Shown here: positions 1 to 64,000 of the stretch, in pieces | Layout: every line of letters starts with the position of its first letter | Position numbering within the stretch: position 1 is the first letter of the stretch | Assembly (NCBI GenBank): GCA_028285585.1 | Contig: JANQOU010000006.1 | Span: 248,001 to 312,000 of the forward strand | Reading direction: 5' to 3' | Source of the DNA: Acidimicrobiia bacterium | GTDB taxonomy: Bacteria > Actinomycetota > Acidimicrobiia > Spongiisociales > ZC4RG35 | DNA: 64,000 nt | Translations under genes and position numbers: made by a program | The notes under the pieces: model-generated | Databases searched by the model: none | Told to the model about the DNA's origin: nothing | What the model saw: the letters and a program-made list of their open reading frames with translations, nothing else

Positions 1-1237
1 CGATGATCGCCAGCGGTGGAAGAGTGGCGTAGCTCCCGACCAAAACCAGGAACTCACCCACGAAGCCGTTGAGGCCGGGCAGTCCGATGGAGGCGAAGAC
101 CATGAACAGGAAGAAGCCCGCGTAGATCGGCATCACCTTCTGCAGCCCGCCGAACTCGGAGATCTGTTTGGTGTGCCGGCGCTCGTAGATCATCCCCACC
201 AAGAGGAACAAAGCCCCGGTGGTGATGCCGTGGTTCACGTTTTGGATGACCGCACCCTGGAGGCCGCCGGAGGTGAGAGCGAAGGTGCCGAGCACGATGA
301 AACCGAGGTGGCTCACCGACGAGTAGGCGACGAGCTTCTTGAGGTCCGGCTGGACTATCGCGACGACCGCTCCGTAGACGATGCCGATGACGGCAAGCAC
401 GCCCATGATCCACGCCGCATCAACCGAGGCTTCGGGGAACAGCCCGAGGTTGTAGCGAAGCAGCCCATAGGTGCCGAGCTTCAGGAGAACACCGGCGAGC
501 AATACCGACCCGGCGGTCGGAGCCTCGGTGTGGGCGTCAGGAAGCCAGGTGTGCAACGGAAACAACGGGACCTTGATCGCAAACGCCAAGGCAAAGGCGG
601 CGAACAGCCACCGCTCGGTGCCCTGGGACAGCTCGACGGTCATCAGATCGGCCAGGGCGAACGACACCGACCCGGCCTGAGCCGAATGAGCCAAGGCAAG
701 TGCGATGATGCCGGCGAGCATGAACGCCGAGCCGAAAGCGGTGTATAGGAAGAACTTCGTTGCCGCATAGCGGCGGCGATCACTCCCCCAGATGCCGATG
801 ATGAAGTACATCGGGACCAAGATCGCCTCGAAGAAGACGAAGAAGAGGAACAGGTCGAGGGCCAAAAAGACACCGATCATCCCGGCTTCCAGCAAGAGCG
901 TGTTGGCAACGAACTCCTTGCGCCGGTTCTTGATCCCAGTAGACGCTCCGAGAGCGATCGGGACGAGGATCGTGGTGAGCAGCACCATGGGCATGGAGAT
1001 GCCGTCCACACCGAGGCTCCAGCTGATACCCCATGGCTCGTACCACGGGACACTCTCGGTGAACTGGAACCCGGGCACGGGCTCAAAGGCGTAGAAGAGG
1101 TATCCGGCGAGAGCAAGGGGGAGCGCCGAGAGAGCGATGCCCAGCGGGAGGTGGAGCTCTTCCCGCTCGCGCGGGATCGCCATGATCACGAGTGCTCCGG
1201 CAATGGGAACCAGGATGAGCCAGGTGAGAAGACTCAT
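1..1237 (-). CDS. nuoM: NADH-quinone oxidoreductase subunit M (partial, 3' end outside window)
   Basis: Antiporter-like membrane subunit of proton-pumping complex I. I translated the minus strand from the ATG at 1237; the product starts MSLLTWLILVP, is hydrophobic throughout, and carries typical NuoM stretches such as PLFPLHTWLPDAHTEAP (a transmembrane helix with the conserved HTWLPDAH) and KKLVAYSSVSHLGF. About 412 codons are present and no stop is reached, so roughly the last 90-100 residues of a normal NuoM of about 500 lie beyond the left edge, where nuoN would be expected. The start overlaps the nuoL stop as ATGA (1234-1237), so translation is probably coupled. Identity is secure. Confidence 0.96.
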   Translation of the reverse strand, partial: MSLLTWLILVPIAGALVIMAIPREREELHLPLGIALSALPLALAGYLFYAFEPVPGFQFTESVPWYEPWGISWSLGVDGISMPMVLLTTILVPIALGASTGIKNRRKEFVANTLLLEAGMIGVFLALDLFLFFVFFEAILVPMYFIIGIWGSDRRRYAATKFFLYTAFGSAFMLAGIIALALAHSAQAGSVSFALADLMTVELSQGTERWLFAAFALAFAIKVPLFPLHTWLPDAHTEAPTAGSVLLAGVLLKLGTYGLLRYNLGLFPEASVDAAWIMGVLAVIGIVYGAVVAIVQPDLKKLVAYSSVSHLGFIVLGTFALTSGGLQGAVIQNVNHGITTGALFLLVGMIYERRHTKQISEFGGLQKVMPIYAGFFLFMVFASIGLPGLNGFVGEFLVLVGSYATLPPLAII

Positions 1238-3123
1238 GCGCCACCTACCAAGAGCCAGATCACGATGCCAACGGTTCCGGCGAGAAGAAGCGCCCCATAG
1301 TTGCGCACGTAACCGGTCTGAAGCGGCCGGATCCAATCCCCAACGCGGACCGCGAGCCGGCCCACGCCGTTCACTGCTCCGTCGATCAAGGGCAAGTCCA
1401 CGCTGAATGCGGCCAGCTCAGCCGTCTTCCGGCCTGGTGCCACCAGCACCGTGCCGTAGAAGTCGTCCACCCGGTAGGCGTCACCCCAAAGTCCCCAGAC
1501 CGGCTGAAGGCTCTGCTCCCAATGCTCCCAGGACTCACGCGGGCGCCTGTAGTTGAGCCATGCGGCACCGATCCCGGCGAGACCAGCTGCGACCGAGAGT
1601 GCGGCCAGCACAACCAGCATCAGGCTGCTGTCAGGCGGATGTGCGATATGCACGTTCTCGAAGGCCGGCTCGAGGAAGTGCTCCAAGGTGAGACGGAAGG
1701 GAGTGTTCACCAGGCCGCCGATCACGGCCAAGCCCGCCAACACCACAAGAGGGATCGTCATGACTCGTGGTGACTCATGAGGCTCGACCCCGTCCTCCCA
1801 ACGCGGCCTGCCCAAGAAGATGAGGATGAACATCCGGGTCATGTAGAAGGCAGTGATCAGAGCGGTGGCGAGGCCGATGACCCATAGGAAGGACCACCAT
1901 CCCCCACGCTCGAACGCCGAGGCGAGTATCTCGTCCTTCGACCAGAAACCGGCCAGCGGGGGCATCCCGGCGATGGCGAGAGTTGCGATGCCCATAGTGA
2001 CACCGGTCACCCGCATCTTGGAGAAGAGGCCGCCCATCTTGTGCATGTCCTGCTCGTCGGCCATGGCGTGAATCACCGACCCGGCGCCAAGGAACAGCAA
2101 AGCCTTGAAGAAGGCGTGGGTCATCAGGTGGAACAGACCGGCCACATAGGCGGTCGTGCCCACGGCGAGGATCATGTAGCCGAGCTGAGAGACAGTCGAG
2201 TAGGCCAGAACCTTCTTGATGTCACGCTGGGCGATGGCAATCGACGCAGCCCAGATCGCGGTGGCCGCGCCAACCGTGGCCACAGTCACCTGAGCGGCCT
2301 CCGACAGCTCGAAGATCGCAGCCGAGCGCGCGATCAGATAGACACCGGCCGTCACCATGGTGGCGGCGTGGATCAGGGCGGACACCGGGGTGGGACCCTC
2401 CATCGCATCGGGCAGCCACACATAGAGGGGGATCTGAGCCGACTTCCCGGCGGCCCCGACGAAGAAGAGAAGAGCGATGGCGGTGGCAAGCCCACCGGTC
2501 AGCTCAGCGCTGGCGCGATCGAACACCCCTGCGAACGAGAGCGTGCCAAACGCGGTGAACACCAGCATCAGCCCGACCATGAGACCGAGATCGCCAATCC
2601 GGTTGACGATGAACGCCTTCTTGGCCGCTGCGGCCGCCGACTGGCGGGTGAACCAGAACCCGATCAGCAAGAAGGAGCAGAGCCCGACCAGCTCCCAGCC
2701 CAGGAACAACATCGCATAGTTGCCGGCCAAGACCAGCGTGAGCATCGAGGCGATGAACAGATTGAGGATGGCGAAGAAACGCGAGAAGCGCTCGTCGCCA
2801 TGCATGTACCCGATGGCGAAGACGTGGATCAGGAACCCGACCCCGGTGACGATCAGCGTCATGAAGGCCGACAGCGGGTCCCAGAGGATCTCCAGGTTGG
2901 CGCCGATCGCCGGCATCCATTCCCAGAGCAGAATGGTCTCCCCATGCTCCCCTCCCCGAATGAAGGGCATCGCGGCAGCAGCTGCGACCAGGAATGCGGT
3001 GCCGGTTGCCGCCGAGGCGACGTAGCCGGCGAGAGGCTCGCGCAGGTAACGGCCCACGAAATGGATCGCCACCGCCCCGGCCAGGGGCACCGCTATCACA
3101 AGCCAAACCAACTCAACCATCAC
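1234..3123 (-). CDS. nuoL: NADH-quinone oxidoreductase subunit L
   Basis: Largest antiporter-like membrane subunit of complex I, 629 residues, the normal family length. Many membrane helices are evident; family stretches include ELVGLCSFLLIGFW, the PDAMEGPTPVSALIHAATMV segment and AYSTVSQLGYM near residue 306. The C-terminal portion contains the region that forms the long lateral helix in known structures. A GGAGG ribosome site at 3131-3135 precedes the ATG at 3123. It is the only gene of the nuo cluster separated from its upstream neighbour by a large gap (142 bases to nuoK), and that gap is filled by an inverted-repeat element. The stop overlaps the nuoM start. Confidence 0.98.
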   Translation of the reverse strand: MMVELVWLVIAVPLAGAVAIHFVGRYLREPLAGYVASAATGTAFLVAAAAAMPFIRGGEHGETILLWEWMPAIGANLEILWDPLSAFMTLIVTGVGFLIHVFAIGYMHGDERFSRFFAILNLFIASMLTLVLAGNYAMLFLGWELVGLCSFLLIGFWFTRQSAAAAAKKAFIVNRIGDLGLMVGLMLVFTAFGTLSFAGVFDRASAELTGGLATAIALLFFVGAAGKSAQIPLYVWLPDAMEGPTPVSALIHAATMVTAGVYLIARSAAIFELSEAAQVTVATVGAATAIWAASIAIAQRDIKKVLAYSTVSQLGYMILAVGTTAYVAGLFHLMTHAFFKALLFLGAGSVIHAMADEQDMHKMGGLFSKMRVTGVTMGIATLAIAGMPPLAGFWSKDEILASAFERGGWWSFLWVIGLATALITAFYMTRMFILIFLGRPRWEDGVEPHESPRVMTIPLVVLAGLAVIGGLVNTPFRLTLEHFLEPAFENVHIAHPPDSSLMLVVLAALSVAAGLAGIGAAWLNYRRPRESWEHWEQSLQPVWGLWGDAYRVDDFYGTVLVAPGRKTAELAAFSVDLPLIDGAVNGVGRLAVRVGDWIRPLQTGYVRNYGALLLAGTVGIVIWLLVGGA

Positions 3124-3135
3124 CGACCGGCCTCC

Positions 3136-3255
3136 TTGCTATAGCAACCCGTGTCGGTCAGCGACACGCTGTGCACGGCAGACGCGAGCAACGGCCGACA
3201 ACAGCTAGTTACGCGTGCACCGCGTGACGCATAGCGCGACCACTTGCTATAGCAA
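3136..3255. mobile_element. 120-bp non-autonomous inverted-repeat element (MITE-like)
   Basis: Both ends are the 12-bp palindrome TTGCTATAGCAA (3136-3147 and 3244-3255). Inside each palindrome follows a further 30 bases ending in GTGCACG, so the ends form about 42-bp inverted arms. These arms match the 42-bp terminal repeats of the unit at 19209-20250: the left arm shares the AGCGACACGCTGTGCACG end, and the right arm, read inward, shares GTGGTCGCGCT and GTGCACG. The two arms differ from each other at about ten positions, so this copy looks decayed. There is no open reading frame in the roughly 36-base core. It fills almost all of the nuoK-nuoL spacer. No clear target-site duplication is seen. 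Confidence 0.75.
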
Positions 3256-3265
3256 CGATGCACAG

Positions 3266-3568
3266 TCAGCCCCTCAGCTCGCTCAACTCGTCCACCGATG
3301 CGGTGGATTTGAGACGGAAGATGGAGACGATGATCGCCAGCCCGACCACCACCTCTGCCGCGGCGACGACGAGGATGAAGAACACGGCGACCTGGCCGTT
3401 GATGTCGTTGAGCGCCCGGCCCGCCGAGATCAGGGTGAGGTTGACCGCGTTCAGCATCAGCTCGATGCACATGAACATCACCAGAGCGTTGCGGCGAACC
3501 AGAAGCCCAAGAGCGCCAATCGTGAAAAGGACAGCGGCGAGAGCCATGTAGAGGCCGGGGTCGATCAT
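3266..3568 (-). CDS. nuoK: NADH-quinone oxidoreductase subunit K
   Basis: Small membrane subunit of complex I, 100 residues with three transmembrane helices, the usual size. The membrane glutamate essential for proton translocation is visible in the stretch MFMCIELMLNAVNL near residue 36. The ATG at 3568 overlaps the nuoJ stop (ATGA), the standard coupling in this cluster. Downstream lies the 120-bp inverted-repeat element before nuoL. Confidence 0.97.
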   Translation of the reverse strand: MIDPGLYMALAAVLFTIGALGLLVRRNALVMFMCIELMLNAVNLTLISAGRALNDINGQVAVFFILVVAAAEVVVGLAIIVSIFRLKSTASVDELSELRG

Positions 3569-4101
3569 TCCTGGCTCCTCCGCCGATAGTGAGCCAAGGC
3601 GATGGCACCTGCCGCCGCGATGGTCAGCAGAAGCGCGGTCGCCTCGAAGGCGAGCACCCAGTCCGTGAACAGCGGCTCGGCCACCGCTTGGACGGTCCCG
3701 TTGGTGAGATCCGGGTTGATCGGGGCACTGGCGGCCGGCACCCAGTCGAAATCGGCGAAGAAGGTGAGACCGCCGGCGATGAGGACCACAGCTCCGGCGA
3801 GCACAGCGATGACCAGACGCTGACCGGGAAGCTTCTCGTCGCGGTCCTCTGACTTGTCCACCCCGATCAGCATGATCACGAACAAGAACAGAGTGAGTAC
3901 CGCCCCGGCGTAGACGATCACCTGCACTGCGGCAACCATGTGCGCCAGCTGAAGCACATAGAGCACCGCCACCGAGAACAACGTCCCGAGAAGCCCCATC
4001 GCCGAGTAGACCGGGTTGCGAGCCATCACAACGGTCACGGCGCCGGCAATGGCGGCGATGGCCATCAGGATAAAGATCAAGGCCTCAACCATCGGCGTCA
4101 T
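3565..4101 (-). CDS. nuoJ: NADH-quinone oxidoreductase subunit J
   Basis: Membrane subunit of complex I next to NuoK. The product reads MTPMVEALIFILMAIAA and then PVYSAMGLLGTLFSVAVLYV, with the family's HMVAAVQVIVYAGAVLTLFLF segment. About 178 residues and five predicted transmembrane helices, typical for NuoJ. The reading frame stays open further upstream but that part is the nuoI coding region in another frame. I chose the ATG at 4101; the ATG at 4092 is equally possible, and both overlap the end of nuoI. The C-terminus is basic (YRRRSQE) and overlaps nuoK by 4 bases. Confidence 0.95.
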   Translation of the reverse strand: MTPMVEALIFILMAIAAIAGAVTVVMARNPVYSAMGLLGTLFSVAVLYVLQLAHMVAAVQVIVYAGAVLTLFLFVIMLIGVDKSEDRDEKLPGQRLVIAVLAGAVVLIAGGLTFFADFDWVPAASAPINPDLTNGTVQAVAEPLFTDWVLAFEATALLLTIAAAGAIALAHYRRRSQE

Positions 4102-4738
4102 CTGACTGCTTGGAGTCTCTTGCGTCTTGGTCGGGCTCGGGGTCCCAGTCAGCCGGGCCCGGGGTTCCCTGCCACATCTGGACGCCCTCGTAGGCCGCGG
4201 CACCGGAAGACGCGGTGGCACGCAGCCAGCCATCCGCTGTCAGCAGCTCCTCCTGATCTGCGAGCGGGTCGTCCGGGAACATGTGGGGCACGTTGCCCTG
4301 CGTGTCCATCAGGAGGGTCTCCCGGGTGTAGATCGCGTCTTCCCGGTTGGTGGTGGACATCTCAAACAGGTGGGTCATCGTGATTGCCTCGGTGGGGCAG
4401 GCCTCCACGCACAAGCCGCAGAAGATGCAGCGCAACATGTTGATCTCGTAGACGTAGCCGAACCGCTCACCCGGAGACGTGGGAGCTTCCGGATCGTTGT
4501 CCATCCCCCTCACATAGATGCAATGAGCAGGACAGGCGCCGGCGCACAGCTCACAACCGATGCACTTCTCCATGCCGTCCGGATACCGATTGAGCACGTG
4601 GCGCCCGTGGAAACGCTGCGGCTTCTCCCGCATCTCCTTCGGGTACTCGGTCGTCACCACCTCCCGGCCGGTGATGGTGCGCAGCATGGTCCCGCCGGTG
4701 ACCTTGAGGCCCTTGAAGAACTCAGTCAATAGACCCAT
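4085..4738 (-). CDS. nuoI: NADH-quinone oxidoreductase subunit I (two 4Fe-4S clusters)
   Basis: Peripheral-arm subunit carrying the two 4Fe-4S clusters of complex I that lead electrons to NuoB. Both cysteine motifs are present: CIGCELCAGACP and CIFCGLCVEACP. With the ATG at 4738 (MGLLTEFFKGLKVTGG) the protein is 217 residues, longer than the usual 160-180 because of an acidic, probably disordered tail after about residue 165 (ending DWDPEPDQDARDSKQSDDADG). It sits 2 bases after the nuoH stop in the direction of transcription and overlaps nuoJ. Confidence 0.97.
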   Translation of the reverse strand: MGLLTEFFKGLKVTGGTMLRTITGREVVTTEYPKEMREKPQRFHGRHVLNRYPDGMEKCIGCELCAGACPAHCIYVRGMDNDPEAPTSPGERFGYVYEINMLRCIFCGLCVEACPTEAITMTHLFEMSTTNREDAIYTRETLLMDTQGNVPHMFPDDPLADQEELLTADGWLRATASSGAAAYEGVQMWQGTPGPADWDPEPDQDARDSKQSDDADG

Positions 4739-4740
4739 CG

Positions 4741-5808
4741 CTAACTCCAGGGTGCGCCGAATTGACGGAAGCCGATCGCCACGGTCGAAACGATCAGCCA
4801 GACAAGCGCGGCCGGTATCAGCCGCTTCCAGCCCAGCGACATGAGCTGGTCGTACCGAAGCCTGGGCAGTGTGGCCCTGATCCAGAAGAAGAGAAAGACG
4901 ATCACATAGGTCTTGATCAGGAACCAGATGGTTGGCAGCACCGCAGCAACGATCGGCGGGCCAAACGTCGGGCCGTTCCAACCTCCGAGAAAGAGGGTGG
5001 CCGCAATCGCCGACATGGAGAAGATGTTGACGTATTCGGCAAGAAAGAACATGGCAAATCTCATGCCCGAGTACTCGGTGTGAAAGCCGCCGACAATCTC
5101 CTGCTCGGCTTCGACCAGGTCGAAAGGAGCGCGGTTGGTCTCGGCGACTATGGCGATCAAGAAAACCACGAAAGCGGCGACCTGGGGAAAGATGTTCCAT
5201 CTCGGGATGATGCCGCCCCAAGTTCCTTGCTGGGCTTCGACTATCGAAGCAAGGGAGAGGGCGTTCTCACTTCCCAGCGAGGCGGTCCAAAGAACGACGG
5301 CCACCATGGCCAGGCCCATCGCCGCCTCGTAAGAGATCGCTTGCGCCGTGGCTCGGACACCGCCGATCAGCGGGTACTTCGAGCCCGACGACCATCCGGC
5401 GAGCACCACGGCGTACACCGCCATCGACGACATGGCCAGGATGAACAGAAGGCCGATGTGGAGATCGGCGCCTTGCAGAGCCACCTCGTACTCACCAATG
5501 GTGAAAGGTGCTCCCCAGGGCACCATCATGAAGATGAGGAAAGCCGGGATCACTGCAAGGAATGGAGCAAGCAGATACATGCCCAACTCCACCTTGCGTG
5601 GCGTGACAGACTCCTTGAAGAACAGCTTGAGGCCGTCGGCGACAGTTTGCAGAATCCCCCACGGCCCGGCTCGGTTCGGCCCGATACGCGACTGCATATC
5701 CGCGACGATCTTGCGCTCCGCCCAGACGTTGATGACTGTGACCAGCAGCAGAAGGACGAAGGTCATCACGACGCGCAGGACGACGATGGCGATTTCTTCC
5801 CAAGTCAT
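4741..5808 (-). CDS. nuoH: NADH-quinone oxidoreductase subunit H
   Basis: Membrane subunit forming the quinone-entry chamber of complex I; 355 residues, about eight helices. Signature stretches are MQSRIGPNRAGPWGILQ near residue 40 and ETNRAPFDLVEAEQEIVGGF near residue 220, both lining the quinone site in known structures. The ATG at 5808 overlaps the nuoG stop (ATGA). The gene ends 2 bases before nuoI begins. Confidence 0.98.
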   Translation of the reverse strand: MTWEEIAIVVLRVVMTFVLLLLVTVINVWAERKIVADMQSRIGPNRAGPWGILQTVADGLKLFFKESVTPRKVELGMYLLAPFLAVIPAFLIFMMVPWGAPFTIGEYEVALQGADLHIGLLFILAMSSMAVYAVVLAGWSSGSKYPLIGGVRATAQAISYEAAMGLAMVAVVLWTASLGSENALSLASIVEAQQGTWGGIIPRWNIFPQVAAFVVFLIAIVAETNRAPFDLVEAEQEIVGGFHTEYSGMRFAMFFLAEYVNIFSMSAIAATLFLGGWNGPTFGPPIVAAVLPTIWFLIKTYVIVFLFFWIRATLPRLRYDQLMSLGWKRLIPAALVWLIVSTVAIGFRQFGAPWS

Positions 5809-8240
5809 GTCTTCACCGGTGTGACTCGAGCCACCGGGTCGGTGCCGAGGTGGGCTCCGCCCGGCTGGTTGAAGGGCACAAAAAGCACCCCAGCCGGTGT
5901 GCCTTCGTCGAGAACTACGGTGAATTCGCCCTCACCCTGACTGGTCACGACACGCAGAGGGCGACCGTCCTGGGCACCAACGCTGGGGGCATCAGCAGGG
6001 TTGATGCGCACAACTGCACCCGGTGCGAGTGGATGGAGCGAAGGTGACTCGCGGAGACGGACACCGTCGTCGTACATGGTCCGGGCGACATGAAGGGTGA
6101 AGGCCGCCTCCGGGGAAGCCTTGCCGCCGGCGGCAATAGGGATGTGACTGATCACCCGGGTGTCATCGACCGGGATCACGGCTCCCTCCCGCTGCTCCCA
6201 TTCGAGAAGATCGAAGGTGACCCCTTCGTAGGCCCCGACGATCTCTGAGATCTCCTTGTTGATGATCTCCACGGACCCGAGGCCGAGGTCCACTCCCATC
6301 GACAGCGCCACATCGCCGACCACGGCCCAATCGGCGCGAGCCTGGCCTGGTGCCGGCCGGATCTGATTCACCTTCTGAACCCGACCCTCGACGTTGGTGA
6401 CGGTCCCTTCCTTCTCGGCAAAGCCGGCCGCAGGCAATATCACGTCGGCATTGCAATTGCTGTCGTTGACGAACATGTCGATCGAGACCACATACTCCGC
6501 GCCGGCGAGGCCGTCACTGGCAGCACTTGGGATCGGCATGTCGCGAACCGGGTCCGAGCCAACCAGGAGAAGAGCTCTCACTTCCCCAGAGTCGAGGCCG
6601 GCAAGGATCTCCGTCGAATCACGCCCTGGAAGACCAGCCGGCTCACCGCCCCAGGCCTCGCCCAGGGCTGCCGCACCCGCCGAGTCGACGTTGACCCGCC
6701 CGGGGAAGAGGTCAGGGGCAAGCCCCATGTCGAGGGCTCCATAAGTGTTGGATCGGGAGTTCAGCGGGAGAATCAGCGTCTTGACCGCCTTCTGACGGAT
6801 GAAGGCTGCGACCGACTCGGCCAGGTCAGGACCGTCGGCATGGCTGGCCATCCCGACCAGAACGACCACCTTGTTGGCCGATAGCGCATGCAAAACGTCG
6901 GCGTGCTCCCCTTCCGCCAGCTCGTCGAGAAGCTGGAAGCCGCCGCCCGGCCGGTAGTTGAGCTTGTGTGATGCCCTGTCGTCGAGGCCGGTGGCTCTCG
7001 GGTGAATCACCACCAGGGTCTTGCCCAGCTCCTGCGCGGCGCGACGCACCCTGAGGTACAGCGTCGGATGCTCTTCCTTGAGATCCGGTCCCCAGACCAA
7101 GATCGTGTCGGCATCGTCGATGTCGGAGATGCAAGCCCTGTCGACCGTTGCGGCCAGGAAGTGTGATGCGAGAGCGTCGCCAACCGTGGCGTCGACGTTG
7201 TTGGTCCCCAACGCAACCCGGGCAAACTTTGACAACGCGTAGGCATCCTCGTTGGTCCCGTTGGCACCGCCGATGACGCCAATCGCCTCACCCCCGTCTT
7301 CGTCTTTAACCAGTTGGAACCGAGTCGCCACCATGTCGATGGCCTCGGCCCAAGGCACGGCCACCAACTCTCCCCCACGACGGACCAGTGGCTCGGTGAC
7401 ACGATTGTCCGAGCGGAGATGCTCGAACCCGAACCTCGCCTTGTCAGAGAGCCAGCCGTGGTTGGTGGCGTCGTTGTCGACACCGGTGTATCTCAGAATC
7501 TCGTTCTGGCTGGCGTGGATCTCCATCCTCGGATGTGCCGTGTCCTGCAACGAGGAACTCTCGACCTTCTTGAGATCCCAAGGCCGCGCCCGGAACCGAT
7601 ATGGCTTGGCGGTCAGGGCACCGACGGGGCAGATCTGAACGGTGTTGCCTGAGAAGTACGAGCTGAAGGGAAGGTCGGGGAAGGTGTTGACCTCGGTGGC
7701 ATTTCCCCGGTCTTTGAACTCGATCAGCGGATCACCGGAGATCTCGTCGGAGAACCGGGTGCAGCGTGCGCACAGGATGCACCGCTCCCTGTCCAGCAGC
7801 ACCAGGTCCGATATGGGGATCGGCTTCTCGTAGGTTCGCTTGATCTCGACAAAGCGCGACTCGCCGGGCCCATATGCCATGGCCTGATCCTGGAGCGGGC
7901 ACTCCCCGCCCTTGTCACACACGGGGCAATCGAGAGGGTGGTTGGCGAGCAGGAACTCGAGAATCGCCTCCTGCGCCTTCTTCACCTCGGCGCTCTCGGT
8001 GTCGACCACCATGCCCTCGGTGACGTTGTTGGTGCAGGCGGTAACCATCATCGGCCCGCGCGGCGTATCGACCTCGACCAGGCACATGCGACACATGCCC
8101 ACCGGGTTCATCCGCTCGTGCCAACAGAAGCGGGGGATATAGGTGCCCTCGTCCTGAGCAGCCTTGATCAGCAGCTCCCCTTCAGGGACCTGCTTGTCCT
8201 CACCGTTGATGGTGATCGTCACCAGCGTCCGTTCACTCAT
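5805..8240 (-). CDS. nuoG: NADH-quinone oxidoreductase subunit G
   Basis: Large peripheral subunit of complex I, 811 residues. Order of domains: N-terminal 2Fe-2S ferredoxin domain (CWHERMNPVGMCRMCLVEVD), the HxxxCxxC plus C cluster region (CPVCDKGGECPLQDQ), a 4Fe-4S pair (CILCARC ... CPVGAL), then a molybdopterin-oxidoreductase-like domain that holds no cofactor in this family. I start at ATG 8240 (MSERTLVTITING) because it overlaps the nuoF stop as ATGA; the frame is open about 12 codons further upstream, inside nuoF. Confidence 0.97.
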   Translation of the reverse strand: MSERTLVTITINGEDKQVPEGELLIKAAQDEGTYIPRFCWHERMNPVGMCRMCLVEVDTPRGPMMVTACTNNVTEGMVVDTESAEVKKAQEAILEFLLANHPLDCPVCDKGGECPLQDQAMAYGPGESRFVEIKRTYEKPIPISDLVLLDRERCILCARCTRFSDEISGDPLIEFKDRGNATEVNTFPDLPFSSYFSGNTVQICPVGALTAKPYRFRARPWDLKKVESSSLQDTAHPRMEIHASQNEILRYTGVDNDATNHGWLSDKARFGFEHLRSDNRVTEPLVRRGGELVAVPWAEAIDMVATRFQLVKDEDGGEAIGVIGGANGTNEDAYALSKFARVALGTNNVDATVGDALASHFLAATVDRACISDIDDADTILVWGPDLKEEHPTLYLRVRRAAQELGKTLVVIHPRATGLDDRASHKLNYRPGGGFQLLDELAEGEHADVLHALSANKVVVLVGMASHADGPDLAESVAAFIRQKAVKTLILPLNSRSNTYGALDMGLAPDLFPGRVNVDSAGAAALGEAWGGEPAGLPGRDSTEILAGLDSGEVRALLLVGSDPVRDMPIPSAASDGLAGAEYVVSIDMFVNDSNCNADVILPAAGFAEKEGTVTNVEGRVQKVNQIRPAPGQARADWAVVGDVALSMGVDLGLGSVEIINKEISEIVGAYEGVTFDLLEWEQREGAVIPVDDTRVISHIPIAAGGKASPEAAFTLHVARTMYDDGVRLRESPSLHPLAPGAVVRINPADAPSVGAQDGRPLRVVTSQGEGEFTVVLDEGTPAGVLFVPFNQPGGAHLGTDPVARVTPVKT

Positions 8241-9553
8241 GGCGAACCGACCGGCTGAGCTGACTTGAGCGGGCATCCGCCTTGGGACACATGCGACTCC
8301 ACCTCTTCGATGAAGTAGTCCTTGAGAGCCTTGATCGGCGACACTGCCGACGGGCCGAGGGGGCAGATCGTGGTCATCTTCGGAGGCCAGCCAAGGCCGA
8401 TGCTGATCCCGTCTGAGACGTCGACGGCAAGATCGAGATCCACGGCACGTCCCTGCCCGTCTTCGATGCGGCGAAGGATCATCTCTAGCCAGGTCGTGCC
8501 CTCACGACACGGCGTGCACTGCCCACAAGACTCGTGGGCAAAGAAGCGGATCACACGCTCGGCAGCCTCGACCATGCAGGTGGTTTCGTCCATCACGATC
8601 ACCGCACCCGAGCCCAGCATCGAGCCCGCCGCCGCGGTGTCGTCTTTGGTTATCGGGAGGTCGAGATGGTGCTCGGGGACAAACCAAGGCGCCGAGGCCC
8701 CACCGGGGATCCACGCCTTCAGGTCCCTGCCGCCCGGGATCCCCCCGCCGATGTCATAGATCAGCTCGCGCCAGGTGATTCCGTGGGGCAACTCGTAGTT
8801 GCCTGGCTTCTCGACGTGTCCTGACAGCGACATCATGAAAGTGCCGGTGTCCTCGTTGCCGGTGAGCGCCGCATAGTCACCTGAGCCCATGGCGAGAATG
8901 TGAGGGAGATTGGAGACCGTCTCGACGTTGTTGACGATTGTGGGGAGCATGTACAGCCCCTTGGCCGCTGGGAAGTAAGGGGGTTTCAGCCTCGGCTCTC
9001 CGCGGAGACCCTCCAGCGAGTTGATCAGAGCGGTTTCCTCACCGCAGATGTAGGCGCCCCCGCCGAGGTGGACAGTCAGCTCCAGGTCGTAGTCCGATCC
9101 GAAGATTCCCTTGCCGAGGAACCCGTTCGCGTACGCCTCGTCCACTGCCGCCTGCACTCGGCGGGCCGGCTTCGGGTACTCACCCCTGATGTATACAAAG
9201 GCGTGATGCACCTCGTTGGCTATGGCGGTGATGATGATCCCCTCGATCATCTGATGCGGGTCGCGCTCCAGCAGTTGGCGGTCCTTGAAGGTCCCGGGCT
9301 CTGACTCGTCCCCGTTGATCACCAGATACGAGGGCCGCGCCGGAGCCAGGAAGCTCCACTTGAGGCCGGCAGAGAAGGCGGCACCTCCGCGCCCCAGCAA
9401 ACCGGACGCTTTGACCTCCTCGACGAGCTCGTCTCGGGTCATCCCCAACGCGCGGCGCGCCTGGTTGTAGCCATCGGTCGCCTGGTACCGCTCCAGGGTG
9501 TGCGAGTCGGCGGGATGGTCCACCATCCGCTTGGTCACGAGAAGCGTGGTCAT
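8237..9553 (-). CDS. nuoF: NADH-quinone oxidoreductase subunit F (NADH/FMN site)
   Basis: Complex I subunit that oxidises NADH through FMN and passes electrons to its 4Fe-4S cluster (N3). The glycine-rich nucleotide segment GLLGRGGAAFSAGLKW lies near residue 50, the YICGEETALINSLEG segment is in the middle, and the cluster ligands are SCGQCTPCREGT with the fourth cysteine in TICPLG. 438 residues, normal length. It overlaps both neighbours (nuoE and nuoG) by 4 bases, so E, F and G are translationally coupled. Confidence 0.98.
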   Translation of the reverse strand: MTTLLVTKRMVDHPADSHTLERYQATDGYNQARRALGMTRDELVEEVKASGLLGRGGAAFSAGLKWSFLAPARPSYLVINGDESEPGTFKDRQLLERDPHQMIEGIIITAIANEVHHAFVYIRGEYPKPARRVQAAVDEAYANGFLGKGIFGSDYDLELTVHLGGGAYICGEETALINSLEGLRGEPRLKPPYFPAAKGLYMLPTIVNNVETVSNLPHILAMGSGDYAALTGNEDTGTFMMSLSGHVEKPGNYELPHGITWRELIYDIGGGIPGGRDLKAWIPGGASAPWFVPEHHLDLPITKDDTAAAGSMLGSGAVIVMDETTCMVEAAERVIRFFAHESCGQCTPCREGTTWLEMILRRIEDGQGRAVDLDLAVDVSDGISIGLGWPPKMTTICPLGPSAVSPIKALKDYFIEEVESHVSQGGCPLKSAQPVGSP

Positions 9554-10164
9554 TCTTTGCCCACCGTCCCCAGCGGCTGAAACGCCGGATAGGGCCCTAC
9601 GGCGCCCTCCTCCTCGCGTATCCCCCAGTCGAAGCTGCGCGGGCCGCCAAAGAGCTCCTGCATCTCGTCAGTGTTCACCACGGATGGCCGTGCGTCCTTC
9701 AGCCAACCCACCAGATCGCGTGCTTTCTCCGGGGTGACGCCTTCGATCAGCTCATAGTTGACCTGCACGGCGGGAGCCCCGCCACAGGCACCGATGCACT
9801 CGACGTGCTCCACGGAGAGAAGGCCCTCCTCATCGGTCTCACCATGCGGGACACCGGACTCGTCCTCAACTGCGTGCAGCACGTCGTCACCGCCTAGAAG
9901 CATGCAAGAGATTGATGTGCAGCATGAGACGAGGTACTGGCCGGTACGCTCTCTCTTGTACATGGTGTAGAAGCTGGCGACGGATTGGACCTGTGCCGGT
10001 GTGATCCCGCACCACTCGGCGACCTCGGCCATCCCGTCTTCGGTCAGATGCCCATCCTCGGCCATGGCGAGATAGAGGAGAGGCATCACCGCCGATCGCT
10101 TCTCTGGGTAGCGAGAGATGATCTGGCGGGCCCTCTCTTGGGTGGCCTCAGGCCAAGCACTCAA
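9550..10164 (-). CDS. nuoE: NADH-quinone oxidoreductase subunit E (2Fe-2S)
   Basis: Thioredoxin-fold subunit with the 2Fe-2S cluster N1a. Ligands are visible as CTSISC and CIGACGGAP. I place the start at TTG 10164 (product beginning MSAWPEATQERARQIISRYP, 204 residues) because AAGGAG lies about 10 bases upstream; the frame remains open to 10236, but the added residues look non-coding and no ATG is available. This is the first gene downstream of the Rex-operator promoter at 10251-10291, so nuoE to nuoM may form a separately regulated transcript. Confidence 0.93.
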   Translation of the reverse strand: MSAWPEATQERARQIISRYPEKRSAVMPLLYLAMAEDGHLTEDGMAEVAEWCGITPAQVQSVASFYTMYKRERTGQYLVSCCTSISCMLLGGDDVLHAVEDESGVPHGETDEEGLLSVEHVECIGACGGAPAVQVNYELIEGVTPEKARDLVGWLKDARPSVVNTDEMQELFGGPRSFDWGIREEEGAVGPYPAFQPLGTVGKE

Positions 10165-10250
10165 CGGCTCACATCTCCTTTGATCGTCTCTTGCGAGGGA
10201 CCGATTCCATCCTTCACATCGACGATCTGAACGCAACTCACAGCAGGCGG

Positions 10251-10291
10251 AGAATAGGGGTCGCAGGGGGTGCTAGTGAAACCAGTCACAA
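10251..10291 (-). promoter_or_regulatory. Candidate promoter with Rex operator upstream of nuoE
   Basis: On the minus strand 10291-10274 reads TTGTGACTGGTTTCACTA, matching 12 of the 14 fixed positions of the established Rex operator TTGTGAANNNNTTCACAA. A possible -35 (TTCACT, 10280-10275) lies inside this operator and a -10 (TATTCT, 10256-10251) follows after 18 bases, a classical layout for repression. The predicted transcript would have a leader of about 80 bases before nuoE. The operator partly covers the stop of the upstream fusion gene (10286). A rex gene lies at 18595-19200. Binding itself is inferred. Confidence 0.7.
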
Positions 10292-12460
10292 GCTTCCCTG
10301 ATCGATCGAATCAGCCAGGGCCTCAACAAAGAAGTCGATGTCGGAGAGACGCGCGATCAGCGGTGGGCGCAGCTTGAGCACATTGCGATTCCGCCCGGCC
10401 GTGCCGACCAAGACGCCACGTCCCTTCATGTCCTCGAGCAGGCGCTCGACGTCAACGATTTCCTGATCCAGCTCGACACCGACGAGCAGGCCCGTACCAC
10501 GAACATCCACCACTGAAGAGTTCCCCAAGCCGAGCAACCTCTCCTTCAGGTAGGCGCCGACAACGGCCGAGTTGACGACGAGGTCTTCTCTCTCGACGAC
10601 ATCGAGAACGGCAAGGCCGGCGGCACATGCGACCGGGTTCCCACCGAAGGTCGAGAAAAGGCCGGTATCGGCGAGGAAAGGCTCCAACAGGTCGCGGCGG
10701 GTCACCACGACACCCAACGGGAAGCCGTTGCCCACGGGCTTGCCCATGGTGACAAGGTCGGGCTTCAGCCCCTCGCGCTCATGCCCCCACATGACCCCGG
10801 TACGGCCGAACCCGCTCTGAACCTCGTCGGCGACGACGAGCCCGCCCTGCTGCTGCACCACAGCGGCGATCTCACCGAGCGCGCCGTCGGGGACTACCGG
10901 CATCCCCTTGGAAGTGAGCGCAGGATCGACGATGAAACCCGCAACCCGATCGGGCACCTCGGCGTCCTCCAGCCCGACGGTGCTCACATTCGACCCATGC
11001 GGCTCTGTCACCGCGTCGGAAGCTTCGGTCACTCCGTGATACGACCCTTCGACGGCAAGCAGGTTGTCATGGCCGGCTGCGTGCTTGACGATCTGGCCGG
11101 CCACGTCGTTGGCCTCACTACCGGAGTTGACGAACAGGCAGACATCGAGGCCCCCGTCGAGGGTGCCCGTGAGCCGCTCCGCGTACTCGACAACTGACTC
11201 ATACAGGTAGCGGGTGTTGGTGTTGAGTCTCGCCAGTTGCCGTGAGACGGCGTTGACCACCTGGGGATGGTTGTGACCGACCGTTGGGACGTTGTTGTAG
11301 AAGTCGAGATATCGGGACCCGTCGACACCAAACAGATACATCCCGGCACCAGCCACGATCTCCAACGGCTGGGCGTAGAAGTGTGGTGAATGAGGTGTGA
11401 GGTGGGCTTCGCGGCGCTTGGCCAGACCCGTAGACGAGCCGCGACCGAAGCCGAGCAGGCCCCTCAACTCAGAGATGACGTCCTCCCGAGCCGACAGTGC
11501 ATCATCGATCCTGCGCCAGAGACGATCCTGATCGTCCTCGTACGGGTCCTCATCTGGGTACAACGCCACGCGAGCTGCGGCGATGGTGGCGTTCATGGCC
11601 AGCCTCGCCAGCACCAGGTCATACAGGACGTCAACTTCTCCTTCTTCGACCCGGTTGACCGAGTCGAATCCGAGGACGACATCGAGCATCGTCTCCGGGG
11701 AGCCGTCTGGCCGGCCGGAGAGATGGGTGGCCACGGCCAACTCCACCACCAGCGGCGCGAACGCCATGTCGCCGAAGTCGATGATCCCGGTGATCAACGC
11801 CGGGTCATCAGGGTCCACCACCAGGTTCCCGGTGTGGGCGTCCTGATGAATCACCTGATGCCGAAGCAACCTGCATGCAGGGACGGTGTGGTCCCTGGCC
11901 CTCTCCAAGATCAACTCGACGTTGGCCCTCGCCGTGCCGTCAGGGATGTGCTCGGCATGTTCGAGAAGACGAGGCGCTCCCATGAGATTCCAGGGGTGGT
12001 CCTGGTCGGCTGCCGGGTGGAAGAAGCTCGACAGAGCCTTGTCGAGCCGAGCGAGCACTGATCCCGTGTTGTGTCTCAATTGCGGTGTGTCGTGCTCGGC
12101 ACGGTTGGCCACATCGCCGTCGAGATAGGACATGAGACGATGGGTGTAGGTGACACCTTCGTCGACGACTGTGCCTGTGTCCTGACCACCGAGCCCTTGC
12201 AAGGCGCGGGGCACCGGAAGGACCGGATCGACCGCCTCGATATGACGCAGTGCCCTGATCTGAAGGTCGATCACCTCGGCCGGCTCGTTTTGGTTGCACA
12301 CCTTGAACAGGTATGTGTCGTCTGCAGCATCGACCTTGATGTTCTGGTCTCTCTCGCTTTCGAACGAGGTGAGATCACCGCGCAGCCCATACGTCTCGGC
12401 AAGCACCGACTCCACCAATTCCAGGGACAGATCAGGCTTGTTGCGTTGGAGGAACTTCAC
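10286..12460 (-). CDS. Fused APH-type kinase and class III PLP enzyme (phospho-lyase type)
   Basis: 724-residue two-domain enzyme. Residues 1 to about 330 are an aminoglycoside-phosphotransferase-fold kinase: catalytic loop HQDAHTGN (205-212) and metal-binding IDFGD (227-231). From about 345 on is a class III aminotransferase-fold PLP domain with NSGSEAND, DEVQSGFGRTG and the Schiff-base lysine in MGKPVGNG (Lys574). The GKPxGNG form resembles ethanolamine-phosphate and phosphohydroxylysine phospho-lyases (AGXT2L family), whose substrates are made by APH-fold kinases. I infer a bifunctional enzyme that phosphorylates an amino alcohol and eliminates the phosphate; the substrate is unknown. It sits inside the nuo cluster, 18 bases after nuoD. 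Confidence 0.88.
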   Translation of the reverse strand: MKFLQRNKPDLSLELVESVLAETYGLRGDLTSFESERDQNIKVDAADDTYLFKVCNQNEPAEVIDLQIRALRHIEAVDPVLPVPRALQGLGGQDTGTVVDEGVTYTHRLMSYLDGDVANRAEHDTPQLRHNTGSVLARLDKALSSFFHPAADQDHPWNLMGAPRLLEHAEHIPDGTARANVELILERARDHTVPACRLLRHQVIHQDAHTGNLVVDPDDPALITGIIDFGDMAFAPLVVELAVATHLSGRPDGSPETMLDVVLGFDSVNRVEEGEVDVLYDLVLARLAMNATIAAARVALYPDEDPYEDDQDRLWRRIDDALSAREDVISELRGLLGFGRGSSTGLAKRREAHLTPHSPHFYAQPLEIVAGAGMYLFGVDGSRYLDFYNNVPTVGHNHPQVVNAVSRQLARLNTNTRYLYESVVEYAERLTGTLDGGLDVCLFVNSGSEANDVAGQIVKHAAGHDNLLAVEGSYHGVTEASDAVTEPHGSNVSTVGLEDAEVPDRVAGFIVDPALTSKGMPVVPDGALGEIAAVVQQQGGLVVADEVQSGFGRTGVMWGHEREGLKPDLVTMGKPVGNGFPLGVVVTRRDLLEPFLADTGLFSTFGGNPVACAAGLAVLDVVEREDLVVNSAVVGAYLKERLLGLGNSSVVDVRGTGLLVGVELDQEIVDVERLLEDMKGRGVLVGTAGRNRNVLKLRPPLIARLSDIDFFVEALADSIDQGSL

Positions 12461-12478
12461 CGGGTTCCTCCGAGGTGC

Positions 12479-13843
12479 TCAGCGATCCACATCACCCATG
12501 ACCGGGTCCATCGAGGCAATGGTGGCGATGGTGTCGGCCATGAGGGAGTCGGCCATGGTTATGGGAAGGGCCTGAAGGTTGTAGAACGACGGCGCCCGGG
12601 TGTGCATCCGGTAAGGGTTGGCCTCGCCGTCCGAAACCATGTAGCAACCCAGCTCACCACGAGGTGACTCGACCGCGACATATGTCTCGCCGGCGGGCAC
12701 CTTGAACCCCTCGGTAAAGAGCTTGAAATGGTGGATCAGGGCCTCCATCGACTCATCGATTCGAGCCCGCGGCGGTGGCGTGACCTTCCGGTCGTCGATC
12801 CGATAGTCGCCTTTCGGCATCCGATCCATGGCCTGCTCGACGATCTTCAGCGATTCGATGATCTCGAGCACCCGCATCCGGTATCTGTCGTAGACGTCGC
12901 CGTTCTCGCCCACCGGGACGTCGAACTCGTAGTTCTCTATCCCCGAGTACGGGAAAGCCTTCCGCAGGTCCCAGTTCACCCCGGTCGCCCGGAGAATCGG
13001 CCCGGTGATCGAGAAGGCCTTGGCCTCTTCTTGGGTGATGACGCCCACTCCCTGAGTTCGGGAGAGCCAGATCGGATTCTCCTTGAGCAAGTCGTCGTAC
13101 TGCGCAAGACGCACAGGCAGGTCGGCGAGGATGGCGGCCACGTCGTCTTTCCAACCTGGAGGAAGATCCGCGGCAACGCCGCCCGGGCGGATGTAGTTGT
13201 GGTTCATCCGCAGCCCCGTCGTCTTCTCGAAGAAGGCCAGGATCGACTCCCGCTCGCGGAAGCCATACAACATCATTGAGAGGGCTCCGATGTCCATGCC
13301 GTTGGTGGCAAGTGCCACCAGGTGCGACGAGATGCGGTTCAGCTCCGTCATCAGCACCCGGATTGCCGCGGCACGCTCCGGAACCTCGATGTCGAGGAGA
13401 CGCTCGACGGCAAGGGAGTAGGCAAGCTCGCCGTGAAGCGGAGCCAAGTAGTCCATCCGGGTGACATTGGTTGGTCCCTGGCCGAAGGTGAGCTGCTCGG
13501 CAGTCTTCTCCATCCCGGTGTGGAGGTATCCGATGATGGGCTTCGTCCGCCGGATCACCTCGCCTTCCATCTCGATCTGAAGCCGGAGGACACCGTGTGT
13601 CGACGGGTGCTGGGGGCCCATGTTGACGATCATCCGCTCGTCATCTTCGACGTCGTCGTCGAACAGGTAGTCGTCATCGATCACCGAGCCGAGCTGTTTG
13701 GCAAGCCGCTCATCGGTCTCTTCGACGAACATCTCCTGCTGACCCTCGTCGGTGGGCTGGAATTGAGGCTCTTCGGTTCCGGCAACCCATAGGTCGACGG
13801 TCTCGGTGGCTTCTGTCGCGTCGATGGTCTTCTCGTCCGTCAT
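12479..13843 (-). CDS. nuoD: NADH-quinone oxidoreductase subunit D
   Basis: 49-kDa-type subunit that forms the quinone site with NuoB. The family signature GPQHPSTHGVLR is near residue 75, followed by GYLHTGMEKTAEQ and RMDYLAPLHGE. With ATG 13843 (MTDEKTIDATEATETVDL) the protein is 454 residues; it carries an unusual N-terminal extension of about 65 very acidic residues before the conserved core. The start is 4 bases after the nuoC stop. The frame is open 18 codons further upstream, into nuoC. Confidence 0.96.
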   Translation of the reverse strand: MTDEKTIDATEATETVDLWVAGTEEPQFQPTDEGQQEMFVEETDERLAKQLGSVIDDDYLFDDDVEDDERMIVNMGPQHPSTHGVLRLQIEMEGEVIRRTKPIIGYLHTGMEKTAEQLTFGQGPTNVTRMDYLAPLHGELAYSLAVERLLDIEVPERAAAIRVLMTELNRISSHLVALATNGMDIGALSMMLYGFRERESILAFFEKTTGLRMNHNYIRPGGVAADLPPGWKDDVAAILADLPVRLAQYDDLLKENPIWLSRTQGVGVITQEEAKAFSITGPILRATGVNWDLRKAFPYSGIENYEFDVPVGENGDVYDRYRMRVLEIIESLKIVEQAMDRMPKGDYRIDDRKVTPPPRARIDESMEALIHHFKLFTEGFKVPAGETYVAVESPRGELGCYMVSDGEANPYRMHTRAPSFYNLQALPITMADSLMADTIATIASMDPVMGDVDR

Positions 13844-13847
13844 CTCA

Positions 13848-14342
13848 TCAGACCTTGTGAGATTCCTTGAACTGAACCGGGACCGATCCGACGCCAAAGT
13901 CCTTGCGGAGAGGATGGCCTTCCCAGTCGTCGGGCATCAAGATCCGAGTGAGGTCGGGGTGGCCTTCGAAGCTGATCCCAAACATGTCGTACGCCTCACG
14001 CTCGCCGAACCCCGCGCCGGGCCAGATCGAGGTCAGTGAGTCGACAGTCGGGTCTTTTCTGCCCAAAGCCGTGGTTATGCGGAGGCGAACTCCGTGCTCC
14101 ATCGAGAGCAGGTTCGCCACGACCTCGAAACGCTCTGGGCGCTGCCGCATCCAGTCGACAGCAGTGACATCGGAACAGAAGTCGAACCCGGCACCCTTTG
14201 CGGCCTCGGCAAAAGGCTTCCACAACTCGGCAGGCATGCTGGCCACGTCCTGGCCATGTGACTTCAACCAGGTCACGTCCTCGAACTGGTCGGCGAGAGC
14301 CTGCAATACCTCAGGAAGAACCATCTCTCCGTTCGGATTCAT
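13848..14342 (-). CDS. nuoC: NADH-quinone oxidoreductase subunit C
   Basis: 30-kDa-type peripheral subunit of complex I, 164 residues, not fused to NuoD. The conserved segment SIWPGAGFGEREAYDMFGI with the following PDDWEGHPLRKDF is present near the C-terminus, as expected. Starts at ATG 14342, directly beside the 38-bp tandem repeat that separates it from nuoB. Confidence 0.96.
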   Translation of the reverse strand: MNPNGEMVLPEVLQALADQFEDVTWLKSHGQDVASMPAELWKPFAEAAKGAGFDFCSDVTAVDWMRQRPERFEVVANLLSMEHGVRLRITTALGRKDPTVDSLTSIWPGAGFGEREAYDMFGISFEGHPDLTRILMPDDWEGHPLRKDFGVGSVPVQFKESHKV

Positions 14343-14426
14343 CGCACGATTCCAATCTCATTGGGAAAATGCGATCTCATCGCACGATTCCAATCTCATT
14401 GGGAAAATGCGATCTCATCGCACGAT
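14340..14426. repeat. 38-bp tandem repeat with nested palindromes between nuoB and nuoC
   Basis: Two identical 38-bp units (14340-14377 and 14378-14415) are followed by a partial third (14416-14426). Each unit contains CCAATCTCATTGG (14352-14364, 14390-14402), and TGCGATCTCATCGCA spans each unit junction (14370-14384, 14408-14422). Both are inverted repeats around the same central CTC. The array begins at the nuoC start codon and ends in the nuoB stop codon region, so the unit incorporates the nuoB/nuoC junction. It may be a slippage duplication or give short hairpins in the mRNA that affect nuoC translation. Confidence 0.9.
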
Positions 14427-14885
14427 CTCCCCGGACATGATCTTGTCGTGCAAGGTCAGGACCCCATGCATGAGGCTCTGCGGCCCCGGAGGGCAACCCG
14501 GCACGTAGATGTCGACCGGCACGATCTGATCCACACCCTGGACCAGTGCGTAGTTGTTGAACATGCCACCCGACGAGGCGCAAGCACCCATCGAGACCAC
14601 CCATTTGGGATCTGGCATCTGGTCGTAGACCTGACGGAGCACCGGCGCCATCTTCTGGCTGACCCGGCCGGCCACGATCATCAGATCCGCCTGTCGCGGA
14701 GAGGCCCGGAAGACCTCCATGCCAAAACGCGCCAGGTCGTAGTGGCCAGCGCCCGTCGCCATCATCTCGATGGCGCAGCAGGCGAGGCCGAAGGTGGCGG
14801 GGAACATCGATCGGGTTCGAGCCCAATTGGCCGCCTTCTCAACGGTGGTCATCAGCAGGTTGCCCGGAGGTGTCGTGTTGGCCAC
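14415..14885 (-). CDS. nuoB: NADH-quinone oxidoreductase subunit B
   Basis: 20-kDa-type subunit holding the terminal 4Fe-4S cluster N2. Cysteine ligands are visible in [15 protein letters not shown]-adjacent [10 protein letters not shown] and VPGCPPGP. I start at GTG 14885 (product [20 protein letters not shown], 156 residues) because it overlaps the nuoA stop (TAGTG); longer readings run into nuoA. The stop lies within the tandem repeat at 14340-14426. Confidence 0.95.
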
Positions 14886-15292
14886 TAGGCCGCCTCTTGC
14901 AACTCTTCGCCCGTGTACCGGGCGCGTCGCTTGACGTTCCAATCGAGAGCCCCCCGTTTCCAGACGTAGGCGAGCGTCTCCAGCACGAAGGCGGTGAATA
15001 TCAGGATCGCGGCCACTCCCCACCAGCCGAGATCGGTCCAGATGGACGCCCATGCGAAGAGGAAGATGATCTCCACGTCAAAGATGACGAACAGCATCGC
15101 CACCAGATAGAACCTCACCGGGAATCGCTGGGCGGGCTCCACCTCGGGCACGATCCCGCACTCGTAGGGGTCGAGCTTCTCAGGGGTGGGCCGATCCGGG
15201 CTGAAGAACCTGGAGACGACCAGAGAAACAGCCACGAAGATCGCAGCCAGGCCCAGCATGATGGCTATTGGCAGATAGTCGGCCAGCGTCAC
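14885..15292 (-). CDS. nuoA: NADH-quinone oxidoreductase subunit A
   Basis: First gene of the complex I cluster; a small membrane subunit of 135 residues with three helices. The family segment [11 protein letters not shown] with its conserved cysteine and the [20 protein letters not shown] stretch are present. The start is GTG 15292, with no ribosome site but a -10 box TAAGCT (15305-15300) 7 bases upstream, suggesting a leaderless transcript. Confidence 0.96.
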
Positions 15293-15354
15293 GATTTTGA
15301 GCTTAGGACAGCCTCTGACAGTCGGGGTAATTCCAACGCCTATCGTGCCCGGCG
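15293..15354. promoter_or_regulatory. Divergent promoter region of nuoA and the desulfurase-like gene
   Basis: The 62 bases between the two divergent start codons carry a -10 box for each direction: TAAGCT for nuoA (minus strand, 15305-15300, 7 bases from GTG) and TATCGT for the plus-strand gene (15341-15346, 8 bases from ATG). No convincing -35 boxes and no Rex operator are visible here. Confidence 0.5.
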
Positions 15355-16572
15355 ATGTTCGACGTCACCTCTATCAGATCCCAATTCCCGGCCTTGGGCC
15401 GCATCGACGACGGCCTGCCTGCCGCATACCTCGACGGGCCCGGCGGAACTCAGACTCCACAACGTGTGATCGACGCCATGTCGACGGCGCTGAGCGAGGG
15501 GGTGTCGAATCTCGGCGGTGGGTTTCCTCCCTCCGACCTCGCCGGTGACATCACCGAAGGGGCTCGGCGAGCGATGGCTGATCTGTACAACTGCCACCCC
15601 GGCGAGGTTGTCTTCGGCCAGAACATGACCAGCCTGACCTTTGCACTCAGCCACGCCCTAGCTGCGACCTGGCAGGAGGGCGATGCCATTGTCCTCACCG
15701 ACATCGACCACGACGCCAACTTCACCCCTTGGGCCCGGGCCGCCGATGAGCGAGGAGTCGACGTGCGCGTGGCCAGGTTCGACCCGGAGACTGGCCTGCT
15801 CGACCCGACGTCGGTCACCGAGCTGATCGACGAGAAGGTGCGGTTGGTAGCGGTTGCCTACTCGTCGAATGCACTGGGAACTGTCGTCGACCTCGAGCCG
15901 ATAGTCGAAGCAGCGCACTCGACGGGAGCGCTGGTGTTCGTCGATGCGGTGCACGCCGGGCCCCATCATCTCGTCGACGTGCAAGAGCTCGGCTGCGACT
16001 TCCTCGCCTCCGCCGTCTACAAGTTCTTCGGGCCGCACACCGGGGTTCTCTACGGACGAGCCGACCTCCTGGCATCACTGGATGCATACAAGGTCAGGCC
16101 GGCGCCGTCGGATCCACCCGGCAAGTGGGAAACCGGCACGCAGAGCTACGAGTCGCTGGCGGGTGTCACCGCCGCCGTCGACTACGTCGCCTCACTCGGC
16201 TCATCTGGCAACACCAGGCGGGAGTCATTGGCAGATGCGTACCGCGAGATCGAGCAGCACGAGCGCTCGCTCGGCGAGCGATTCATCTCCGGCGTCCATG
16301 AGATCAGCGGTGCGAAGTTGTGGGGTGTTCAGCAGATGAGTCGGCAGCGATGCGCCACCTTTGCGGTGACCATCGACGGGGCTTCGCCCAAGGATGTGAC
16401 CGCCCATCTCGCATCTCGCTCGATCTACGCCTGGGCCGGGCACTACTACGCCGTCAACCTGATGGAGCGGCTCGGCGTTCTGGACAAAGGAGGCTTGGTG
16501 AGAATCGGCTTTGTCCACTACAACACCGCCGAGGAGGTCGACCGCTGCATGGAGGCTCTCGCCGAGATCTAG
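15355..16572 (+). CDS. Cysteine desulfurase-like class V aminotransferase
   Basis: 405-residue PLP-dependent enzyme of the class V fold. The PLP lysine is in ASAVYKFFGPHTG near residue 222, preceded by FVDAVHAGPH with the pyridine-binding aspartate. Overall layout matches the cysteine desulfurase-like subgroup that is related to SufS/Csd but whose members have not all been tested; the active-site cysteine loop of SufS is not evident, so sulfur transfer is not assured. Probably cytosolic. Transcribed away from nuoA and convergent with the HAD gene 7 bases later. No isc or suf genes are nearby. Confidence 0.85.
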   Translation: MFDVTSIRSQFPALGRIDDGLPAAYLDGPGGTQTPQRVIDAMSTALSEGVSNLGGGFPPSDLAGDITEGARRAMADLYNCHPGEVVFGQNMTSLTFALSHALAATWQEGDAIVLTDIDHDANFTPWARAADERGVDVRVARFDPETGLLDPTSVTELIDEKVRLVAVAYSSNALGTVVDLEPIVEAAHSTGALVFVDAVHAGPHHLVDVQELGCDFLASAVYKFFGPHTGVLYGRADLLASLDAYKVRPAPSDPPGKWETGTQSYESLAGVTAAVDYVASLGSSGNTRRESLADAYREIEQHERSLGERFISGVHEISGAKLWGVQQMSRQRCATFAVTIDGASPKDVTAHLASRSIYAWAGHYYAVNLMERLGVLDKGGLVRIGFVHYNTAEEVDRCMEALAEI

Positions 16573-16579
16573 GTGAGGA

Positions 16580-17248
16580 TCAGTGGATGAGAAGGTCGGC
16601 GAGGTCGGCGATATCTCCCACAACCACGTCCGGCATGTCTGCCGGAATGCTCCACACCGCGCCGGGCCGTTTGACGAACACCGTTCCGGCGTCTGCAGCC
16701 GTCGCACCGGCACAGTCCCAATCATGGGCGGCGACCAGCGTCAAGTCCCCAATGGGGATGCCCATGAGCTGGGCTGCGTGGTGATAGGTGGCTGGATCGG
16801 GCTTGAACCGCCTCACCTCTTCAACCGAGATCACCCGGCGCAAGAACTGTGTGAGGCCTGCGTTCTCCATCTGGTCTCTGGCCACAACGGAGGAGCTGTT
16901 GGTCAGCGCGACCATCTCGAACCCGGCCTCGTGCAGGCGGCGCAACCCGTCGGGCACGTCCGGGTGCGGCGGCAAGCTCATCATCTCTCCAACCACATCC
17001 ACCGCATCCTCACCCCTGAGAGAAAGGCCGCGTTTGACGGCAACGGTGAGAAGAGCTTCGACTCCTATGTCGCCAAACGGCCTGTAGTTGTCCATCGCGT
17101 TGGCAACCAAGGAGCCATGGAGCATCCTGGCGAACCACTCCCCTACAGGCGGGTCGCCACCGAAGATCTGCTCGAATCGAGCCTTGATCGGGTCGAGGCT
17201 GAGCAAAGTCTCGTTGACATCGAAGGCGATGACCGGTGGCTTGTTCAC
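16580..17248 (-). CDS. HAD-superfamily hydrolase, 2-haloacid dehalogenase type
   Basis: 222-residue cytosolic hydrolase. Motif I is FDVNETLL with the nucleophile aspartate near residue 9, motif II is TNSSS, motif III is in RFKPDPATYH, and the AAHDWDCAGA stretch is the fourth region; the sequence pattern is that of type II 2-haloacid dehalogenases. The enzyme would displace halide or phosphate through an aspartyl ester; the real substrate is unknown. I chose GTG 17248 (MNKPPVIAFDVNETLL); upstream codons in frame do not resemble the family. A -10-like TACCAT lies 9 bases upstream. Confidence 0.85.
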   Translation of the reverse strand: MNKPPVIAFDVNETLLSLDPIKARFEQIFGGDPPVGEWFARMLHGSLVANAMDNYRPFGDIGVEALLTVAVKRGLSLRGEDAVDVVGEMMSLPPHPDVPDGLRRLHEAGFEMVALTNSSSVVARDQMENAGLTQFLRRVISVEEVRRFKPDPATYHHAAQLMGIPIGDLTLVAAHDWDCAGATAADAGTVFVKRPGAVWSIPADMPDVVVGDIADLADLLIH

Positions 17249-17291
17249 ACACCTCAAATGGTATCGGGCAAGCTCTCCCGATGTCGGCTGG

Positions 17292-18533
17292 TCAGGCGAC
17301 GGGCAAGGTCCTGACCACGGCGGCAATCGAGTCGTACACCCGCTCACCCATCTGCTTCTCGTCTTCGTCGAGAAGGTTTGCCATCACCTTGAGGGTCCAC
17401 TCCATCAGCGGGCGATTGCGAAGGCCGGTGTGGGCGAGAGTCCGCATCACAGAGGGGTAGCCGATCAGCTTCACGAAGATCCGGGCCATCTTGTAATACA
17501 GCCCGTACTCGTCCTGAAGACGCTGCGGGTAGCGATGGAGGACGCCGTGGTCGCCGGAGCCGAGAGCTTGACCCACGTACTCGGCGGCGATGCGGCCGGT
17601 CTCGTAGGCATAAGAGATGCCCTCGCCGTTCCAAGGGTTGATGGCGCCGGCGGCGTCACCGATCGTGATCCAGTTGGCACCGACGAGCGGGCCCTTGGAG
17701 AAGGACATGGTCAGCTTGCCGCCCATCGGCTTGCTGAGACGGGACTCCTCGCTCAACCCCCAATGATCGGGAGCTCCGTGATCCACATAGTCGTTCATCA
17801 TGTGGGTGGTGTTGACGTGCTTCCAACGCTTGAAGGTCGAGAGGAGGCCCACCCCGACGTTGACCGTCCCGTCACCCAGGGGAAAGACCCAGCCGTAACC
17901 GGGCATCGTCGCCCCTGTCGAGTCCCGCAAGTCGAGCTGGCTTTCGAGGAAGGGGTCTGTCGACATCTCCGACGAGTAGTAACCACGGGCAGCCATACCC
18001 ATCGGGTAGTCGCGGCGCCGCTCGGTCCCCAGCTCACGGCCGAAACGATTCATGGAGCCGTCGGCGATGATGGTGATGTCGGGATTTATTGTCTCTGACC
18101 CATCACCGTTGGCCAGCGCCACGGAGGTGAGGAGGCCCTCCTCGATGACCGGGGCGGCGGTGGTCTTCTCCCTGACCTTGACGCCTTCTTTCTCGGCGAG
18201 ACGGGCCACCTGCTCGTCGAGATCGCTGCGTCTGATCACACCGCCCCAATTGGGGAAACGGCTGTGGTCGGGCCAGGTCATCTCCAGCATCAAGTCGTCA
18301 CCTGCGTATGAGCGAAGCCCGGTGATCTTGTGGAACTCGGGCACATCGAAGTCGAAGCCCATGTCGTCGAGCTGAAGGATCGCCCGTGGGGTCAGGCCGT
18401 CGCCACAGGTCTTCTCGCGGGGGTACTCCTTCTTCTCGATGAGAGTCACATCGTGACCGTCGCGTGCGAGCCAATAGGCGGCGGCCGACCCTGCCGGGCC
18501 ACCTCCCACCACGAGAACGGACTTCGAAGCCAT
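17292..18533 (-). CDS. Geranylgeranyl-reductase-family FAD oxidoreductase
   Basis: 413-residue flavoprotein. The N-terminal FAD-binding loop is VVGGGPAGSAAAYWLA, followed by the family motif REKTCGDGLTP near residue 42 and the second FAD contact TIGDAAGAINPWNGEGI. This family saturates isoprenoid double bonds in lipids, chlorophyll tails or menaquinone (MenJ). Given the surrounding respiratory genes, reduction of the menaquinone side chain is a reasonable inference, not shown. Start at ATG 18533 (MASKSVLVVGGGP). Confidence 0.87.
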   Translation of the reverse strand: MASKSVLVVGGGPAGSAAAYWLARDGHDVTLIEKKEYPREKTCGDGLTPRAILQLDDMGFDFDVPEFHKITGLRSYAGDDLMLEMTWPDHSRFPNWGGVIRRSDLDEQVARLAEKEGVKVREKTTAAPVIEEGLLTSVALANGDGSETINPDITIIADGSMNRFGRELGTERRRDYPMGMAARGYYSSEMSTDPFLESQLDLRDSTGATMPGYGWVFPLGDGTVNVGVGLLSTFKRWKHVNTTHMMNDYVDHGAPDHWGLSEESRLSKPMGGKLTMSFSKGPLVGANWITIGDAAGAINPWNGEGISYAYETGRIAAEYVGQALGSGDHGVLHRYPQRLQDEYGLYYKMARIFVKLIGYPSVMRTLAHTGLRNRPLMEWTLKVMANLLDEDEKQMGERVYDSIAAVVRTLPVA

Positions 18534-18594
18534 GTCATCCAGAGAGTAGAAGGCCGATGTCGGTAGAAGGAACGACGGATGTAACGTCGGCGGC

Positions 18595-19200
18595 ATGTCG
18601 GAGTTGTCCCGAGCCACTGTCTCGCGTCTGCCCCGCTACCTGCGCCTGATCGAAGACTCTGCCGACTCGCGCACCGTCAGCTCCGAGGCTTTGGCGGCAG
18701 CAGCAGGGGTCAACGCGGCCAACGTGCGCAGAGACCTGTCTGACCTCGGGTTCCAGGGCACTCGCGGGGTCGGCTACTCGGCACCTGCCTTGCGCGACCG
18801 CATTCGCCGCGAGTTGGGCATCGAACGCAGGCGCAAGGTGGCCATCATCGGTGCCGGCAATCTGGGAACGGCCCTGGCGAGATACTCGGGCTTGAGCAAG
18901 CGCGGCTTCGACGTCGTCGCTATCTATGACGTGGACGCCGGACGAATCGGCCAGCTGATCGGTGACGTCAAGATCCAAGACTTGGAGGAGATGCCGTCCG
19001 ACTGCTCGTTCGGGTGCTTCGACATGGCCATCCTGGCGGTGCCGGCAAGCTCGGCACAGCCGGTGACGGACGACTTGGTGGCGGCAGGAATCGCCTCCAT
19101 CCTCAACTTCGCCCCGATACGTGTGACCGTGCCCGACACGGTGGCCGTCCGGCAAGTCGACTTGTCGACCGAGCTCCAGATCCTCAGCTACTACGGCTAA
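18595..19200 (+). CDS. rex: Redox-sensing transcriptional repressor Rex
   Basis: 201 residues, normal Rex length. An N-terminal winged helix (residues 1-80; VNAANVRRDLSDLGFQGTRGVGY is the recognition region) is followed by a Rossmann domain with IIGAGNLGTALA for NADH binding. Rex dimers leave DNA when the NADH/NAD+ ratio rises, so they derepress respiratory genes. The Rex-like operator at 10274-10291 in front of nuoE is the obvious target in this window. A -10 TAACGT (18582-18587) ends 7 bases before the ATG, suggesting a leaderless mRNA. The stop is followed within 8 bases by a mobile unit. Confidence 0.96.
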   Translation: MSELSRATVSRLPRYLRLIEDSADSRTVSSEALAAAAGVNAANVRRDLSDLGFQGTRGVGYSAPALRDRIRRELGIERRRKVAIIGAGNLGTALARYSGLSKRGFDVVAIYDVDAGRIGQLIGDVKIQDLEEMPSDCSFGCFDMAILAVPASSAQPVTDDLVAAGIASILNFAPIRVTVPDTVAVRQVDLSTELQILSYYG

Positions 19201-19208
19201 CGGCCTCG

Positions 19209-19250
19209 TTGCTATAGCAACTGGTCGCGCTGAGCGACACGCTGTGCACG
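19209..19250 (+). repeat. Left terminal inverted repeat of the DUF559 unit
   Basis: 42 bases: the 12-bp palindrome TTGCTATAGCAA (19209-19220), then a hairpin-prone stretch containing GTCGCGCTGAGCGAC, ending GCTGTGCACG. Matches the right repeat at 41 of 42 positions. Confidence 0.9.
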
Positions 19251-19299
19251 CGCAATCGACAGTCTTGAATTGCCCTTCGGCACGTTGCATCTTTGGCTC

Positions 19300-20247
19300 A
19301 TGGGTGATTTCAATCTCCTGGATCGTTTCGCAGCAAACCAACACGGGGCTTTCAACCTCTCGCAGATTCGTCAGGCCGGGTTTGACCGGAGCGCCACCTA
19401 TCGGCTGACCGGCAACCGTCGCTGGCTTCAGCTCGACCATCAGGTGTATGCGCTCGCATCGGCACCATCGACGTGGGAGCAACAGATGTGGGCGGCTCTT
19501 CTCAGCCGACCGCAAGCGGTGGTGGGTGGGAGGTCAGCGGCATCTCTGCACAAGCTTCGTGGCTTTGGCAAGTGGAAACCGGAGATCGTCGTCCCCGGCA
19601 GCGGAAACGCTCGATCAGGGATCGCGACCGTGATCAGAGCCGAGCACTTTCACGAACTGGAGACCGTCGACATCGAAGGCTTCGAGACAACCACCGTTGC
19701 CGAAACCCTGGTCACGCTCGCAGGTCGAGTCGGCCCACCGTTCCTGACATCAGTGGCCGAAGACTCGCTTCTCTCCCACAAGCTCGATATGGACTCTCTG
19801 GTCACGCTGATTCAACGTGAAGACGGCAGACGCCGTCGTGGGATCAACGTCTTGAGGCGATTCGTTGAAGAACGATCCGAAAGTGCACCTTCGATCGACG
19901 CCAGCTATCTCGAAGGTCTACTCGAGCACGTGTTGGCTGAGGGTGATCTGCCGGAGTGGATACGCGAGCATCCCTTCACTCTCAGAGGCCAACCCTCTCG
20001 AGTCGATGTCTTCATTCCTGAGTGGAAAGTGGTCGTCGAGGCCGACGGGAGAACGTGGCACGCAAAAGTGGAGGCTTTCGAGACTGACCGGCAACGTGAC
20101 AACGAGCTGGCTTCGCGCGGTATCCAGGTGATTCGATTCTCTTACGGAGATTTGGCCGAGCGACCTGCAGCCTGCCTACGCATCATCACCGAAACTGGGC
20201 GAGTCCGCCGTGCACAGCGTGTCGCTGAGCGCGACCAGTTGCTATAG
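19300..20247 (+). CDS. AbiEi-type N-terminal domain plus DUF559 (Vsr-like) endonuclease domain
   Basis: About 315 residues from ATG 19300 (MGDFNLLDRFAANQHGAFNL); a TTG at 19270 would add ten. The N-terminus (about 1-60) looks like the winged-helix of type IV AbiEi antitoxins. The last 110 residues are a PD-(D/E)XK-like DUF559 domain: RVDVFIPEWKVVVEADG, TWH and DRQRDNELASRG with IQVIRFSYGDL are its hallmarks. Such proteins are common as lone genes in actinobacteria and have no assigned role. Here the C-terminus is encoded by the terminal repeat. Inference: a nicking or cutting enzyme for spread of its own unit; a defence role is the alternative. Confidence 0.8.
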   Translation: MGDFNLLDRFAANQHGAFNLSQIRQAGFDRSATYRLTGNRRWLQLDHQVYALASAPSTWEQQMWAALLSRPQAVVGGRSAASLHKLRGFGKWKPEIVVPGSGNARSGIATVIRAEHFHELETVDIEGFETTTVAETLVTLAGRVGPPFLTSVAEDSLLSHKLDMDSLVTLIQREDGRRRRGINVLRRFVEERSESAPSIDASYLEGLLEHVLAEGDLPEWIREHPFTLRGQPSRVDVFIPEWKVVVEADGRTWHAKVEAFETDRQRDNELASRGIQVIRFSYGDLAERPAACLRIITETGRVRRAQRVAERDQLL

Positions 20248-20250
20248 CAA
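20209..20250 (-). repeat. Right terminal inverted repeat of the DUF559 unit
   Basis: Inverted copy of the left repeat, ending in TTGCTATAGCAA (20239-20250). It encodes the last 13 codons of the nuclease and its TAG stop (20245-20247) lies within the palindrome. Confidence 0.9.
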
Positions 20251-20258
20251 GAGGGCCG

Positions 20259-20618
20259 TTACGTGGCTTCTTGGGCTTCTTCGTATTGGTGGAGGGCGAC
20301 CAGGAACACCAGGAAGAGGACCGTGCTCACCAACAGGTAGGTGATGGGGATGATCCTTATCTCCAGGGCGTTGAGTCCCTCGATGTTGTCTGGCTTGGGA
20401 CCGCGCGGGGCGTAGATGACGAACAGCAGAGAAGTGATCGCCAGCCAGCCGAAAGTGGCAGCACCGGTGACCAGGAACCCGAGCCGCTTGCCGAGGTTGG
20501 TGTAGTTGAACAGGTAGATGGACCCGTAGAACAGCGCAACCGACACCGCGGTGAGCAGGATCCCGGTTACGAAGAGGTTTGATGAGAGCAGGCCTCTAAA
20601 AAGCTCACGGAAGAACAT
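20259..20618 (-). CDS. Small membrane protein of the bc-complex operon, function unknown
   Basis: 119 residues with three predicted transmembrane helices (around 14-36, 47-68 and 90-110) and an acidic C-terminus (HQYEEAQEAT). No family recognised. It is the last gene of the minus-strand bc operon, starting 3 bases after the diheme cytochrome c stop, so an accessory or assembly subunit is likely. The stop TAA falls in the sequence that flanks the DUF559 unit. Confidence 0.75.
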   Translation of the reverse strand: MFFRELFRGLLSSNLFVTGILLTAVSVALFYGSIYLFNYTNLGKRLGFLVTGAATFGWLAITSLLFVIYAPRGPKPDNIEGLNALEIRIIPITYLLVSTVLFLVFLVALHQYEEAQEAT

Positions 20619-20621
20619 TGG

Positions 20622-22328
20622 CTAGCCGTCTCCCTTCAAGTTGCCGCTGCGCAGGTACGCAGCCAGAAGCTCGATGTCGTCCTGTGACAGGACCGCCCCG
20701 AATCCGGGCATCCGGCCCGACCCGAAACCGTTGAGCCCGTAAGGAGTCTCTTCCTCTGAGCCCTTGATGATGAAGTCGACCAACAGATCCACCTCTGTCT
20801 CCGGATCGGTTGGTGCGTCACCGAACTGGACAACGGGACGGCCATCCCAGAGAGCTGGGCCGAAGCCACCTGAGCCGACCTCGAGGGTGTAGGGGGTACC
20901 GGCGGGAAAGCTTGCCGTGTGGCATCTGGCGCAGCTGGCGTTGAACAGGGCAACGGCCCTCTCCGCTTCTTCGGTCGAGACACCCATGGATGCAGCTACG
21001 CCTTCGATGTCAATCGTCCACGCCCCCGCCTCCTCAGCCATGAGAAGGAACTCATAACCCGCCTGCTCCTGGGGCCTGATCCGGGTCACGTTCTCCACCG
21101 TCACCGCGGTGTTGATCGACGTTGACTCCCAACCGCCGACGAGCGTGTTGGCCGACTCGAGGTCGGTGACACCGGTCACGGACTCGGCGTTGGTCGGATC
21201 GAACGTGACTATGCCGATTGCACTGGGAACGGTGACCGTGGAAGCCTCGGCCATCTGACCGCTGATCTGGGTCTCCGCCTGATCCGAGAGGCCGTCACCG
21301 TCCGTGTCCGGGTTCTCGTCGGTTATCTCATCACCGGCGATGATCGCTTCGATTGCCGTCAGATTGAAAGTGAGAGCTGGGTCCTTCTCGACCGCCGCCG
21401 TGAGCACGGCGACTGCCTCCTCGGCGAGACCGGCGTCCGCGACTTCAGGATCCAAAGCAATTGGGTCGACCTCGCGATAGAACTCGAACGCAGCCACCGA
21501 CATCTCAGAAAGCTGCTGCTCGGCGATGTCGGAGAGACCGTCGGCGTCGGTGTCGATGCCATCGCCGGCGGAGTCGAGAATCGCACGGCCTGAGGCGGCC
21601 AGCGGCCCGATGAAGTCTGCGTCCTCAGGTGCCTGGTCGATGACGGCCAGCACTTGTGCCTGGTCGATGATGGCCCGCTGCACGGTCGTCTCGCCGTTCT
21701 CCAGCCGCGTCAGCTGCTCGTCGAGCTTGCCGGGCAGACGATCCACCGCCTCCTGCTGACTGATCTGAATCGTGGCCAGGTAATTGACGACGTCTTCTAC
21801 CTGAGCGGCATTCATTGGGCCACCACCGTCGAGGCCCCAGCCCGGCATCGGCGTGTTGCCCCGGCCGAACGTGACCCAGAAGTTGACCTCGTCGGGCGTG
21901 TAGCGATAGAGAATGTCATCAAGAGCAGGTGCTGCCCAGGAGACGGCAACTCCAGACCTGGGCTCAACGAAGGCCGCGGAGCCACCGACACCAAGCGGGC
22001 CGTGGCAGTCGAAGCATCCGAATTCCTCGACCAGGTGCTCGCCACGCTCGATCGAAGCGTGTGAGAACTCCTCGACGAACCCTTCTTGACGATTGGTCTC
22101 ACCGAGGAAGTACAACGGCAGCGAGATGGCGAGGAACGCAGATGCGGCGATGGCTACCTTCTGACCGCTCTCCAGGCGCCGAGTCTCCAGGTGCTGGTCG
22201 TCGACCCCGGGACGGAGGTTGGGCGATATCTCCTCGCCACCGCGGTTGCGCAACGCGGAGACCAACATCAGGCCCAGCCAGACGATGCCGGCGACGACCG
22301 CCAAGACAGTGATGATGTCTGTCGTCAT
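20622..22328 (-). CDS. Membrane-anchored diheme cytochrome c of the bc complex, with calcium-loop motifs
   Basis: 568 residues. An N-terminal helix (about 7-26) and a second near 58-75 anchor it; two c-type heme sites follow, CFDCH near 105 and CARCH near 466, each in its own cytochrome c domain. The roughly 300-residue interval contains two calcium-binding-type loops, DTDADGLSD (about 258) and DTDGDGLSD (about 340), as in thrombospondin type 3 repeats. Role: take electrons from Rieske and pass them to an oxidase. In typical actinobacteria QcrC is a smaller diheme protein without such an insert. Coding sequence sits 3 bases after the Rieske gene. Confidence 0.85.
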   Translation of the reverse strand: MTTDIITVLAVVAGIVWLGLMLVSALRNRGGEEISPNLRPGVDDQHLETRRLESGQKVAIAASAFLAISLPLYFLGETNRQEGFVEEFSHASIERGEHLVEEFGCFDCHGPLGVGGSAAFVEPRSGVAVSWAAPALDDILYRYTPDEVNFWVTFGRGNTPMPGWGLDGGGPMNAAQVEDVVNYLATIQISQQEAVDRLPGKLDEQLTRLENGETTVQRAIIDQAQVLAVIDQAPEDADFIGPLAASGRAILDSAGDGIDTDADGLSDIAEQQLSEMSVAAFEFYREVDPIALDPEVADAGLAEEAVAVLTAAVEKDPALTFNLTAIEAIIAGDEITDENPDTDGDGLSDQAETQISGQMAEASTVTVPSAIGIVTFDPTNAESVTGVTDLESANTLVGGWESTSINTAVTVENVTRIRPQEQAGYEFLLMAEEAGAWTIDIEGVAASMGVSTEEAERAVALFNASCARCHTASFPAGTPYTLEVGSGGFGPALWDGRPVVQFGDAPTDPETEVDLLVDFIIKGSEEETPYGLNGFGSGRMPGFGAVLSQDDIELLAAYLRSGNLKGDG

Positions 22329-22331
22329 CCG

Positions 22332-23189
22332 CTATGCCGCTCCGATGCAGCTCGGGCCTTGGGGATAGTTGACCGAGAGGCTCGGAGCCCGGGGCGTCTC
22401 CAAGACGCTGCCGGTCACGATGATGAACCGGCCATTCCTGACCTCGACCTGGAAACGATCGAGGTTTCGAGGCGCAGGCCCGGCGAAGTACTCGCCGAGA
22501 TAGGAATACTTCGAACCGTGGCACGGGCACTCGAAACCCTGGGAAGGCCCACACCAAGGGACTCGACAACCGAGATGGACACACCGCTGGAAGAGAGCCT
22601 GAAGGCCGGCCGCCTGAACACTCCGGCCTTCGAACTGATCGGACTCGTTCGGCGGAGCGGGAACGACATACGCCTTGGCCTCGGGAACGAACAAAGGCAC
22701 CACCGAGCCGTCCGCTGAGATCACCGAGCCCTGGACATCACCGACGGCACCGGCGTCGACATCGGTGCCGAACCCCCCGCTCAGCTTGGGCCAGAAGAAA
22801 GCCAGGTAGTAGACGCCTTGCATCCCGAGGAAAGCGAAGAAGGTGCCGGCGATGGCCCGGTTGAAGAACTGACGCCTGCTGACACCACCCTCTTCGACGG
22901 TGACCTCGACCACACGCTGAGTCTCGACCACGGCGACGGCGGAGCCAACAGGCTCCAACTCCTCCTCGACTACCTCGGGCTCTTCCTCAACCGGCTCCTC
23001 GGTCACGGTCGGGATCGGCTCGACCCGAACACCCTCCATGGAGCGGTCGGCAGAGAGGGTCTCGGCACTCAGCCCGCTGTCGGCCGGCTTGGCTTTCTCA
23101 CTGCGCCTATAGGCGATGGTGAAGGCGCCGATGGCACCGAGGATGGCGAAGATGGCCACGCCGATCAGAACTGCGTCTGTGAAGCTCAT
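22332..23189 (-). CDS. Rieske iron-sulfur protein of the cytochrome bc complex
   Basis: 285 residues. An N-terminal helix (4-26), an acidic Glu/Val/Pro-rich linker (about 50-95), a second anchor (SRRQFFNRAIAGTFFAFLG, twin-arginine-like), then the Rieske domain with both 2Fe-2S motifs CVHLGC (near 203) and CPCHGS (near 220). The cysteines in CVHLGCRVPWCGP could also form the usual disulfide. It oxidises quinol and hands the electron to cytochrome c. The start ATG 23189 overlaps the subunit IV stop by 4 bases. Confidence 0.94.
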   Translation of the reverse strand: MSFTDAVLIGVAIFAILGAIGAFTIAYRRSEKAKPADSGLSAETLSADRSMEGVRVEPIPTVTEEPVEEEPEVVEEELEPVGSAVAVVETQRVVEVTVEEGGVSRRQFFNRAIAGTFFAFLGMQGVYYLAFFWPKLSGGFGTDVDAGAVGDVQGSVISADGSVVPLFVPEAKAYVVPAPPNESDQFEGRSVQAAGLQALFQRCVHLGCRVPWCGPSQGFECPCHGSKYSYLGEYFAGPAPRNLDRFQVEVRNGRFIIVTGSVLETPRAPSLSVNYPQGPSCIGAA

Positions 23190-24142
23190 TCGAAGTGCAC
23201 CCAGTCCTTTAAGTCGTCAAAGAAGATGCCGTCACGCCACGGATACGCCCAGTTGAACCCCTTGCCGCGGAACAGCACCCCGATGATGGTCAGCGTCGCC
23301 GACCCGGCAAGGAAGATGGAGTAGAGGACGATGGCGAACTTGCGGTCACTGGGTCTCGTCGAAGGGTTCTTGTCCACGTACGGGATCATCATGAAACCGG
23401 CCATCCCGACAATGGTGGGGATGGTCACACCTGCGATCTGCGGGTCGAAGTAGCTGAGCAGCTCCTGGAGGCCGAGGAAGTACCAAGGTGCCTTGGACGG
23501 GTTGGGGGTGGCGTTGAAGTTCGCGGGCTCCAACAGCGGCGAGTGGATGACCACGGCCATGATGACCATGAGGCCGGTTATGAGCAACAGGGCTCCGAAC
23601 TCCTGAAGCATCAGGTGGGGCCAGGTGTTGACCTTGTCGGTGGGCTCGGCCTTGACGTTCTGGATGGCGCGGGCTTTGACGACCGTCAGCAGCCTCTGGG
23701 TGCGAACACCTTCCGGGGTCCCGGTCGGAGGCACTACCGGACGGGTGCTGACCAGCCCTGCCACCTTCCCGTTGCCACCACCGTCGCCGTTGCTCTCCGG
23801 CTCTGGTGGAGCGTCCTCGACCACGGTGGCGACGGCTGCCGGGGTCTCCTCCACTTCCGCCGCAGGAGCCTCCTCGACCACTGGCTCAGACGATGGCTCC
23901 GAATCCGCGGCCACCTCAGCCTCGTCAGCAGCGGGCTCGGGCTCAGAGACGGCCTCTTCGACCTCGGCCTCTGGCGCAGCGACCTCTTCAGGCGCAGCCT
24001 CTTCGGCGTCCGCCGGCGGCTCGACGACAACCGGCGGCCCTTCGCCTTTCATCTCGGCCAACACCTGCTCGACCGGCACCCCCAAAGCCTTCGCTTTGGC
24101 CTCTGCCGATCTCCTCAGGAGACTCTCTGGGATCTCAACCAA
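23186..24142 (-). CDS. Cytochrome b subunit IV-like protein with N-terminal docking-like module
   Basis: C-terminal half of a split cytochrome b (petD-like): LMVIMAVVIHSPLLEPANFN, then SKAPWYFLGLQELLSYF, the conserved quinol-oxidation PEWY-like region. 318 residues, much longer than the usual 160, because of residues 1-32 (a helix module also found in the two cytochromes c of the divergent operon) and an acidic Ala/Pro/Glu-rich linker to about residue 130. I start at TTG 24142 since AAGGAG lies 6 bases upstream; the frame continues into the b6 gene but that part is not protein-like. The start is 10 bases after the b6 stop. Confidence 0.9.
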   Translation of the reverse strand: MVEIPESLLRRSAEAKAKALGVPVEQVLAEMKGEGPPVVVEPPADAEEAAPEEVAAPEAEVEEAVSEPEPAADEAEVAADSEPSSEPVVEEAPAAEVEETPAAVATVVEDAPPEPESNGDGGGNGKVAGLVSTRPVVPPTGTPEGVRTQRLLTVVKARAIQNVKAEPTDKVNTWPHLMLQEFGALLLITGLMVIMAVVIHSPLLEPANFNATPNPSKAPWYFLGLQELLSYFDPQIAGVTIPTIVGMAGFMMIPYVDKNPSTRPSDRKFAIVLYSIFLAGSATLTIIGVLFRGKGFNWAYPWRDGIFFDDLKDWVHFE

Positions 24143-24152
24143 TGAATGCTCC

Positions 24153-24929
24153 TTACAGGGGTCCCGAGATTCCGCCGTCCTTGCGGACACGCCAGAAGTG
24201 GACGGCCATGAATATGACGATGATGAAGGGGAACGCCAGCACGTGGAGCACGTAGAACCGGAGCAGCGTCGCCGCTGACACCTCCACACCGGCGAGAAGT
24301 GCGAACTTCACCTGGTTGCCGATGACCGGCACGAACCCGGCCATGTTGGTGCCGACAGTGACGGCCCACAGCGCCAGCTGATCCCAGGGCAGCAAGTAGC
24401 CGGAGAATGAGAGCAACAGGGTTAGCAGCAACAGGATGACGCCGACCACCCAGTTGAACTCGCGCGGCGGCTTGTAAGCACCGTGATAGAAGACACGGCT
24501 CATGTGGAGGAACACTGAGAGAACCATCAGGTGAGCACCCCAGCGGTGGATGTTCCGCACCAGCGATCCAAAAGCCACATCCGTCGACAACCGCTCGATG
24601 TCTGCGTAGGCCAGTTCGGCGGTAGGGGTGTAGTAGAACATCAGGAAGATGCCTGTGATGGTCAGGACGATGAACAGGAAGAAGCTCAACCCGCCGAGAC
24701 AGAGGGTGTAGCTCAGCTTGACGCCGTGCCTCTTCACCTTCACCGGATGGAGGTGATAGAGCACGTTGTTCATCACCACGTAAGAGCGGTTTCTCGGGCT
24801 GTCCGAGTAACCCTGCTTGAAAGGCGAACCGGGCCTGAGTATCGACTCAGCGAGCTGTGAGTTCCACAGCTTCTCGTTGGTCTCCTTGACCCGCTCCATG
24901 AGCCCGACGCGTCCGTTTCCGTTAGCCAT
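24153..24929 (-). CDS. Cytochrome b6-type subunit (N-terminal cytochrome b)
   Basis: 258 residues with four core helices. Heme-ligand histidines are in [21 protein letters not shown] (two) and [23 protein letters not shown] (two), the b6/bc layout. This is the N-terminal half only; the C-terminal half is the separate gene at 23186-24142, a b6f-like split. Most actinobacteria instead have one fused QcrB. The ATG at 24929 overlaps the ferredoxin stop. Confidence 0.95.
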
Positions 24930-25378
24930 TACCAGCGCATCCCATATGAGTATCCATTCTTGAAGTCTCTTTGGCCCGTGTCTAAATCCCAGGGCCGGCG
25001 ATCGAGGCCCAACTCGGCAGCCTGGTCTGCGAGCGAACCCTCGAACTTACCCAAGGTGATGACGTTTGTCGGGCAACGGTCGATGCACAGGGCACACCTG
25101 GTGCACTCGTCTTCGTCGACGATGAAGAAGCCGAGATTTTGCTGATCTTCGGCCGGGTGATCGACGTTGACGGCGTCGGTGATGGCATCGAGAGACAAGT
25201 AGTGGATGCACTTCCACGGGCAGATGTCGACACACCCCTCGCAGAGGATGCACTCGGACTGATCGATGTGAAGGAACTGCTTGGGACGCAGCTTGTCGGT
25301 GAAGTAGTCACCTTCGACCACAGCAAGCTGGTAGTCGTCCCTGATCGGCGGAGTCTCATCGACAACACCTTTGGGCAT
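24929..25378 (-). CDS. Dicluster 4Fe-4S ferredoxin-like protein of the bc operon
   Basis: 149 residues with two 4Fe-4S motifs: [15 protein letters not shown] near residue 43 and [13 protein letters not shown] near residue 92, separated by about 40 residues. Soluble, no signal peptide, so it should work on the cytoplasmic face of the bc complex. A ferredoxin in a bc operon is unusual and suggests that low-potential electrons enter or leave the b hemes, but this is inference. The ATG overlaps the upstream stop (TGATG), and the stop overlaps the b6 start. Confidence 0.9.
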
Positions 25379-26058
25379 CAGTCACCCCTCACGAGCGGAC
25401 GACCGTAGGGGGACTTCGGCTGAGCGGGCTCGGCTCCGGCAGGGCGGCCGTCTTTGATCTTCTGCAACTGGATGGCCAGAAGGGGCGCCAACCCGAGCAT
25501 CACTATGTGATAGCCCATCGAGATCGAGTCTTTGATCACGGCGTAGCTGATCTCAACGTCGTTTCCCAGCAAGAGAAACGGCGGGATCACAAAAAAGGTG
25601 TCGTTGCCCCACTCGAGGTCTGTCTGCGCGAAGTTCAGCCACTCCGACGGCACCATCCCGAAGAAGAAGACCAAGGCCACCCAGGCGATCATCGCCGCGG
25701 TTGTCGCTCGTGCCCAGGTCATCTTCTGATTCAGGACCCACAGCATCGATGCCCCGATGAGAGCGAAGGTGGTGGCGCCACCGATGAACAGGTAGGCGGA
25801 GCCTTTCCACCAGGTTCCGCGCGGCCACCAGTTGAGATAGTCGACTGTGTAGGCGACTTCTACGCCACCCACCATCTCCGTTTGTGGGAGCGACGACCAA
25901 TGCAGCCAGATCACGCCGATGACGAGGCCGACCAGCCCACCGACGAGCAGTGAGGAGCCAATCAGCTTTCGCCTTGCGTCGCTCAGTTCTCCAAGCCGAT
26001 ACATCTCTACAAAGTTCTTCCGGGCGCGTCGAGGTAGCTGTTGGTGAGTTTCTACCAC
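25378..26058 (-). CDS. Membrane protein of the bc operon, function unknown
   Basis: About 226 residues from GTG 26058, which has AAGGA 10 bases upstream; a TTG at 26079 would add seven. Predicted helices near 34-54, 84-105, 115-140 and 175-195 (rough). Contains aromatic-rich stretches such as YLNWWPRGTWWKG. No known family recognised. It heads the bc operon and overlaps the ferredoxin gene by one base, so it probably belongs to the complex. Confidence 0.75.
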   Translation of the reverse strand: MVETHQQLPRRARKNFVEMYRLGELSDARRKLIGSSLLVGGLVGLVIGVIWLHWSSLPQTEMVGGVEVAYTVDYLNWWPRGTWWKGSAYLFIGGATTFALIGASMLWVLNQKMTWARATTAAMIAWVALVFFFGMVPSEWLNFAQTDLEWGNDTFFVIPPFLLLGNDVEISYAVIKDSISMGYHIVMLGLAPLLAIQLQKIKDGRPAGAEPAQPKSPYGRPLVRGD

Positions 26059-26174
26059 AAGCGGGGGTTCCTTCGACAAACCACCAACCGACGATTTCCT
26101 TGATAGAGGCCGCGGCGGGATGGACCCTGGAACTCGTTATGCTCCCGCCGTCTCCGTATTGACGAGGAAGCCCG

Positions 26175-27611
26175 TTGGCGCAGACCCAAACAGCACAGAC
26201 TCGAGCCCTTCTCGGAGGCGGCACCGGTGAGGACCGTGTCGCTGCCACACATTTCATGGTTGGTGCTGCTTTTCTCGTGTTGGGCGGGGCTTTGGCCCTT
26301 CTCTCCCTCATGTCGCTTCGCTTCGCCGACTTGATCCCGGTCAGCTACGGGCGTCTCGAGCCGATGGCGAACCTGACGCTCATGTTCGGGTTCGGAGTGG
26401 TGACATTGGTCGGTGGCATCTACTACGTCTTGCCACGCTTGACCGGGACCAGGTTGTGGAGCACCGATCTCGCAGGCTCCGGTTTGCTCGGCATCTCCGG
26501 GTTGGTCGTCGTCGGCTTGCTCCTGATCGGGTTTGGATTCGGCACCGGCCGCCAGCCTCTTGGGCTGCCGTGGTGGTTCCACGTCCCGATGATGCTGCTG
26601 CTGACCCTGCCGATGATCATCACCATCGGGACGATCGCCAACCGGGAGGAGCCGCGCAGCTTCGTCACCCTCTGGTTCGTGCTGGGCGGGGTGACCTGGC
26701 TCCCCCTGCTCTACCTCGCGTATCTCGCCGGTGACCTGCCCGGCTTGAGCAGCATCGCCGTCGAGTACTCCAACGTCTTCCTATCGGCCGGGTATGTGAC
26801 GATGTTCCTGCTCACCGTGGGATCCGGGCTCTTCTATTACACGTTGGTCAAGGAGCTCGACCTCTCCCTGGCCAGCAGACAGCTCGCCATGATCGGCTTC
26901 TGGTCTCTGGGCTTCGCCGCTGCATGGTGGGGCGCGGCTCAACTCATCTTCGGGCCGGCGCCGTCCTGGGTGTCCGGTGTCGCAGCAGCGCTCGGCCTCG
27001 CCTTCCCGATCGGAGCACTTGCCAACGCGGCCAACGCTTCATTGACACTCGAGGGCTCTTGGGGAGAGATCGGCGATCAACCCGCCGTGGGTGCGGGGAT
27101 GGCCGGCCTCTACCTCGCCGTGGCGGTGGGCCTGGCAGCGGCTCTGGCCGGCTTCCGCTCTGTGGCGGCGGTCACCTCGCTGACCTCCTTCTGGGAAGGC
27201 ATCGAATACTCGGCGATCGCCGGCCCCGGAGCACTGCTCGCCGCAGGCGTCAGCTTCGCTGCGCTCCCGCGGCTGGTGGGCCGGCAGCTGGCTTCGGTCC
27301 AGCGCGCCCGCTCCTTCATCCGGCTCACGGTCGTCGGATCCGTCGGGACTCTGATCTTCCTCGCCGCGGCCGGGATCCTGTCCGGGTATTCGTGGACCGG
27401 CGGATCCAACGCGGCGGCTTACATCGACGCAGCTGAGGGATGGGGTGCCGGGCTCGACAACACTTTCGACACGTTGCTGCTGATCGCCATTGGCTTCGGG
27501 TTCGTGACCTTCGCAGGCCAACTCGCATACGCCGCCACCATCTTCGGCACGGTCACCAGTGGCAAAGCAGCGACCCAAGAGGTGCTGGTGACGATCGAGG
27601 GTGAGGAATGA
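26175..27611 (+). CDS. CcoN-like heme-copper oxidase homologue lacking all heme and copper histidines
   Basis: 478 residues, twelve or so helices, aligning with cbb3 oxidase subunit I along much of its length: YGRLEPMANLTLMFGFG corresponds to the FGRLRPxH segment, FYYTLVKELDLSLASRQLAM to the helix VII loop, and ASLTLEGSW to the TLSGAW segment. Every metal ligand position is changed: the low-spin heme His is Ala65, the first copper His falls near Ala205, the HH pair is Ala255-Gln256, and the GHVH segment has no histidine. Only His26 and His136 occur in the whole protein. It cannot bind hemes in the canonical way. TTG start at 26175 with a GAGGAAG site. First gene of a three-gene operon. Confidence 0.88.
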   Translation: MAQTQTAQTRALLGGGTGEDRVAATHFMVGAAFLVLGGALALLSLMSLRFADLIPVSYGRLEPMANLTLMFGFGVVTLVGGIYYVLPRLTGTRLWSTDLAGSGLLGISGLVVVGLLLIGFGFGTGRQPLGLPWWFHVPMMLLLTLPMIITIGTIANREEPRSFVTLWFVLGGVTWLPLLYLAYLAGDLPGLSSIAVEYSNVFLSAGYVTMFLLTVGSGLFYYTLVKELDLSLASRQLAMIGFWSLGFAAAWWGAAQLIFGPAPSWVSGVAAALGLAFPIGALANAANASLTLEGSWGEIGDQPAVGAGMAGLYLAVAVGLAAALAGFRSVAAVTSLTSFWEGIEYSAIAGPGALLAAGVSFAALPRLVGRQLASVQRARSFIRLTVVGSVGTLIFLAAAGILSGYSWTGGSNAAAYIDAAEGWGAGLDNTFDTLLLIAIGFGFVTFAGQLAYAATIFGTVTSGKAATQEVLVTIEGEE

Positions 27612-28351
27612 GCCTGGAAGCCGCAGCCGCGGCCCTCGGCATTCCGGAAAGCCTGGTTCAGCGCTCAGCCGAAGCGCGGTCCGCCGAGACCGGAGCGAGC
27701 GTCGACGACATCATCGCCGGCTGGGCCGGTGACGCCCCCCCGCCTGTCGTTGCCACCACTGCGCCCGACCCGGCCACAGAAGCAGTTGAAGCCGAAACCG
27801 CTGTCGAGGAGACCACCCCCGAGGTCACAATCGAAGTCCCGGACACCGCGCCGGCAGAGCCGGTCGCGATAGCTGCCGAGCCCTACAAGCCTCCGATCCT
27901 GGTCGGAGCCAAAGACAACCCGATGATGATCCTCGCCGGGGTCATCGGCCTCTTCTTGATCGTGATGCTCGTCGGCCTGGTCGGTCCTTCAATCGCCTTC
28001 GAGGAACCGGGCACACGCAGCAGCGAGATCCCCTATTCGCAATCAGCTGTCGACGGGCAGCATGTCTACGGGTCGCTGGGCTGTGCAGCCTGTCACACGC
28101 AAGTGGTGCGGCCGGTGGTCGCAGATGTTGGGCTGGGTGCGGTGACTCTCAACGACACCAACCAGACGATCGGGACGAGGCGCTTCGGCCCCGATCTCTC
28201 CAACGTCGGTGCTCGGGTCTCCGGGACCCAAATGCAGGCCATAGTGGAAGGTCGTCTCGGCAACCATCCATCTCACAGTCTTTCCGAATCCGACATGAGT
28301 GACCTCGTCGCATACCTGTCACAGTCGGTGACCGCGGAGGCAAGCGGATGA
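27608..28351 (+). CDS. CcoO-like membrane-anchored monoheme cytochrome c
   Basis: 247 residues. Residues 10-41 are a helix module (GIPESLVQRSAEARSAE...) shared with two other proteins here, followed by an Ala/Glu/Pro-rich linker, one transmembrane helix (about 103-125) and a cytochrome c domain with CAACHTQVVRP. The continuation RRFGPDLSNVG resembles CcoO of cbb3 oxidases. Heme would face outside. It overlaps the CcoN-like gene by 4 bases, so the pair mimics ccoNO, but with a dead CcoN. Stop overlaps the next gene. Confidence 0.9.
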   Translation: MSLEAAAAALGIPESLVQRSAEARSAETGASVDDIIAGWAGDAPPPVVATTAPDPATEAVEAETAVEETTPEVTIEVPDTAPAEPVAIAAEPYKPPILVGAKDNPMMILAGVIGLFLIVMLVGLVGPSIAFEEPGTRSSEIPYSQSAVDGQHVYGSLGCAACHTQVVRPVVADVGLGAVTLNDTNQTIGTRRFGPDLSNVGARVSGTQMQAIVEGRLGNHPSHSLSESDMSDLVAYLSQSVTAEASG

Positions 28352-29328
28352 GCCTCGCAGGAGCGAGCGCGGCCCTTGGGATCCCCGAGTCGCTGGTCCA
28401 GAGGTCGGCCGAAGCGCGTGCCGCCGAAACCGGCCAGCCCGTGGACGAGATCATCGCCGCCTGGGCAGGAGGCGAGGTTGTAGCCACCCCGGCACCTGCC
28501 GTGGCTGAAGAGACGGCCCCCGAGCCGGAGGCGGCAGCGCCCGCACAAGACCCAGAACCGGAGCCGGTCGCCGCAGCTGTCGAGGCCGTCGAGCCGGTGG
28601 CCACCGGAGTCACCACCCGGGCGCCGGTGCCGGAGCAGGTGACGCCGGGAGAGGCTTCTCATCTGCCTGAGGTGATCACGGTGCCGACGGCGGGGATCAA
28701 GGAGAAGACCAACTTCGTGATCCCTCGCTGGCTCACCGCGGTGATGCTGACCATCCCACTATTCGCCCTGTTTGCCCTGGGTGGGGCCTCCACCGGCGTC
28801 TGCGGAGAGGCCACGGAGCTCCAGACCGACGTCGTGACCGGGCAGATCGTCAACTGTGACGGCTCCGAGTTCACTGGGTCGGAGATCGGCGGAGGCGGAA
28901 CCGATTACATCGCATTGGGCAGCGACATCTACGCAGGTGTGGCCGTGACCGGTGTCAACTGCGCCGGCTGCCACGGTGCCAACGGCCAGGGTGTTGGAAC
29001 CTTCCCTGCTCTTACCGGGGTGCTGACAACGTTTGGTGCCTGTGCCGATCACGACTCCTGGGTGTCACTCGGCTCGAGCGGCTGGCCGGAGGCGACCTAT
29101 GGCGATACCGCCAAACCAGTCAACCTAGGGATGCCCGGATTCGGGGGAACCCTCACCGACGAACAGATCGCGGCGGTGTCGGCCTTCGAGCGGGTCCGCT
29201 TCGGGGGACAGGACCTCGAGGCTGCCCTGGTCGACTGTGGCCTGGCCGAGCCTGAAGGCGAGCCGGCTGAAGACACCGAGAGTGGCAGCGAAAAGCCTAC
29301 TGAGGCCGTCGCCGGCGCCACCGGCTAG
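28348..29328 (+). CDS. Membrane-anchored monoheme cytochrome c
   Basis: 326 residues. The same N-terminal module at 10-41 (GIPESLVQRSAEARAAE...), a long acidic Ala/Pro-rich linker to about 100, one transmembrane helix near 129-150, then a cytochrome c domain with CAGCHGANGQG near residue 208 and the distal methionine probably in LGMPGFGG. It is CcoP-like in place but has only one heme. Acidic C-terminal tail. Last gene of the operon; the terminator is at 29725-29753. Confidence 0.88.
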   Translation: MSLAGASAALGIPESLVQRSAEARAAETGQPVDEIIAAWAGGEVVATPAPAVAEETAPEPEAAAPAQDPEPEPVAAAVEAVEPVATGVTTRAPVPEQVTPGEASHLPEVITVPTAGIKEKTNFVIPRWLTAVMLTIPLFALFALGGASTGVCGEATELQTDVVTGQIVNCDGSEFTGSEIGGGGTDYIALGSDIYAGVAVTGVNCAGCHGANGQGVGTFPALTGVLTTFGACADHDSWVSLGSSGWPEATYGDTAKPVNLGMPGFGGTLTDEQIAAVSAFERVRFGGQDLEAALVDCGLAEPEGEPAEDTESGSEKPTEAVAGATG

Positions 29329-29576
29329 AGCCGCCTCAAAGCCTTCCTCAGTGCTCTTCGCTCATCAATGATCCCTTCGGCGAAGACCTCGTCGCTCGGG
29401 CCGAGCAGCACCGGAATCCTCATCCCGTAGCTGCCCAAGAGCCGGTCGTCGCTGTCGACATCGATCTCCTCGACGATCGCGCCAACACGTCCTGCCTCAT
29501 CCATCACCAGCGGTCTTGCGTCGTCGCAGATGTGACACCCCGGCCGAGTCAGGAATCTCAGTCGCAAATGACTCAA
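29325..29576 (-). CDS. Glutaredoxin-like thiol protein
   Basis: About 83 residues with a thioredoxin-type fold: beta strand LRFLTRPGCHIC with the redox pair CHIC, then VEEIDVDSDDRLL and the cis-proline region GMRIPVLLG. Matches the small glutaredoxin-family proteins of actinobacteria. No ATG lies in the plausible region; I choose TTG 29576, with TTG 29567 as alternative. Its end overlaps the end of the convergent cytochrome c gene by 4 bases. Function in disulfide reduction is inferred. Confidence 0.75.
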   Translation of the reverse strand: MSHLRLRFLTRPGCHICDDARPLVMDEAGRVGAIVEEIDVDSDDRLLGSYGMRIPVLLGPSDEVFAEGIIDERRALRKALRRL

Positions 29577-29724
29577 GTGATCACTCTCAGTGGTCGATAA
29601 GCACTGTGCATGCAGGAAGGAGTCATTTCCGTTCCCCTCATGCCTAGGGCACGTTCGTCCAAGGTGTGAACGGATAGCCTCCCAGCCCGCCCCACGGTGA
29701 CGGAAACCTCCTTCGTGTAGTCGG

Positions 29725-29753
29725 GGCCCCCGCAAGGGGGCCTCGATCTTTTT
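29725..29753 (+). terminator. Rho-independent terminator of the CcoN-like/cytochrome operon
   Basis: GGCCCCC (29725-29731), loop GCAA, GGGGGCC (29736-29742), then TCGATCTTTTT. The T-run is on the plus strand, so it ends plus-strand transcription. The operon transcript would therefore run about 400 bases past its last gene, antisense to the glutaredoxin gene. Confidence 0.85.
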
Positions 29754-29791
29754 GGCTGGACACTCCCGGAACCGTCATACCATCGCCGACG

Positions 29792-29890
29792 ATGAGGCCT
29801 GCCACTGCCGTCGTGATCTTGATCCTGCTCGGGATCATCGCCATAGCCGGGGTCATCCAGCTCTGGCTCATCTACTCCCCGCCAGGGTGA
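29792..29890 (+). CDS. Small single-span membrane protein, 32 residues
   Basis: Reads MRPATAVVILILLGIIAIAG followed by VIQLWLIYSPPG, essentially one transmembrane helix. It has its own -10 box TACCAT (29778-29783) ending 8 bases before the ATG, the same leaderless layout as other genes here, and it follows a terminator. It overlaps the end of the convergent SAM-hydrolase gene by 23 bases. Function unknown; short proteins like this are easy to miss and easy to mispredict. Confidence 0.5.
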   Translation: MRPATAVVILILLGIIAIAGVIQLWLIYSPPG

Positions 29891-30710
29891 CCGCGACCCC
29901 CTCGCCCAAGCTGAGGTCCTCACTGGCCGATCCGCCTCGCACCGCCAGCGCGACCAGACCGGCCGAGTCGACATGCACCAGGGGCTCACCGTCAGTCACG
30001 TCCGAATACGACGTGACCCAGCGGACGGTGTGAAGGGTGGAACCCACCTTGACGGTCAGATACTGGCCATGGCTGATCCCGACCTGATCCAAGTCGTCCG
30101 GGGAGATGTTGGTTTGCACGTTGCCGAAGGTGTCGACCCACCAAGCCTCCCCAGTGACCGTCGACCCTTCCACATCTGCCAGCGGCAGGACCAGGGGGGT
30201 CACCTCCTCCCCAGGCACGACAGGCCCAAGGTCGCCGAGCGCCGCGTCACCGGAGGCCAGCAACGCTGCCGCCGGGGCAAACACGTCCCTCCCGTGAAAC
30301 GTCTCTCCAGGTGATGGGATCCTCGCCTCGGGGTTCTCGATGGAGACGATCTCGGTAGCTCCGCCAACCATCGCCACGGCGGGTGAGAGAAGCCCGTTGT
30401 CCGGGCCGACGAAGAAACCCCACGGCGTTTGGGCGGCGATTGCCTTGCGGTCGCTGCCGACACCGGGATCCACAACCGCCAGCATCACTCCCTCTGGCAG
30501 GTATTGGATGGCTCGTGTCATGGCGAGAGCGCCGGCGCGCAGGTTCCCTCTGGAAACCTCATGGTTGAGGTCGATGACCCGCGAGCCCGGAGCCAGCTTT
30601 GCCAAGACGCCGTGAACGACCCCGACGAACTCGTCGGAGCGTCCAAAGTCGGAGAGAAACGTGATCGGAAGAGACAACTGAGCACCGACGCTAGACGGCT
30701 CCGGTCCCAT
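29868..30710 (-). CDS. SAM hydrolase / SAM-dependent halogenase family protein
   Basis: 280 residues from ATG 30710 (MGPEPSSVGAQLSLPITFLSDFG). The N-terminal domain has TFLSDFGRSDEFVGVVHGV and AVVDPGVGSDRKAI, with the FFVGPDNGLL segment, all typical of the DUF62 family that hydrolyses S-adenosylmethionine to adenosine and methionine using a bound water or hydroxide. The halogenase-specific insert is not evident, so hydrolase is the better guess. Upstream codons to 30770 are open but not conserved-looking. Confidence 0.88.
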   Translation of the reverse strand: MGPEPSSVGAQLSLPITFLSDFGRSDEFVGVVHGVLAKLAPGSRVIDLNHEVSRGNLRAGALAMTRAIQYLPEGVMLAVVDPGVGSDRKAIAAQTPWGFFVGPDNGLLSPAVAMVGGATEIVSIENPEARIPSPGETFHGRDVFAPAAALLASGDAALGDLGPVVPGEEVTPLVLPLADVEGSTVTGEAWWVDTFGNVQTNISPDDLDQVGISHGQYLTVKVGSTLHTVRWVTSYSDVTDGEPLVHVDSAGLVALAVRGGSASEDLSLGEGVAVTLAGSR

Positions 30711-30739
30711 TCCAGAAGCCCCCCCTATATTGCGCCGGG

Positions 30740-31621
30740 ATGGGAGAGCAGAGTTACGAGGCGCAAGCACGAGAGATCGCAGCTTCAGACGTGGCGATGC
30801 TCATCGGGGGCCTCGACACCGGGAAGACGACAATCGCCCTGGAAGCTGTGCGAGTAGCACTCGACGAAGGGCGGACACCGGTGCTGGTTGACGCCGATGT
30901 CGGCAACTCCACGGTGGGCCCGCCGGCTTGCGTAGGGATGAAGGTCTTCCGGTCCAAAGCCGACCTGGCCACACTCGAGCAGCCGGACTCTCTTCACTTC
31001 GTCGGCACGGTGACCCCGTCCCGGCTCGTGCTTCAGCACGTGGTGGCCACAGCGGCCATGGTCGACCGGGCCAAAGAGCAGGGAGACCTCATCATCATCG
31101 ACACCACCGCTGTTGCCTCTGGGGTCGCCGGTGAAACCCTCAAATACCACAAGACAGAGCTGTGCCGGCCGGACAAGATCGTCGCCCTGCAACGCGGTGA
31201 GGAGATGGAGCCCGTAGTCGGGATGTTGCGGCGGTTCCTGGGGGCTGAAGTGGTAACCGCGCCCACCGACCCCGAGCTGACTCCGCTGTCGCCAGACGCC
31301 CGTGCCCGACGACGGCTCGAGGGCTTCGAGACAGCTCTCGCCGAGCCCTTGGAAAGGTGGAAAGTGCGACCGACGGTGTTTGCGCCAACCCTCCCGGTTG
31401 GGCTCAACCTGGAGCGTCTCGACGGTGTGCTGGTCGGGGTCCAAGACGCCAGTGGCGGCTGCCTCGGCCTCGGCGTGCTGAGCCATCAAGAGGGTGCCCT
31501 GCGGGTGACCACAAACGTCGGTGAGGGGATGACCGGGCTCCGACTCGGGTCAATGAAGCTCGACCTCGACACTTTCGAGTCGACAATCGTCAATCTCCGG
31601 GAGCTGATGTTCGGCATCTAA
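30740..31621 (+). CDS. Clp1/Grc3-type P-loop polynucleotide kinase-like protein
   Basis: 293 residues. Walker A GGLDTGKTT (23-31), then VDADVGNSTVGPP, FVGTVTPSR and a Walker B-like DLIIIDTTAVASG with LKYHKTELCRPD and IVALQRGEEME. These match the order of motifs in archaeal and eukaryotic Clp1/Grc3 RNA 5'-kinases, although the bacterial relatives are uncharacterised. It lacks an obvious C-terminal extension of Clp1. A -10 TATATT (30726-30731) ends 8 bases before the ATG. RNA 5'-phosphorylation is an inference. Confidence 0.78.
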   Translation: MGEQSYEAQAREIAASDVAMLIGGLDTGKTTIALEAVRVALDEGRTPVLVDADVGNSTVGPPACVGMKVFRSKADLATLEQPDSLHFVGTVTPSRLVLQHVVATAAMVDRAKEQGDLIIIDTTAVASGVAGETLKYHKTELCRPDKIVALQRGEEMEPVVGMLRRFLGAEVVTAPTDPELTPLSPDARARRRLEGFETALAEPLERWKVRPTVFAPTLPVGLNLERLDGVLVGVQDASGGCLGLGVLSHQEGALRVTTNVGEGMTGLRLGSMKLDLDTFESTIVNLRELMFGI

Positions 31622-31669
31622 GGCTGTCTCACAGTCAAGAAAATCGGCTCAACAGCCGATATCTCATGC

Positions 31670-32389
31670 ATGTCCGGGAAAAGACGTTGGCTGGCGATAG
31701 CCCTGGCCGCGACCGTGGCCACATTTGGAGTCGGCCTGTCCGCTGGTGCCGACAGTGCCTCCGAGGGCTCGTTCCTGGCCAAGATCAATGCCTCCCGCTC
31801 CGCCCAGGGATTGGGCCCTTTGAGCGTCGACGGCGGTCTGCGCTCCCACGCCCGGCATCACACCCAGGACATGATCGCCGCGGGCGAGATCTACCACTCG
31901 AGCTCCGGCGAGCTCCAAGCCGCCGCCGGGAGCGGATGGGAGAAGCTGGGCGAGAACGTGGGACGGGGAGGGACTGTCAACTCGCTCTACAGCGCATTCA
32001 TGGCCTCTTCGAGCCACCGAGCCAACATCCTCGGTGACTACAACAAAGTGGGCATTGGGACCGACACCTCAGAAGGCATCCTCTACGTGACGATGGTCTT
32101 CATGAAGAAGGGCGGGTCCCCCGAAACGACGACGACTACTACTACGACCACCACCGCGCCCACCACGACGACAACTGCTCCGGCACCGACCACCACCGAA
32201 GGCGGCACGGCGCCAACCACCACTCAGGCGGGCAACGACACCGAGCCATCATCCGGGAGCATCCCGGCGACCGCACCGGCTGACGCTCCGCCCACCACCA
32301 CAACATTGGTTGTCGGTCCCGACAAACCGGTCACACCCGGCCAATCTTGTGTCGAGGCCACCCGGTTCTGGTGGACTTGCCACGACTGA
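31670..32389 (+). CDS. Secreted CAP-domain (SCP/PR1-like) protein
   Basis: 239 residues. Signal peptide about 1-27 (KRRWLAIALAATVATFG ... ADSA). CAP domain about 30-146: FLAKINASRSAQGLGPL, HARHHTQDM, GENVGRGG, SSSHRANIL and VGIGTDTSEGILYVTMVF. A long Thr/Pro-rich low-complexity linker follows (about 150-225), typical of exported wall-associated proteins, with a short Cys-containing tail. Bacterial CAP proteins are secreted and poorly understood. Upstream, ATCGGCT/AGCCGAT forms a small hairpin before the start. Confidence 0.85.
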   Translation: MSGKRRWLAIALAATVATFGVGLSAGADSASEGSFLAKINASRSAQGLGPLSVDGGLRSHARHHTQDMIAAGEIYHSSSGELQAAAGSGWEKLGENVGRGGTVNSLYSAFMASSSHRANILGDYNKVGIGTDTSEGILYVTMVFMKKGGSPETTTTTTTTTTAPTTTTTAPAPTTTEGGTAPTTTQAGNDTEPSSGSIPATAPADAPPTTTTLVVGPDKPVTPGQSCVEATRFWWTCHD

Positions 32390-32533
32390 GCCTCACGTAG
32401 CCGGCTCCTGCAACTATCTACTTACTTTCGCTCTGCCTAATGGCCGGTTCTCGGTTAGTGAGCGTCGTGGCCAACGTCCTAGCCGATCTTGGGACTGTCG
32501 GGTCGGAATGGATGCCAGACTTAACCTGTTGGG

Positions 32534-33154
32534 ATGGTGTCAACCGAAGCCGCCGGTGACTGCTGCAACGGTGCCACTCAGACCTACCTAGACGAGTCGT
32601 ATCGTCGGGCGCCGCAGAATGGTGGGTTCTACCTGTTTGCGGCAGTGTCGCTTGAGGCTCAGCACGAAGAGAATGCCCGATCAGAACTTCGGAAAGCGCT
32701 GCCTGGGAAAATGGAGAGATTCCATTGGCATACCGACTCTGATCGACAACACAAACGAGCTCTAGAAGCGTTAACTCTGATAGCTGACTCCTTGGACATT
32801 GTTGTGTTCGCTCAAAGCGGCGTGCCTCCCGATAGGCAGGAGAGGAACAGACAACATGCCCTGTGGAACGTAGTGCCCACCTTGGCTGATCGGTGCGCTC
32901 ACAACTTGACCTTTGAGGGACGCGAGAAGAGCCAGGATCAGATCGACTCAAAGACCCTCAGCAGTATCTCTAAGAGCAATGCAGGTGGCCAGAGATTCAG
33001 CTATGGGTTCAGCCGGCCGCTGGACGAACCGCTTCTGTGGTTGCCCGACATGGTTTTGGGAGCCACCGGATTGATGCTCACTGACCGAACGAGCAAGTGG
33101 TGGGCGATGCTGACTGTAGAGCCAGAACTGATTGATGTATCTGCCAAGCTCTAG
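32534..33154 (+). CDS. Hypothetical protein, possibly DUF3800-like
   Basis: 206 residues, soluble. The start of the fold, TYLDESYRRAPQNGGFYLFAA, resembles the first strand of RNase H-fold DUF3800 proteins (an acidic residue after a YxDES motif), and LLWLPDMVLGA could be the last helix, but I cannot confirm it. Base composition is visibly lower in GC than the neighbours, suggesting recent transfer. A -10 TAACCT (32522-32527) ends 6 bases before the ATG. Confidence 0.6.
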   Translation: MVSTEAAGDCCNGATQTYLDESYRRAPQNGGFYLFAAVSLEAQHEENARSELRKALPGKMERFHWHTDSDRQHKRALEALTLIADSLDIVVFAQSGVPPDRQERNRQHALWNVVPTLADRCAHNLTFEGREKSQDQIDSKTLSSISKSNAGGQRFSYGFSRPLDEPLLWLPDMVLGATGLMLTDRTSKWWAMLTVEPELIDVSAKL

Positions 33155-33162
33155 AAAGGCGA

Positions 33163-33205
33163 AAGGTCCAGATCCCGTCATCCGGCGGGGGCCCTGGACC
33201 TTCTT
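33163..33205 (+). terminator. Hairpin after the DUF3800-like gene
   Basis: AAGGTCCAG (33163-33171) pairs with CTGGACCTT (33194-33202), with an inner CCCG/CGGG helix; followed only by CTTCC, so a weak intrinsic terminator. Confidence 0.5.
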
Positions 33206-33443
33206 CCGAACACACCGTGCCCGGCACTGCGAGTATATCGGACTTTTTCGCGCTGAGTGTGAGTTTTTTGCGACCGCGCCGACGCCGAGTTCACGGTCTA
33301 GTTGTTTGGCTGAGATACGGCAGCGTGTATTCGACATCAGATACACCGCGTAAACCACAGTGAAGTGATGTAGAAGACTTGAGGAAGATCGCCGCGGCAG
33401 TTGGGTGAGGGACAATCAATAGCCGTCTCCTACGCTGACGGGC
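33206..33443. other. Intergenic region, no gene seen
   Basis: About 240 bases of lower GC. The only recognisable element is the -10 box TACGCT (33431-33436) in front of the acetyltransferase at 33444. No ORF, tRNA or repeat identified. Confidence 0.5.
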
Positions 33444-34052
33444 GTGACACCCCGGATCGAGATCCGCCCGGCCAAGCCCACTCTCGAAGAGGGAAGGCTC
33501 TTTGCCCACTACATGAACGAGGCGTCAGACCAGCTGATGCAGACCATGTTCGGCCGCGGATATCCCGAGGTGATCGCCAAGACGTACCTGAGCACCGGTC
33601 ATGTCATGTCACACGAGACCGTGGTGTTCGTCGAGAGTGAGGGCAGCGTCATCGGCATGGGCTCGTGGTACGGATCGAATCAAGGCCTGGCTCCATCCGA
33701 TCGGGCGCTGATGGGAGCCGCCGGTATCCGACTCGTGAGGGCGGCCCCGTTCGCGATCATGGCGCGGCGTCTCTTCGAGTTCATGGACACGCTTCCCGAC
33801 GGGGACTTCTACCTCGCAGCCCTTGCCATCGACGACAACAAGCGGGGGCTTGGGATCGGATCACGCCTGTTCGACCAAGCGGAGAGCGAGGCAAGAGCAA
33901 GTGGGCACACCAGGCTGGTCCTGGACGTCGCTGTCGACAACAAGCGGGCTCGTCAGCTCTACGAGCGTCACGGCATGAGTGCGGAGGCGGAGTCGCCGGC
34001 GATCGCCTTCCTGCCCAACGAGCGTGTCTACCGGATGGTCAAACCACTCTGA
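33444..34052 (+). CDS. GNAT-family acetyltransferase
   Basis: 202 residues. The acetyl-CoA loop region is LAIDDNKRGLGIGSRLFDQAE (RGLGIGS), preceded by FYLAALAI and followed by LVLDVAVDNKRARQLYERHGM, the standard motif A and B of GNAT enzymes. The acceptor substrate is unknown. GTG 33444 start, leaderless-type -10 7 bases upstream. Confidence 0.85.
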   Translation: MTPRIEIRPAKPTLEEGRLFAHYMNEASDQLMQTMFGRGYPEVIAKTYLSTGHVMSHETVVFVESEGSVIGMGSWYGSNQGLAPSDRALMGAAGIRLVRAAPFAIMARRLFEFMDTLPDGDFYLAALAIDDNKRGLGIGSRLFDQAESEARASGHTRLVLDVAVDNKRARQLYERHGMSAEAESPAIAFLPNERVYRMVKPL

Positions 34053-34343
34053 CGCCGCCCAGGCCGACGAGGACCCGTCACCACGGCAAAACGCCCCAGT
34101 GACCCCTGGAGCCTCCTCCGCACTTCCCCGAACGGACGCTTCTCCAGATGACCTCTAGGGCGTTTGCGAGGGCGAATCTACGACAAAGCCAAGTCAGGAT
34201 CAATGACCCTGTCGCCAACTCAAACTATCGCCAACAAACGTCGAGTATCGCTGATACGGGGCCTTAGGGACTTCATCGCCCAGTTACCAACAGGAATCGG
34301 GGTTTTCCACAGGTTTTGTCCACACCGGTGTGTTCACAAGTTT
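34053..34343. promoter_or_regulatory. Intergenic region between convergent genes with DnaA-box-like sites
   Basis: 291 bases between convergent stops. It contains TTTTCCACA (34303-34311) and TTGTCCACA (34316-34324), the latter identical to the DnaA box preferred in high-GC actinobacteria, and a third, weaker site on the other strand (TTGTGAACA, 34338-34330). AAACGCCC (near 34088) and GGGCGTTT (near 34157) could pair. No gene or oriC partner genes are near, so a DnaA-titration site is a guess. Confidence 0.45.
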
Positions 34344-34763
34344 CTAAACGGTTTTTTCGCGATTCGGGAAGCCGGCGCGAACCATCGGCCTGAAGGCGAC
34401 CTCCACCATCTCGTAGATCTCGCCAAGCACCAGATCGAGCTCGTTCAGTGTCACCTGCTCCTCGGCAAGCCTGCCTCGCAAGACGATCCCGCCCTCATCA
34501 TCGACGGCGAAGAAGACACGCCAAGTCTTGTTGTTGCGGACCAAGGCCTGGCGATGAACCTCGACAGGCTCAGTCGGGCTGGGCATGAGATATGCCTCGA
34601 AACAGATGCTCCGCTCCCCTATGTCGAACCACACCGTGGTGGCGTCCCTCACATCCTGACGAATGCGAACGGCCCAACGGCCTTCCAACTCTTCGGAGTA
34701 CTCGACGCTAGAGTCGGGGTCGTCGACCCAAGATCGGATCCGCTCTTCCAGGATCTCTCTCAC
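34344..34763 (-). CDS. YbjN-domain protein
   Basis: 139 residues. Reads MREILEERIRSWVDDPDSS, then VWFDIGERSICFEAYLMP and LVRNNKTWRVFFAVDDEGGIVLRGRLAEE, the pattern of YbjN-like domains, which resemble type III secretion chaperones and mostly lack assigned roles. I chose GTG 34763 because it overlaps the asparaginase stop (GTGA); the frame is open upstream only within that gene. Confidence 0.75.
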   Translation of the reverse strand: MREILEERIRSWVDDPDSSVEYSEELEGRWAVRIRQDVRDATTVWFDIGERSICFEAYLMPSPTEPVEVHRQALVRNNKTWRVFFAVDDEGGIVLRGRLAEEQVTLNELDLVLGEIYEMVEVAFRPMVRAGFPNREKTV

Positions 34764-35707
34764 TCGTAGCGCAGCTCCAATCGAGGCTCGGCAAAACCTC
34801 GAGGCTCGCCGCCTCCGTACTGAGGCGGCCGGGCAATCGGCTCCAGCGAGCGGCGCGAGGCATCGGTCAGAACACCAAGCGAATCCAGAGTCGCCACTGC
34901 ACCAACACCGGCGATGTCCATCGCGCCGTCCCAACTCTTGACCGCCACCCCGGGACCTCTCTTCAAGGCAACTCCCAGACAACCCTCGGCTCCACCCTTC
35001 GCCGCCGCATGAGTCGCCGTGGCGATTGAGGAGTCTTCTGACCCGTTCTGCCCGATGATCGCCGGGTAGCGATGCATGGCCGCGAACACCTCGTCCAACT
35101 CGGAGTACGAGCCGAGCCGCGCGAATAGCAGCGCCATGGCGCGGGTCGTGGTGCGGAGCACCGGGGCCCCACACCCGTCCACTCCCACCGGTGCGGCACT
35201 CACCTCTCCCAACTCGGAGACGAAGGACACGATCTCCTGTTGAAGCGGGTGGCCTGGGTCGAGATAGGCCTCGAGATCCCAGTCACTTGCCGCGCAAGCG
35301 CCCAAGAACCCGGCATGTTTGCCAGAGCAGTTGTGCCAGATCTTGCGAGGCAACTGCGCGCCTTTGCGCACCAGGTGATCGCGAGCCGACCTGTTCAGCG
35401 GCCAGTCCTTCGGACATCGAAGGTAGGACGCATCTAGACCAGCCTTGCCGAGAATCGATCCGACCAGGGCAATGTGCACCGGAAGCCCTCGATGGGAAGC
35501 ACAAGCCATTGCAAGATGCAGCGGTTCCAAGCCGGCGCCGTTCTGCTGGCTCACGTGTGCCTGGAACGGCTTGGCGGCCGACCGAAGGAAGAACGGACGG
35601 TCGATGTCCCCGGCATGGGCGATCAGAGAGCCGTCGGGATCGACGACGGCGACCGCCCCGCCGTGTGAGGTCTCCTCCAGACCGGAGCGAACTTTGACTG
35701 CTAGCAA
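34760..35707 (-). CDS. L-asparaginase II family protein
   Basis: 315 residues. Similar to the thermolabile asparaginase II family (Rhizobium type), which is unrelated to the E. coli enzymes: RSAAKPFQA near residue 43, MACASHRG, WHNCSGKHAGFLGAC and GVDGCGAPV are the visible blocks; the SGKH motif contains candidate catalytic residues. Would hydrolyse asparagine to aspartate and ammonia in the cytosol. TTG 35707 start with GAGAG upstream. Lies 15 bases after the RsiG-like gene. Confidence 0.86.
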   Translation of the reverse strand: MLAVKVRSGLEETSHGGAVAVVDPDGSLIAHAGDIDRPFFLRSAAKPFQAHVSQQNGAGLEPLHLAMACASHRGLPVHIALVGSILGKAGLDASYLRCPKDWPLNRSARDHLVRKGAQLPRKIWHNCSGKHAGFLGACAASDWDLEAYLDPGHPLQQEIVSFVSELGEVSAAPVGVDGCGAPVLRTTTRAMALLFARLGSYSELDEVFAAMHRYPAIIGQNGSEDSSIATATHAAAKGGAEGCLGVALKRGPGVAVKSWDGAMDIAGVGAVATLDSLGVLTDASRRSLEPIARPPQYGGGEPRGFAEPRLELRYE

Positions 35708-35722
35708 CGGCCGACCGGGCTC

Positions 35723-36253
35723 TCAGCCGGAGACCTTGGCCTCGCCCTGCTCGCTCCGATACCGGCCGACGATCTCATCCTGGAGGGCATCGATCGCCGA
35801 GTGGAGCTGCTTCCGCTGGTTGGACATCTCGGTCTCCACCTCACGCAGCCGCTCAAGCGCCTCACGCACCTCATCGTCGCTCAAGTCTGGAAGCTGCGTG
35901 AGGACCCCGTCGTCCATGATCTTGTCGATGAGGCGACGCCCGGTGGTGGAGGGGATGGGCGGCATGGTTTCGATGTGGCGAAGACTCGGCTCGTTCCCCA
36001 AGACCATCCCGCTGGCAATGATCTCGGGCAAGGCTTCCAAGAGGGTGCGCTCCTCCTCCCCGCCCCGGCGCCGAAGCTCGAAGTTGAGCAAGTCCATTCG
36101 CCCGTGGAGAAGACGGCGGTAGTAGGAGATCTGTGACTCCACGTCCTCGGCGGTGTCCCTGCGGCGACGCAACTCAGCGATCTCCAGGGAGTCGAGACCC
36201 TCCAGGTACTCGGGCTCGAGAACGATGTCGATCCGGCGGCGTTTGTCAGTCAC
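35723..36253 (-). CDS. RsiG-like c-di-GMP-responsive anti-sigma factor
   Basis: 176 residues, an alpha-hairpin protein. In Streptomyces RsiG holds sigma WhiG when bound to c-di-GMP and uses two E(X)3S(X)2R(X)3Q(X)3D motifs. Here both helices carry the pattern with His in place of Gln: E39-S43-R46-H50-D54 and E140-S144-R147-H151-D155. Between them is a linker with SLRHIETMPPIPSTTGRRLID. I chose GTG 36253 (MTDKRRRIDIVLEPEYLEGL). No whiG-like sigma gene is in this window. The next gene upstream is an M23 peptidase. Confidence 0.82.
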   Translation of the reverse strand: MTDKRRRIDIVLEPEYLEGLDSLEIAELRRRRDTAEDVESQISYYRRLLHGRMDLLNFELRRRGGEEERTLLEALPEIIASGMVLGNEPSLRHIETMPPIPSTTGRRLIDKIMDDGVLTQLPDLSDDEVREALERLREVETEMSNQRKQLHSAIDALQDEIVGRYRSEQGEAKVSG

Positions 36254-36263
36254 GCGGGCCAGA

Positions 36264-37355
36264 TTACTTGCAGGCGGAGGCGAGGGTGGGATAGGGGTTG
36301 ACCGGGGCACCACTCCGGCCGTTGGGATGCAACTGGAAGTGCAGATGCGGGCTTCCACCTTGTGCGTTTCCGGAGTCACCGTTGTAACCGATGGTCTGAC
36401 CTTGGCTCACCCTCTGGCCGTTGGAGACGTTCCATCCGCTCAGGTGGGCGTAGTAGTAGGCGACACCGTTGTCGGCCGTGAGCCAGATGACCTTGCCGCC
36501 GAGCCCGTAGTTGGCGATGGCGACCCGGCCGGAGGCGACGGCGTACATCGGCTCGTGCCATGCGGCGAACATGTCAGTGCCCTTGTGGGTGCGACCGCCG
36601 GAGCGCGGTGCTCCCCACGTGTCGCGGAAAGAGGTCCTGCCCAGTGTGAAGGGGCAGATGTACGACCCGACCTGGACCGAGCCTGCCGCACGCTGGCGAG
36701 CCCGCGCCGCGGCTTCGGCCTGCTCGATCTCGTACTGCTTCTGGAGGTTGGCGCAGTTGGTGGAAAGCTTGCTGTAGGCATCCTGCTCCGCCTGCATCGC
36801 GGCCTGGTGATCGGCGGCTACCTGCTCGGCCTCTCCCTGAGCAACCTCGAGCTCGGTGTGCACCCCATCCAGTGTCTCTTGAAGCCTGGTGTACTCGCCG
36901 CGGGCTGCGATCAAGTCGTCGATGTTCTGCTGGCCGCCAACAGTCGCAGAGCTGAGGAACTCCGAAGTCGTGAGGAACTGGTCGACACTCGAAGCGCTGA
37001 GGATGATCCCCGGGTTCGAGAAGCCTCCCATCATGTAGAGCTGAACGGCCTGTTCTTCGATCTTGTCCTGGATGACGCCGAGATCCTCGGTTTGGCTGTT
37101 GACCGAGCCCTGGATCCTCCCCTGCTTCTGCTCGAGCTCGTCGAGATCCTCGACAACCGCCCAATACTCCGCATCCTTCTCCTCGTATAGAGCACGGGCG
37201 GCTCGATACTCGGCCAACTGCTCGCGCGAATCATCACAGGCAGCGTCGACCTGCGATCTGGTTACCGCCTCGGTCGGCATCGGGAACAATGCCAGCACCA
37301 GGGCGATCAGGGTGAGAAAGAGAAGAGCGCGTCCGTGCGCCTTCAGGGAAACCAT
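36264..37355 (-). CDS. Secreted coiled-coil M23 (LytM) peptidase
   Basis: 363 residues: signal peptide about 1-30, a long coiled-coil region (about 35-220) with heptad-like Glu/Gln/Leu runs as in EnvC or RipA-type regulators, then an M23 domain. Zinc motifs: HKGTDMFA near residue 257 and HLHFQLHPNG near residue 340, with the usual HxH. It is likely to cut or activate cutting of peptidoglycan cross-links during division. A -10-like TAGCCT lies 9 bases upstream of the ATG. Confidence 0.9.
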   Translation of the reverse strand: MVSLKAHGRALLFLTLIALVLALFPMPTEAVTRSQVDAACDDSREQLAEYRAARALYEEKDAEYWAVVEDLDELEQKQGRIQGSVNSQTEDLGVIQDKIEEQAVQLYMMGGFSNPGIILSASSVDQFLTTSEFLSSATVGGQQNIDDLIAARGEYTRLQETLDGVHTELEVAQGEAEQVAADHQAAMQAEQDAYSKLSTNCANLQKQYEIEQAEAAARARQRAAGSVQVGSYICPFTLGRTSFRDTWGAPRSGGRTHKGTDMFAAWHEPMYAVASGRVAIANYGLGGKVIWLTADNGVAYYYAHLSGWNVSNGQRVSQGQTIGYNGDSGNAQGGSPHLHFQLHPNGRSGAPVNPYPTLASACK

Positions 37356-37432
37356 GTGCTCAAAAGGCTAACCAATGCCGCTCGCTTGACGTAGTCAGTC
37401 TGGATGAAGACGCCGGTTATCGTCCCGATTCG

Positions 37433-37795
37433 ATGGTCACCGTGCTCTGGGTCGCGTTCGGCGGTGCCGCCGGGTCGGTGGCGAGATACACCCTCGGCGG
37501 CTTTCTCAATGAGCGGGCCCACCCATTAGGGACGATTGCGGTCAACGTCATCGGAAGCCTCGTGCTCGGTGTGCTGATTGGCTTGTGGGGCTTCGAGGAA
37601 GACGCGGCGCATCGACTTGGCATCTCGATAGGCCTCCTTGGAGGCTTCACAACCTTCTCCACCTTTGCCCTCGACACTCTGTCGCTCTGGGAGAACGGGC
37701 AACCAGGAGTGGCGATCGCCAACGTGGCCGCCTCTGTCGGTCTCGGCATCGCCGCGGCGATAGCCGGGCTGATGATGGGACGGTCAGCTGCTTAG
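37433..37795 (+). CDS. crcB: CrcB/Fluc fluoride channel
   Basis: 120 residues with four helices. Family features: FGGAAGSVARYTLGG at the start, GTIAVNVIGSLVLG and the GGFTTFSTFALDT motif of fluoride channels. Proteins of this size form dimers that export fluoride. Many actinobacteria have two adjacent crcB copies; only one is here. I looked for a fluoride riboswitch upstream and saw none. A -10 TATCGT (37418-37423) ends 9 bases before the ATG. Confidence 0.93.
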   Translation: MVTVLWVAFGGAAGSVARYTLGGFLNERAHPLGTIAVNVIGSLVLGVLIGLWGFEEDAAHRLGISIGLLGGFTTFSTFALDTLSLWENGQPGVAIANVAASVGLGIAAAIAGLMMGRSAA

Positions 37796-38787
37796 AGGAT
37801 GACCCGTATCAGCGGGTAGTACACAGCGGCAGCGAGGACGATGCCGTCCATGGACACGAACATCCCGGGAGGTCTCTCGGTGAGGGAGACAGTGCCGGTC
37901 CGGAACATCGAAGAGAGGCCGTTCCCGGCAACGAGGGCCACCGCAATGCCAATCCCCACCAGCAGGTAGCCGACCACATCCAAGTCCCAGAACGCAGCTG
38001 CCCCCGTGGCGCCGAGTGCGGCGACGATGGCCGTCGTCGAGAAGGGGTCGAAGAAAGGAAAGTTGGGCATCCTCGCCACGAGCGAGCCAAGGATCACAGC
38101 CGCGATCACTGCTGCAAGAAACACGTCAACTGCCCTCGGGTCGGGGGATGAGCCCGAGCTGGCCAAGAGCATGGAGGCGATACCCAGGCCGGCGAGCATG
38201 CCGGCGAGGAGGGTCGGCGAGTACACGTTCACCTGTCGATAGTCGGCGAAAGCCACCGCCCAGCCCAAGACCACCGCAACCGCGAGCGGGATGGCGAGGC
38301 CGTATCCGGTGCCTCCGAGAACGTGGGCCGAAAGAGCACCGGCAGCTGCCGATGTGGTCACGGCCAGCGGTGCGAACACCCGGCCCCTCGCCGTGAAGGC
38401 CGCACCGAGGTCAACCGACCACAAGGCGGCCACGGCGACGAGGGCAGCGGCCCAGATCTCCTGAGACTGAAGACTGGCCACCACGACAACGGCAGCAACC
38501 AGGACGGGAACGAAGCTCATCAAATCGGCAGGCGCTACGGATGTCGGCTGGGCTCCACCCGACACCGGCGGCAGCAGAACAACCTCGTCACCTTCGGAGA
38601 CGGTGTCTGCCAACTCGGCCTCCTCACCGTTGACCCAAACTCTCGAGGTCTCCACCCCCCTCTCGAAGTCGTCGCCGAATCTCTGGTTGGCGGCCGCGAT
38701 CACATCACCCACCGTGTCGGCGGGCACCTCGAGCCGGGACATGCCCGCTATCTCGCGAAGATTGGCGAATAGACGAAGCTTTGCCAT
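37792..38787 (-). CDS. MoaD/ThiS-like domain fused to a multi-span membrane protein
   Basis: 331 residues. Residues 1 to about 83 are a ubiquitin-like MoaD domain: MAKLRLFANLREIAGMSRLE and GDEVVLLPPVSGG, the terminal Gly-Gly signature of sulfur carriers. Here the GG is followed by AQPTS and about eight helices, with a distal pattern (GNGLSSMF ... ERPPGMFVSMDGIVLAAAVYY) that resembles CdsA-type phosphatidate cytidylyltransferases, though I am unsure. GG at an internal position would need cleavage to act as a sulfur carrier. A -10 TACGCT ends 6 bases before ATG 38787. Convergent with crcB (4-base overlap). Confidence 0.75.
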   Translation of the reverse strand: MAKLRLFANLREIAGMSRLEVPADTVGDVIAAANQRFGDDFERGVETSRVWVNGEEAELADTVSEGDEVVLLPPVSGGAQPTSVAPADLMSFVPVLVAAVVVVASLQSQEIWAAALVAVAALWSVDLGAAFTARGRVFAPLAVTTSAAAGALSAHVLGGTGYGLAIPLAVAVVLGWAVAFADYRQVNVYSPTLLAGMLAGLGIASMLLASSGSSPDPRAVDVFLAAVIAAVILGSLVARMPNFPFFDPFSTTAIVAALGATGAAAFWDLDVVGYLLVGIGIAVALVAGNGLSSMFRTGTVSLTERPPGMFVSMDGIVLAAAVYYPLIRVIL

Positions 38788-38854
38788 GACCAAAGCGTAA
38801 TGGTCGAGCAGACAGGTAGTAGGGATGACCGCGAGGGGCCTACTCTCGGACCGA

Positions 38855-39271
38855 ATGGATGAACAGGTTCTCGTCGCCGTCGAAGTTCCCTTCGTGGGCG
38901 ACGAACGGCACAAGAACTGGGCAAAGGTGGTCGACTCAGTCGACACCACCAAGAGCTCGGGGTGGGCCTACGACGGCTCGTTCGTGGCTGTGGGCGGGAT
39001 CCAGGACCTTCCGGCCGGCTCACTGCTTCTCGTCTACGGCGAACGAGGGTCACGAGCCAACCCCCAGATAGCGGCAAAGGTGTACACGGTGAACTCGGAT
39101 GCCACCTTGAGCCTGGAGGCCGAGGCGAAGGGCAAAGCTTGGGCTCGGACACTCCGCGATCCGATCGAGGCCGCCTTGGGAATGGAACGCAGTCCTTATG
39201 ACCTCTCACATCTGCCGGACGAGATGCTGGCAGAAGAGCTGAGATCGAGAGGCTGGGAGGTCAGCAAGTGA
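38855..39271 (+). CDS. Hypothetical protein
   Basis: About 138 residues, soluble, MDEQVLVAVEVPFVGDERHKN. No family recognised. The start ATG 38855 is chosen because a -10 TACTCT (38841-38846) ends 8 bases upstream; ATG 38825 would add ten residues. It overlaps the quinone reductase gene by 4 bases, so the two may act together. Confidence 0.65.
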   Translation: MDEQVLVAVEVPFVGDERHKNWAKVVDSVDTTKSSGWAYDGSFVAVGGIQDLPAGSLLLVYGERGSRANPQIAAKVYTVNSDATLSLEAEAKGKAWARTLRDPIEAALGMERSPYDLSHLPDEMLAEELRSRGWEVSK

Positions 39272-40236
39272 GAGCCATAGTCGTGCACGAGACCGGGGGG
39301 CCCGAGAAACTCAACCTCGAGGAAGTGGCCGAGCCAACCCCGGGCCCCGGCGAGCTTCTGGTTGAGGTTGACGCCGCCGGCTTGAACTACATCGACACCT
39401 ACCACCGGGGAGGGCTGTACCCGATGGACTTCCCACTGACACCGGGGCTGGAGGGCGCCGGCACCGTCGTCGGGCTCGGGTCCGGCGTCACAGACTTCAA
39501 CGAAGGCGACAGGATCGGCTGGGTGAGCGTCCTGGGGAGCTACGCCGAGCGTCATGTCGTGCCGGCCGACAAGGCCATCCCGATACCGGACGGTGTCGAC
39601 ACCGGCACGGTGGCGGCTGTCCTCCTGCAAGGCCTCACCGCCCACTATCTCGCCACCGACACATACCCCTTGGCGAAAGAGGACATCTGCCTCATCCACG
39701 CCGGTGCCGGCGGAGTCGGGCTGCTCCTGACCCAGATCGCCAAGTCACGCGGTGCCCGGGTGGTGGCGACCGTCGGGACCGAGGCCAAAGCAGAGCTGAG
39801 TCGGGCCGCCGGGGCCGACCTGGTGATCAACTACGCCGAAGACGACTTCCAACAGCTAGTCGAACACGCCTTCGGTGCCAACGCTTTGAGTGTGGTCTAC
39901 GACGGTGTCGGCGCGTCGACGTTCATGAAGAGCCTCGACCTGCTCAGGCCGCGAGGGATGATGGTCACCTTCGGGAATGCCAGCGGGCCACCACCAGACA
40001 TCTCCCCGCTGCTCCTTTCTCAGAAGGGCAGCATCTTCCTCACCCGCCCAACGATGTTTCATTACCTCCGCACCAGGGAAGAGTTGCTGGCAAGGGCGAA
40101 TGACCTCTTCCAGTGGATCGCCGACGGGAGTTTGGAAGTGCGAATTGGCGCAGAATTCGACCTCGCCGACGCTGCGGACGCCCATCGGGCGCTGGAGGGC
40201 AGGAAGACCACCGGCAAGGTCCTGATCAGGCCCTAG
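39268..40236 (+). CDS. Zinc-independent NADPH:quinone oxidoreductase (MDR family)
   Basis: 322 residues. N-terminal GroES-like fold with LNYIDTYHRGGLYP; the nucleotide-binding loop HAGAGGVGLLLTQIAK; and GLEGAGTVVGLG. No zinc-ligand cysteines or histidines at the usual sites. Reduces quinones or enones with NADPH in the cytosol. GTG start at 39268. Confidence 0.9.
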   Translation: MRAIVVHETGGPEKLNLEEVAEPTPGPGELLVEVDAAGLNYIDTYHRGGLYPMDFPLTPGLEGAGTVVGLGSGVTDFNEGDRIGWVSVLGSYAERHVVPADKAIPIPDGVDTGTVAAVLLQGLTAHYLATDTYPLAKEDICLIHAGAGGVGLLLTQIAKSRGARVVATVGTEAKAELSRAAGADLVINYAEDDFQQLVEHAFGANALSVVYDGVGASTFMKSLDLLRPRGMMVTFGNASGPPPDISPLLLSQKGSIFLTRPTMFHYLRTREELLARANDLFQWIADGSLEVRIGAEFDLADAADAHRALEGRKTTGKVLIRP

Positions 40237-40269
40237 GGTCCAGGGCCACATGAGCAGCGGCGACACCTG

Positions 40270-41862
40270 GTGAGATACGGCTTCGTCCTCGACCAGGACG
40301 TCTGCATCGGGTGCCACGCCTGCACCGTCGCCTGCAAGACCGAGCACGACGTGCCCCTTGGCGTCAACCGGACCTGGGTGAAATACATCGAGAAGGGGGC
40401 CTGGCCCGACACCAAGCGCTTCTTCTCGGTGATGCGCTGCAACCACTGCACCGATGCCCCCTGTGTGGCCATATGCCCGACCCAAGCGCTGTACAAGCGC
40501 AAGGACGGGATCGTCGACTTCGACACCGACCGCTGCATCGGGTGCAAGTCCTGCATGCAGGCGTGCCCTTATGACGCTCTCTACATCGACCCTCAGGAGA
40601 ACACGGCGCAGAAGTGCAACTACTGCGCTCATCGCACCGATGTCGGGCTCGAGCCGGCATGCGTGATTGTCTGCCCGGAGCAGGCCATCATCGCCGGCGA
40701 CCTCGACGACCCCACGACGACGATTGCCCAAATGGTCGCAACCGAGAAGCTCGCCGTTCGCGCTCCCGAGCAGGGAACCGGCCCCAACGTCTTCTACAAA
40801 GGCGTAGACGAGGCTGCGCTCGACCCTGCCCGGAGCGGGAGCCTCGACGACTCCGGCGTCTGGCGTGACGCACCAGAGACGACTGGCTCGTGGCTTTCTG
40901 TCGACCTGACTCCGAAGCCCCAAGGCCCGGTCGGCAATCTGGGTGGCGACATCGGTGCGCCATCCCCGCCCGTCGCACCCACATCCGCACGCGGCGCCCC
41001 ACCCCGGGTCGTCTACAACAACGACCACCCAATGCCTTGGGGACGCAAGGTCAGCTCCTACTTCCTGACCAAGGCGATTGCCGCCGGAATCGCCATGGCA
41101 GCCCTGATCGCGATGCTGACAGGAGCCGACGTCACCTCGGCCTGGCTCTCGTGGATCGCACCTCTCGTAGCCGGGCTGTTCATCTTGCTGACCGGGGTTC
41201 TCCTGGTGTGGGACTTGAAGCGCCCGGGACGTTTCCTGTTTGTCCTGACCAAGGCGAACACCAGCTCCTGGCTGGTGCGCGGCGCCTGGATCCTCGGCGC
41301 CCAGGCCCTGCTGATGGCCGGTTGGATCCTGACCGGCTTGCTGGGTGGAGACGTGACACCCTGGATCTGGATCTCGGCCTTGAACGGGCTTGCGGTTGCC
41401 GGCTACACCGCCTTCCTGTTCGGCCAGGCGGAAGGACGCGATCTCTGGCAAACCCCCCTCCTGCTTTGGCACATGATCGGGGCGGCGGCGGCAGCCGGAG
41501 GCGGATTCTCTCTCCTCGCGGCCTTCTTGCTCGACGACCTAGAAACGGCATCCGACGGATTTGCGCTGACGATGCTCGCCGGGGCCGTGCTCTTCGGGCT
41601 GATGACGATCACCGAGCTGATGAGCTCACATCCCACCACCAACGCCGCTGCAGCGTTTCACCACATGACACGTGGCGAGTTCGCCGGTGGCTGGTGGCGG
41701 GGCCAGTTCCTTGCCGTGGCTCTCCCGATCCTGGCCGGGGCTCTCGTGCTGGCCGGAGGCACCGTTATCACAGGCGTGGCTGGAGGCATCGCAGCGATGG
41801 CAGGTGTCTTCCTCGTCGACGACGCCTTCGTGAAAGCCGGCCAGAGTGTTCCGCTGAGTTGA
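40270..41862 (+). CDS. Fused four-cluster Fe-S and NrfD-like membrane subunit of a molybdoenzyme
   Basis: 530 residues. The N-terminal 150 residues hold 4Fe-4S clusters: CIGCHACTVACKTEHDVP, CNHCTDAPCVAICP, CIGCKSCMQACP and CNYCAHR...CVIVCP. A flexible Pro-rich link (about 215-255) leads to about eight or nine helices of a NrfD/PsrC-type quinone-reactive membrane domain. In most relatives these are two genes; here they are one. GTG 40270 start. It would pass electrons between the quinone pool and the catalytic subunit encoded next. Confidence 0.88.
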   Translation: MRYGFVLDQDVCIGCHACTVACKTEHDVPLGVNRTWVKYIEKGAWPDTKRFFSVMRCNHCTDAPCVAICPTQALYKRKDGIVDFDTDRCIGCKSCMQACPYDALYIDPQENTAQKCNYCAHRTDVGLEPACVIVCPEQAIIAGDLDDPTTTIAQMVATEKLAVRAPEQGTGPNVFYKGVDEAALDPARSGSLDDSGVWRDAPETTGSWLSVDLTPKPQGPVGNLGGDIGAPSPPVAPTSARGAPPRVVYNNDHPMPWGRKVSSYFLTKAIAAGIAMAALIAMLTGADVTSAWLSWIAPLVAGLFILLTGVLLVWDLKRPGRFLFVLTKANTSSWLVRGAWILGAQALLMAGWILTGLLGGDVTPWIWISALNGLAVAGYTAFLFGQAEGRDLWQTPLLLWHMIGAAAAAGGGFSLLAAFLLDDLETASDGFALTMLAGAVLFGLMTITELMSSHPTTNAAAAFHHMTRGEFAGGWWRGQFLAVALPILAGALVLAGGTVITGVAGGIAAMAGVFLVDDAFVKAGQSVPLS

Positions 41863-41872
41863 GGGAGATCTG

Positions 41873-44602
41873 ATGACAGCCAACCGCGAGATTCCCCGCT
41901 TGGTGCCCGGCTCGGGCCTGACCAACTACCCACCACCAGACCTGTGGGACGACTGGGTCGAGTGGGACGCAAAGGCTTGGCCGAAGAAGAAGGAGAACCG
42001 GTTCCGGCTGGTTCCCACAACCTGCTTCAACTGCGAGTCTGCATGCGGCCTGCTCGCCTATGTAGACAAAGACAGCGGGGAGATCAGGCGTTTCGAGGGC
42101 AATCCGGAACATCCCGGATCGAGGGGCCGCAACTGCGCCAAAGGCCCAGCGACTCTCAACCAGGTCTACGACCCGGAGCGGATACTTCACCCCCTGCGCC
42201 GAGTCGGAGAGAGGGGATCCGGTGAGTGGGAGAGAGTCACCTGGGGGGAGGCGCTTGCCGACATCGGAGGGCGAATCGGCAAGGCCATCCGGGAAGAGCG
42301 GCACGACGAGATCATGTATCACGTCGGGCGTCCCGGAGAGGATGGATTCATGGACCGAACCCTCAAGGCCTGGGGCGTGGACGGACACAACTCACACACC
42401 AACATCTGCTCCTCGGGGGCGCGTGTCGGATATGCGATGTGGTCTGGCTTCGACCGCCCCTCCGCAGACTTCGCCAACGCCGATTTCATACTGCTCCTGT
42501 CGGCGCACCTGGAGACAGGCCACTACTTCAACCCTCACGCCCAGCGGATCATGGAGGCGAAGCGAAGCGGCTCGAAGCTGGCCACCATCGACCCGCGGCT
42601 CTCAAACACCGCTTCGATGTCCGACTACTGGCTGTCCACGTGGCCCGGCACCGAGGCAGGGCTGTTCCTCGCCATCGCCCGTCTTCTCCTCGAATGGGAC
42701 GAAATCGACCATGACTTCATCAGAAGATGGGTCAATTGGGAGCAGTCTCTGGCCAAGAGGTTCCCTGACCGGCCGCGGACCTACGAGTCGTTCATAGAGG
42801 CGTTGCAAGAGACCTACGCCGGCTACACCCCTCAATGGGCCGCGGAAGAATGTGGTGTACCCGAGGAGTCGGTTCTGGCCATCGCCCGTGAGATCGCAAA
42901 GGCCGGGCACCGTTTCGCGTCACACACCTGGAGATCCACAGGCTCGGGGAACCTTGGCGGATGGCAAGCGGCGCGCACTCTCCAGTTCCTGCACGTCCTC
43001 ACCGGCTCGGTCGGCACCAAGGGCGGAGTCTCCCCGAGCGGATGGGACAAGTTCAAGCCCGAACATTGGAACATGCCGCCGCCGCACAGCCGCTGGAACG
43101 AGTTGCTCTGGCCGATCGAGTACCCGCTGGCGCATCACGAGATGAGCATCCTGCTGCCACACCTGCTCAAACAGGGACGGGGCAAGCTCGATGTCTACTT
43201 CACCAGGGTCTACAACCCGATCTGGACCAACCCGGACGGCTTCAGCTGGCTGGAAGTGCTGACGGACGAATCGAAGGTCGGGCTCCACGTCGCCCTCACC
43301 CCGACATGGTCCGAGACCGCCTGGTTCGCCGACTACGTGCTTCCGATGGGCGTTGCCGCGGAACGGCATGACACCCACTCCTACGAGACACACGCCGCCC
43401 AGTGGCTCGGGTTCCGCCAGCCCGTGTTCAGAGTGGCCGGCGAACGGGACGGGAAGACCTACAACCGGACCTACGAGGCCAACCCTGGCGAGGTCTGGGA
43501 AGAGACGGAGTTCTGGATCGACCTCTCCTGGCACATCGACCCCGACGGCTCCCTGGGCATCCGGCAGTGGTTCGAGTCCCCAAACGACCCCGGCCGTCCG
43601 GTGACCGTCGATGAGTACTACGGCTGGATGTTCGAGAACTCCGTGCCCGGCCTGCCGGAGGCGGCGCGTGAGGAAGGTCTCGACCCTCTCCAGTTCATGC
43701 GCAAGTACGGGGCCTTCGAGGTCGCCAAGGACATTTACGAGGTCCATGAGCGACCCAGCGACTCTGGCGTCGAGGTCGAGGGAGAATTGCTGACTGGCTT
43801 CAAGTCGCCGTCCAAGAAGCTCGAGTGGTACTCGGAGACGATGGACGACTGGGGTTGGCACGACGAAGCCATACCCACCTACCTGAAGTCACACGTGCAT
43901 TGGCGTGACATGGACTTGGGCGGGCAGGAGAGAATCCTGCTCCCCATCTTCCGGCTGCCAACTTTGATCCACACCCGGTCGGGCAACGCCAAGTACCTGT
44001 ATGAGATCAGCCACGGCCATCCGCTGTGGATCAACCCCGCCGACGCCGACGCTCTCGCGTTCGACACCGGGGACATGGTTCGGATCACCACGGACATCGG
44101 CTGGTTCGTGATGCGCGCCTGGCGAACCGAGGGGATACGCCCCGGTGTCGTCGCAGCTTCTCACCACATGGGGCGGTGGCGACTCGACGACGATCGTGGG
44201 AACGAACGGTGGAGCTCCGCTCTCGTCGACGTCGATCGGATCGAAGAGGGCAAGTGGCGACTCCGCCAGCTGAAGGGAATCGAGCCATTCGAGTCCGCAG
44301 ATCCTGACTCGTCACGCATCTGGTGGAGCGACCCAGGTGTCAACCAGAACCTCGCTTTCCCGGTGCACCCCGACCCGGTCTCGGGGATGCACGCGTGGCA
44401 CCAGCGGGTGACCTTGGCCAAAGCCGAGCCAGAAGATCGATACGGAGACGTCGTGGTGGACACATCCAAGAGCACCCAAGTGTTCGAAGACTGGCTGTCG
44501 ATGACACGGCCCGGGCCGGGGCCGGACGGGACCCGCAGGCCGGGCTGGCTCGACCGACCCGTCAAGCCGACCGAGAGCGCTTATCACTACCCGGGCGGCT
44601 GA
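41873..44602 (+). CDS. Molybdopterin oxidoreductase catalytic subunit, substrate unknown
   Basis: 909 residues of the complex iron-sulfur molybdoenzyme superfamily. N-terminal 4Fe-4S site is CFNCESACGLL with the fourth cysteine in RGRNCAKG. A probable Mo-ligand cysteine is in TNICSSGARVGYAMW. C-terminal molybdopterin-binding domain has INPADADALAFDTGDMVRI. There is no twin-arginine signal, so it works in the cytoplasm or on the inner face. It is not clearly a formate dehydrogenase; polysulfide/thiosulfate, arsenic or aryl-CoA oxidoreductases are the nearer comparisons. ATG 41873 lies 10 bases after the Fe-S/NrfD gene. Confidence 0.85.
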   Translation: MTANREIPRLVPGSGLTNYPPPDLWDDWVEWDAKAWPKKKENRFRLVPTTCFNCESACGLLAYVDKDSGEIRRFEGNPEHPGSRGRNCAKGPATLNQVYDPERILHPLRRVGERGSGEWERVTWGEALADIGGRIGKAIREERHDEIMYHVGRPGEDGFMDRTLKAWGVDGHNSHTNICSSGARVGYAMWSGFDRPSADFANADFILLLSAHLETGHYFNPHAQRIMEAKRSGSKLATIDPRLSNTASMSDYWLSTWPGTEAGLFLAIARLLLEWDEIDHDFIRRWVNWEQSLAKRFPDRPRTYESFIEALQETYAGYTPQWAAEECGVPEESVLAIAREIAKAGHRFASHTWRSTGSGNLGGWQAARTLQFLHVLTGSVGTKGGVSPSGWDKFKPEHWNMPPPHSRWNELLWPIEYPLAHHEMSILLPHLLKQGRGKLDVYFTRVYNPIWTNPDGFSWLEVLTDESKVGLHVALTPTWSETAWFADYVLPMGVAAERHDTHSYETHAAQWLGFRQPVFRVAGERDGKTYNRTYEANPGEVWEETEFWIDLSWHIDPDGSLGIRQWFESPNDPGRPVTVDEYYGWMFENSVPGLPEAAREEGLDPLQFMRKYGAFEVAKDIYEVHERPSDSGVEVEGELLTGFKSPSKKLEWYSETMDDWGWHDEAIPTYLKSHVHWRDMDLGGQERILLPIFRLPTLIHTRSGNAKYLYEISHGHPLWINPADADALAFDTGDMVRITTDIGWFVMRAWRTEGIRPGVVAASHHMGRWRLDDDRGNERWSSALVDVDRIEEGKWRLRQLKGIEPFESADPDSSRIWWSDPGVNQNLAFPVHPDPVSGMHAWHQRVTLAKAEPEDRYGDVVVDTSKSTQVFEDWLSMTRPGPGPDGTRRPGWLDRPVKPTESAYHYPGG

Positions 44603-44666
44603 GGCGGCCGAACGCGAGATAGACATCTGGCTCGGCCTCACCGGCTTCACGGCCAGCGAGGAAGAG

Positions 44667-45173
44667 GTGACCGGGAACACCGACGCCGGAACAGACCTCG
44701 ATCGACGAGCCTCGGCTTGGTCCCATCGCCTCTCAGATCACAGCCTCGAGTCCGTCTCGGGCTTCGCTGCCGCCCTCGCCGGCACCGAAGCAGCAGCCTG
44801 GCGGGAAGAGCAGGGTGACGTGGCCACGCGTGCCTACGAGTCGCGCCGGTTCCTCTTCGCAGACAGGGTGATCTACTGGGCGGTCCCCTGGCTCTTGGCG
44901 AGCTCGGAAGAAGCCAAGGCCGAGGCTCTTCTCGACCTCGGAGACGAGATGAGGGTGGCGACCCAGCTGCCCGGCAGCGAGGGCCTGCTCGTCTCCGGAG
45001 AGGACTCGCTCGGGTCGCTGGGCAACAGAGGGTCTTTCTGGTCGGGATGGGTGACAGTCCCCGACCGAGACGCTCCCATCGACATCGCCGGCTACTGGCG
45101 GGCTCTGGCGGAACGTCATCCCGGGTCGGCTCAACTCTGGCTGGATCTCGCCGCCCGCTCCGAACGGCACTGA
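44667..45173 (+). CDS. TorD/DmsD-like chaperone for the molybdoenzyme
   Basis: 168 residues from GTG 44667, all-helical, with YESRRFLFADRVIYWAVPWLL near residue 60 resembling the TorD core. These proteins bind and protect apo-molybdoenzymes during cofactor insertion. The frame is open for at least 30 codons further upstream, including an IDIWLGLTGF stretch, but I find no start codon there, so the true N-terminus could be longer. Third gene of the operon. Confidence 0.65.
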   Translation: MTGNTDAGTDLDRRASAWSHRLSDHSLESVSGFAAALAGTEAAAWREEQGDVATRAYESRRFLFADRVIYWAVPWLLASSEEAKAEALLDLGDEMRVATQLPGSEGLLVSGEDSLGSLGNRGSFWSGWVTVPDRDAPIDIAGYWRALAERHPGSAQLWLDLAARSERH

Positions 45174-45182
45174 CGGCAGGGC

Positions 45183-46157
45183 TCAGCCGCCGACGGTGTC
45201 CACGGCCTGGGCCACCAAGTCCGGTGCCTCGAGATGGGCTTGGTACGCCTCGACGCCAACCAGGGTGGGCCCGGATCCGATCTCTGCGATGGCACGATCC
45301 ACGTTTGACTTGGAGACACCACCGGACTCGCTCCACAGATAGACGACCTTGGTGCTGATGAGGTCGAGATCCGAAGGGACCAGCGAAGCCGCCGGGGTCT
45401 CCAAGAATGCCTGGAGCGAGACAGTGGTCCCCTCTACGGATGCGGCCAGCTCCCGGGCTTCGACCTGGGACTGAGTCGGGCACCAGCCGCCCTCTCCACA
45501 GTGCGGAGCCCACCTGTCCACTCCCAGACGCCCCGCTCCCTCGAAGGTGTAGGTCGTGGCTTCACCGACAAAGGGGAGTCGTTGAGCGAAGGTGAGCCAG
45601 CCTCCCTCCTCCCAGAAATCGACATCGATGAGCACTAGGCCCAGCACCAGGTCGGGCCGGATCACGGCTAGCTCCGCGGCAACCTCACCGCCGAGGCCCA
45701 CGCCAACGAAGACTGCCGATTCGGCTGCATCAGCATCCAAGACGCCTGCCACCACCTCGGCCATCGACGCCACGGTGTGGCTGGTGCCCGGCTCCGGGAG
45801 ACGATCACTCAGCCCAAAGCCGGGAAGGTCGATGCGCACGGCGTGATAGCTCTCCCCCAAGACCGGGACCACGCCGTCCCACACGACGCCACCGGCGATG
45901 TCATATCCGTTGAGGAGAACCACAGGTGTCGGCCCTCCCTCTTCTGTCACCACGTTGACACCGAGGCCACCGACGATCTGACGCGTCTCGATCTCGAGAT
46001 CGGCCAGGGACACATCTTCAGTGGCGTTCATCAGCGTTCTCGTCGTCGCCGACCAGATGGCTATTGCCACAACGGCAAGCAACAAGACCAGCACAAGGAG
46101 GCGCGCGACGATCCGGCTGGTCTTCTCCTGCTTGGGCGGTTCCCTGAGACCTGTCAA
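45183..46157 (-). CDS. Membrane-anchored alpha/beta-hydrolase fold protein lacking the serine
   Basis: 324 residues with an N-terminal anchor (about 16-38). The alpha/beta-hydrolase fold is evident: VVLLNGYDIAGGVVWDG (oxyanion), RIDLPGFGLSDR, and the nucleophile elbow FVGVGLGGEVAAELA. In relatives the elbow reads GHSxGG; here the Ser position is Gly, so ordinary serine-hydrolase catalysis should not work. Aspartate in VLIDVDFW and a C-terminal His in YQAHLEAPD are kept. Probably a non-catalytic or altered protein. ATG 46157 overlaps the lutC-like stop by 4 bases. Confidence 0.78.
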   Translation of the reverse strand: MTGLREPPKQEKTSRIVARLLVLVLLLAVVAIAIWSATTRTLMNATEDVSLADLEIETRQIVGGLGVNVVTEEGGPTPVVLLNGYDIAGGVVWDGVVPVLGESYHAVRIDLPGFGLSDRLPEPGTSHTVASMAEVVAGVLDADAAESAVFVGVGLGGEVAAELAVIRPDLVLGLVLIDVDFWEEGGWLTFAQRLPFVGEATTYTFEGAGRLGVDRWAPHCGEGGWCPTQSQVEARELAASVEGTTVSLQAFLETPAASLVPSDLDLISTKVVYLWSESGGVSKSNVDRAIAEIGSGPTLVGVEAYQAHLEAPDLVAQAVDTVGG

Positions 46158-46807
46158 CTCACCAACACCACATGGAGATGTCTCGGCCCGTGAACACCGA
46201 GGTTTAGCTGTTGTTCGATGTCGCCGGTTCGGCTCGGGCCCGTGACCATCACCAGATTGGCGGTCTCAGCGGCCGCGCCTGGGTGGTTGTGAGCCCACAT
46301 CGAGAGGGTCCTGTCCAAGTCGGCCACCCGAAGCAGCGCGACATGCACCTCCGGCACCAGGCTGGCCATCCGGGGCCGCCCCGGGCCATGAGAGAGCACG
46401 AGGCTCCCACTGTCGGCGAGACCGGCGAGGGCGCCGGTGACGCCAAGCGACAACGGCACATAGCCGAGCTGATGCTGGAGACGGGAGGATTCCTCTATGT
46501 CGTGATCGACTCGCTCCAATCCCTCGGCAGTCAGCTCCGCAGCGACACCAGGCGCCGGAAGGTCGTCCCAAGCCATGAAAGTGGAGCAGCCGTGCCCCGA
46601 GGCGATCCCGGACACCACAACTGGAGCCCCGTGCCCGCTCACCGGCCCGTGGGCCACGCCGTCCACCTTCTGGAGGGAATCTCGGAACAACCCGACGAGA
46701 TCGGCGGGCTCCAGCTCCGGAAGGCTCGCGCTGACCTCGGGAGACGTGGGGAGAAGGCCGGTCATGGCGGCGCGGCCGACTCGAGCGAGAAAGACGTCAC
46801 GATCCAC
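46154..46807 (-). CDS. lutC: LutC/YkgG-type subunit for lactate utilization
   Basis: 217 residues from GTG 46807 (MDRDVFLARVGRAAM). The C-terminal part, SLGVTGALAGLADSGSLVLS followed by PEVHVALL and MVTGPSRTGDIEQQLNLGVHGP, is the LUD-domain pattern. LutABC oxidise L-lactate. It overlaps LutB by 11 bases, following the order lutA-lutB-lutC. The longer open frame upstream lies inside lutB. Confidence 0.88.
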   Translation of the reverse strand: MDRDVFLARVGRAAMTGLLPTSPEVSASLPELEPADLVGLFRDSLQKVDGVAHGPVSGHGAPVVVSGIASGHGCSTFMAWDDLPAPGVAAELTAEGLERVDHDIEESSRLQHQLGYVPLSLGVTGALAGLADSGSLVLSHGPGRPRMASLVPEVHVALLRVADLDRTLSMWAHNHPGAAAETANLVMVTGPSRTGDIEQQLNLGVHGPRHLHVVLVS

Positions 46808-48197
46808 GGTTGGACCTCCACCAGTCGGTGAACGACTCCTTGGCGGGGCGAGGCAGGTCTCGTGAGTCGGTCCACCCCCGACCGGGGCCGGGCAGGTGCC
46901 GAATCCAACCCTTTGAGGATATGGGAGCCGAGAGAAGCGATGCCCACCTCTTGGCGCGCGCCCACTTCTTGGGTGAAACCGCTGTCTGTGTGTAACGGGA
47001 CATCCCCTTCTCCAGCCAGCCCGGCAGCCGGCCTCCCTCGGCGGCCTGTGCTCTGAGCTGGAGAAGCATCGACGGGATCTGGATCCGAACCGGGCACACC
47101 TCCTCGCACGCCCCGCAGAGAGTCGAGGCGTATGGAAGCTCCCACCACGGCTCCATCCCGTGCAGCCCCGGCGTGACCACCGAGCCGACCGGACCCGAGT
47201 AGACCGTGCCGTAGGCGTGGCCTCCCACCGACCGGAACACAGGACAAGCGTTGAGACAAGCCCCACAGCGGATGCAGGCCAGGATCTCTGCCGTCCCGCC
47301 GGCAAGCACCTCCGACCGCCCGTTGTCGATCACCACCACATGCACCTGCTCGGGACCATCGGGCTCTCCTTCACGCCGAGGGCCCGTGACCACGTTGGTG
47401 TACACCGAGAGACGCTGACCAGTAGCCGACCTCGCCAGCACCTCCAGAACCACCGCTGCGTCCTCCCAACGCGACACAATCCTCTCCATGCCCATCAGGG
47501 CGATGTGCACGCGGGGTGCGGTGGTGGTGAGCCTCCCGTTGCCCTCGTTGGTGACGAGGATCACCGACCCGGTCTCTGCCACCGCAATGTTCACGCCCGA
47601 GATGCCGGCGTCAGCTTGCAGGAACTTCTCCCTGAGATGTTCACGAGCGATCTGGTTCAGCTCGGTTGGGTCTTCGGTGTAGGCGACACCGAGCTTCTCT
47701 TCGAAGAGACGGCCGACGTCCTGTCGCATCATGTGGAGAACCGGGGCGATGATGTGGCTGGGAGTGTCCCCGGCCAGCTGGACTATGAATTCGCCCAGAT
47801 CGGTCTCCACGACCTCTATCTCACTGGCTTCCAGATGCTCGTTGAGCTCGATCTCCTCGGACACCATCGACTTCGACTTCACGACCAGCCGGGAACCGGT
47901 CTCCTCGAGAATGCGGGCGACGGTCGCCGACGCTTCCTCGGCGTCAGCGGCGAAGTGGACGTTGACACCGGCCTCCTCGGCCCGGTCGGCGAAATGGCCC
48001 AGTAGTCGGTCGAGATTGGACAGGGCGTGGAGGCGGATGGCACGAGCCCGGTCTCTCATCTCCTCCATGACGGGAAACTCGGCCGCGGCTCTGTCGCGCT
48101 TCTTCAGCAGCGTCCTGGCACCCATCTCGATCGCCGAGGCCTCGTGGGTGCCGACCAGGGCTGTCGCCCGGCCCAGGAATGTGACCGGCTCAGGCAT
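46797..48197 (-). CDS. lutB: LutB/YkgF iron-sulfur subunit for lactate utilization
   Basis: 466 residues. LUD domain, then two 4Fe-4S motifs, CIRCGACLNACPVF and CGACEEVCPV, and a helical C-terminus. The N-terminal part contains SEEIELNEHLE, HIIAPVLHMMRQDVG and ISGVNIAVAETGSV, as in LutB. Forms a cytosolic complex with LutA and LutC that oxidises lactate. ATG 48197 overlaps the lutA stop; GTG 48200 is an alternative. Confidence 0.93.
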   Translation of the reverse strand: MPEPVTFLGRATALVGTHEASAIEMGARTLLKKRDRAAAEFPVMEEMRDRARAIRLHALSNLDRLLGHFADRAEEAGVNVHFAADAEEASATVARILEETGSRLVVKSKSMVSEEIELNEHLEASEIEVVETDLGEFIVQLAGDTPSHIIAPVLHMMRQDVGRLFEEKLGVAYTEDPTELNQIAREHLREKFLQADAGISGVNIAVAETGSVILVTNEGNGRLTTTAPRVHIALMGMERIVSRWEDAAVVLEVLARSATGQRLSVYTNVVTGPRREGEPDGPEQVHVVVIDNGRSEVLAGGTAEILACIRCGACLNACPVFRSVGGHAYGTVYSGPVGSVVTPGLHGMEPWWELPYASTLCGACEEVCPVRIQIPSMLLQLRAQAAEGGRLPGWLEKGMSRYTQTAVSPKKWARAKRWASLLSAPISSKGWIRHLPGPGRGWTDSRDLPRPAKESFTDWWRSNRGS

Positions 48198-48912
48198 CAC
48201 CGGGCTCCAGCAACTCGGCGATGTGCTTCACCTCGATGTCAGAGCCCCGTCTCCGCAAGCCGCCTTCCATGTGCATGAGACAGGAGACGTCGCTGCCCAC
48301 CAGCATCGTGGCACCCGACGTCTCGACCTTGTCCAGTTTGTCGTCCATGATGGCCGTGGAGACGCTCGGCATCTCCACGGAGAACAGGCCACCGAACCCA
48401 CAACACTCGGTGTCACCCTCGAGCTCAACCCGATCCACCCCTTCGAGAAGCTGGTCGGCAGTCTCGGCAAGCCCCAATCCGCGGAGACCGTGGCACGAGT
48501 AGTGGTAGGCGACCTCGCATCCGTCACAAGAAGCCGCAGGCGCTTCAGGCTGCGAAGTGAGGTACCGGGTCAGCTCAACGGTGCGCTCCGAGACTCTGGA
48601 AGCCTGCTCCTTGCGGTCTGTCTCGGCAAAAAGGGCCGGATAGTGATGAATGAGCATCTCGGCACACGACCCGGAGGGGACCACGATGGGCCCCTCGGTG
48701 CCGTCGAGCACATCGAGGGTGTGTGCGGCCATCTCTCTGGCCATGTCCCAGAGACCGACGTTGAACGCCGGCTGGCCACAACACGACTGGCCTTCAGGAA
48801 ACCCGACCGTGCGGCCGGTGGCCTCCAGCGCATTCACGCTGGCCCGGCCCACCTCGGGCGCCATGGTGTCAACCAGGCAGGTGACGAAGAGTTGGATGTC
48901 CGGCCCCTGCAT
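48190..48912 (-). CDS. lutA: LutA/YkgE iron-sulfur (CCG domain) subunit for lactate utilization
   Basis: 240 residues with both CCG-type cysteine clusters: SCCGQPAFN near residue 44 and ECCGFGGLF near residue 170, as in heterodisulfide-reductase-like domains. First gene of the lut operon; 11 bases separate it from the convergent-run peroxiredoxin stop (48924) upstream. Confidence 0.92.
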   Translation of the reverse strand: MQGPDIQLFVTCLVDTMAPEVGRASVNALEATGRTVGFPEGQSCCGQPAFNVGLWDMAREMAAHTLDVLDGTEGPIVVPSGSCAEMLIHHYPALFAETDRKEQASRVSERTVELTRYLTSQPEAPAASCDGCEVAYHYSCHGLRGLGLAETADQLLEGVDRVELEGDTECCGFGGLFSVEMPSVSTAIMDDKLDKVETSGATMLVGSDVSCLMHMEGGLRRRGSDIEVKHIAELLEPGDA

Positions 48913-48923
48913 GGGCCATCACG

Positions 48924-49661
48924 TTATCCCTTGCGCTCCTCGACGGCAGACATGGCTTCGATATAGCGCTCGGTCATCTGCACATACCGCTTGGCATCGT
49001 CGGCGAACTCCTTGCCCAGCTCGCGGTATCGGCTTCTCAAGGCCAGCGTGGCGAACTTGGCACCCGAGAAGTAGAACCGGAGACCCTCGCCGGGCATGGC
49101 CTTCTCACCCGGCTGTGGTGGGCCGGCCTGATCGACCGGTTGCTCCACCTCGTCGAGGCCCAACTTCACCAGCTCTTCGAGAAGATCGTCTTCGTCTGGC
49201 CGGTCCGCGTAGTCACGGCCGACGAAGCGGTGGACGATCTCACCCTCGGGCGAGATGATCACTACACCGGGACGCGAGATCTGCCTCGGGTCGTTCTCGT
49301 CGTCGAACCCCAGCGGCCTGACCGCTTGGTCCTTTGCCTCGTCGGACAGGACTGCGAAAGGAAGAGCGAGCTTCTCCATCACCGCCGAGTTCTGACCGGG
49401 GGTGTCGGCGCTGAGGCCATAGACCTTGGCGCCTTGGGCGTTGAACTCATCCTGACGCTGCGCCATGACGGCCAACTGGCCGTGACAGTACGTTCAGAAG
49501 TCCCCTCGGTTGAAGGTTATGACCACGGCAGAGTCGAGGTGCTCGGATAGAGCCCATGAGGCTCCGGTTGCGTCCTTCACCGTGAAGTCAACGGCCAATT
49601 GGCGGTCCTCCTGTCCGGGAGCGTCCCAAACGACGCTCGTGTCTGTTCGCTGCGGCCCCAT
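48924..49661 (-). CDS. Peroxiredoxin (AhpC/TSA) with in-frame TGA at the catalytic Cys; likely selenoprotein
   Basis: 245 residues if the TGA at 49494-49496 is read as selenocysteine. Upstream part: MGPQRTDTSVVWDAPGQEDR ... VVITFNRGDF; then TGA; then TYCHGQLAVMAQRQDEF ... VYGLSADTPGQN. In AhpC/TSA proteins this position is the peroxidatic cysteine (pattern GxFCPYC), so the TGA is exactly residue 56, giving a U-x-x-C motif. The frame continues to the natural end, with a helical C-terminal tail of about 60 residues. ATG 49661 is chosen; upstream ATG 49688 is possible. Alternatives are a sequencing error or a nonsense mutation, both less likely given the position and the hairpin. Confidence 0.8.
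49468..49483 (-). promoter_or_regulatory. Candidate bacterial SECIS hairpin for the peroxiredoxin
   Basis: On the minus strand, ACGGCC-AGTT-GGCCGT begins 10 bases after the TGA. It forms a perfect 6-bp stem with a four-base loop containing a G, placed about 17 bases from the TGA, within the range of known bacterial SECIS elements. The flanking bases could extend the stem by a few weaker pairs. Confidence 0.6.
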
Positions 49662-49680
49662 TGTTAGCGTGCCCCGACCG

Positions 49681-50316
49681 ATGTTCATTCCCGTGTCAGG
49701 CAAGAATCTCCCGCGGCGGCTCACTCAGGTGGTCGTCGGGGAGGTCATCTTTGGCATCGGCTCCGGGCTGATGGTGGTTTCCGAACTTGGCCTTTCACCG
49801 TGGGACGTGCTGCATCAAGGCCTGGCCAGACAGCTCGGCCTGACCGTGGGCAGCTGGACGATCATCGTCTCTTTCATCGTGTTGATCGCGTGGCTGCCAC
49901 TGCGTGAGCGGTACGGGATCGGCACGCTGCTCAACGCCATCATCATCGGCGTGATGATCGACGTGACCATTGCCGTGGTGCCGACGCCCTCGGAGACCCT
50001 TTGGGCCGCGGCCCTGATGATCGGCGGGATCGTGATCGTCGGCGTCGGCTCGGGGATGTACATCGGCGCCAATCTCGGCCCTGGCCCTAGGGATGGCCTG
50101 ATGACCGCCGTCGCGAGACGAGGGCCGTCGATTCGACTGACCCGTGTCGTGCTCGAGGTCTCGGTGCTGATCGTCGGCGTGCTCCTGGGAGGCACGTTTG
50201 GGATCGGCACGATTCTCTTCGCCGTCGGGATCGGGCCTCTCGTCCAGTTCTTCCTTCCCAGGTGGAGTGTCGACACCGGTCGCCCCGAAGACGCCTGGGA
50301 CCACCCCGCCGGCTGA
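49681..50316 (+). CDS. YczE/YitT-like membrane protein
   Basis: 211 residues, about five to six helices. VGEVIFGIGSGLMVVSELGLSPWDVLHQGLA is the YczE-type start and GANLGPGPRDGLMTAVARR the conserved loop. Function unproven; relatives may transport small molecules. ATG 49681 lies 19 bases from the divergent peroxiredoxin start, so their promoters overlap. An AAGTGACCG/CGGTCACTT hairpin (50369-50377, 50394-50402) follows the gene and could end transcription, though it lacks a T-run. Confidence 0.75.
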   Translation: MFIPVSGKNLPRRLTQVVVGEVIFGIGSGLMVVSELGLSPWDVLHQGLARQLGLTVGSWTIIVSFIVLIAWLPLRERYGIGTLLNAIIIGVMIDVTIAVVPTPSETLWAAALMIGGIVIVGVGSGMYIGANLGPGPRDGLMTAVARRGPSIRLTRVVLEVSVLIVGVLLGGTFGIGTILFAVGIGPLVQFFLPRWSVDTGRPEDAWDHPAG

Positions 50317-50667
50317 CGAGCTGTCACAGCTGAGCCCGCGAAAACTCGTTTGCAGCTCGGCTGGCCCGAAGTGACCGATGCGATTTAACGTGCCGGTCAC
50401 TTCCCCCGAGCGCTCGCTCGAAACATCGACTTCCCTGTCGAACGCCCCCTGAGACCGGGCGTCTCGACCCGTTTCCCACCTGTGGATAAGTTGGTTCTTG
50501 ACCAGTGACACGCGTGTAATTACAGTGTTGGAGTCCATACAAGATGTGGTGGTCACTTCCCCAGACACCACAACATCTTGTGGTTGGGATGAGATGGACA
50601 AGATTCCTCGCCGGTGCTGGCTGCTGCATGCCCTCACCTGTCGAGGTTGTGCGGAGGAGGCACCTAC
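50317..50667 (+). promoter_or_regulatory. nrdJ promoter region with two NrdR boxes and a DnaA box
   Basis: 350 bases. A promoter is readable as -35 TTGACC (50498-50503), 17-base spacer, -10 TACAGT (50521-50526). Downstream lie two NrdR-type boxes, ATACAAGATGTGGTGG (50537-50552) and CCACAACATCTTGTGG (50568-50583), with starts 31 bases apart, the spacing required by NrdR. Upstream of the -35 is a perfect DnaA box, TGTGGATAA (50481-50489). GGTCACTTCCCC occurs twice (50396 and 50551). A strong GGAGGAGG ribosome site is at 50653-50660. No B12 riboswitch seen. Confidence 0.75.
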
Positions 50668-53600
50668 ATGAGCAAAGGCCTGCGGATCAGCCGACGTTTC
50701 ACCGAGGCTGGCACCGACCCCTATGACCAGTTCGATTGGTCCACCAGGGATTCGCGGATAACCAACCCCGACGGCTCGATCGTCTTCGAGATGACCGACG
50801 CCGAGATCCCGGCTCAGTGGAGCCAGGTCGCCTCGGACATCATGGTGTCCAAGTACTTCCGCAAAGCCGGTGTCCCCCAACGCGACGACAACGGCGAGGC
50901 ACTTCTCGATGACTCGGGCAACCCGGTCACCGGCCCGGAGCGCTCGGCGAAGCAAGTCTTCGACCGGCTGGCCGGCACCTGGCGTCATTGGGGTGAGAAG
51001 GAGGGCTACTTCGCCTCGACCGAGGATGCGGAGAACTTCGAAGACGAGCTTCGCTACATGCTCGCCAACCAGATGGCCGCCCCCAACTCGCCTCAGTGGT
51101 TCAACACCGGGCTCAACTGGGCGTACGGCCTGACGGGTCCGGCCCAAGGGTTCTGGTACGTCGACGGTGCCGACGGCGAGATGAAGGCCTCCCCCGACTC
51201 GTACTCGCGTCCCGCCCCACACGCGTGTTTCATCCTCAGCGTGGGAGACGACCTCGTCAATCCTGGCGGGATCATGGATCTCTGGGTCCGGGAAGCTCGC
51301 ATCTTCAAGTTCGGGTCGGGCGCCGGGTCCAACTTCTCCTCGATCCGCGCCGAGAACGAGACCCTTTCCGGCGGCGGCAAGAGCTCTGGAGTGATGTCTT
51401 TCCTCAAGATCGGCGATCGAGCCGCCGGGGCCATCAAGTCGGGCGGGACCACGCGTCGTGCCGCCAAGATGGTCATCCTCGACGTCGATCACCCTGACAT
51501 CGAGACCTTCACCGATTGGAAGAAGGTCGAGGAGGACAAGGCCAAGGTCCTCATCCAGCATGGCGGGTTCGCTGCCGACTTCAACGGTGACGCCTACGCC
51601 ACCGTGTCAGGGCAGAACTCGAACAACTCGGTCCGGATCACCAACGACTTCGTCCGGGCAGTCGAGGAGGACGCCGACTGGGACCTGATCAATCGCACCG
51701 ACAACACGGTCAGGAAGACGATCAAGGCTCGGGAACTGTGGACCCGTATCGCAGAGGCCGCATGGGCCTGCGCCGACCCCGGCCTCCAGTTCGACACCAC
51801 GATCAACGAATGGCACACCAGCCCGGCTGGTGGCCGGATTCGTGCCTCGAACCCGTGCTCGGAGTACATGTTCTTGGACGACACGGCCTGCAACCTGGCC
51901 TCCGTCAACCTGGTCCGCTTCTATGACGACGAGACCGGTGTCTTCGACATCGAGGCGTACAAGCACGCCATCCGGATTTGGACCGTCGTGCTCGAGATCT
52001 CCGTTGCCATGGCCCACTTCCCCTCGGCTGAGATCGCCCAAGGCTCGTACGACTACCGGACCCTGGGCCTCGGCTACGCCAACCTGGGATCGCTGTTGAT
52101 GCGTCAGGGGATCGCCTACGACTCCGAGGAGGGCCGGGCAATCGCAGGCGCACTGACCTCGATCCTCACCGGCTACTCCTATGCGACCTCAGCTGAGGTC
52201 GCGGGGACAACAGGCCCCTTCCCTCGATACGAGGAGAACCGCGAAGCGATGCTGCGAGTGATTCGCAACCATCGGGTGGCTGCTTACGACGGCAACGACT
52301 ACGACGGGGTCACAACGACCGTCATGGGAATCGATGCGGATCTTTGCCCTGACGACCTGTTGGCCGCAGCCCGGGAAGGCTGGGATCTCGCGTTGGAGCG
52401 TGGTGAGGAGCACGGCTTCCGCAACGCCCAAGCGACGGTGCTGGCACCCACCGGGACCATCGGTCTCCTGATGGACTGTGACACCACCGGTGTCGAACCC
52501 GATTTCGCACTGGTCAAGTTCAAGAAGCTGGCCGGTGGCGGCTACTTCAAGATCGTCAACCAGTCGGTCGCCCCGGCACTGACCCGGCTCGGCTACGACA
52601 TCCACCAGATCCACGACATCGTCGAGTACATCGTGGGCACGTCTTCGATCGAAGGCGCACCGCACATCAACACCGAGAGCCTGCTCGAGAAGGGATTCTC
52701 CGAGGAGGACCTGATCAAGTTGCAGGCGACGCTGCCTGGCGTCTTCGAGTTGAAGCACGCCTTCAACGTGTTCACCTTCGGTGAGGAGACCTTGCAGCGA
52801 CTCGGTTTCACCGTCGACGAGTACACCTCGTGGGACTTCGACCTTCTCCGGGCATTGGGCTTCACCCGCGAGCAGATCGCCGAGGCCAACGACGTGATCT
52901 GCGGCAGGCAGACCATCGAGAACGCCCCCCATGTCTCAGACGAGCACCTGAGCGTCTTCGACACCGCCAATAAGAACGGCAAGTACGGGGAACGGTTCAT
53001 CCATCACAACGGTCACATCAAGATGATGGCGGCCGCCCAGCCCTTCATCTCGGGAGCGATCTCGAAAACGATCAACATGCCCGCCGAGGTGACTCCCGAA
53101 GACATCGAGGGGGCCTACCACCTCTCCTGGGAGCTGGGTTTGAAGGCCATGGCTCTCTACCGAGATGGCTCCAAAGCCTCGCAGCCGTTGTCTGCGACTG
53201 CTGACGAAGGCGAGGAGAGCGAAGACGAGCACGAAGCGGTGACCGCTGCGGTTGAGGCCGAGAAGGCCATCCACTGGGGCAACCTGCCGGCCGGCCTGTC
53301 TCCCACCCAGGCCTACGCCCAAGGCATGAAGCCACCCCGCTTCTTGCTGCCTGCCCGGCGCAACGGGTACCTGCAAGAGGCAAGGGTCGGTGGCCACAAG
53401 GTCTACTTGAGGACCGGCGAGTACGAGGACGGCAGTCTTGGTGAGATCTTCATCGACCTCGCCAAAGAGGGCGCCACCCTCAAAGGTGTGCTGAGTTGTT
53501 TCGCCATCGCAGTGAGCAAGGGCCTCCAGTACGGCGTGCCTTTGGAAGAGTTCGTGGACACGTTCACGTTCCAGACGTTTGAGCCGAGGGGCATGGTCGA

Positions 53601-54072
53601 GGGCCACGACAACATCAAGATGGCCAACTCGATCGTGGACTACGTCTTCCGTGCTCTCGGAGTCGAGTACCTGGAAAGGGACGAGCTGGCCCAGGTGCCG
53701 CCGAACCGCGAAGGGGAACTGGCCTCACCGCCCAAGGGAATCGCAGTCGAGGCAGGAGTCCAACTCGATCTGACCGACGCGGCTGCCGAGAGCGATGTCG
53801 AGGTGGTGGCGAGAGCTGCCGAGTTCGTCGAGTCGTCGAACGGCACCATCCCGGAGGCCGCTCCCTCCTCAAACGGCGAGGCAGCAACCGCTGTGGTGAC
53901 CGAGAAGACGATGGCGACCGTTGCCGTCGGGGAAAAAGCAGCAGTCGCCGACGCGGCCCTCTCGGAGAACATGGGCGATGCCCCGGTGTGCTCCAACTGC
54001 GGTCACATGACCATCCGCAACGGCAGCTGTTACGTCTGCCTCACCTGCGGGGACACCACCGGCTGTAGCTGA
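50668..54072 (+). CDS. nrdJ: Class II (adenosylcobalamin-dependent) ribonucleotide reductase
   Basis: 1,134 residues. Converts ribonucleotides to deoxyribonucleotides using coenzyme B12, with no need for oxygen. Active-site cysteines are in HACFILSVGDD (near 185) and NPCSEYMFLDDTACNLASV (near 394-410); AYDGNDYDG and the segment with NAPHVSDEHLSVFDTA are class II features. A C-terminal TSCPD-like region and a zinc-ribbon-like tail (CSNCGHM ... CYVCLTCGDTTGCS) hold the electron-donating cysteines. The last 130 residues before the tail are Ala/Glu-rich and not obviously conserved. ATG 50668 follows a strong RBS at 7 bases; upstream codons are ignored. Confidence 0.95.
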   Translation: MSKGLRISRRFTEAGTDPYDQFDWSTRDSRITNPDGSIVFEMTDAEIPAQWSQVASDIMVSKYFRKAGVPQRDDNGEALLDDSGNPVTGPERSAKQVFDRLAGTWRHWGEKEGYFASTEDAENFEDELRYMLANQMAAPNSPQWFNTGLNWAYGLTGPAQGFWYVDGADGEMKASPDSYSRPAPHACFILSVGDDLVNPGGIMDLWVREARIFKFGSGAGSNFSSIRAENETLSGGGKSSGVMSFLKIGDRAAGAIKSGGTTRRAAKMVILDVDHPDIETFTDWKKVEEDKAKVLIQHGGFAADFNGDAYATVSGQNSNNSVRITNDFVRAVEEDADWDLINRTDNTVRKTIKARELWTRIAEAAWACADPGLQFDTTINEWHTSPAGGRIRASNPCSEYMFLDDTACNLASVNLVRFYDDETGVFDIEAYKHAIRIWTVVLEISVAMAHFPSAEIAQGSYDYRTLGLGYANLGSLLMRQGIAYDSEEGRAIAGALTSILTGYSYATSAEVAGTTGPFPRYEENREAMLRVIRNHRVAAYDGNDYDGVTTTVMGIDADLCPDDLLAAAREGWDLALERGEEHGFRNAQATVLAPTGTIGLLMDCDTTGVEPDFALVKFKKLAGGGYFKIVNQSVAPALTRLGYDIHQIHDIVEYIVGTSSIEGAPHINTESLLEKGFSEEDLIKLQATLPGVFELKHAFNVFTFGEETLQRLGFTVDEYTSWDFDLLRALGFTREQIAEANDVICGRQTIENAPHVSDEHLSVFDTANKNGKYGERFIHHNGHIKMMAAAQPFISGAISKTINMPAEVTPEDIEGAYHLSWELGLKAMALYRDGSKASQPLSATADEGEESEDEHEAVTAAVEAEKAIHWGNLPAGLSPTQAYAQGMKPPRFLLPARRNGYLQEARVGGHKVYLRTGEYEDGSLGEIFIDLAKEGATLKGVLSCFAIAVSKGLQYGVPLEEFVDTFTFQTFEPRGMVEGHDNIKMANSIVDYVFRALGVEYLERDELAQVPPNREGELASPPKGIAVEAGVQLDLTDAAAESDVEVVARAAEFVESSNGTIPEAAPSSNGEAATAVVTEKTMATVAVGEKAAVADAALSENMGDAPVCSNCGHMTIRNGSCYVCLTCGDTTGCS

Positions 54073-54084
54073 CACAAGCTCTCC

Positions 54085-54117
54085 GGCACCAGTGTAGCAG
54101 TTTGCTACACTGGTGCC
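54085..54117 (+). promoter_or_regulatory. 33-bp perfect palindrome: toxin-antitoxin operator and leaderless promoter
   Basis: GGCACCAGTGTAGCA (54085-54099) and its exact inverse (54103-54117) are separated by GTT and end directly before the ATG. An extended -10, TGCTACACT (-10 hexamer TACACT, 54106-54111), lies in the right arm and ends 6 bases before the ATG. The layout fits autorepression by the antitoxin. Confidence 0.7.
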
Positions 54118-54477
54118 ATGGCCAAGTCTTCGCCGACCCGAGTGGATACCGCGCTCTACGAGTCCGCCAAAGACATCGGTGAGATGATGGATCGCAGCGC
54201 TGCCCAGCAAATCACCCACTGGGCCCGGATTGGACGTGAGATCGAGGCCTCTGATGAGGTTTCGGTGCAGGTCGTGTGGAATGTGCTCAATGGAGCGGCG
54301 ACCTACGACCAACTCAACGCCAAGGAGCAGGCTGTGGTTCGCGCCGAGTGGGCCAGCCGAATGGAGATGCTTCGAGGCGAACTCGACTTCGCCTCGCGCT
54401 TCGCAAAGACCGGGCGCTCATATGTGGAACTCGACGAAGAGGGAAACGTGGTCGAGAGACAGGCAACAGAGAGCTAG
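54118..54477 (+). CDS. ParD-like antitoxin
   Basis: 119 residues: MAKSSPTRVDTALYESAKDI with a ribbon-helix-helix-like N-terminus, and a helical C-terminus (EIEASDEVSVQVVWNVL ... VELDEEGNVVERQ). Matches the ParD-like antitoxin family in size and start. It is cotranscribed with the zeta-type toxin that starts 0 bases after its stop. It likely binds the palindrome at 54085-54117 and neutralises the toxin. Confidence 0.8.
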   Translation: MAKSSPTRVDTALYESAKDIGEMMDRSAAQQITHWARIGREIEASDEVSVQVVWNVLNGAATYDQLNAKEQAVVRAEWASRMEMLRGELDFASRFAKTGRSYVELDEEGNVVERQATES

Positions 54478-55056
54478 ATGCCCGATCCGGTCCTGCATGT
54501 CATTGCTGGGCCCAACGGTGCCGGAAAAAGCACCTTTTACGACGAGATTCTCGGCCCTGCGACAAATCTCGAATTCATAAACGCAGATCGGATCGCAGAG
54601 CGACTCTGGCCGGGCGACGAAGAACACCAATCCTACGAAGCCGCCACCCTGGCGGCGAGCGAGCGGTCGCGACGGATCGGAGCAGGAATGTCGTTCGCGA
54701 CCGAGACCGTCTTCTCTCATCTTTCAAAGGTCGATTTGATCGATGAAGCGCTGGAGGCCGGATACCTGGTGACGCTTCACATCATCGCCGTTCCAAAGGA
54801 CTTGGCCGTCCGACGGGTGGCGAACCGATTTGCCAACGGCGGACACACGGCACCTGTGGAGAAGGTCAGGGCAAGATGGAAGAGATTGTGGGGATTTCTT
54901 GCAGAAGCAGTGGACAAGGTCCATGAAGCAGTCATCTACGACAACACCACAGCCCAAACGCCTTTCCGCCTGGTCGCACTTGTTTCCAAAGGACGACTTC
55001 TGATAGTCGAGGATTGGCCTGATTGGCTGCCGGAGGACCTCAGACCAGACGACTAG
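54478..55056 (+). CDS. Zeta-toxin-like P-loop kinase
   Basis: 192 residues. Walker A is AGPNGAGKST (10-19); FETETVFSH-like FATETVFSHLSK region, RVANRFANGGHTAP and VDKVHEAVIYDNT follow, as in zeta-type kinases that phosphorylate UDP-N-acetylglucosamine and block wall synthesis. Whether this member is toxic is inferred from its pairing with the ParD-like gene. ATG 54478 is adjacent to the antitoxin stop. Confidence 0.85.
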   Translation: MPDPVLHVIAGPNGAGKSTFYDEILGPATNLEFINADRIAERLWPGDEEHQSYEAATLAASERSRRIGAGMSFATETVFSHLSKVDLIDEALEAGYLVTLHIIAVPKDLAVRRVANRFANGGHTAPVEKVRARWKRLWGFLAEAVDKVHEAVIYDNTTAQTPFRLVALVSKGRLLIVEDWPDWLPEDLRPDD

Positions 55057-55108
55057 AACAACAGAATGCTCCAAGTGCAGGAGCACATCGGCCGGAGTTG
55101 GGCACAAT

Positions 55109-55357
55109 GTGCTTGTGAGAGGACCACACTGGATCCGTTGGCTGGTGCTGGCAGCGGCGGGCGTCATCGGCCTTCTCGGCGCGTTCATGCTCGGGGCCTA
55201 CATCTACGGCGTCATCGACCTGGTTGGCACTGACGCCGCCGATCGATCGTGGCTGTTCTGGGGGCTGGGTCTGGGGCTGTTCGGAGCCATAGCCCTCGCA
55301 ATGGGGGTGGGCATGGGGATTTGGGGCTGGAAACTCGGTCGTGACCACCTGTCATGA
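55109..55357 (+). CDS. Small membrane protein, two helices
   Basis: 82 residues from GTG 55109, with helices around 10-32 and 48-72 and a Gly-rich second helix (GLGLGLFGAIALAMGVGMGIWG). Unknown function; codon use looks normal. The region after the zeta toxin (55057-55108) holds nothing else. Confidence 0.6.
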   Translation: MLVRGPHWIRWLVLAAAGVIGLLGAFMLGAYIYGVIDLVGTDAADRSWLFWGLGLGLFGAIALAMGVGMGIWGWKLGRDHLS

Positions 55358-55427
55358 GCAGCTGCCGACGAGAACACCACACCAACGCCAAGAGGCAGGC
55401 CACAATGCTTCGAGGATGGACCGGTTC

Positions 55428-55901
55428 ATGAAAGTCCAGTACGTGATCGACCTCGACAAGGTTGAGGCCGGCGATGCCGCGTTGTCTGACTACACCGTGC
55501 GGCCGGTGACCCCGTTCGACATCGAGATCCTTGCCAAGCTGATGCTCGATGCGTACCGAGACACCGTCGACTACGAGCAGGAGACACTCGACGATGCGCG
55601 TGCCGAGGTCGCCGACTTCTTCGACTCTGACCCGTTGCACGAGCACTCCAGGATCGTGCTCGACAAGAACACAGCCATCTCGGCCTGTCTCGTGAATCGG
55701 TGGGGTGACGAAGGCGCCTTCGTCGGATACGTGATGACCGACCCCGGATACAAAGGCCGCGGCATCGGGACCGCCTGCGTCGCGGACAGCTTGCAGAGCC
55801 TGGCGCTCGCCGGGGAGCGGCTCGCAACACTCTTCATCACCGAAGGCAACACTCCCTCCGAGCGACTCTTTGAGCATCTGGGGGCACGCCGCGTCGACTG
55901 A
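55428..55901 (+). CDS. GNAT-family acetyltransferase
   Basis: About 157 residues from ATG 55428 (MKVQYVIDLDKVEAG); ATG 55416 adds four. Motif A is VMTDPGYKGRGIGTACVADSLQSL (GRGIG acetyl-CoA loop), and TLFITEGNTPSERLFEHLGAR is the C-terminal region. Substrate unknown. The DYTVRPVTPFDIEILA start is typical. Confidence 0.82.
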   Translation: MKVQYVIDLDKVEAGDAALSDYTVRPVTPFDIEILAKLMLDAYRDTVDYEQETLDDARAEVADFFDSDPLHEHSRIVLDKNTAISACLVNRWGDEGAFVGYVMTDPGYKGRGIGTACVADSLQSLALAGERLATLFITEGNTPSERLFEHLGARRVD

Positions 55902-55946
55902 TCTGTCGACGGCCACGTTTGCCGACTCGACTTGGAGCCACTACCC

Positions 55947-56309
55947 ATGTCACACATGAACACACCAGCACCCGAGTTCTTTCGTGAGCGCGAGGAGAGC
56001 CTGTGGCGAGACGACCCGAGCAGCCGCGATGCCATCCTGACCGACGACTTCCGTGAGTTCTGCCGTTTTGGCGATGTGTACGACCGCGATCACCTGATCG
56101 ACGCCCCGGCCAACAATGCGGTGACCGTGGAGTTCCCGTTTGACGACTTTCGCGTTGAGCCACTCACCGACGAAGTCGTGCTCGTCACCTACGAGAACGA
56201 AATCACCAACAACGGAGTCACCCAACGGGCGCGTCGATCGTCGGTTTGGGTCACCGACGGCACCGACTGGCGCCTCCGCTTCCAGCAGGCGACAACCCTT
56301 CCCGGCTAG
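55947..56309 (+). CDS. DUF4440 / NTF2-like protein
   Basis: 120 residues from ATG 55947, which has TTGGAG 9 bases upstream. An alpha+beta cone: DAILTDDFREFCRFGDVYDRDHLI, VEFPFDDFRVEPLTDEVVLVTYE and RRSSVWVTDGTDWRLRFQQAT fit SnoaL/DUF4440-type proteins, which are small enzymes or binding proteins of no set role. Confidence 0.7.
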   Translation: MSHMNTPAPEFFREREESLWRDDPSSRDAILTDDFREFCRFGDVYDRDHLIDAPANNAVTVEFPFDDFRVEPLTDEVVLVTYENEITNNGVTQRARRSSVWVTDGTDWRLRFQQATTLPG

Positions 56310-56417
56310 CTCAGGGGCCTTTCAAGCCCAGATTGGGCAGAAAGCTCCCGGTCACGGCGACGCGCGAGGTCCCCAGCCGATATTTTGGCCTCTGCCATCA
56401 ACGGGAGGAGTCAATCA

Positions 56418-57824
56418 ATGGCAGTAACGGAAACGCCGTCCGACGTGGGCGGCTCATCCGGGCTCGACAGCTACTTTCAGATAAGCGAAAGAGGGTCCAC
56501 GGTCGGGACGGAGGTGAGGGCGGGCATCACCACATTCCTGGCGATGGCCTACATCGTCATCGTCAACCCGGCGATTCTCTCCAACGGGATCTTCATGTCC
56601 TCGCCCGGGGACCTGTTTCCGCAGCTCATCGTGGTCACCTGCCTCGCGGCGGCGTTCGGGACCCTGCTCATGGCGTTGTGGGCCAAGCTTCCTTTCGCTC
56701 TGGCGCCTGGGATGGGGCTGAACGCGTACTTCACGTTCACCGTGGTCTTGGGGCTGGGTCTTGCATGGCAGACGGCGCTCGGTGCCGTGTTCGTGTCGGG
56801 CATCCTGTTCGCGATCATCGCCCTGACGGGTTTGCGCGAGTACATCCTCAACTCGATACCGCTTCATCTGAAGCACGCCATAACGGCAGGTATCGGCGCA
56901 TTCCTGGCCATCATCGGCTTCGTGGGAGCCGGGTTCTTGCAGGACTCGCCGGCGACCTTCGTCACAGTCGGTGACTTCGGCGGGCCGCTCCCCTGGGTTG
57001 CCCTGGGAACCGTGGTGGTGACCGGCGCACTGCTCGCCAGGAAGATGAAAGGCGCGATCCTCATCGGGATCATCGCAAGCACGATCGTGGTGATCGTCTT
57101 GGGTCTCGACGCCTACAACTACGGAGGCGAATCCCTGGAGTCGTGGGCCGGCTTCGGCGGTGGGATCCTCGGATTCACCTGGCCGTCCGACCTGATCGGT
57201 GCCATGGACATTGGCGCAGCTCTGGCCCTGGGTGTTGTGACCGTCATCTTCACTTTCTTGTTCGTCGACTTCTTCGACACGGCAGGAACCCTGATCGGCC
57301 TCACCGAGAAGGCTGGGATGCTGGATGACGAAGGCAACATCGAGGCGCCACGCGCGGCCTTCACTGCGGACGGCCTGGCCACCGCAGCCGGTGCGGCGCT
57401 AGGCACCTCGAGCACAACGACCTACATCGAGTCGGGTGCAGGTGTGGAGGAAGGCGGGAAGACGGGGCTCACAGCCCTCGTCGTCGCCGGGCTCTTCCTG
57501 GTGGCGATGTTCGCTTCGCCGCTGGCCGAGGCAATCCCCGGTGTCGCAACGGCGGCTGCTCTCATCATCATCGGTGCGATGATGATGACGAGTGCGACCA
57601 AGATCGATTGGTCGGACTACCGGATGTCGATCCCAGCATTCCTGGCAATCGTCGGAATGCCCTTCACCTACTCGATCACCTTCGGCATCAGCCTTGCCCT
57701 CGTGGCGCACACGGTGCTGATGGCGATCAGTGGGAAGATCAAGGAGATCCATGTGGTCCTCTGGGTGCTGACGGTTCTCATCGTCGCACTGGAGACCGGA
57801 TGGATCAGCCAGATCTTCGGCTAG
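56418..57824 (+). CDS. NCS2-family purine permease (AzgA-type)
   Basis: 468 residues, about thirteen helices. Features: AYIVIVNPAILSNG (near 40), the FFDTAGTLIGL motif, ALGTSSTTTYIESGAGVEEGGKTGLTA and the C-terminal DYRMSIPAFLAIVGMPFTYSI. Imports guanine/hypoxanthine/adenine. Start ATG 56418 with GGGAGGAG 7 bases upstream. deoD lies 1.4 kb away. No purine riboswitch seen in the 108 bases upstream. Confidence 0.93.
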   Translation: MAVTETPSDVGGSSGLDSYFQISERGSTVGTEVRAGITTFLAMAYIVIVNPAILSNGIFMSSPGDLFPQLIVVTCLAAAFGTLLMALWAKLPFALAPGMGLNAYFTFTVVLGLGLAWQTALGAVFVSGILFAIIALTGLREYILNSIPLHLKHAITAGIGAFLAIIGFVGAGFLQDSPATFVTVGDFGGPLPWVALGTVVVTGALLARKMKGAILIGIIASTIVVIVLGLDAYNYGGESLESWAGFGGGILGFTWPSDLIGAMDIGAALALGVVTVIFTFLFVDFFDTAGTLIGLTEKAGMLDDEGNIEAPRAAFTADGLATAAGAALGTSSTTTYIESGAGVEEGGKTGLTALVVAGLFLVAMFASPLAEAIPGVATAAALIIIGAMMMTSATKIDWSDYRMSIPAFLAIVGMPFTYSITFGISLALVAHTVLMAISGKIKEIHVVLWVLTVLIVALETGWISQIFG

Positions 57825-57860
57825 ACCTCTAGCCGAGAAAGCCCGAAAGCGGGCGGAGTC

Positions 57861-57889
57861 GAAAGGGGCCTCTCCGGAGGCCCCTTTCT
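57861..57889. terminator. Bidirectional terminator hairpin
   Basis: GAAAGGGGCCTC-TCCGG-AGGCCCCTTTC, a near-perfect stem of 12 bp between the convergent permease and azlD genes; the A and T stretches on either side allow use from both directions. Confidence 0.85.
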
Positions 57890-57895
57890 CATTGC

Positions 57896-58204
57896 TCAGA
57901 TAGTCGCCCGCACGATCCAGAACACCGCCATCCCCGCAATCAGGGTGTAGAGGTGGTTCCGTGTCTTGTAGGCCACGGCACCACCGGCAAGGAAGGCAGA
58001 CAACTCGGGGAGCCCGATGGCAACGGTCCCCTCGTCGGTGGTGAGGAGGGCGATGATCAGTGCGGCGAGAACCGCCGGGGCCACATACTGCAGAGCCTGG
58101 ACCACGCGGGGAGGGATGGCCCTGTTGGCCAGGGCCAAGATGAAAGAGGCGCGGGAGAGGTAGGTGCCGATCCCGACCAGGACCACCGCCACAAGGTCAC
58201 TCAT
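57896..58204 (-). CDS. azlD: AzlD-like branched-chain amino-acid exporter subunit
   Basis: 102 residues, about four helices: MSDLVAVVLVGIGTYLSRASF ... VQALQYVAPAVLAALI, the standard small subunit. Works with AzlC for export. ATG 58204 overlaps the azlC stop by 8 bases. Confidence 0.88.
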   Translation of the reverse strand: MSDLVAVVLVGIGTYLSRASFILALANRAIPPRVVQALQYVAPAVLAALIIALLTTDEGTVAIGLPELSAFLAGGAVAYKTRNHLYTLIAGMAVFWIVRATI

Positions 58205-58883
58205 CGCTCGCCCACCTCTCGGTAAGAGTCCCGGCAACGATTCCCACAACTGCCCCGACCAACAAACCGGACCTGCTCGGAAGGCCGGCAAACAAGAAGG
58301 TCACAGCAGCCGCCACCAGCGCCGCCACCAGCTTGGGAAAGCGATCGATCCCCATCACCACCAGGCCGAGGAAGAGGATCGGGACGGCAAACGCAAGGTT
58401 CCACTCGTCGGGAATGACCGGGCCGATGAAGAGACCGGTGATGATCGTCACCTGCCAGAAGGACCAGAAGAAGAGGCCGCAGGCGAGGTAGTAGGTGCGG
58501 AACGTCTTTGGATCGTCGTCCTGCCGGAGCATGACCAGGGCAAACACCTGGTCGATGAGGACGTATGGGCCCAGCCAGCGGAACCACCGCGGCTGCTCCT
58601 GGAACTTCGGCGTCAGCGCCGCCGAGTACATGAGATGGCGGGCGTTGACCACGATTGCCGCAGCCACTGCGGCAGCCACCGCGCTCCCCGATCCAAGCAA
58701 CGCGACCAGGGTGATTTGGGCTGCCCCACCGAAGATCATCCAGGCGGTCGTCCAACCCACGAACGGGTTCATCCCGGTCTCGATGACGGCGACGCCGATC
58801 ACGAGAGCGAAGGGAATCGCAGGTATGTAGAGCGGAAAGGCGTCCGCTATCGCCCTCTTGACGACTGCTTGATCGGCTGACAT
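58197..58883 (-). CDS. azlC: AzlC-like branched-chain amino-acid exporter subunit
   Basis: 228 residues from ATG 58883 (MSADQAVVKRAIADAFPLYIP). Visible are GMNPFVGWTTAWMIFGGAAQITLVALLGSG, ARHLMYSAALTPKF and the alternating helices of AzlC. Exports branched-chain amino acids with AzlD. Earlier in-frame codons are inside the opposite-strand gene region and are left out. Confidence 0.9.
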   Translation of the reverse strand: MSADQAVVKRAIADAFPLYIPAIPFALVIGVAVIETGMNPFVGWTTAWMIFGGAAQITLVALLGSGSAVAAAVAAAIVVNARHLMYSAALTPKFQEQPRWFRWLGPYVLIDQVFALVMLRQDDDPKTFRTYYLACGLFFWSFWQVTIITGLFIGPVIPDEWNLAFAVPILFLGLVVMGIDRFPKLVAALVAAAVTFLFAGLPSRSGLLVGAVVGIVAGTLTERWASDE

Positions 58884-58923
58884 GAACCGGGCAGGGTACG
58901 CATGACTCTGGTTGACTTCGAAC

Positions 58924-59223
58924 ATGGTCTTCAGACACACGCTCATGCTCACTTTCAGTGACGAAGCCACCGACACTCAGAAGCAGGCTCTCTACGACGG
59001 CCTGGCCACAATGCCTCAGGTGATGTCGTTCATAAGGCGCTACGAGTTCGGGCCCGATCTGGGCCTCGGTGACGGCAACCCTGACATGGCACTGGTCGCC
59101 GACTTCGATTCAGAAGACGACTGGCGTGCGTACTCCGGCCACCCCGATCATCTCGACCTGATCACCAACCTCGTCCGGCCCATCGTGGCCGAAGCCCGAA
59201 GAGTCCAGTACGAGGTGAGTTAG
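58924..59223 (+). CDS. Dabb-family (stress-responsive A/B barrel) protein
   Basis: 99 residues from ATG 58924: [20 protein letters not shown], then VSD-like [22 protein letters not shown]. The conserved N-terminal FRHxxxxxF and the HPxH near the end match the Dabb fold. Role unknown. Divergent from azlC. Confidence 0.82.
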
Positions 59224-59939
59224 CGGGCCACGTCGATGAGCACGGCCTCGAGTGCGATCTCAACCATCTCGTTGAAGGTGCTCTGCCGCTCGTCGGAGCT
59301 GGTCGCCTCTCCGGTGCGCACATGGTCGGAGACGGTTGCGATGGTGAGGGCGCGTCCGCCTTTCTCGGCGGCGACGCCATAGAGGCCGGCGGCCTCCATC
59401 TCGACAGCCAGGACACCCATCGCCTCCATCCGGTCGAAGGCCTCACTGTCGGGGTTGTAGAAGAGGTCGGCCGAGTGCACGTTGCCCACCTTGACCGACA
59501 CCCCCTTCGCCGAAGCTGCCTGCTCCGCAGCGTTGAGCAGCCAGTAGTCGGCGGTGGCAGCAAAGTCGTCGTTGCCGTAGCGAACCCGGTTGACTCCGGA
59601 GTCGGTGCAGGCGCCGATGGCGAGGATGACATCCCGGATCTCGACGGTCGGCGGTATCCCGCCGCACGACCCGACCCGGATCAGGCGCTCGACGCCATAT
59701 TCGGTGATCAGCTCGGTGGCGTAGATCGAAGCTGAAGGAATGCCCATGCCGGTGCCCATCACGGACACCGGAACACCCTTGTAGCTGCCGGTGTAGCCGA
59801 GCATGTTCCGCACCGCGTTCACCTGCACCGCATCGTCGAGAAAACTCTTTGCGATGTGCTCGGCGCGCAAGGGGTCGCCGGGAAGAAGGATCGAAGGAGC
59901 GAAGGCGCCTTTCTCGGCTGAGATGTGTGGTGTTGCCAT
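59220..59939 (-). CDS. deoD: Purine-nucleoside phosphorylase, DeoD type
   Basis: 239 residues, hexameric family. Reads [31 protein letters not shown] with the phosphate site [30 protein letters not shown] and the [12 protein letters not shown] near 180, plus SDH (HVRTG) at the end. Splits purine nucleosides with phosphate; with the NCS2 permease it suggests purine salvage. Ends 3 bases inside the Dabb stop (convergent). Confidence 0.95.
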
Positions 59940-60025
59940 GAGCGCAGCCTACGGCCGAGCCGACCCGGGTGGATTGCATGACCGGATCGCGCCGGAGAGG
60001 GCCGACACCTCATAGGCTCACCACC

Positions 60026-60520
60026 ATGAGCGACCTATACGACTTCGTGATCAAGCTGCGGGCAATCCGCGAATACAGAGACGAGCCGCTGTCCAACGAA
60101 GACCTCGAGGCGATCCTCGAAGCAGGGCGATGGACTGGCAGCTCCAAGAACGACCAGGCCTGGACATTCGTCGCGATAACCGACCCAGAGCGGATTGCCG
60201 GGCTCGCCTCATTTGGCAACTACACCAAGCCAATAGAGAACTCGGTGGCGGCAATCGTCTTGGTGCAGGAGAAGGGTGGGAACCCGTTCGACATTGGACG
60301 CGCCGCCCAGAACATGATGCTCGCCGCCAAGGCCGTGGGTGTCGCCTCCTGCCCGGTGACACTCCAGGACTCCGAAGCGGCTCGCCAGTTCGTAGGAGCA
60401 CCGGAAGGCTCGACTGTCCGCTTTGCGATCTCGCTCGGGTACCCGTCGGAGATGTCGTCGCCGGGACAACGGGGAGGCCGCAGGGACACCCGAGACGTTG
60501 TGAAGCTCGATCGGTATTGA
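60026..60520 (+). CDS. Nitroreductase-family flavoprotein
   Basis: 164 residues from ATG 60026 (MSDLYDFVIKLRAIREYRD). RAIREYRDEPL starts the FMN fold; GRWTGSSKNDQAWTFVAI, AAQNMMLAAKAVGVASCP and ISLGYPSE follow. An FMN-dependent NAD(P)H oxidoreductase, substrate unknown. -10 TAGGCT (60013-60018) ends 7 bases before the ATG. Confidence 0.9.
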   Translation: MSDLYDFVIKLRAIREYRDEPLSNEDLEAILEAGRWTGSSKNDQAWTFVAITDPERIAGLASFGNYTKPIENSVAAIVLVQEKGGNPFDIGRAAQNMMLAAKAVGVASCPVTLQDSEAARQFVGAPEGSTVRFAISLGYPSEMSSPGQRGGRRDTRDVVKLDRY

Positions 60521-60522
60521 CG

Positions 60523-61242
60523 GTGGGCGGATTCGGCTACGCAGAGGAGATCTTGGAGCGCTTCCCCACCACGCGAGGGGCGGTGATGACAGTCGACGGG
60601 ACTGTCAACGGAGAGTCGAGCCCCACCCTCCTCGATAGATACCTAGAGGGCCAAAGGGAAGCGATCGACAACATCGGCGACGCGCCGCTGTCAGAGATCG
60701 AGAGTCTCGCCGCCTGGCGTCGGACGTTCACCGGATTCGGGGTGAAGCCGACACAGTATCGATCCGCTGTCGAGGCTCTGCTTCGACGCCTCACCAAGGT
60801 CGGGGACATCCCGTCGATCAATTCGATGGTGGACATAGCGAATCTGGTGAGCATCAGACATCGCCTGCCGGTCGCCGTGTTCGATCAAGCTCGAGTAACG
60901 GGAGACACGGTGGTCAGGTTCGCCGACGGTACAGAGTCCTTCACGGACCTGGGCAGCGATGTCGCAACCCACCCCGAACCAGGCGAGGTCGTGTTCGTGG
61001 ACGAGGCAGGCCTGGTCTCCGCTCGCCGCTGGTGTTGGCGGCAAAGTGGGCAGAGTGCAGCCGGACCAGCAACGACATCTGCTCTGATCACGATCGAAGG
61101 TCACCATTCGAGTGCGGACAGCGACGTCCAAAGGGCGATGGACGACTTCGCCTCCTTACTGGGCGAGTTCCAGCCGCAGGCTTCTACCCAGATTGCACTG
61201 TTGGGACCCAACCAAGCCTCGACACACTTCGACGAAAGTTGA
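60523..61242 (+). CDS. B3/B4 domain (PheT-like tRNA-editing domain) protein
   Basis: 239 residues from GTG 60523; TTG 60517 overlaps the nitroreductase stop and is possible. FRRTFTGFGVKPTQYRSAVEALLRR and SINSMVDIANLVSIRHRLPVAVFD are the B3/B4 pattern of the phenylalanyl-tRNA synthetase beta subunit. Standalone copies are thought to clear mis-charged tRNA or bind amino acids. Earlier codons in frame overlap nitroreductase and are not included. Confidence 0.82.
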   Translation: MGGFGYAEEILERFPTTRGAVMTVDGTVNGESSPTLLDRYLEGQREAIDNIGDAPLSEIESLAAWRRTFTGFGVKPTQYRSAVEALLRRLTKVGDIPSINSMVDIANLVSIRHRLPVAVFDQARVTGDTVVRFADGTESFTDLGSDVATHPEPGEVVFVDEAGLVSARRWCWRQSGQSAAGPATTSALITIEGHHSSADSDVQRAMDDFASLLGEFQPQASTQIALLGPNQASTHFDES

Positions 61243-61363
61243 CCGAAGGATGAGCAGATCGAGACTCGATCGTGCCTAAGGGCTAGGAGATTGGGCAGAC
61301 AAGGTCGACCCCTCGGGCCGGCGGATCACAAACACCGATGCTTTCCGCTCAATCGCCGATTCG

Positions 61364-61519
61364 GTGACTCGACGCAACAAGGTGGATGAAGAGCTCAACG
61401 CAGCTGTTCGGTCTGCTCGCGAGGCGAGACGAAGCTGGTCCGAGATCGGTGCGATGCTTGGCGTGTCGAAGCAGACTGCTCAGAGGAAGTACTCCAAATT
61501 CAGCTCATCAGGCTCGTAG
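61364..61519 (+). pseudogene. Helix-turn-helix protein fragment (5'-truncated or short)
   Basis: 51 residues from GTG 61364; MTRRNKVDEELNAAVRSARE, then ARRSWSEIGAMLGVSKQTAQRKYSKF, a clear helix-turn-helix. Upstream, the frame is open to 61277 as DWADKVDPSGRRITNTDAF with no start codon before the stop TAA there, so the gene may have lost its 5' end. Such small HTH proteins often belong to TA pairs; no partner here. Confidence 0.5.
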
Positions 61520-61744
61520 CCGAACAGTTCCGAAGGCTCGATCTCAGTGGCACAAACGACCACATTCTGGGGTGCTGACCCCTCTGACTAGTTCGGCCCC
61601 AACCGCGCCTACTCCCGTTCGCAACCCGCTACCTGGACAATCCAAGAAGGTCGAAATCGCTCAACTTTCGATTTCTTCGCGACATAGAGCTCGTAGTGGA
61701 CACATAAGTAACAAATCGAAACGATCTCGAGAAAGGAAAGGACA
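61520..61744 (+). other. Intergenic region upstream of the DUF2690-like gene
   Basis: 225 bases with reduced GC. Only a strong ribosome site (GAAAGGAAAGGA, near 61731-61742) for the gene at 61745 stands out. From 61243 to 61363 there is only the open part of the HTH fragment. Confidence 0.5.
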
Positions 61745-62164
61745 TTGAGACGAAGTATTCTCATCGCCGTAATCGCCCTCATGGCACTACCGGTGGGGTT
61801 GCCTGCCTCGGCTGCATCCTGCAGCAACATGGCCTACGACTGCACGTGGCCCGACACACTGCTATGCAATGGCACCAATTCAACGGTGCGCACCAAGGCG
61901 GTGCCAGGGGGTACGCTTGAACTTCGGTACGACAGTGGATGTCGGACGATTTGGGGACGGCTTCCGACCGTGGTCTTAGACAGCAATTTTTCTTCGTATA
62001 GGTACGGGGGATCTGGATCTTGCCCGTGGGGCTCAACCTTCGGCCTCGCAACGCAAGCGAGTGGAAGTGTGGAGTGGACCAGACAGCTGAATGATGCCAA
62101 CTGCTTGGGATACACGCGAGTCACGGTGAGTAACAACGTCTACGTTACGAATCCCGGCTACTGA
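61745..62164 (+). CDS. Secreted DUF2690-like protein
   Basis: 139 residues from TTG 61745, after a strong ribosome site. A signal peptide at 1-23 (ILIAVIALMALPVGLPASA) is followed by CSNMAYDCTWPDTLLC and LELRYDSGCRTIWGRLPT, the DUF2690 pattern (LRYSxxCRxxWAR). Six cysteines suggest disulfides. Function unknown. Confidence 0.72.
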   Translation: MRRSILIAVIALMALPVGLPASAASCSNMAYDCTWPDTLLCNGTNSTVRTKAVPGGTLELRYDSGCRTIWGRLPTVVLDSNFSSYRYGGSGSCPWGSTFGLATQASGSVEWTRQLNDANCLGYTRVTVSNNVYVTNPGY

Positions 62165-62180
62165 AGGGTCCACCTCATCA

Positions 62181-62222
62181 ATCTCGCAGTTGATCGTCCT
62201 CGGGGTCGATCAACTGCGAGAT
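62181..62222 (+). terminator. 15-bp inverted repeat after the DUF2690-like gene
   Basis: ATCTCGCAGTTGATC (62181-62195) and its exact inverse (62208-62222) with a 12-base loop. No T-run follows and the right arm runs into the next gene's first possible ATG (62221), so it may be a terminator or a regulator of the lipoprotein gene. Confidence 0.55.
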
Positions 62223-62238
62223 GCTCAATAGGCGACTT

Positions 62239-63132
62239 ATGAGTGCTTCCAGATCAGCGAGAAGAATCGCCATGGCGACGTTGGTTGTCACTGCGGCGTG
62301 TTCGAGTGGTGGCGTAGGCACAACTGCACCAGACCATCTAGACGAACAGACGAGCCATCCAAGCGAGGCCAGTTCTGCCGAGAACGCAGGATTGTCTGCT
62401 GAAAACGCGTTGAACGATACCGACATCGTGAGTCCGCTCCTCGAGTTCCAAGGCGGAGGAGCAGTATCCGACGAGATTCACAATGCCGAGGCACGTGCCG
62501 TCTCTTCCTGCATGCAGGAGAGAGGCTGGTCTTTTGAACCTCCTCTTCAAAGATCCGCTGTCGCTGAACCTCGTACGATCGGCGAACTTCGTGAGTATCG
62601 GGCCACATACGGCTACGGCATGTTCACAGGCGTGGAGCCAGGGGAAGACGGCACAGCGGCTGCCGACAGAAATCACCTCTTTTACTTGTCTCTGTCAAGT
62701 GATGAGCAGAGGGCATACCGCGAGGACTTGAACGGTGACGTACACGCGAACGAACGCCCCGCGGATGACAGCTGCGAATCGATTGGTCGCTCGGCGAACC
62801 AAATCCCCCTTGAAGATCAAGCTGTAATGAGAGAGCTGGCAGCGCTCTATGAGGCTGCCGGTCAATCGACCGAGTTCCTAGGCGCCGTCGACTCATGGCG
62901 ACAATGCCTGTCCGATCGTGGTTACCGGCTGGTGCAGGGCGAGCACCCCACTGAACTGATCGAGCAACAAGCTGACGTCGGAGCCGAGGCCACGACGCTC
63001 GCGGCGCTTGAGATAGACGTGGCCGTCGCCGACTTTGAGTGCGCTGCAAAAACCACCATGGCCGTCCTGCATCGCCTGGAAAGCCAGATCGTGCAACGGC
63101 TGGTCGAGAAGTACCCCGAGTGGGGGAGCTAA
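62239..63132 (+). CDS. Lipoprotein of unknown function
   Basis: 297 residues from ATG 62239 (MSASRSARRIAMATLVVTAACSSGG); ATG 62221 would add six. A lipobox-like TAAC gives a lipidated Cys near residue 21. Five further cysteines in CMQERGW, DSCESIG, WRQCLSDRGY and FECA suggest repeated Cys-aromatic modules. Located directly before an adaptor-like membrane protein gene (6 bases), which suggests a linked export or wall function. Confidence 0.6.
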   Translation: MSASRSARRIAMATLVVTAACSSGGVGTTAPDHLDEQTSHPSEASSAENAGLSAENALNDTDIVSPLLEFQGGGAVSDEIHNAEARAVSSCMQERGWSFEPPLQRSAVAEPRTIGELREYRATYGYGMFTGVEPGEDGTAAADRNHLFYLSLSSDEQRAYREDLNGDVHANERPADDSCESIGRSANQIPLEDQAVMRELAALYEAAGQSTEFLGAVDSWRQCLSDRGYRLVQGEHPTELIEQQADVGAEATTLAALEIDVAVADFECAAKTTMAVLHRLESQIVQRLVEKYPEWGS

Positions 63133-63138
63133 CTCTCG

Positions 63139-64000
63139 TTGGCACTATTGCGTCGGACGCTCGTAGGGTTTGGCTTGATCGCCGCTGGCCTCGCCGTCGG
63201 CTGGCTGCTGATCCCTTCATTTGCGGCGGAGGAAGATGCGGCGGCAGTCAGAGAGCCGCCTCCACCCAAACCGATAACGGCCGGCGTTGAGGTAGGGATC
63301 CTTCGAGAGGTTTTGGTTCTGGATGGTGAAGTGCAGCCACAGATCGAGATTGCTGTAGACCCGTGGGTGCCAGTTGGTGCAAGTCGGGCGGTGATCACTT
63401 ACCTGCCTACTCCGGATGTCGTGATCCGATCCGGCGACCCGATCGTCGCTCTTTCGGGGCGACCTCTGATCTTCTTCTCAGGATTGCCGAATCTGTATCG
63501 CGATCTGCATCGGGGATTAACCGGAGTCGACATTGAAAACCTGCAATCGGCTCTGGTGGAACTTGGCTACTTGGAGGGCCCCGAATCTGTCGACGGAGTG
63601 TTCGGAGCAGGCACAGAGGCGGCAGTAGCCGCACTGTACGGCGACATAGGGTTTGCTCCGGCACCTCCACCGGCGGAGACCACAGCAATCAGCATCTGGG
63701 AAGCTGAGAACGCTGTCGATATCGCGAAGAAGGCGCTATCCGACGCCCGGGCCACAGCCGATGCGACCACTGTGACCACATCTGAGCGGGCTCTCGCGGT
63801 TGCGCAGGCCCAACTTAGAGCCTTGTTGCGCGCCCCGACTCTAAGTATTCCTGCCGAAGAGGTCTTGGGAGCGCCTCACGAAGCCTTGATCGTTGAACAC
63901 TCTCCGTACCAGCAAGGTGTTATTGCAGACGCTGCTACTCCAGTGATCTACCTTCGTACGAGCGATACCTTCGTTGTAGCGGAAGCCACATTTGCCCAAG
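63139..64000 (+). CDS. Membrane-anchored adaptor-like protein with peptidoglycan-binding domain (partial)
   Basis: 287 codons to the right edge, no stop. TTG 63139 start: MALLRRTLVGFGLIAAGLA (single anchor), then a beta-rich region, a PG-binding-1-type segment LQSALVELGYLEGPESVDGVFGAGTEAAVAALY (given here in parts only in concept; it starts near 63547) and an alpha-helical stretch near 63690-63830 (ARATADATTVTTSERALAV) as in HlyD/MacA adaptors. Likely partner of an ABC exporter to the right. Confidence 0.65.
   Translation, partial: MALLRRTLVGFGLIAAGLAVGWLLIPSFAAEEDAAAVREPPPPKPITAGVEVGILREVLVLDGEVQPQIEIAVDPWVPVGASRAVITYLPTPDVVIRSGDPIVALSGRPLIFFSGLPNLYRDLHRGLTGVDIENLQSALVELGYLEGPESVDGVFGAGTEAAVAALYGDIGFAPAPPPAETTAISIWEAENAVDIAKKALSDARATADATTVTTSERALAVAQAQLRALLRAPTLSIPAEEVLGAPHEALIVEHSPYQQGVIADAATPVIYLRTSDTFVVAEATFAQ

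Follow-up and report, generated by a model that had tools for sequence, protein, structure and literature searches.

A lone AbiEi-DUF559 gene in an Acidimicrobiia genome, together with the short palindromes that bracket it and recur across the genome, probably forms a REPIN/RAYT-like, two-part repeat system whose protein joins an AbiEi DNA-binding domain to an EDxHD/Vsr-type nuclease. With slightly less confidence, we favour the broader reading that a new class of mobile-repeat enzyme is represented by the AbiEi-DUF559 family, in which the nuclease would bind and cut its own palindromes and drive REPIN-like repeats across Actinomycetota without tyrosine transposases. Lone DUF559 genes with an AbiEi domain were present in 102 of the 296 actinobacterial genomes sampled, often several per genome. 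Such genes are common in actinobacteria and, to our knowledge, have no assigned role.

The gene lies in the window, the 64-kb stretch of DNA analysed here (Table 1), where it is set between two intact convergent genes with the rex stop codon only 8 nt from its left end. Its two arms are inverted repeats of each other, identical at all but one of 42 nt, and the match extends to 53 nt at 92% when the outer bases are included (19198-19250 and 20209-20261). Each arm opens with the palindrome TTGCTATAGCAA, and the TAG stop of the open reading frame falls inside the right-hand copy. ATG at 19300 is a likelier start than TTG at 19270, the start of the longest open reading frame. Inspection of the locus revealed no intron or interrupted target gene around the gene, no known transposase within the gene-plus-ends unit, and no adjoining AbiEii nucleotidyltransferase toxin gene, the neighbours being rex and a membrane protein gene beside bc-complex genes. 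Positions 2500-21000 of the window gave no Rfam family match.

Table 1. Features of the gene unit, its neighbours and a related mini-element, in window coordinates (T, TTGCTATAGCAA; h, 23-nt hairpin segment with a GTCGC..GCGAC stem; G, GTGCAC)
Feature	Position	Strand	Evidence or remark
Mini-element of 120 bp: two inverted T-h-G ends, 36-nt spacer, in an intergenic gap	3136..3255		Second copy at G000:C4:230558-230677 (L016)
rex (redox-sensing repressor), upstream neighbour	18595..19200	+	ORF; rex gap empty in 20 relatives
Left end: T + h + G	19209..19250	+	Inverted repeat of 20209-20250, one mismatch; copies dispersed in genome
AbiEi-DUF559 gene	19300..20247	+	Pfam/PADLOC matches, structure model, conserved catalytic residues
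Right end: inverted copy of left end, holding the gene's TAG stop (20245-20247)	20209..20250	-	Inverted-repeat match
Convergent downstream neighbour: 119-aa membrane protein adjoining bc-complex genes	20259..20618	-	ORF; orthologues directly 3' of rex in relatives

This arrangement stands out from its surroundings. Among exact inverted 14-mers within 1.6 kb of each other, the ends of the gene are the sole multi-piece pair in the window, and block-shuffled sequence yields 0-1 hits. The arms score 43.5, against at most 12.5 in 198 sliding controls of the same geometry in the same window. The first-pass annotation had described one AbiEi/DUF559-type gene within 42-bp inverted repeats differing at one position, each arm beginning with a palindrome and the gene's stop lying in the terminal palindrome. 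The repeat match and controls bear this out. Its remark that no known transposase is present also holds for the unit, whose protein matches DUF559/AbiEi, and its view that gene and ends form one unit is upheld. The ends recur throughout the genome.

Two further repeats were observed in the window. Positions 14339-14426, by NADH-dehydrogenase subunit genes, hold a perfect 38-bp tandem repeat of 2.3 copies with an internal imperfect palindrome, and this repeat is absent from the other loci fetched. At 54085-54117, a perfect 15-bp inverted repeat with a 3-nt centre stands directly 5' of a start codon (GGCACCAGTGTAGCA GTT TGCTACACTGGTGCC ATGG), and looks like an autoregulatory operator.

A search for other copies of the ends, suggested in the first-pass annotation, found 60 copies of TTGCTATAGCAA in the 2.59-Mb genome, where the reversed control pattern has 0, and 0 copies in 59 relatives. 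Of 50 listed positions of TTGCTATAGCAA, 32 pair up at a spacing of exactly 35 nt. These paired copies make up a 47-bp unit, T-h-T, whose predicted hairpin is far stabler than those of shuffles (z -6.8); other copies carry T-h-G ends, as at the gene, or form T-h-T-h-G mosaics. The dispersed units are extragenic hairpins or palindrome doublets, often situated shortly 3' of stop codons. Conserved bases (CGAG) run on beyond the palindrome, so the true ends of the units are uncertain. The two copies of the 120-bp mini-element differ at only 2 of 120 bases. They also share about 11 nt on the left and about 14 nt on the right beyond their palindromes, indicating a copied unit larger than the span from palindrome to palindrome. 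Elsewhere in the genome, an LLM-type oxidoreductase gene is closely flanked by two inverted T-h-G ends (L024 1496-2627; G000:C6:59495-60626); it is possibly cargo, or the ends may be two independent nearby units.

The same layout recurs well beyond this locus, as the first-pass annotation had anticipated for other lone DUF559 genes. Homologues were found in 41 of 60 relatives (E 1e-10). Of the 69 order-level homologues with both flanks, 52 have flanking inverted repeats when judged against a null of 3000 cross-paired flanks (p<0.03; about 2 expected). Across the phylum, 18 of 47 homologues have them (p<0.01; 0.5 expected). At these thresholds, the remaining 17 and 29, respectively, have no significant flanking repeat. 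A contig search with query A2 returned 46 named MAG loci, mostly from Acidimicrobiia, and searches with queries A1 and P0001 gave no matches. The palindromes fall into distinct families, including GAACCCWGGGTTC, AACCTNAGGTT, CGAGTGTGCATC.., TTCTGTG..CACAGAA and ATTGCTGAGAAA, and in many loci the left arm stops a near-constant distance, about 43 nt, short of the start codon. Palindrome families unrelated to one another share a doublet spacing of 35-36 nt and a tandem period of 71-73 nt (G025, G038, G051, G050, G037, G044), which hints at a fixed protein footprint. As a separate observation, ends belonging to palindrome families that are otherwise unrelated (L159, L161, L168, L093, L111, L107 and others) repeatedly carry a motif near (C/A)AGAACGG at their edge, possibly a shared cleavage or end signal.

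Further, each palindrome tends to be abundant where a gene is flanked by it. The three genomes with a CGAGTGTGCATC-flanked gene, and no others, reach 28, 43 and 23 copies of this palindrome; a congener where the search found no such gene has 4, and each of the other 56 genomes has at most 2. AACCTNAGGTT has 8-60 copies in five positive genomes and a median of 1 elsewhere. All ten genomes whose gene carries GAACCCWGGGTTC hold 8-49 copies of it; seven other genomes also have at least 7. Some genomes (G001, G021, G034) contain many GAACCCWGGGTTC copies and no detected gene flanked by exact GAACCCWGGGTTC, a mismatch that fragmented genomes or variant flanks may explain. The enrichment of genomes for the palindrome flanking their own gene gives Fisher p values of 2.6e-7, 2.3e-5 and 2.9e-5 for three families, which are optimistic because the genomes share ancestry and their independence is overstated. 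In genus g22, dispersed units are similar from end to end to those flanking the gene.

This specificity extends to paralogues within a single genome. The genome studied here has two further AbiEi-DUF559 genes, 40% and 29% identical to the gene in the window. The closer of these carries on both sides a 41-bp palindrome unrelated in sequence to TTGCTATAGCAA, found at 9 places in the genome. The arms of this palindrome hardly vary from place to place, unlike its 3-nt centre. The more distant one has weaker flanking repeats with 25-nt ends, and its palindrome is low-copy (AACCTNAGGTT, 2 copies in this genome). Different paralogues of one genome carry different palindromes, like the REPIN families found beside different RAYTs (PMC3116915).

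The protein matches DUF559, with AbiEi_4 below Pfam's cut-off (Pfam/PADLOC). Its structure model (pLDDT 89, pTM 0.63) places an AbiEi fold with a winged helix at residues ~1-192 (6y8q, Z 12.8; Rv2827c, 1zel, Z 10.2), followed at residues ~199-304 by a predicted EDxHD/Vsr-type nuclease (3hrl, Z 13.0; I-Bth0305I, 3r3p, Z 11.5; Vsr with DNA, 1cw0, Z 10.0). A weak profile match also links it to I-Bth0305I (3r3p, E 0.014). The residues E204, D235, E246, D248, H253 and D262 (P0001 numbering) are kept in 96-100% of family members, so the nuclease appears to be maintained in an active state by selection. AbiEi and Rv2827c repress their own promoters through inverted repeats to which they bind (PMC7319586), and I-Bth0305I forms a dimer on a site of almost 60 bp (PMC3943268). 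Both behaviours would fit a dimer seated on a symmetric 45-60-bp unit.

The evidence, which is comparative throughout, shows the ends, their dispersal, their co-occurrence with cognate genes across genomes, the variation of units at orthologous sites and the conserved catalytic residues, with the fold coming from a model; binding, dimerisation, cleavage and copying are what we infer. The best reading is that a Vsr-like nuclease works on the palindromes of its own family. A mostly stationary gene encodes the AbiEi-type DNA-binding domain and the EDxHD/Vsr-type nuclease, and the 45-75-bp palindromic units dispersed in its genome belong to the same family as those flanking it. Probably acting as a dimer, the protein would use its AbiEi winged helix to recognise the paired symmetric half-sites of its palindrome family. 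It might next nick or cut, with its nuclease domain, at the unit or at a hairpin formed by it, after which repair or replication would copy the unit in trans to other intergenic sites, often just 3' of stop codons. Occasionally, the whole gene with both ends might be copied to a new place.

The main rival remains a regulator on dispersed operators, which we regard as unlikely. Here the protein would be a DNA-binding regulator (an AbiEi-like autoregulator) or a hairpin-processing enzyme, and the palindromes would be operators or 3'-end signals, spread by slippage, recombination or another transposase and retained for the protein's action. The promoter repression by AbiEi and Rv2827c described above would suit such a role, as would the regular placement of left arms upstream of the start codon and the frequent position of units just behind stop codons. 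However, a regulator does not readily account for the second arm 3' of the gene or for the nuclease residues, which rank with the best conserved of the whole protein. Nor does it readily explain 20-60 copies per genome where a transposase search with PF01797 finds no Y1/RAYT gene.

Our preferred reading, a nuclease that disperses its palindromes, also agrees with how the units vary between close relatives. At one orthologous site, congeners have one versus two units (L245/L259, a 68-nt difference), and a partial unit is present in one congener and absent from another (L248 in G050 versus L277 in G037). Comparisons within genus g22 show units gained or multiplied, with no clean duplication. It is the 45-75-bp palindromic unit that multiplies. 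Many of the genes, by comparison of loci, keep the same neighbours in different genera (L026, L048, L049, L074, L075 and others), and this positional conservation indicates that they are mostly static.

The gene itself nevertheless appears to have moved at times. Comparison of empty sites, proposed in the first-pass annotation, showed that the gap beside rex is empty in 20 relatives; the gene that fills it here is from one clade, and the gene that fills it in G012 is from an unrelated clade with other ends. Since the gap was filled twice independently, genes have been inserted at times. Flanks too diverged to align between genera hide the exact empty site and any target duplication. Movement of the gene thus looks rare but real. 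These data bear on the proposal, made in the first-pass annotation, of a self-mobilising single-gene element, in which the nuclease would mobilise the gene encoding it, bounded by palindromic ends, with the short copies being non-autonomous, MITE-like derivatives. The rex gap favours it, together with the near-identical copies of the mini-element and the different neighbours of the closest homologues (L045/L046). Yet no genome examined contains a near-identical multi-copy gene, within-genome paralogues are deeply diverged, and several loci are conserved across genera. Occasional movement survives from that proposal; an active transposon, given one copy, diverged paralogues and loci kept across genera, does not, and we consider the self-mobilising element as a whole improbable.

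That the ends are simply transcription terminators, or inverted repeats that flank a lone gene by chance, is very improbable. The units can fold into strong hairpins, often at 3' ends, but one of the arms is upstream of the gene, the two arms are near-identical to each other, specific to their family and dispersed, controls never reach the observed scores, and genome-specific copy numbers (60 versus 0 in relatives) exclude this as the sole cause. RAYT-driven repeats were considered and rejected, there being no PF01797 in the 60 genomes.

If the proposed system is correct, common, unexplained AbiEi-DUF559 genes would be tied to cognate DNA repeats, and each such protein would gain a testable predicted target sequence. 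Short palindromes would then have a second way of populating genomes, one that relies on a non-homologous enzyme, and the proteins themselves would be compact nucleases whose specificities are readable and already diversified in nature.

Among known systems, AbiEi antitoxins of type IV toxin-antitoxin systems share the fold of residues 1-192 and bind inverted repeats (PMC7319586), whereas here no AbiEii toxin gene adjoins and the fusion partner is a nuclease. EDxHD homing endonucleases (I-Bth0305I) and Vsr have the nuclease fold in common with the protein, whose active-site residues are intact. Unlike homing endonucleases, however, it invades no intron or host gene, its N-terminal part is AbiEi-like, and its targets are presumed to be the dispersed palindromes of the element to which it belongs. 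In our incomplete coverage of the literature, we found no paper linking AbiEi with DUF559, or a DUF559 enzyme with repeats, and papers naming DUF559, palindrome and repeat together concerned other subjects. We count the system as new because the enzyme defines a mobile-element class and the papers found link none of these enzymes to repeats.

The closest parallels are repeat systems built around tyrosine transposases. TIRtrons (TIRYT; PMC3733652) likewise consist of a single gene between long terminal inverted repeats, some forming dispersed families, but their enzyme is a tyrosine (Y1) transposase and not a DUF559 nuclease. REP/REPIN sequences with their RAYTs (REP-associated tyrosine transposases), or REPtrons (PMC3116915, PMC3733652), come nearer still. 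They and the system described here both comprise short extragenic palindromes, often doublets, near stop codons; in both, the cognate gene is flanked by the same dispersed repeats, different repeat families stand beside different paralogues, and the gene is single-copy and mostly vertically inherited. In an unsystematic reading, no GTAG (or CGTC) tag like that of REPtrons was noticed in the units here. The REPtron enzyme is a Y1 tyrosine transposase, in contrast to the EDxHD/Vsr-type nuclease with an AbiEi domain described here, and no Y1 transposase (PF01797) was found in this genome or its 59 relatives, in a search that does give matches in control genomes. The system is therefore not a member of the REPIN/RAYT group, its enzyme being unrelated; by architecture alone, it would sit among the REPtrons.

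Follow-up and report, generated by a model that had tools for sequence, protein, structure and literature searches.

What becomes of a haem-copper oxidase subunit I that has lost every residue by which its haems and copper are held, and what role could keep it next to the genes of complex III? This question is raised by a gene, here called CcoN*, which lies in a 64,000-nucleotide stretch of DNA (the window; positions 248,001 to 312,000 of contig JANQOU010000006.1) from an Acidimicrobiia bacterium. The gene, its partners and the operon that faces it are listed in Table 1.

Table 1. Features of the CcoN* locus, in window coordinates
Feature	Position	Strand	Remarks
Presumed geranylgeranyl-reductase/FixC-like flavoprotein (name assumed)	17292..18617	-	frequent neighbour
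Presumed Rex-like redox regulator (name assumed)	18595..19200	+	frequent neighbour
Small membrane protein at end of complex III operon	20259..20618	-	no family over cut-off; conserved in neighbours
Di-haem cytochrome c of complex III	20622..22328	-	Pfam Cytochrome_CBB3 3.1e-14, two stretches; two CxxCH
Rieske iron-sulfur protein	22332..23189	-	Pfam Rieske 1.9e-6; PetC-like 69 bits
Cytochrome b C-terminal / subunit IV-like, N-terminal motif	23186..24142	-	Pfam Cytochrom_B_C 1.2e-6; TTG start, AAGGAG upstream
Cytochrome b6-like subunit	24153..24929	-	Pfam Cytochrome_B 1.6e-49; two His pairs, spacing 14 and 15
Soluble 2x[4Fe-4S] ferredoxin-like protein	24929..25378	-	Pfam Fer4 3.6e-12, two stretches
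M233, hydrophobic membrane protein without known family, first gene of complex III operon	25378..26079	-	no Pfam family over cut-off
CcoN*, ligandless haem-copper oxidase subunit I, 12-helix family	26175..27611	+	478 aa
FixO/CcoO-like membrane-anchored mono-haem cytochrome c, N-terminal motif	27608..28351	+	Pfam FixO 2.2e-9 (over cut-off), Cytochrom_C 3.3e-6; one CxxCH
Second membrane-anchored mono-haem cytochrome c, weakly CcoP-like, N-terminal motif	28348..29328	+	Pfam Cytochrom_C 2.9e-11

Homology of CcoN* and its metal-ligand sites

A preliminary description of the locus had aligned the protein with CcoN of the cbb3 oxidases over its core, and this homology was borne out at several levels. 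Pfam COX1 matched CcoN* across 389 residues (E 1.9e-21; 76.9 bits, cut-off 34.8), and five solved cbb3 CcoN chains matched it with E-values of 8e-19 to 2e-13. The TIGR00780 ccoN model matched as well (E 6.9e-27), with a score of 94.5 bits that lies far below its equivalog cut-off of 583. Profile-profile comparison (hhalign) of 45 relatives with ten C-type-like oxidases gave a probability of 100 and an E-value of 5e-69 over 411 columns, but only 5e-14 when the same profile was compared with four A/B-type rows. Since the profile E-value is far better against the C-type than against the A/B-type, CcoN* is by sequence a relative of the C-type (cbb3) oxidases. Note that one relative, cut at a contig end (L094), was excluded both from this profile and from the tree described below. 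The CcoN* frame opens with TTG, a few bases downstream of GAGGAAG, and the closest named relative, from an Acidimicrobiia MAG (L031), has an ATG start at the same residue. AlphaFold, run on CcoN* with two sequences only (those of the window and of L031), gave a pLDDT of 36.

The ligand columns were read in the numbering of the 3mk7 chain (H60, H207, H257, H258, H345 and H347). In CcoN* these six columns hold A, A, A, Q, I and Y, so that the histidines of the low-spin haem, the high-spin haem and CuB are all absent, as had been claimed; Ala65 and the Ala255-Gln256 pair were found at the positions first given for them. The protein has just two histidines among its 478 residues, H26 and H136, and no cysteine. 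When 64 distinct relatives were aligned jointly with 14 ligand-bearing oxidases, histidine occupied 4 of the 383 ligand cells of the relatives and 84 of the 84 ligand cells of the controls. Two of the 14 controls, one A-type (L032) and one B-type (L033), belong to the window's own genome; L102, a B-type oxidase cluster rejected as a member of the CcoN* family, also served as a control. Two A-type rows had missed the H207 column in earlier alignments, and all 14 controls are covered in the joint one. The four exceptions all lie in the H257 column and in one family (L047, L048, L055 and L058), whose other five columns are non-His. Elsewhere the replacements vary by lineage (Ala, Arg, Thr, Lys, Ser, Gln or Tyr), with mostly small residues in the H60 and H207 columns.

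A homology artefact or a misalignment was rejected as the cause of this pattern, the controls retaining every histidine in the same alignment. A His-poor composition was rejected too: low histidine content fails to explain the loss because non-ligand histidines of 3mk7 are kept in many relatives, H364 in 21 of 45 and H384 in 14 of 46. Histidines supplied from other positions, which would have contradicted the preliminary description, were not found either: a search of 40 representatives for a conserved substitute ligand gave none, the best columns reaching 54% for His (at a non-ligand site), 28% for Met, 8% for Cys and 75% for Asp/Glu. What is conserved in CcoN* is the skeleton that it has in common with catalytic CcoN, namely Gly, Pro, Trp, Thr and a few Arg/Lys. 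The cross-link tyrosine of cbb3 oxidases (Y251 in 3mk7) is replaced by Ala, and the E125 site is likewise not kept. Judged by these features, CcoN* is a homologue of the haem-copper oxidase superfamily but is not a member of the haem-copper oxidase enzymes.

A maximum-likelihood tree of 59 rows contained a branch, with support of 100/98, that splits the 45 ligandless proteins from the 14 ligand-bearing ones. This points to a single loss of the ligands, which is likely but not proven because many rows of the tree differ in composition and its root is unknown. The preliminary description had also held that the gene is under selection, and in four pairs its dN/dS was 0.09, 0.10, 0.12 and 0.23, indicating purifying selection. 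Cytochrome b gave 0.01-0.06 in the same four pairs; thus CcoN* evolves faster. No internal stop codon was found in any of the 65 CcoN* places in the class.

Using the family profile (E <= 1e-10), CcoN* was detected in 62 of the 148 genomes of the class, and in 40 of 110 when only good genomes were counted; many of the carriers have genomes of about 1 Mb. Across the phylum the profile matched in 14 of 296 genomes, ten of them outside the class. Among the out-of-class matches, five keep all ligands (L106, L108, L109, L111 and L112) and five are without the full set (L103, L104, L105, L107 and L110).

Partners of CcoN* and the facing complex III operon

As proposed earlier, CcoN* is accompanied by a CcoO-like and by another cytochrome c, which proved to be fixed partners, the FixO/CcoO-like protein directly downstream and the second cytochrome c after it. 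The latter scored 26.5 bits with the ccoP model (cut-off 180) and has one CxxCH, so it is not a di-haem CcoP. In families f2, f3 and f13, and in part of f8, a single frame of about 620-700 residues or more encodes CcoN* joined to CcoO and contains one CxxCH.

The genes on the other side of CcoN* include together those of a bc/b6f-type complex III, that is cytochrome b, subunit IV, a Rieske protein and cytochrome c, and from this content the divergent operon is best described as a predicted expanded complex III. Its cytochrome b6-like subunit scored 301.5 bits with the NCBIfam model ExtP, over the cut-off of 290. A similarity of M233 to DUF6789 was weak (E 0.083) and was dropped; a haloarchaeal COX1 with a DUF6789 gene next to it is an ordinary ligand-bearing oxidase. 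The 2x[4Fe-4S] protein encoded inside the operon is a possible electron partner of cytochrome b on its cytoplasmic side; in one locus (L093) no ferredoxin frame was found in the operon.

In 37 of the 39 loci compared, M233 and cytochrome b are neighbours of CcoN*, the other two being a locus that ends at the contig edge (L094) and the B-type cluster (L102). At 60 of the 65 CcoN* places in the class M233 is within 1.5 kb, and at two more it is 3.3 and 4.1 kb away; the remaining three have no M233 on the contig and are all at contig ends. The two genes are divergent at all 62 places where they share one contig. The association with a bc operon suggested in the preliminary description is thus fixed in other genomes, with the amendment that the bc genes lie on the opposite strand and the arrangement is therefore a divergent pair of operons, not one operon.

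The reverse does not hold. M233 relatives were detected by profile in 125 of the 148 genomes of the class, and in two genomes (G073 and G066) M233 is strong and CcoN* was not found. We compared ten loci with M233 and without CcoN*. The cytochrome b of the complex III operon was present in 10/10, one of these loci (L136) ending at the contig edge, and no COX1-like frame of the C-type or ligandless kind and no CcoO were found in them. Since the complex III operon occurs without both, CcoN* and CcoO would have been gained by or lost from a common core; and since it persists without CcoN*, a scaffold made of this protein would be dispensable in evolution. The second cytochrome c was seen at the divergent position in seven of the ten loci (L129-L134 and L137) and not in L135, L136 and L138; it is a more constant partner than CcoN* and CcoO. 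The new electron-transfer complex of the preliminary description is hereby narrowed to an expanded complex III with a dead cbb3-like module, other families having the complex III without that module.

Link to the aa3 oxidase genes and the proposed role of CcoN*

Besides CcoN*, each of the 45 carrier genomes checked has at least one COX1 match that scores far higher; the ligands were read in the matches of the window's own genome. A direct junction was seen in one genome only (G012), where a single strand of the locus L080 carries CcoN*, COX2/cytochrome c, COX1, COX3, CtaG, a FixO-like protein and a cytochrome c.

A second possible link is a motif of about 32 residues, for example GIPESLVQRSAEARAAETGQPVDEIIAAWAGG, which is found at the N terminus of subunit IV, of the CcoO-like protein and of the second cytochrome c, and is also written IPESLVQRSAEARAAE..VDEIIAAWAGG. 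A search of the whole genome found it in four places, the fourth being a 386-aa membrane protein without a Pfam family (L119:914-2074). In 13 of 14 genomes compared, ctaD has a homologue of this protein at a distance of 1.5-4.9 kb; in the other one (G070) the two are on different contigs. The motif recurs across loci, with up to several copies per protein, and in shorter forms where CcoN* is absent. It should be on the cytoplasmic side, being the N terminus before the first helix while the haem domain is outside, and we infer that it is a docking element. It may also be a general interaction element, not specific to an assembly of CcoN* with complex III.

We propose, with a probability of roughly 0.6, that CcoN* is a non-catalytic membrane scaffold that holds cytochromes c between complex III and the aa3 oxidase. 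This reading takes from the sequences the homology, the ligand loss, the single clade, the selection, the neighbourhood, the other COX1 gene and the shared motif; from these we infer the physical assembly, the path of the electrons and the scaffold role. CcoN* would have descended from a C-type haem-copper oxidase and would bind neither haem b nor copper in the known way, its 12-helix body having been retained as a scaffold in the membrane. It would anchor the FixO/CcoO-like cytochrome c, sometimes by fusion, and the second cytochrome c beside the divergently encoded complex III. Electrons would run from menaquinol through cytochrome b/Rieske to the di-haem cytochrome c, then to the tethered mono-haem cytochromes c, and from these would enter the real aa3 oxidase at its CuA/cytochrome c subunit. 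The outcome would be a III-IV supercomplex that works without soluble cytochrome c. Counted against this are the complex III loci free of the module, the linkage to aa3 genes in one genome, the four relatives with a His at H257 and a motif that is possibly unspecific.

A bolder form of the same reading is held more tentatively, at somewhat less than even odds. It describes an ancient pseudo-oxidase whose cofactors were all lost in one event and which has since served as a constant structural subunit next to complex III, both in much of this actinobacterial class and in further classes of its phylum. There it would build an obligate III-IV supercomplex, with a repeated docking motif that holds the assembly together from the cytoplasmic side.

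CcoN* could instead be a factor for assembly or haem handling that helps to insert or mature the CcoO-like cytochrome c, or else complex III/IV, and stays outside the final electron path. In keeping with this, genes for cytochrome c maturation are found in distant lineages between CcoN* and the complex III operon: CcmF in L103, and in L080 ResB together with a thioredoxin-like protein and a cytochrome c assembly protein. The L080 operon also has CtaG. However, maturation genes are common beside cytochrome c operons, and the covalent CcoN*-CcoO fusion in four families better fits a structural subunit, so that we regard this role as unlikely.

A little less likely again is a quinone-binding or proton/ion-translocating subunit that would act by conformational coupling. 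A 12-helix membrane protein adjoining a quinol-oxidising complex would suit such a function, and Lys/Arg at positions 88 and 226 of the window protein are kept in 100% and 90% of the 40 representatives. These basic residues look structural, however, because catalytic CcoN has them too; the acidic and His columns all stay short of 80%, and the window protein retains neither the cross-link Tyr nor the E125 site. Of the structural or quinone-binding scaffold first suggested, the structural half therefore appears best supported by the sequences, whereas quinone binding is left without support, acidic columns staying at or below 75% and His columns at or below 54% of the 40 representatives.

Binding of haem through other ligands (Arg, Lys, Tyr or Gln) is very improbable. 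Some lineages have R or K in the H257/H258 columns, and nothing favours such binding directly; the replacements differ from lineage to lineage, and those at H60 and H207 are mostly small residues. We give equally little credence to a relic on its way to loss and retained by chance, which would agree with the many families of the class that are without CcoN* and with its faster evolution relative to cytochrome b, but not with the dN/dS of 0.09-0.23, the 65 places free of internal stops and the retention in genomes of about 1 Mb.

Known systems and wider meaning

In the actinobacterial bcc-aa3 supercomplex of mycobacteria (III2-IV2), electrons pass from complex III to aa3 through a tethered cytochrome c. 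The CcoN* system would, judging by gene order and the shared motif, work in a like manner. It would differ in that the tether is made up of distinct membrane-bound cytochromes c carried by a dead oxidase scaffold, and in that cytochrome b is split and b6-like and is accompanied by an extra ferredoxin-like protein and by M233. The window cytochrome b also resembles the ExtP/ExtQ b6-like cytochromes (NCBIfam NF040969 and NF040970), passing the ExtP cut-off; the ExtQ cut-off, in contrast, was not reached (54.7 against 150), and a Rieske protein is present here.

CcoN/FixN of the cbb3 oxidases (PDB 3mk7 and 9g6b) is similar by profile over nearly the whole protein and likewise has a FixO/CcoO-like protein and another cytochrome c downstream. 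CcoN*, however, is without the six ligands and the cross-link Tyr, scores under the ccoN cut-off, has no CcoQ that we noticed and is tied to a complex III operon. One article describes a cbb3-like oxidase of Nitrospina with an unusual subunit I fused to its cytochrome c partners, in which most haem and copper sites are kept (PMC3578206). The fusion is alike, whereas CcoN* keeps no haem or copper site. No description of a ligandless subunit I was found in the open-access literature that was searched.

Subunit I of the haem-copper oxidases is defined by its metal sites. If our reading is true, a clade that has given up all of these sites and yet retains the body, the partners and the selection would be a clear respiratory pseudoenzyme, and an example of a terminal oxidase taken over as a scaffold for complex III. 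There is a practical side as well. CcoN* scores over the Pfam COX1 cut-off, so that annotation pipelines may label it a cbb3 oxidase, and such miscalls would credit these uncultured bacteria with a high-affinity oxygen respiration that CcoN* cannot perform. For Acidimicrobiia MAGs, another article reports oxidases of the cbb3 type (PMC8357290).

Two further arrangements were observed. On another contig of the window's genome (contig 8; L118, 4516-13963), a second bc-type complex is encoded with a pyridine-nucleotide oxidoreductase fused to [4Fe-4S] domains, and it adjoins a B-type oxidase and a 720-aa fusion of cytochrome b, ferredoxin and cytochrome c. In four loci from other classes (L106, L108, L109 and L111), a ligand-bearing C-type-like subunit I is followed by a protein of 640-673 residues with five CxxCH.
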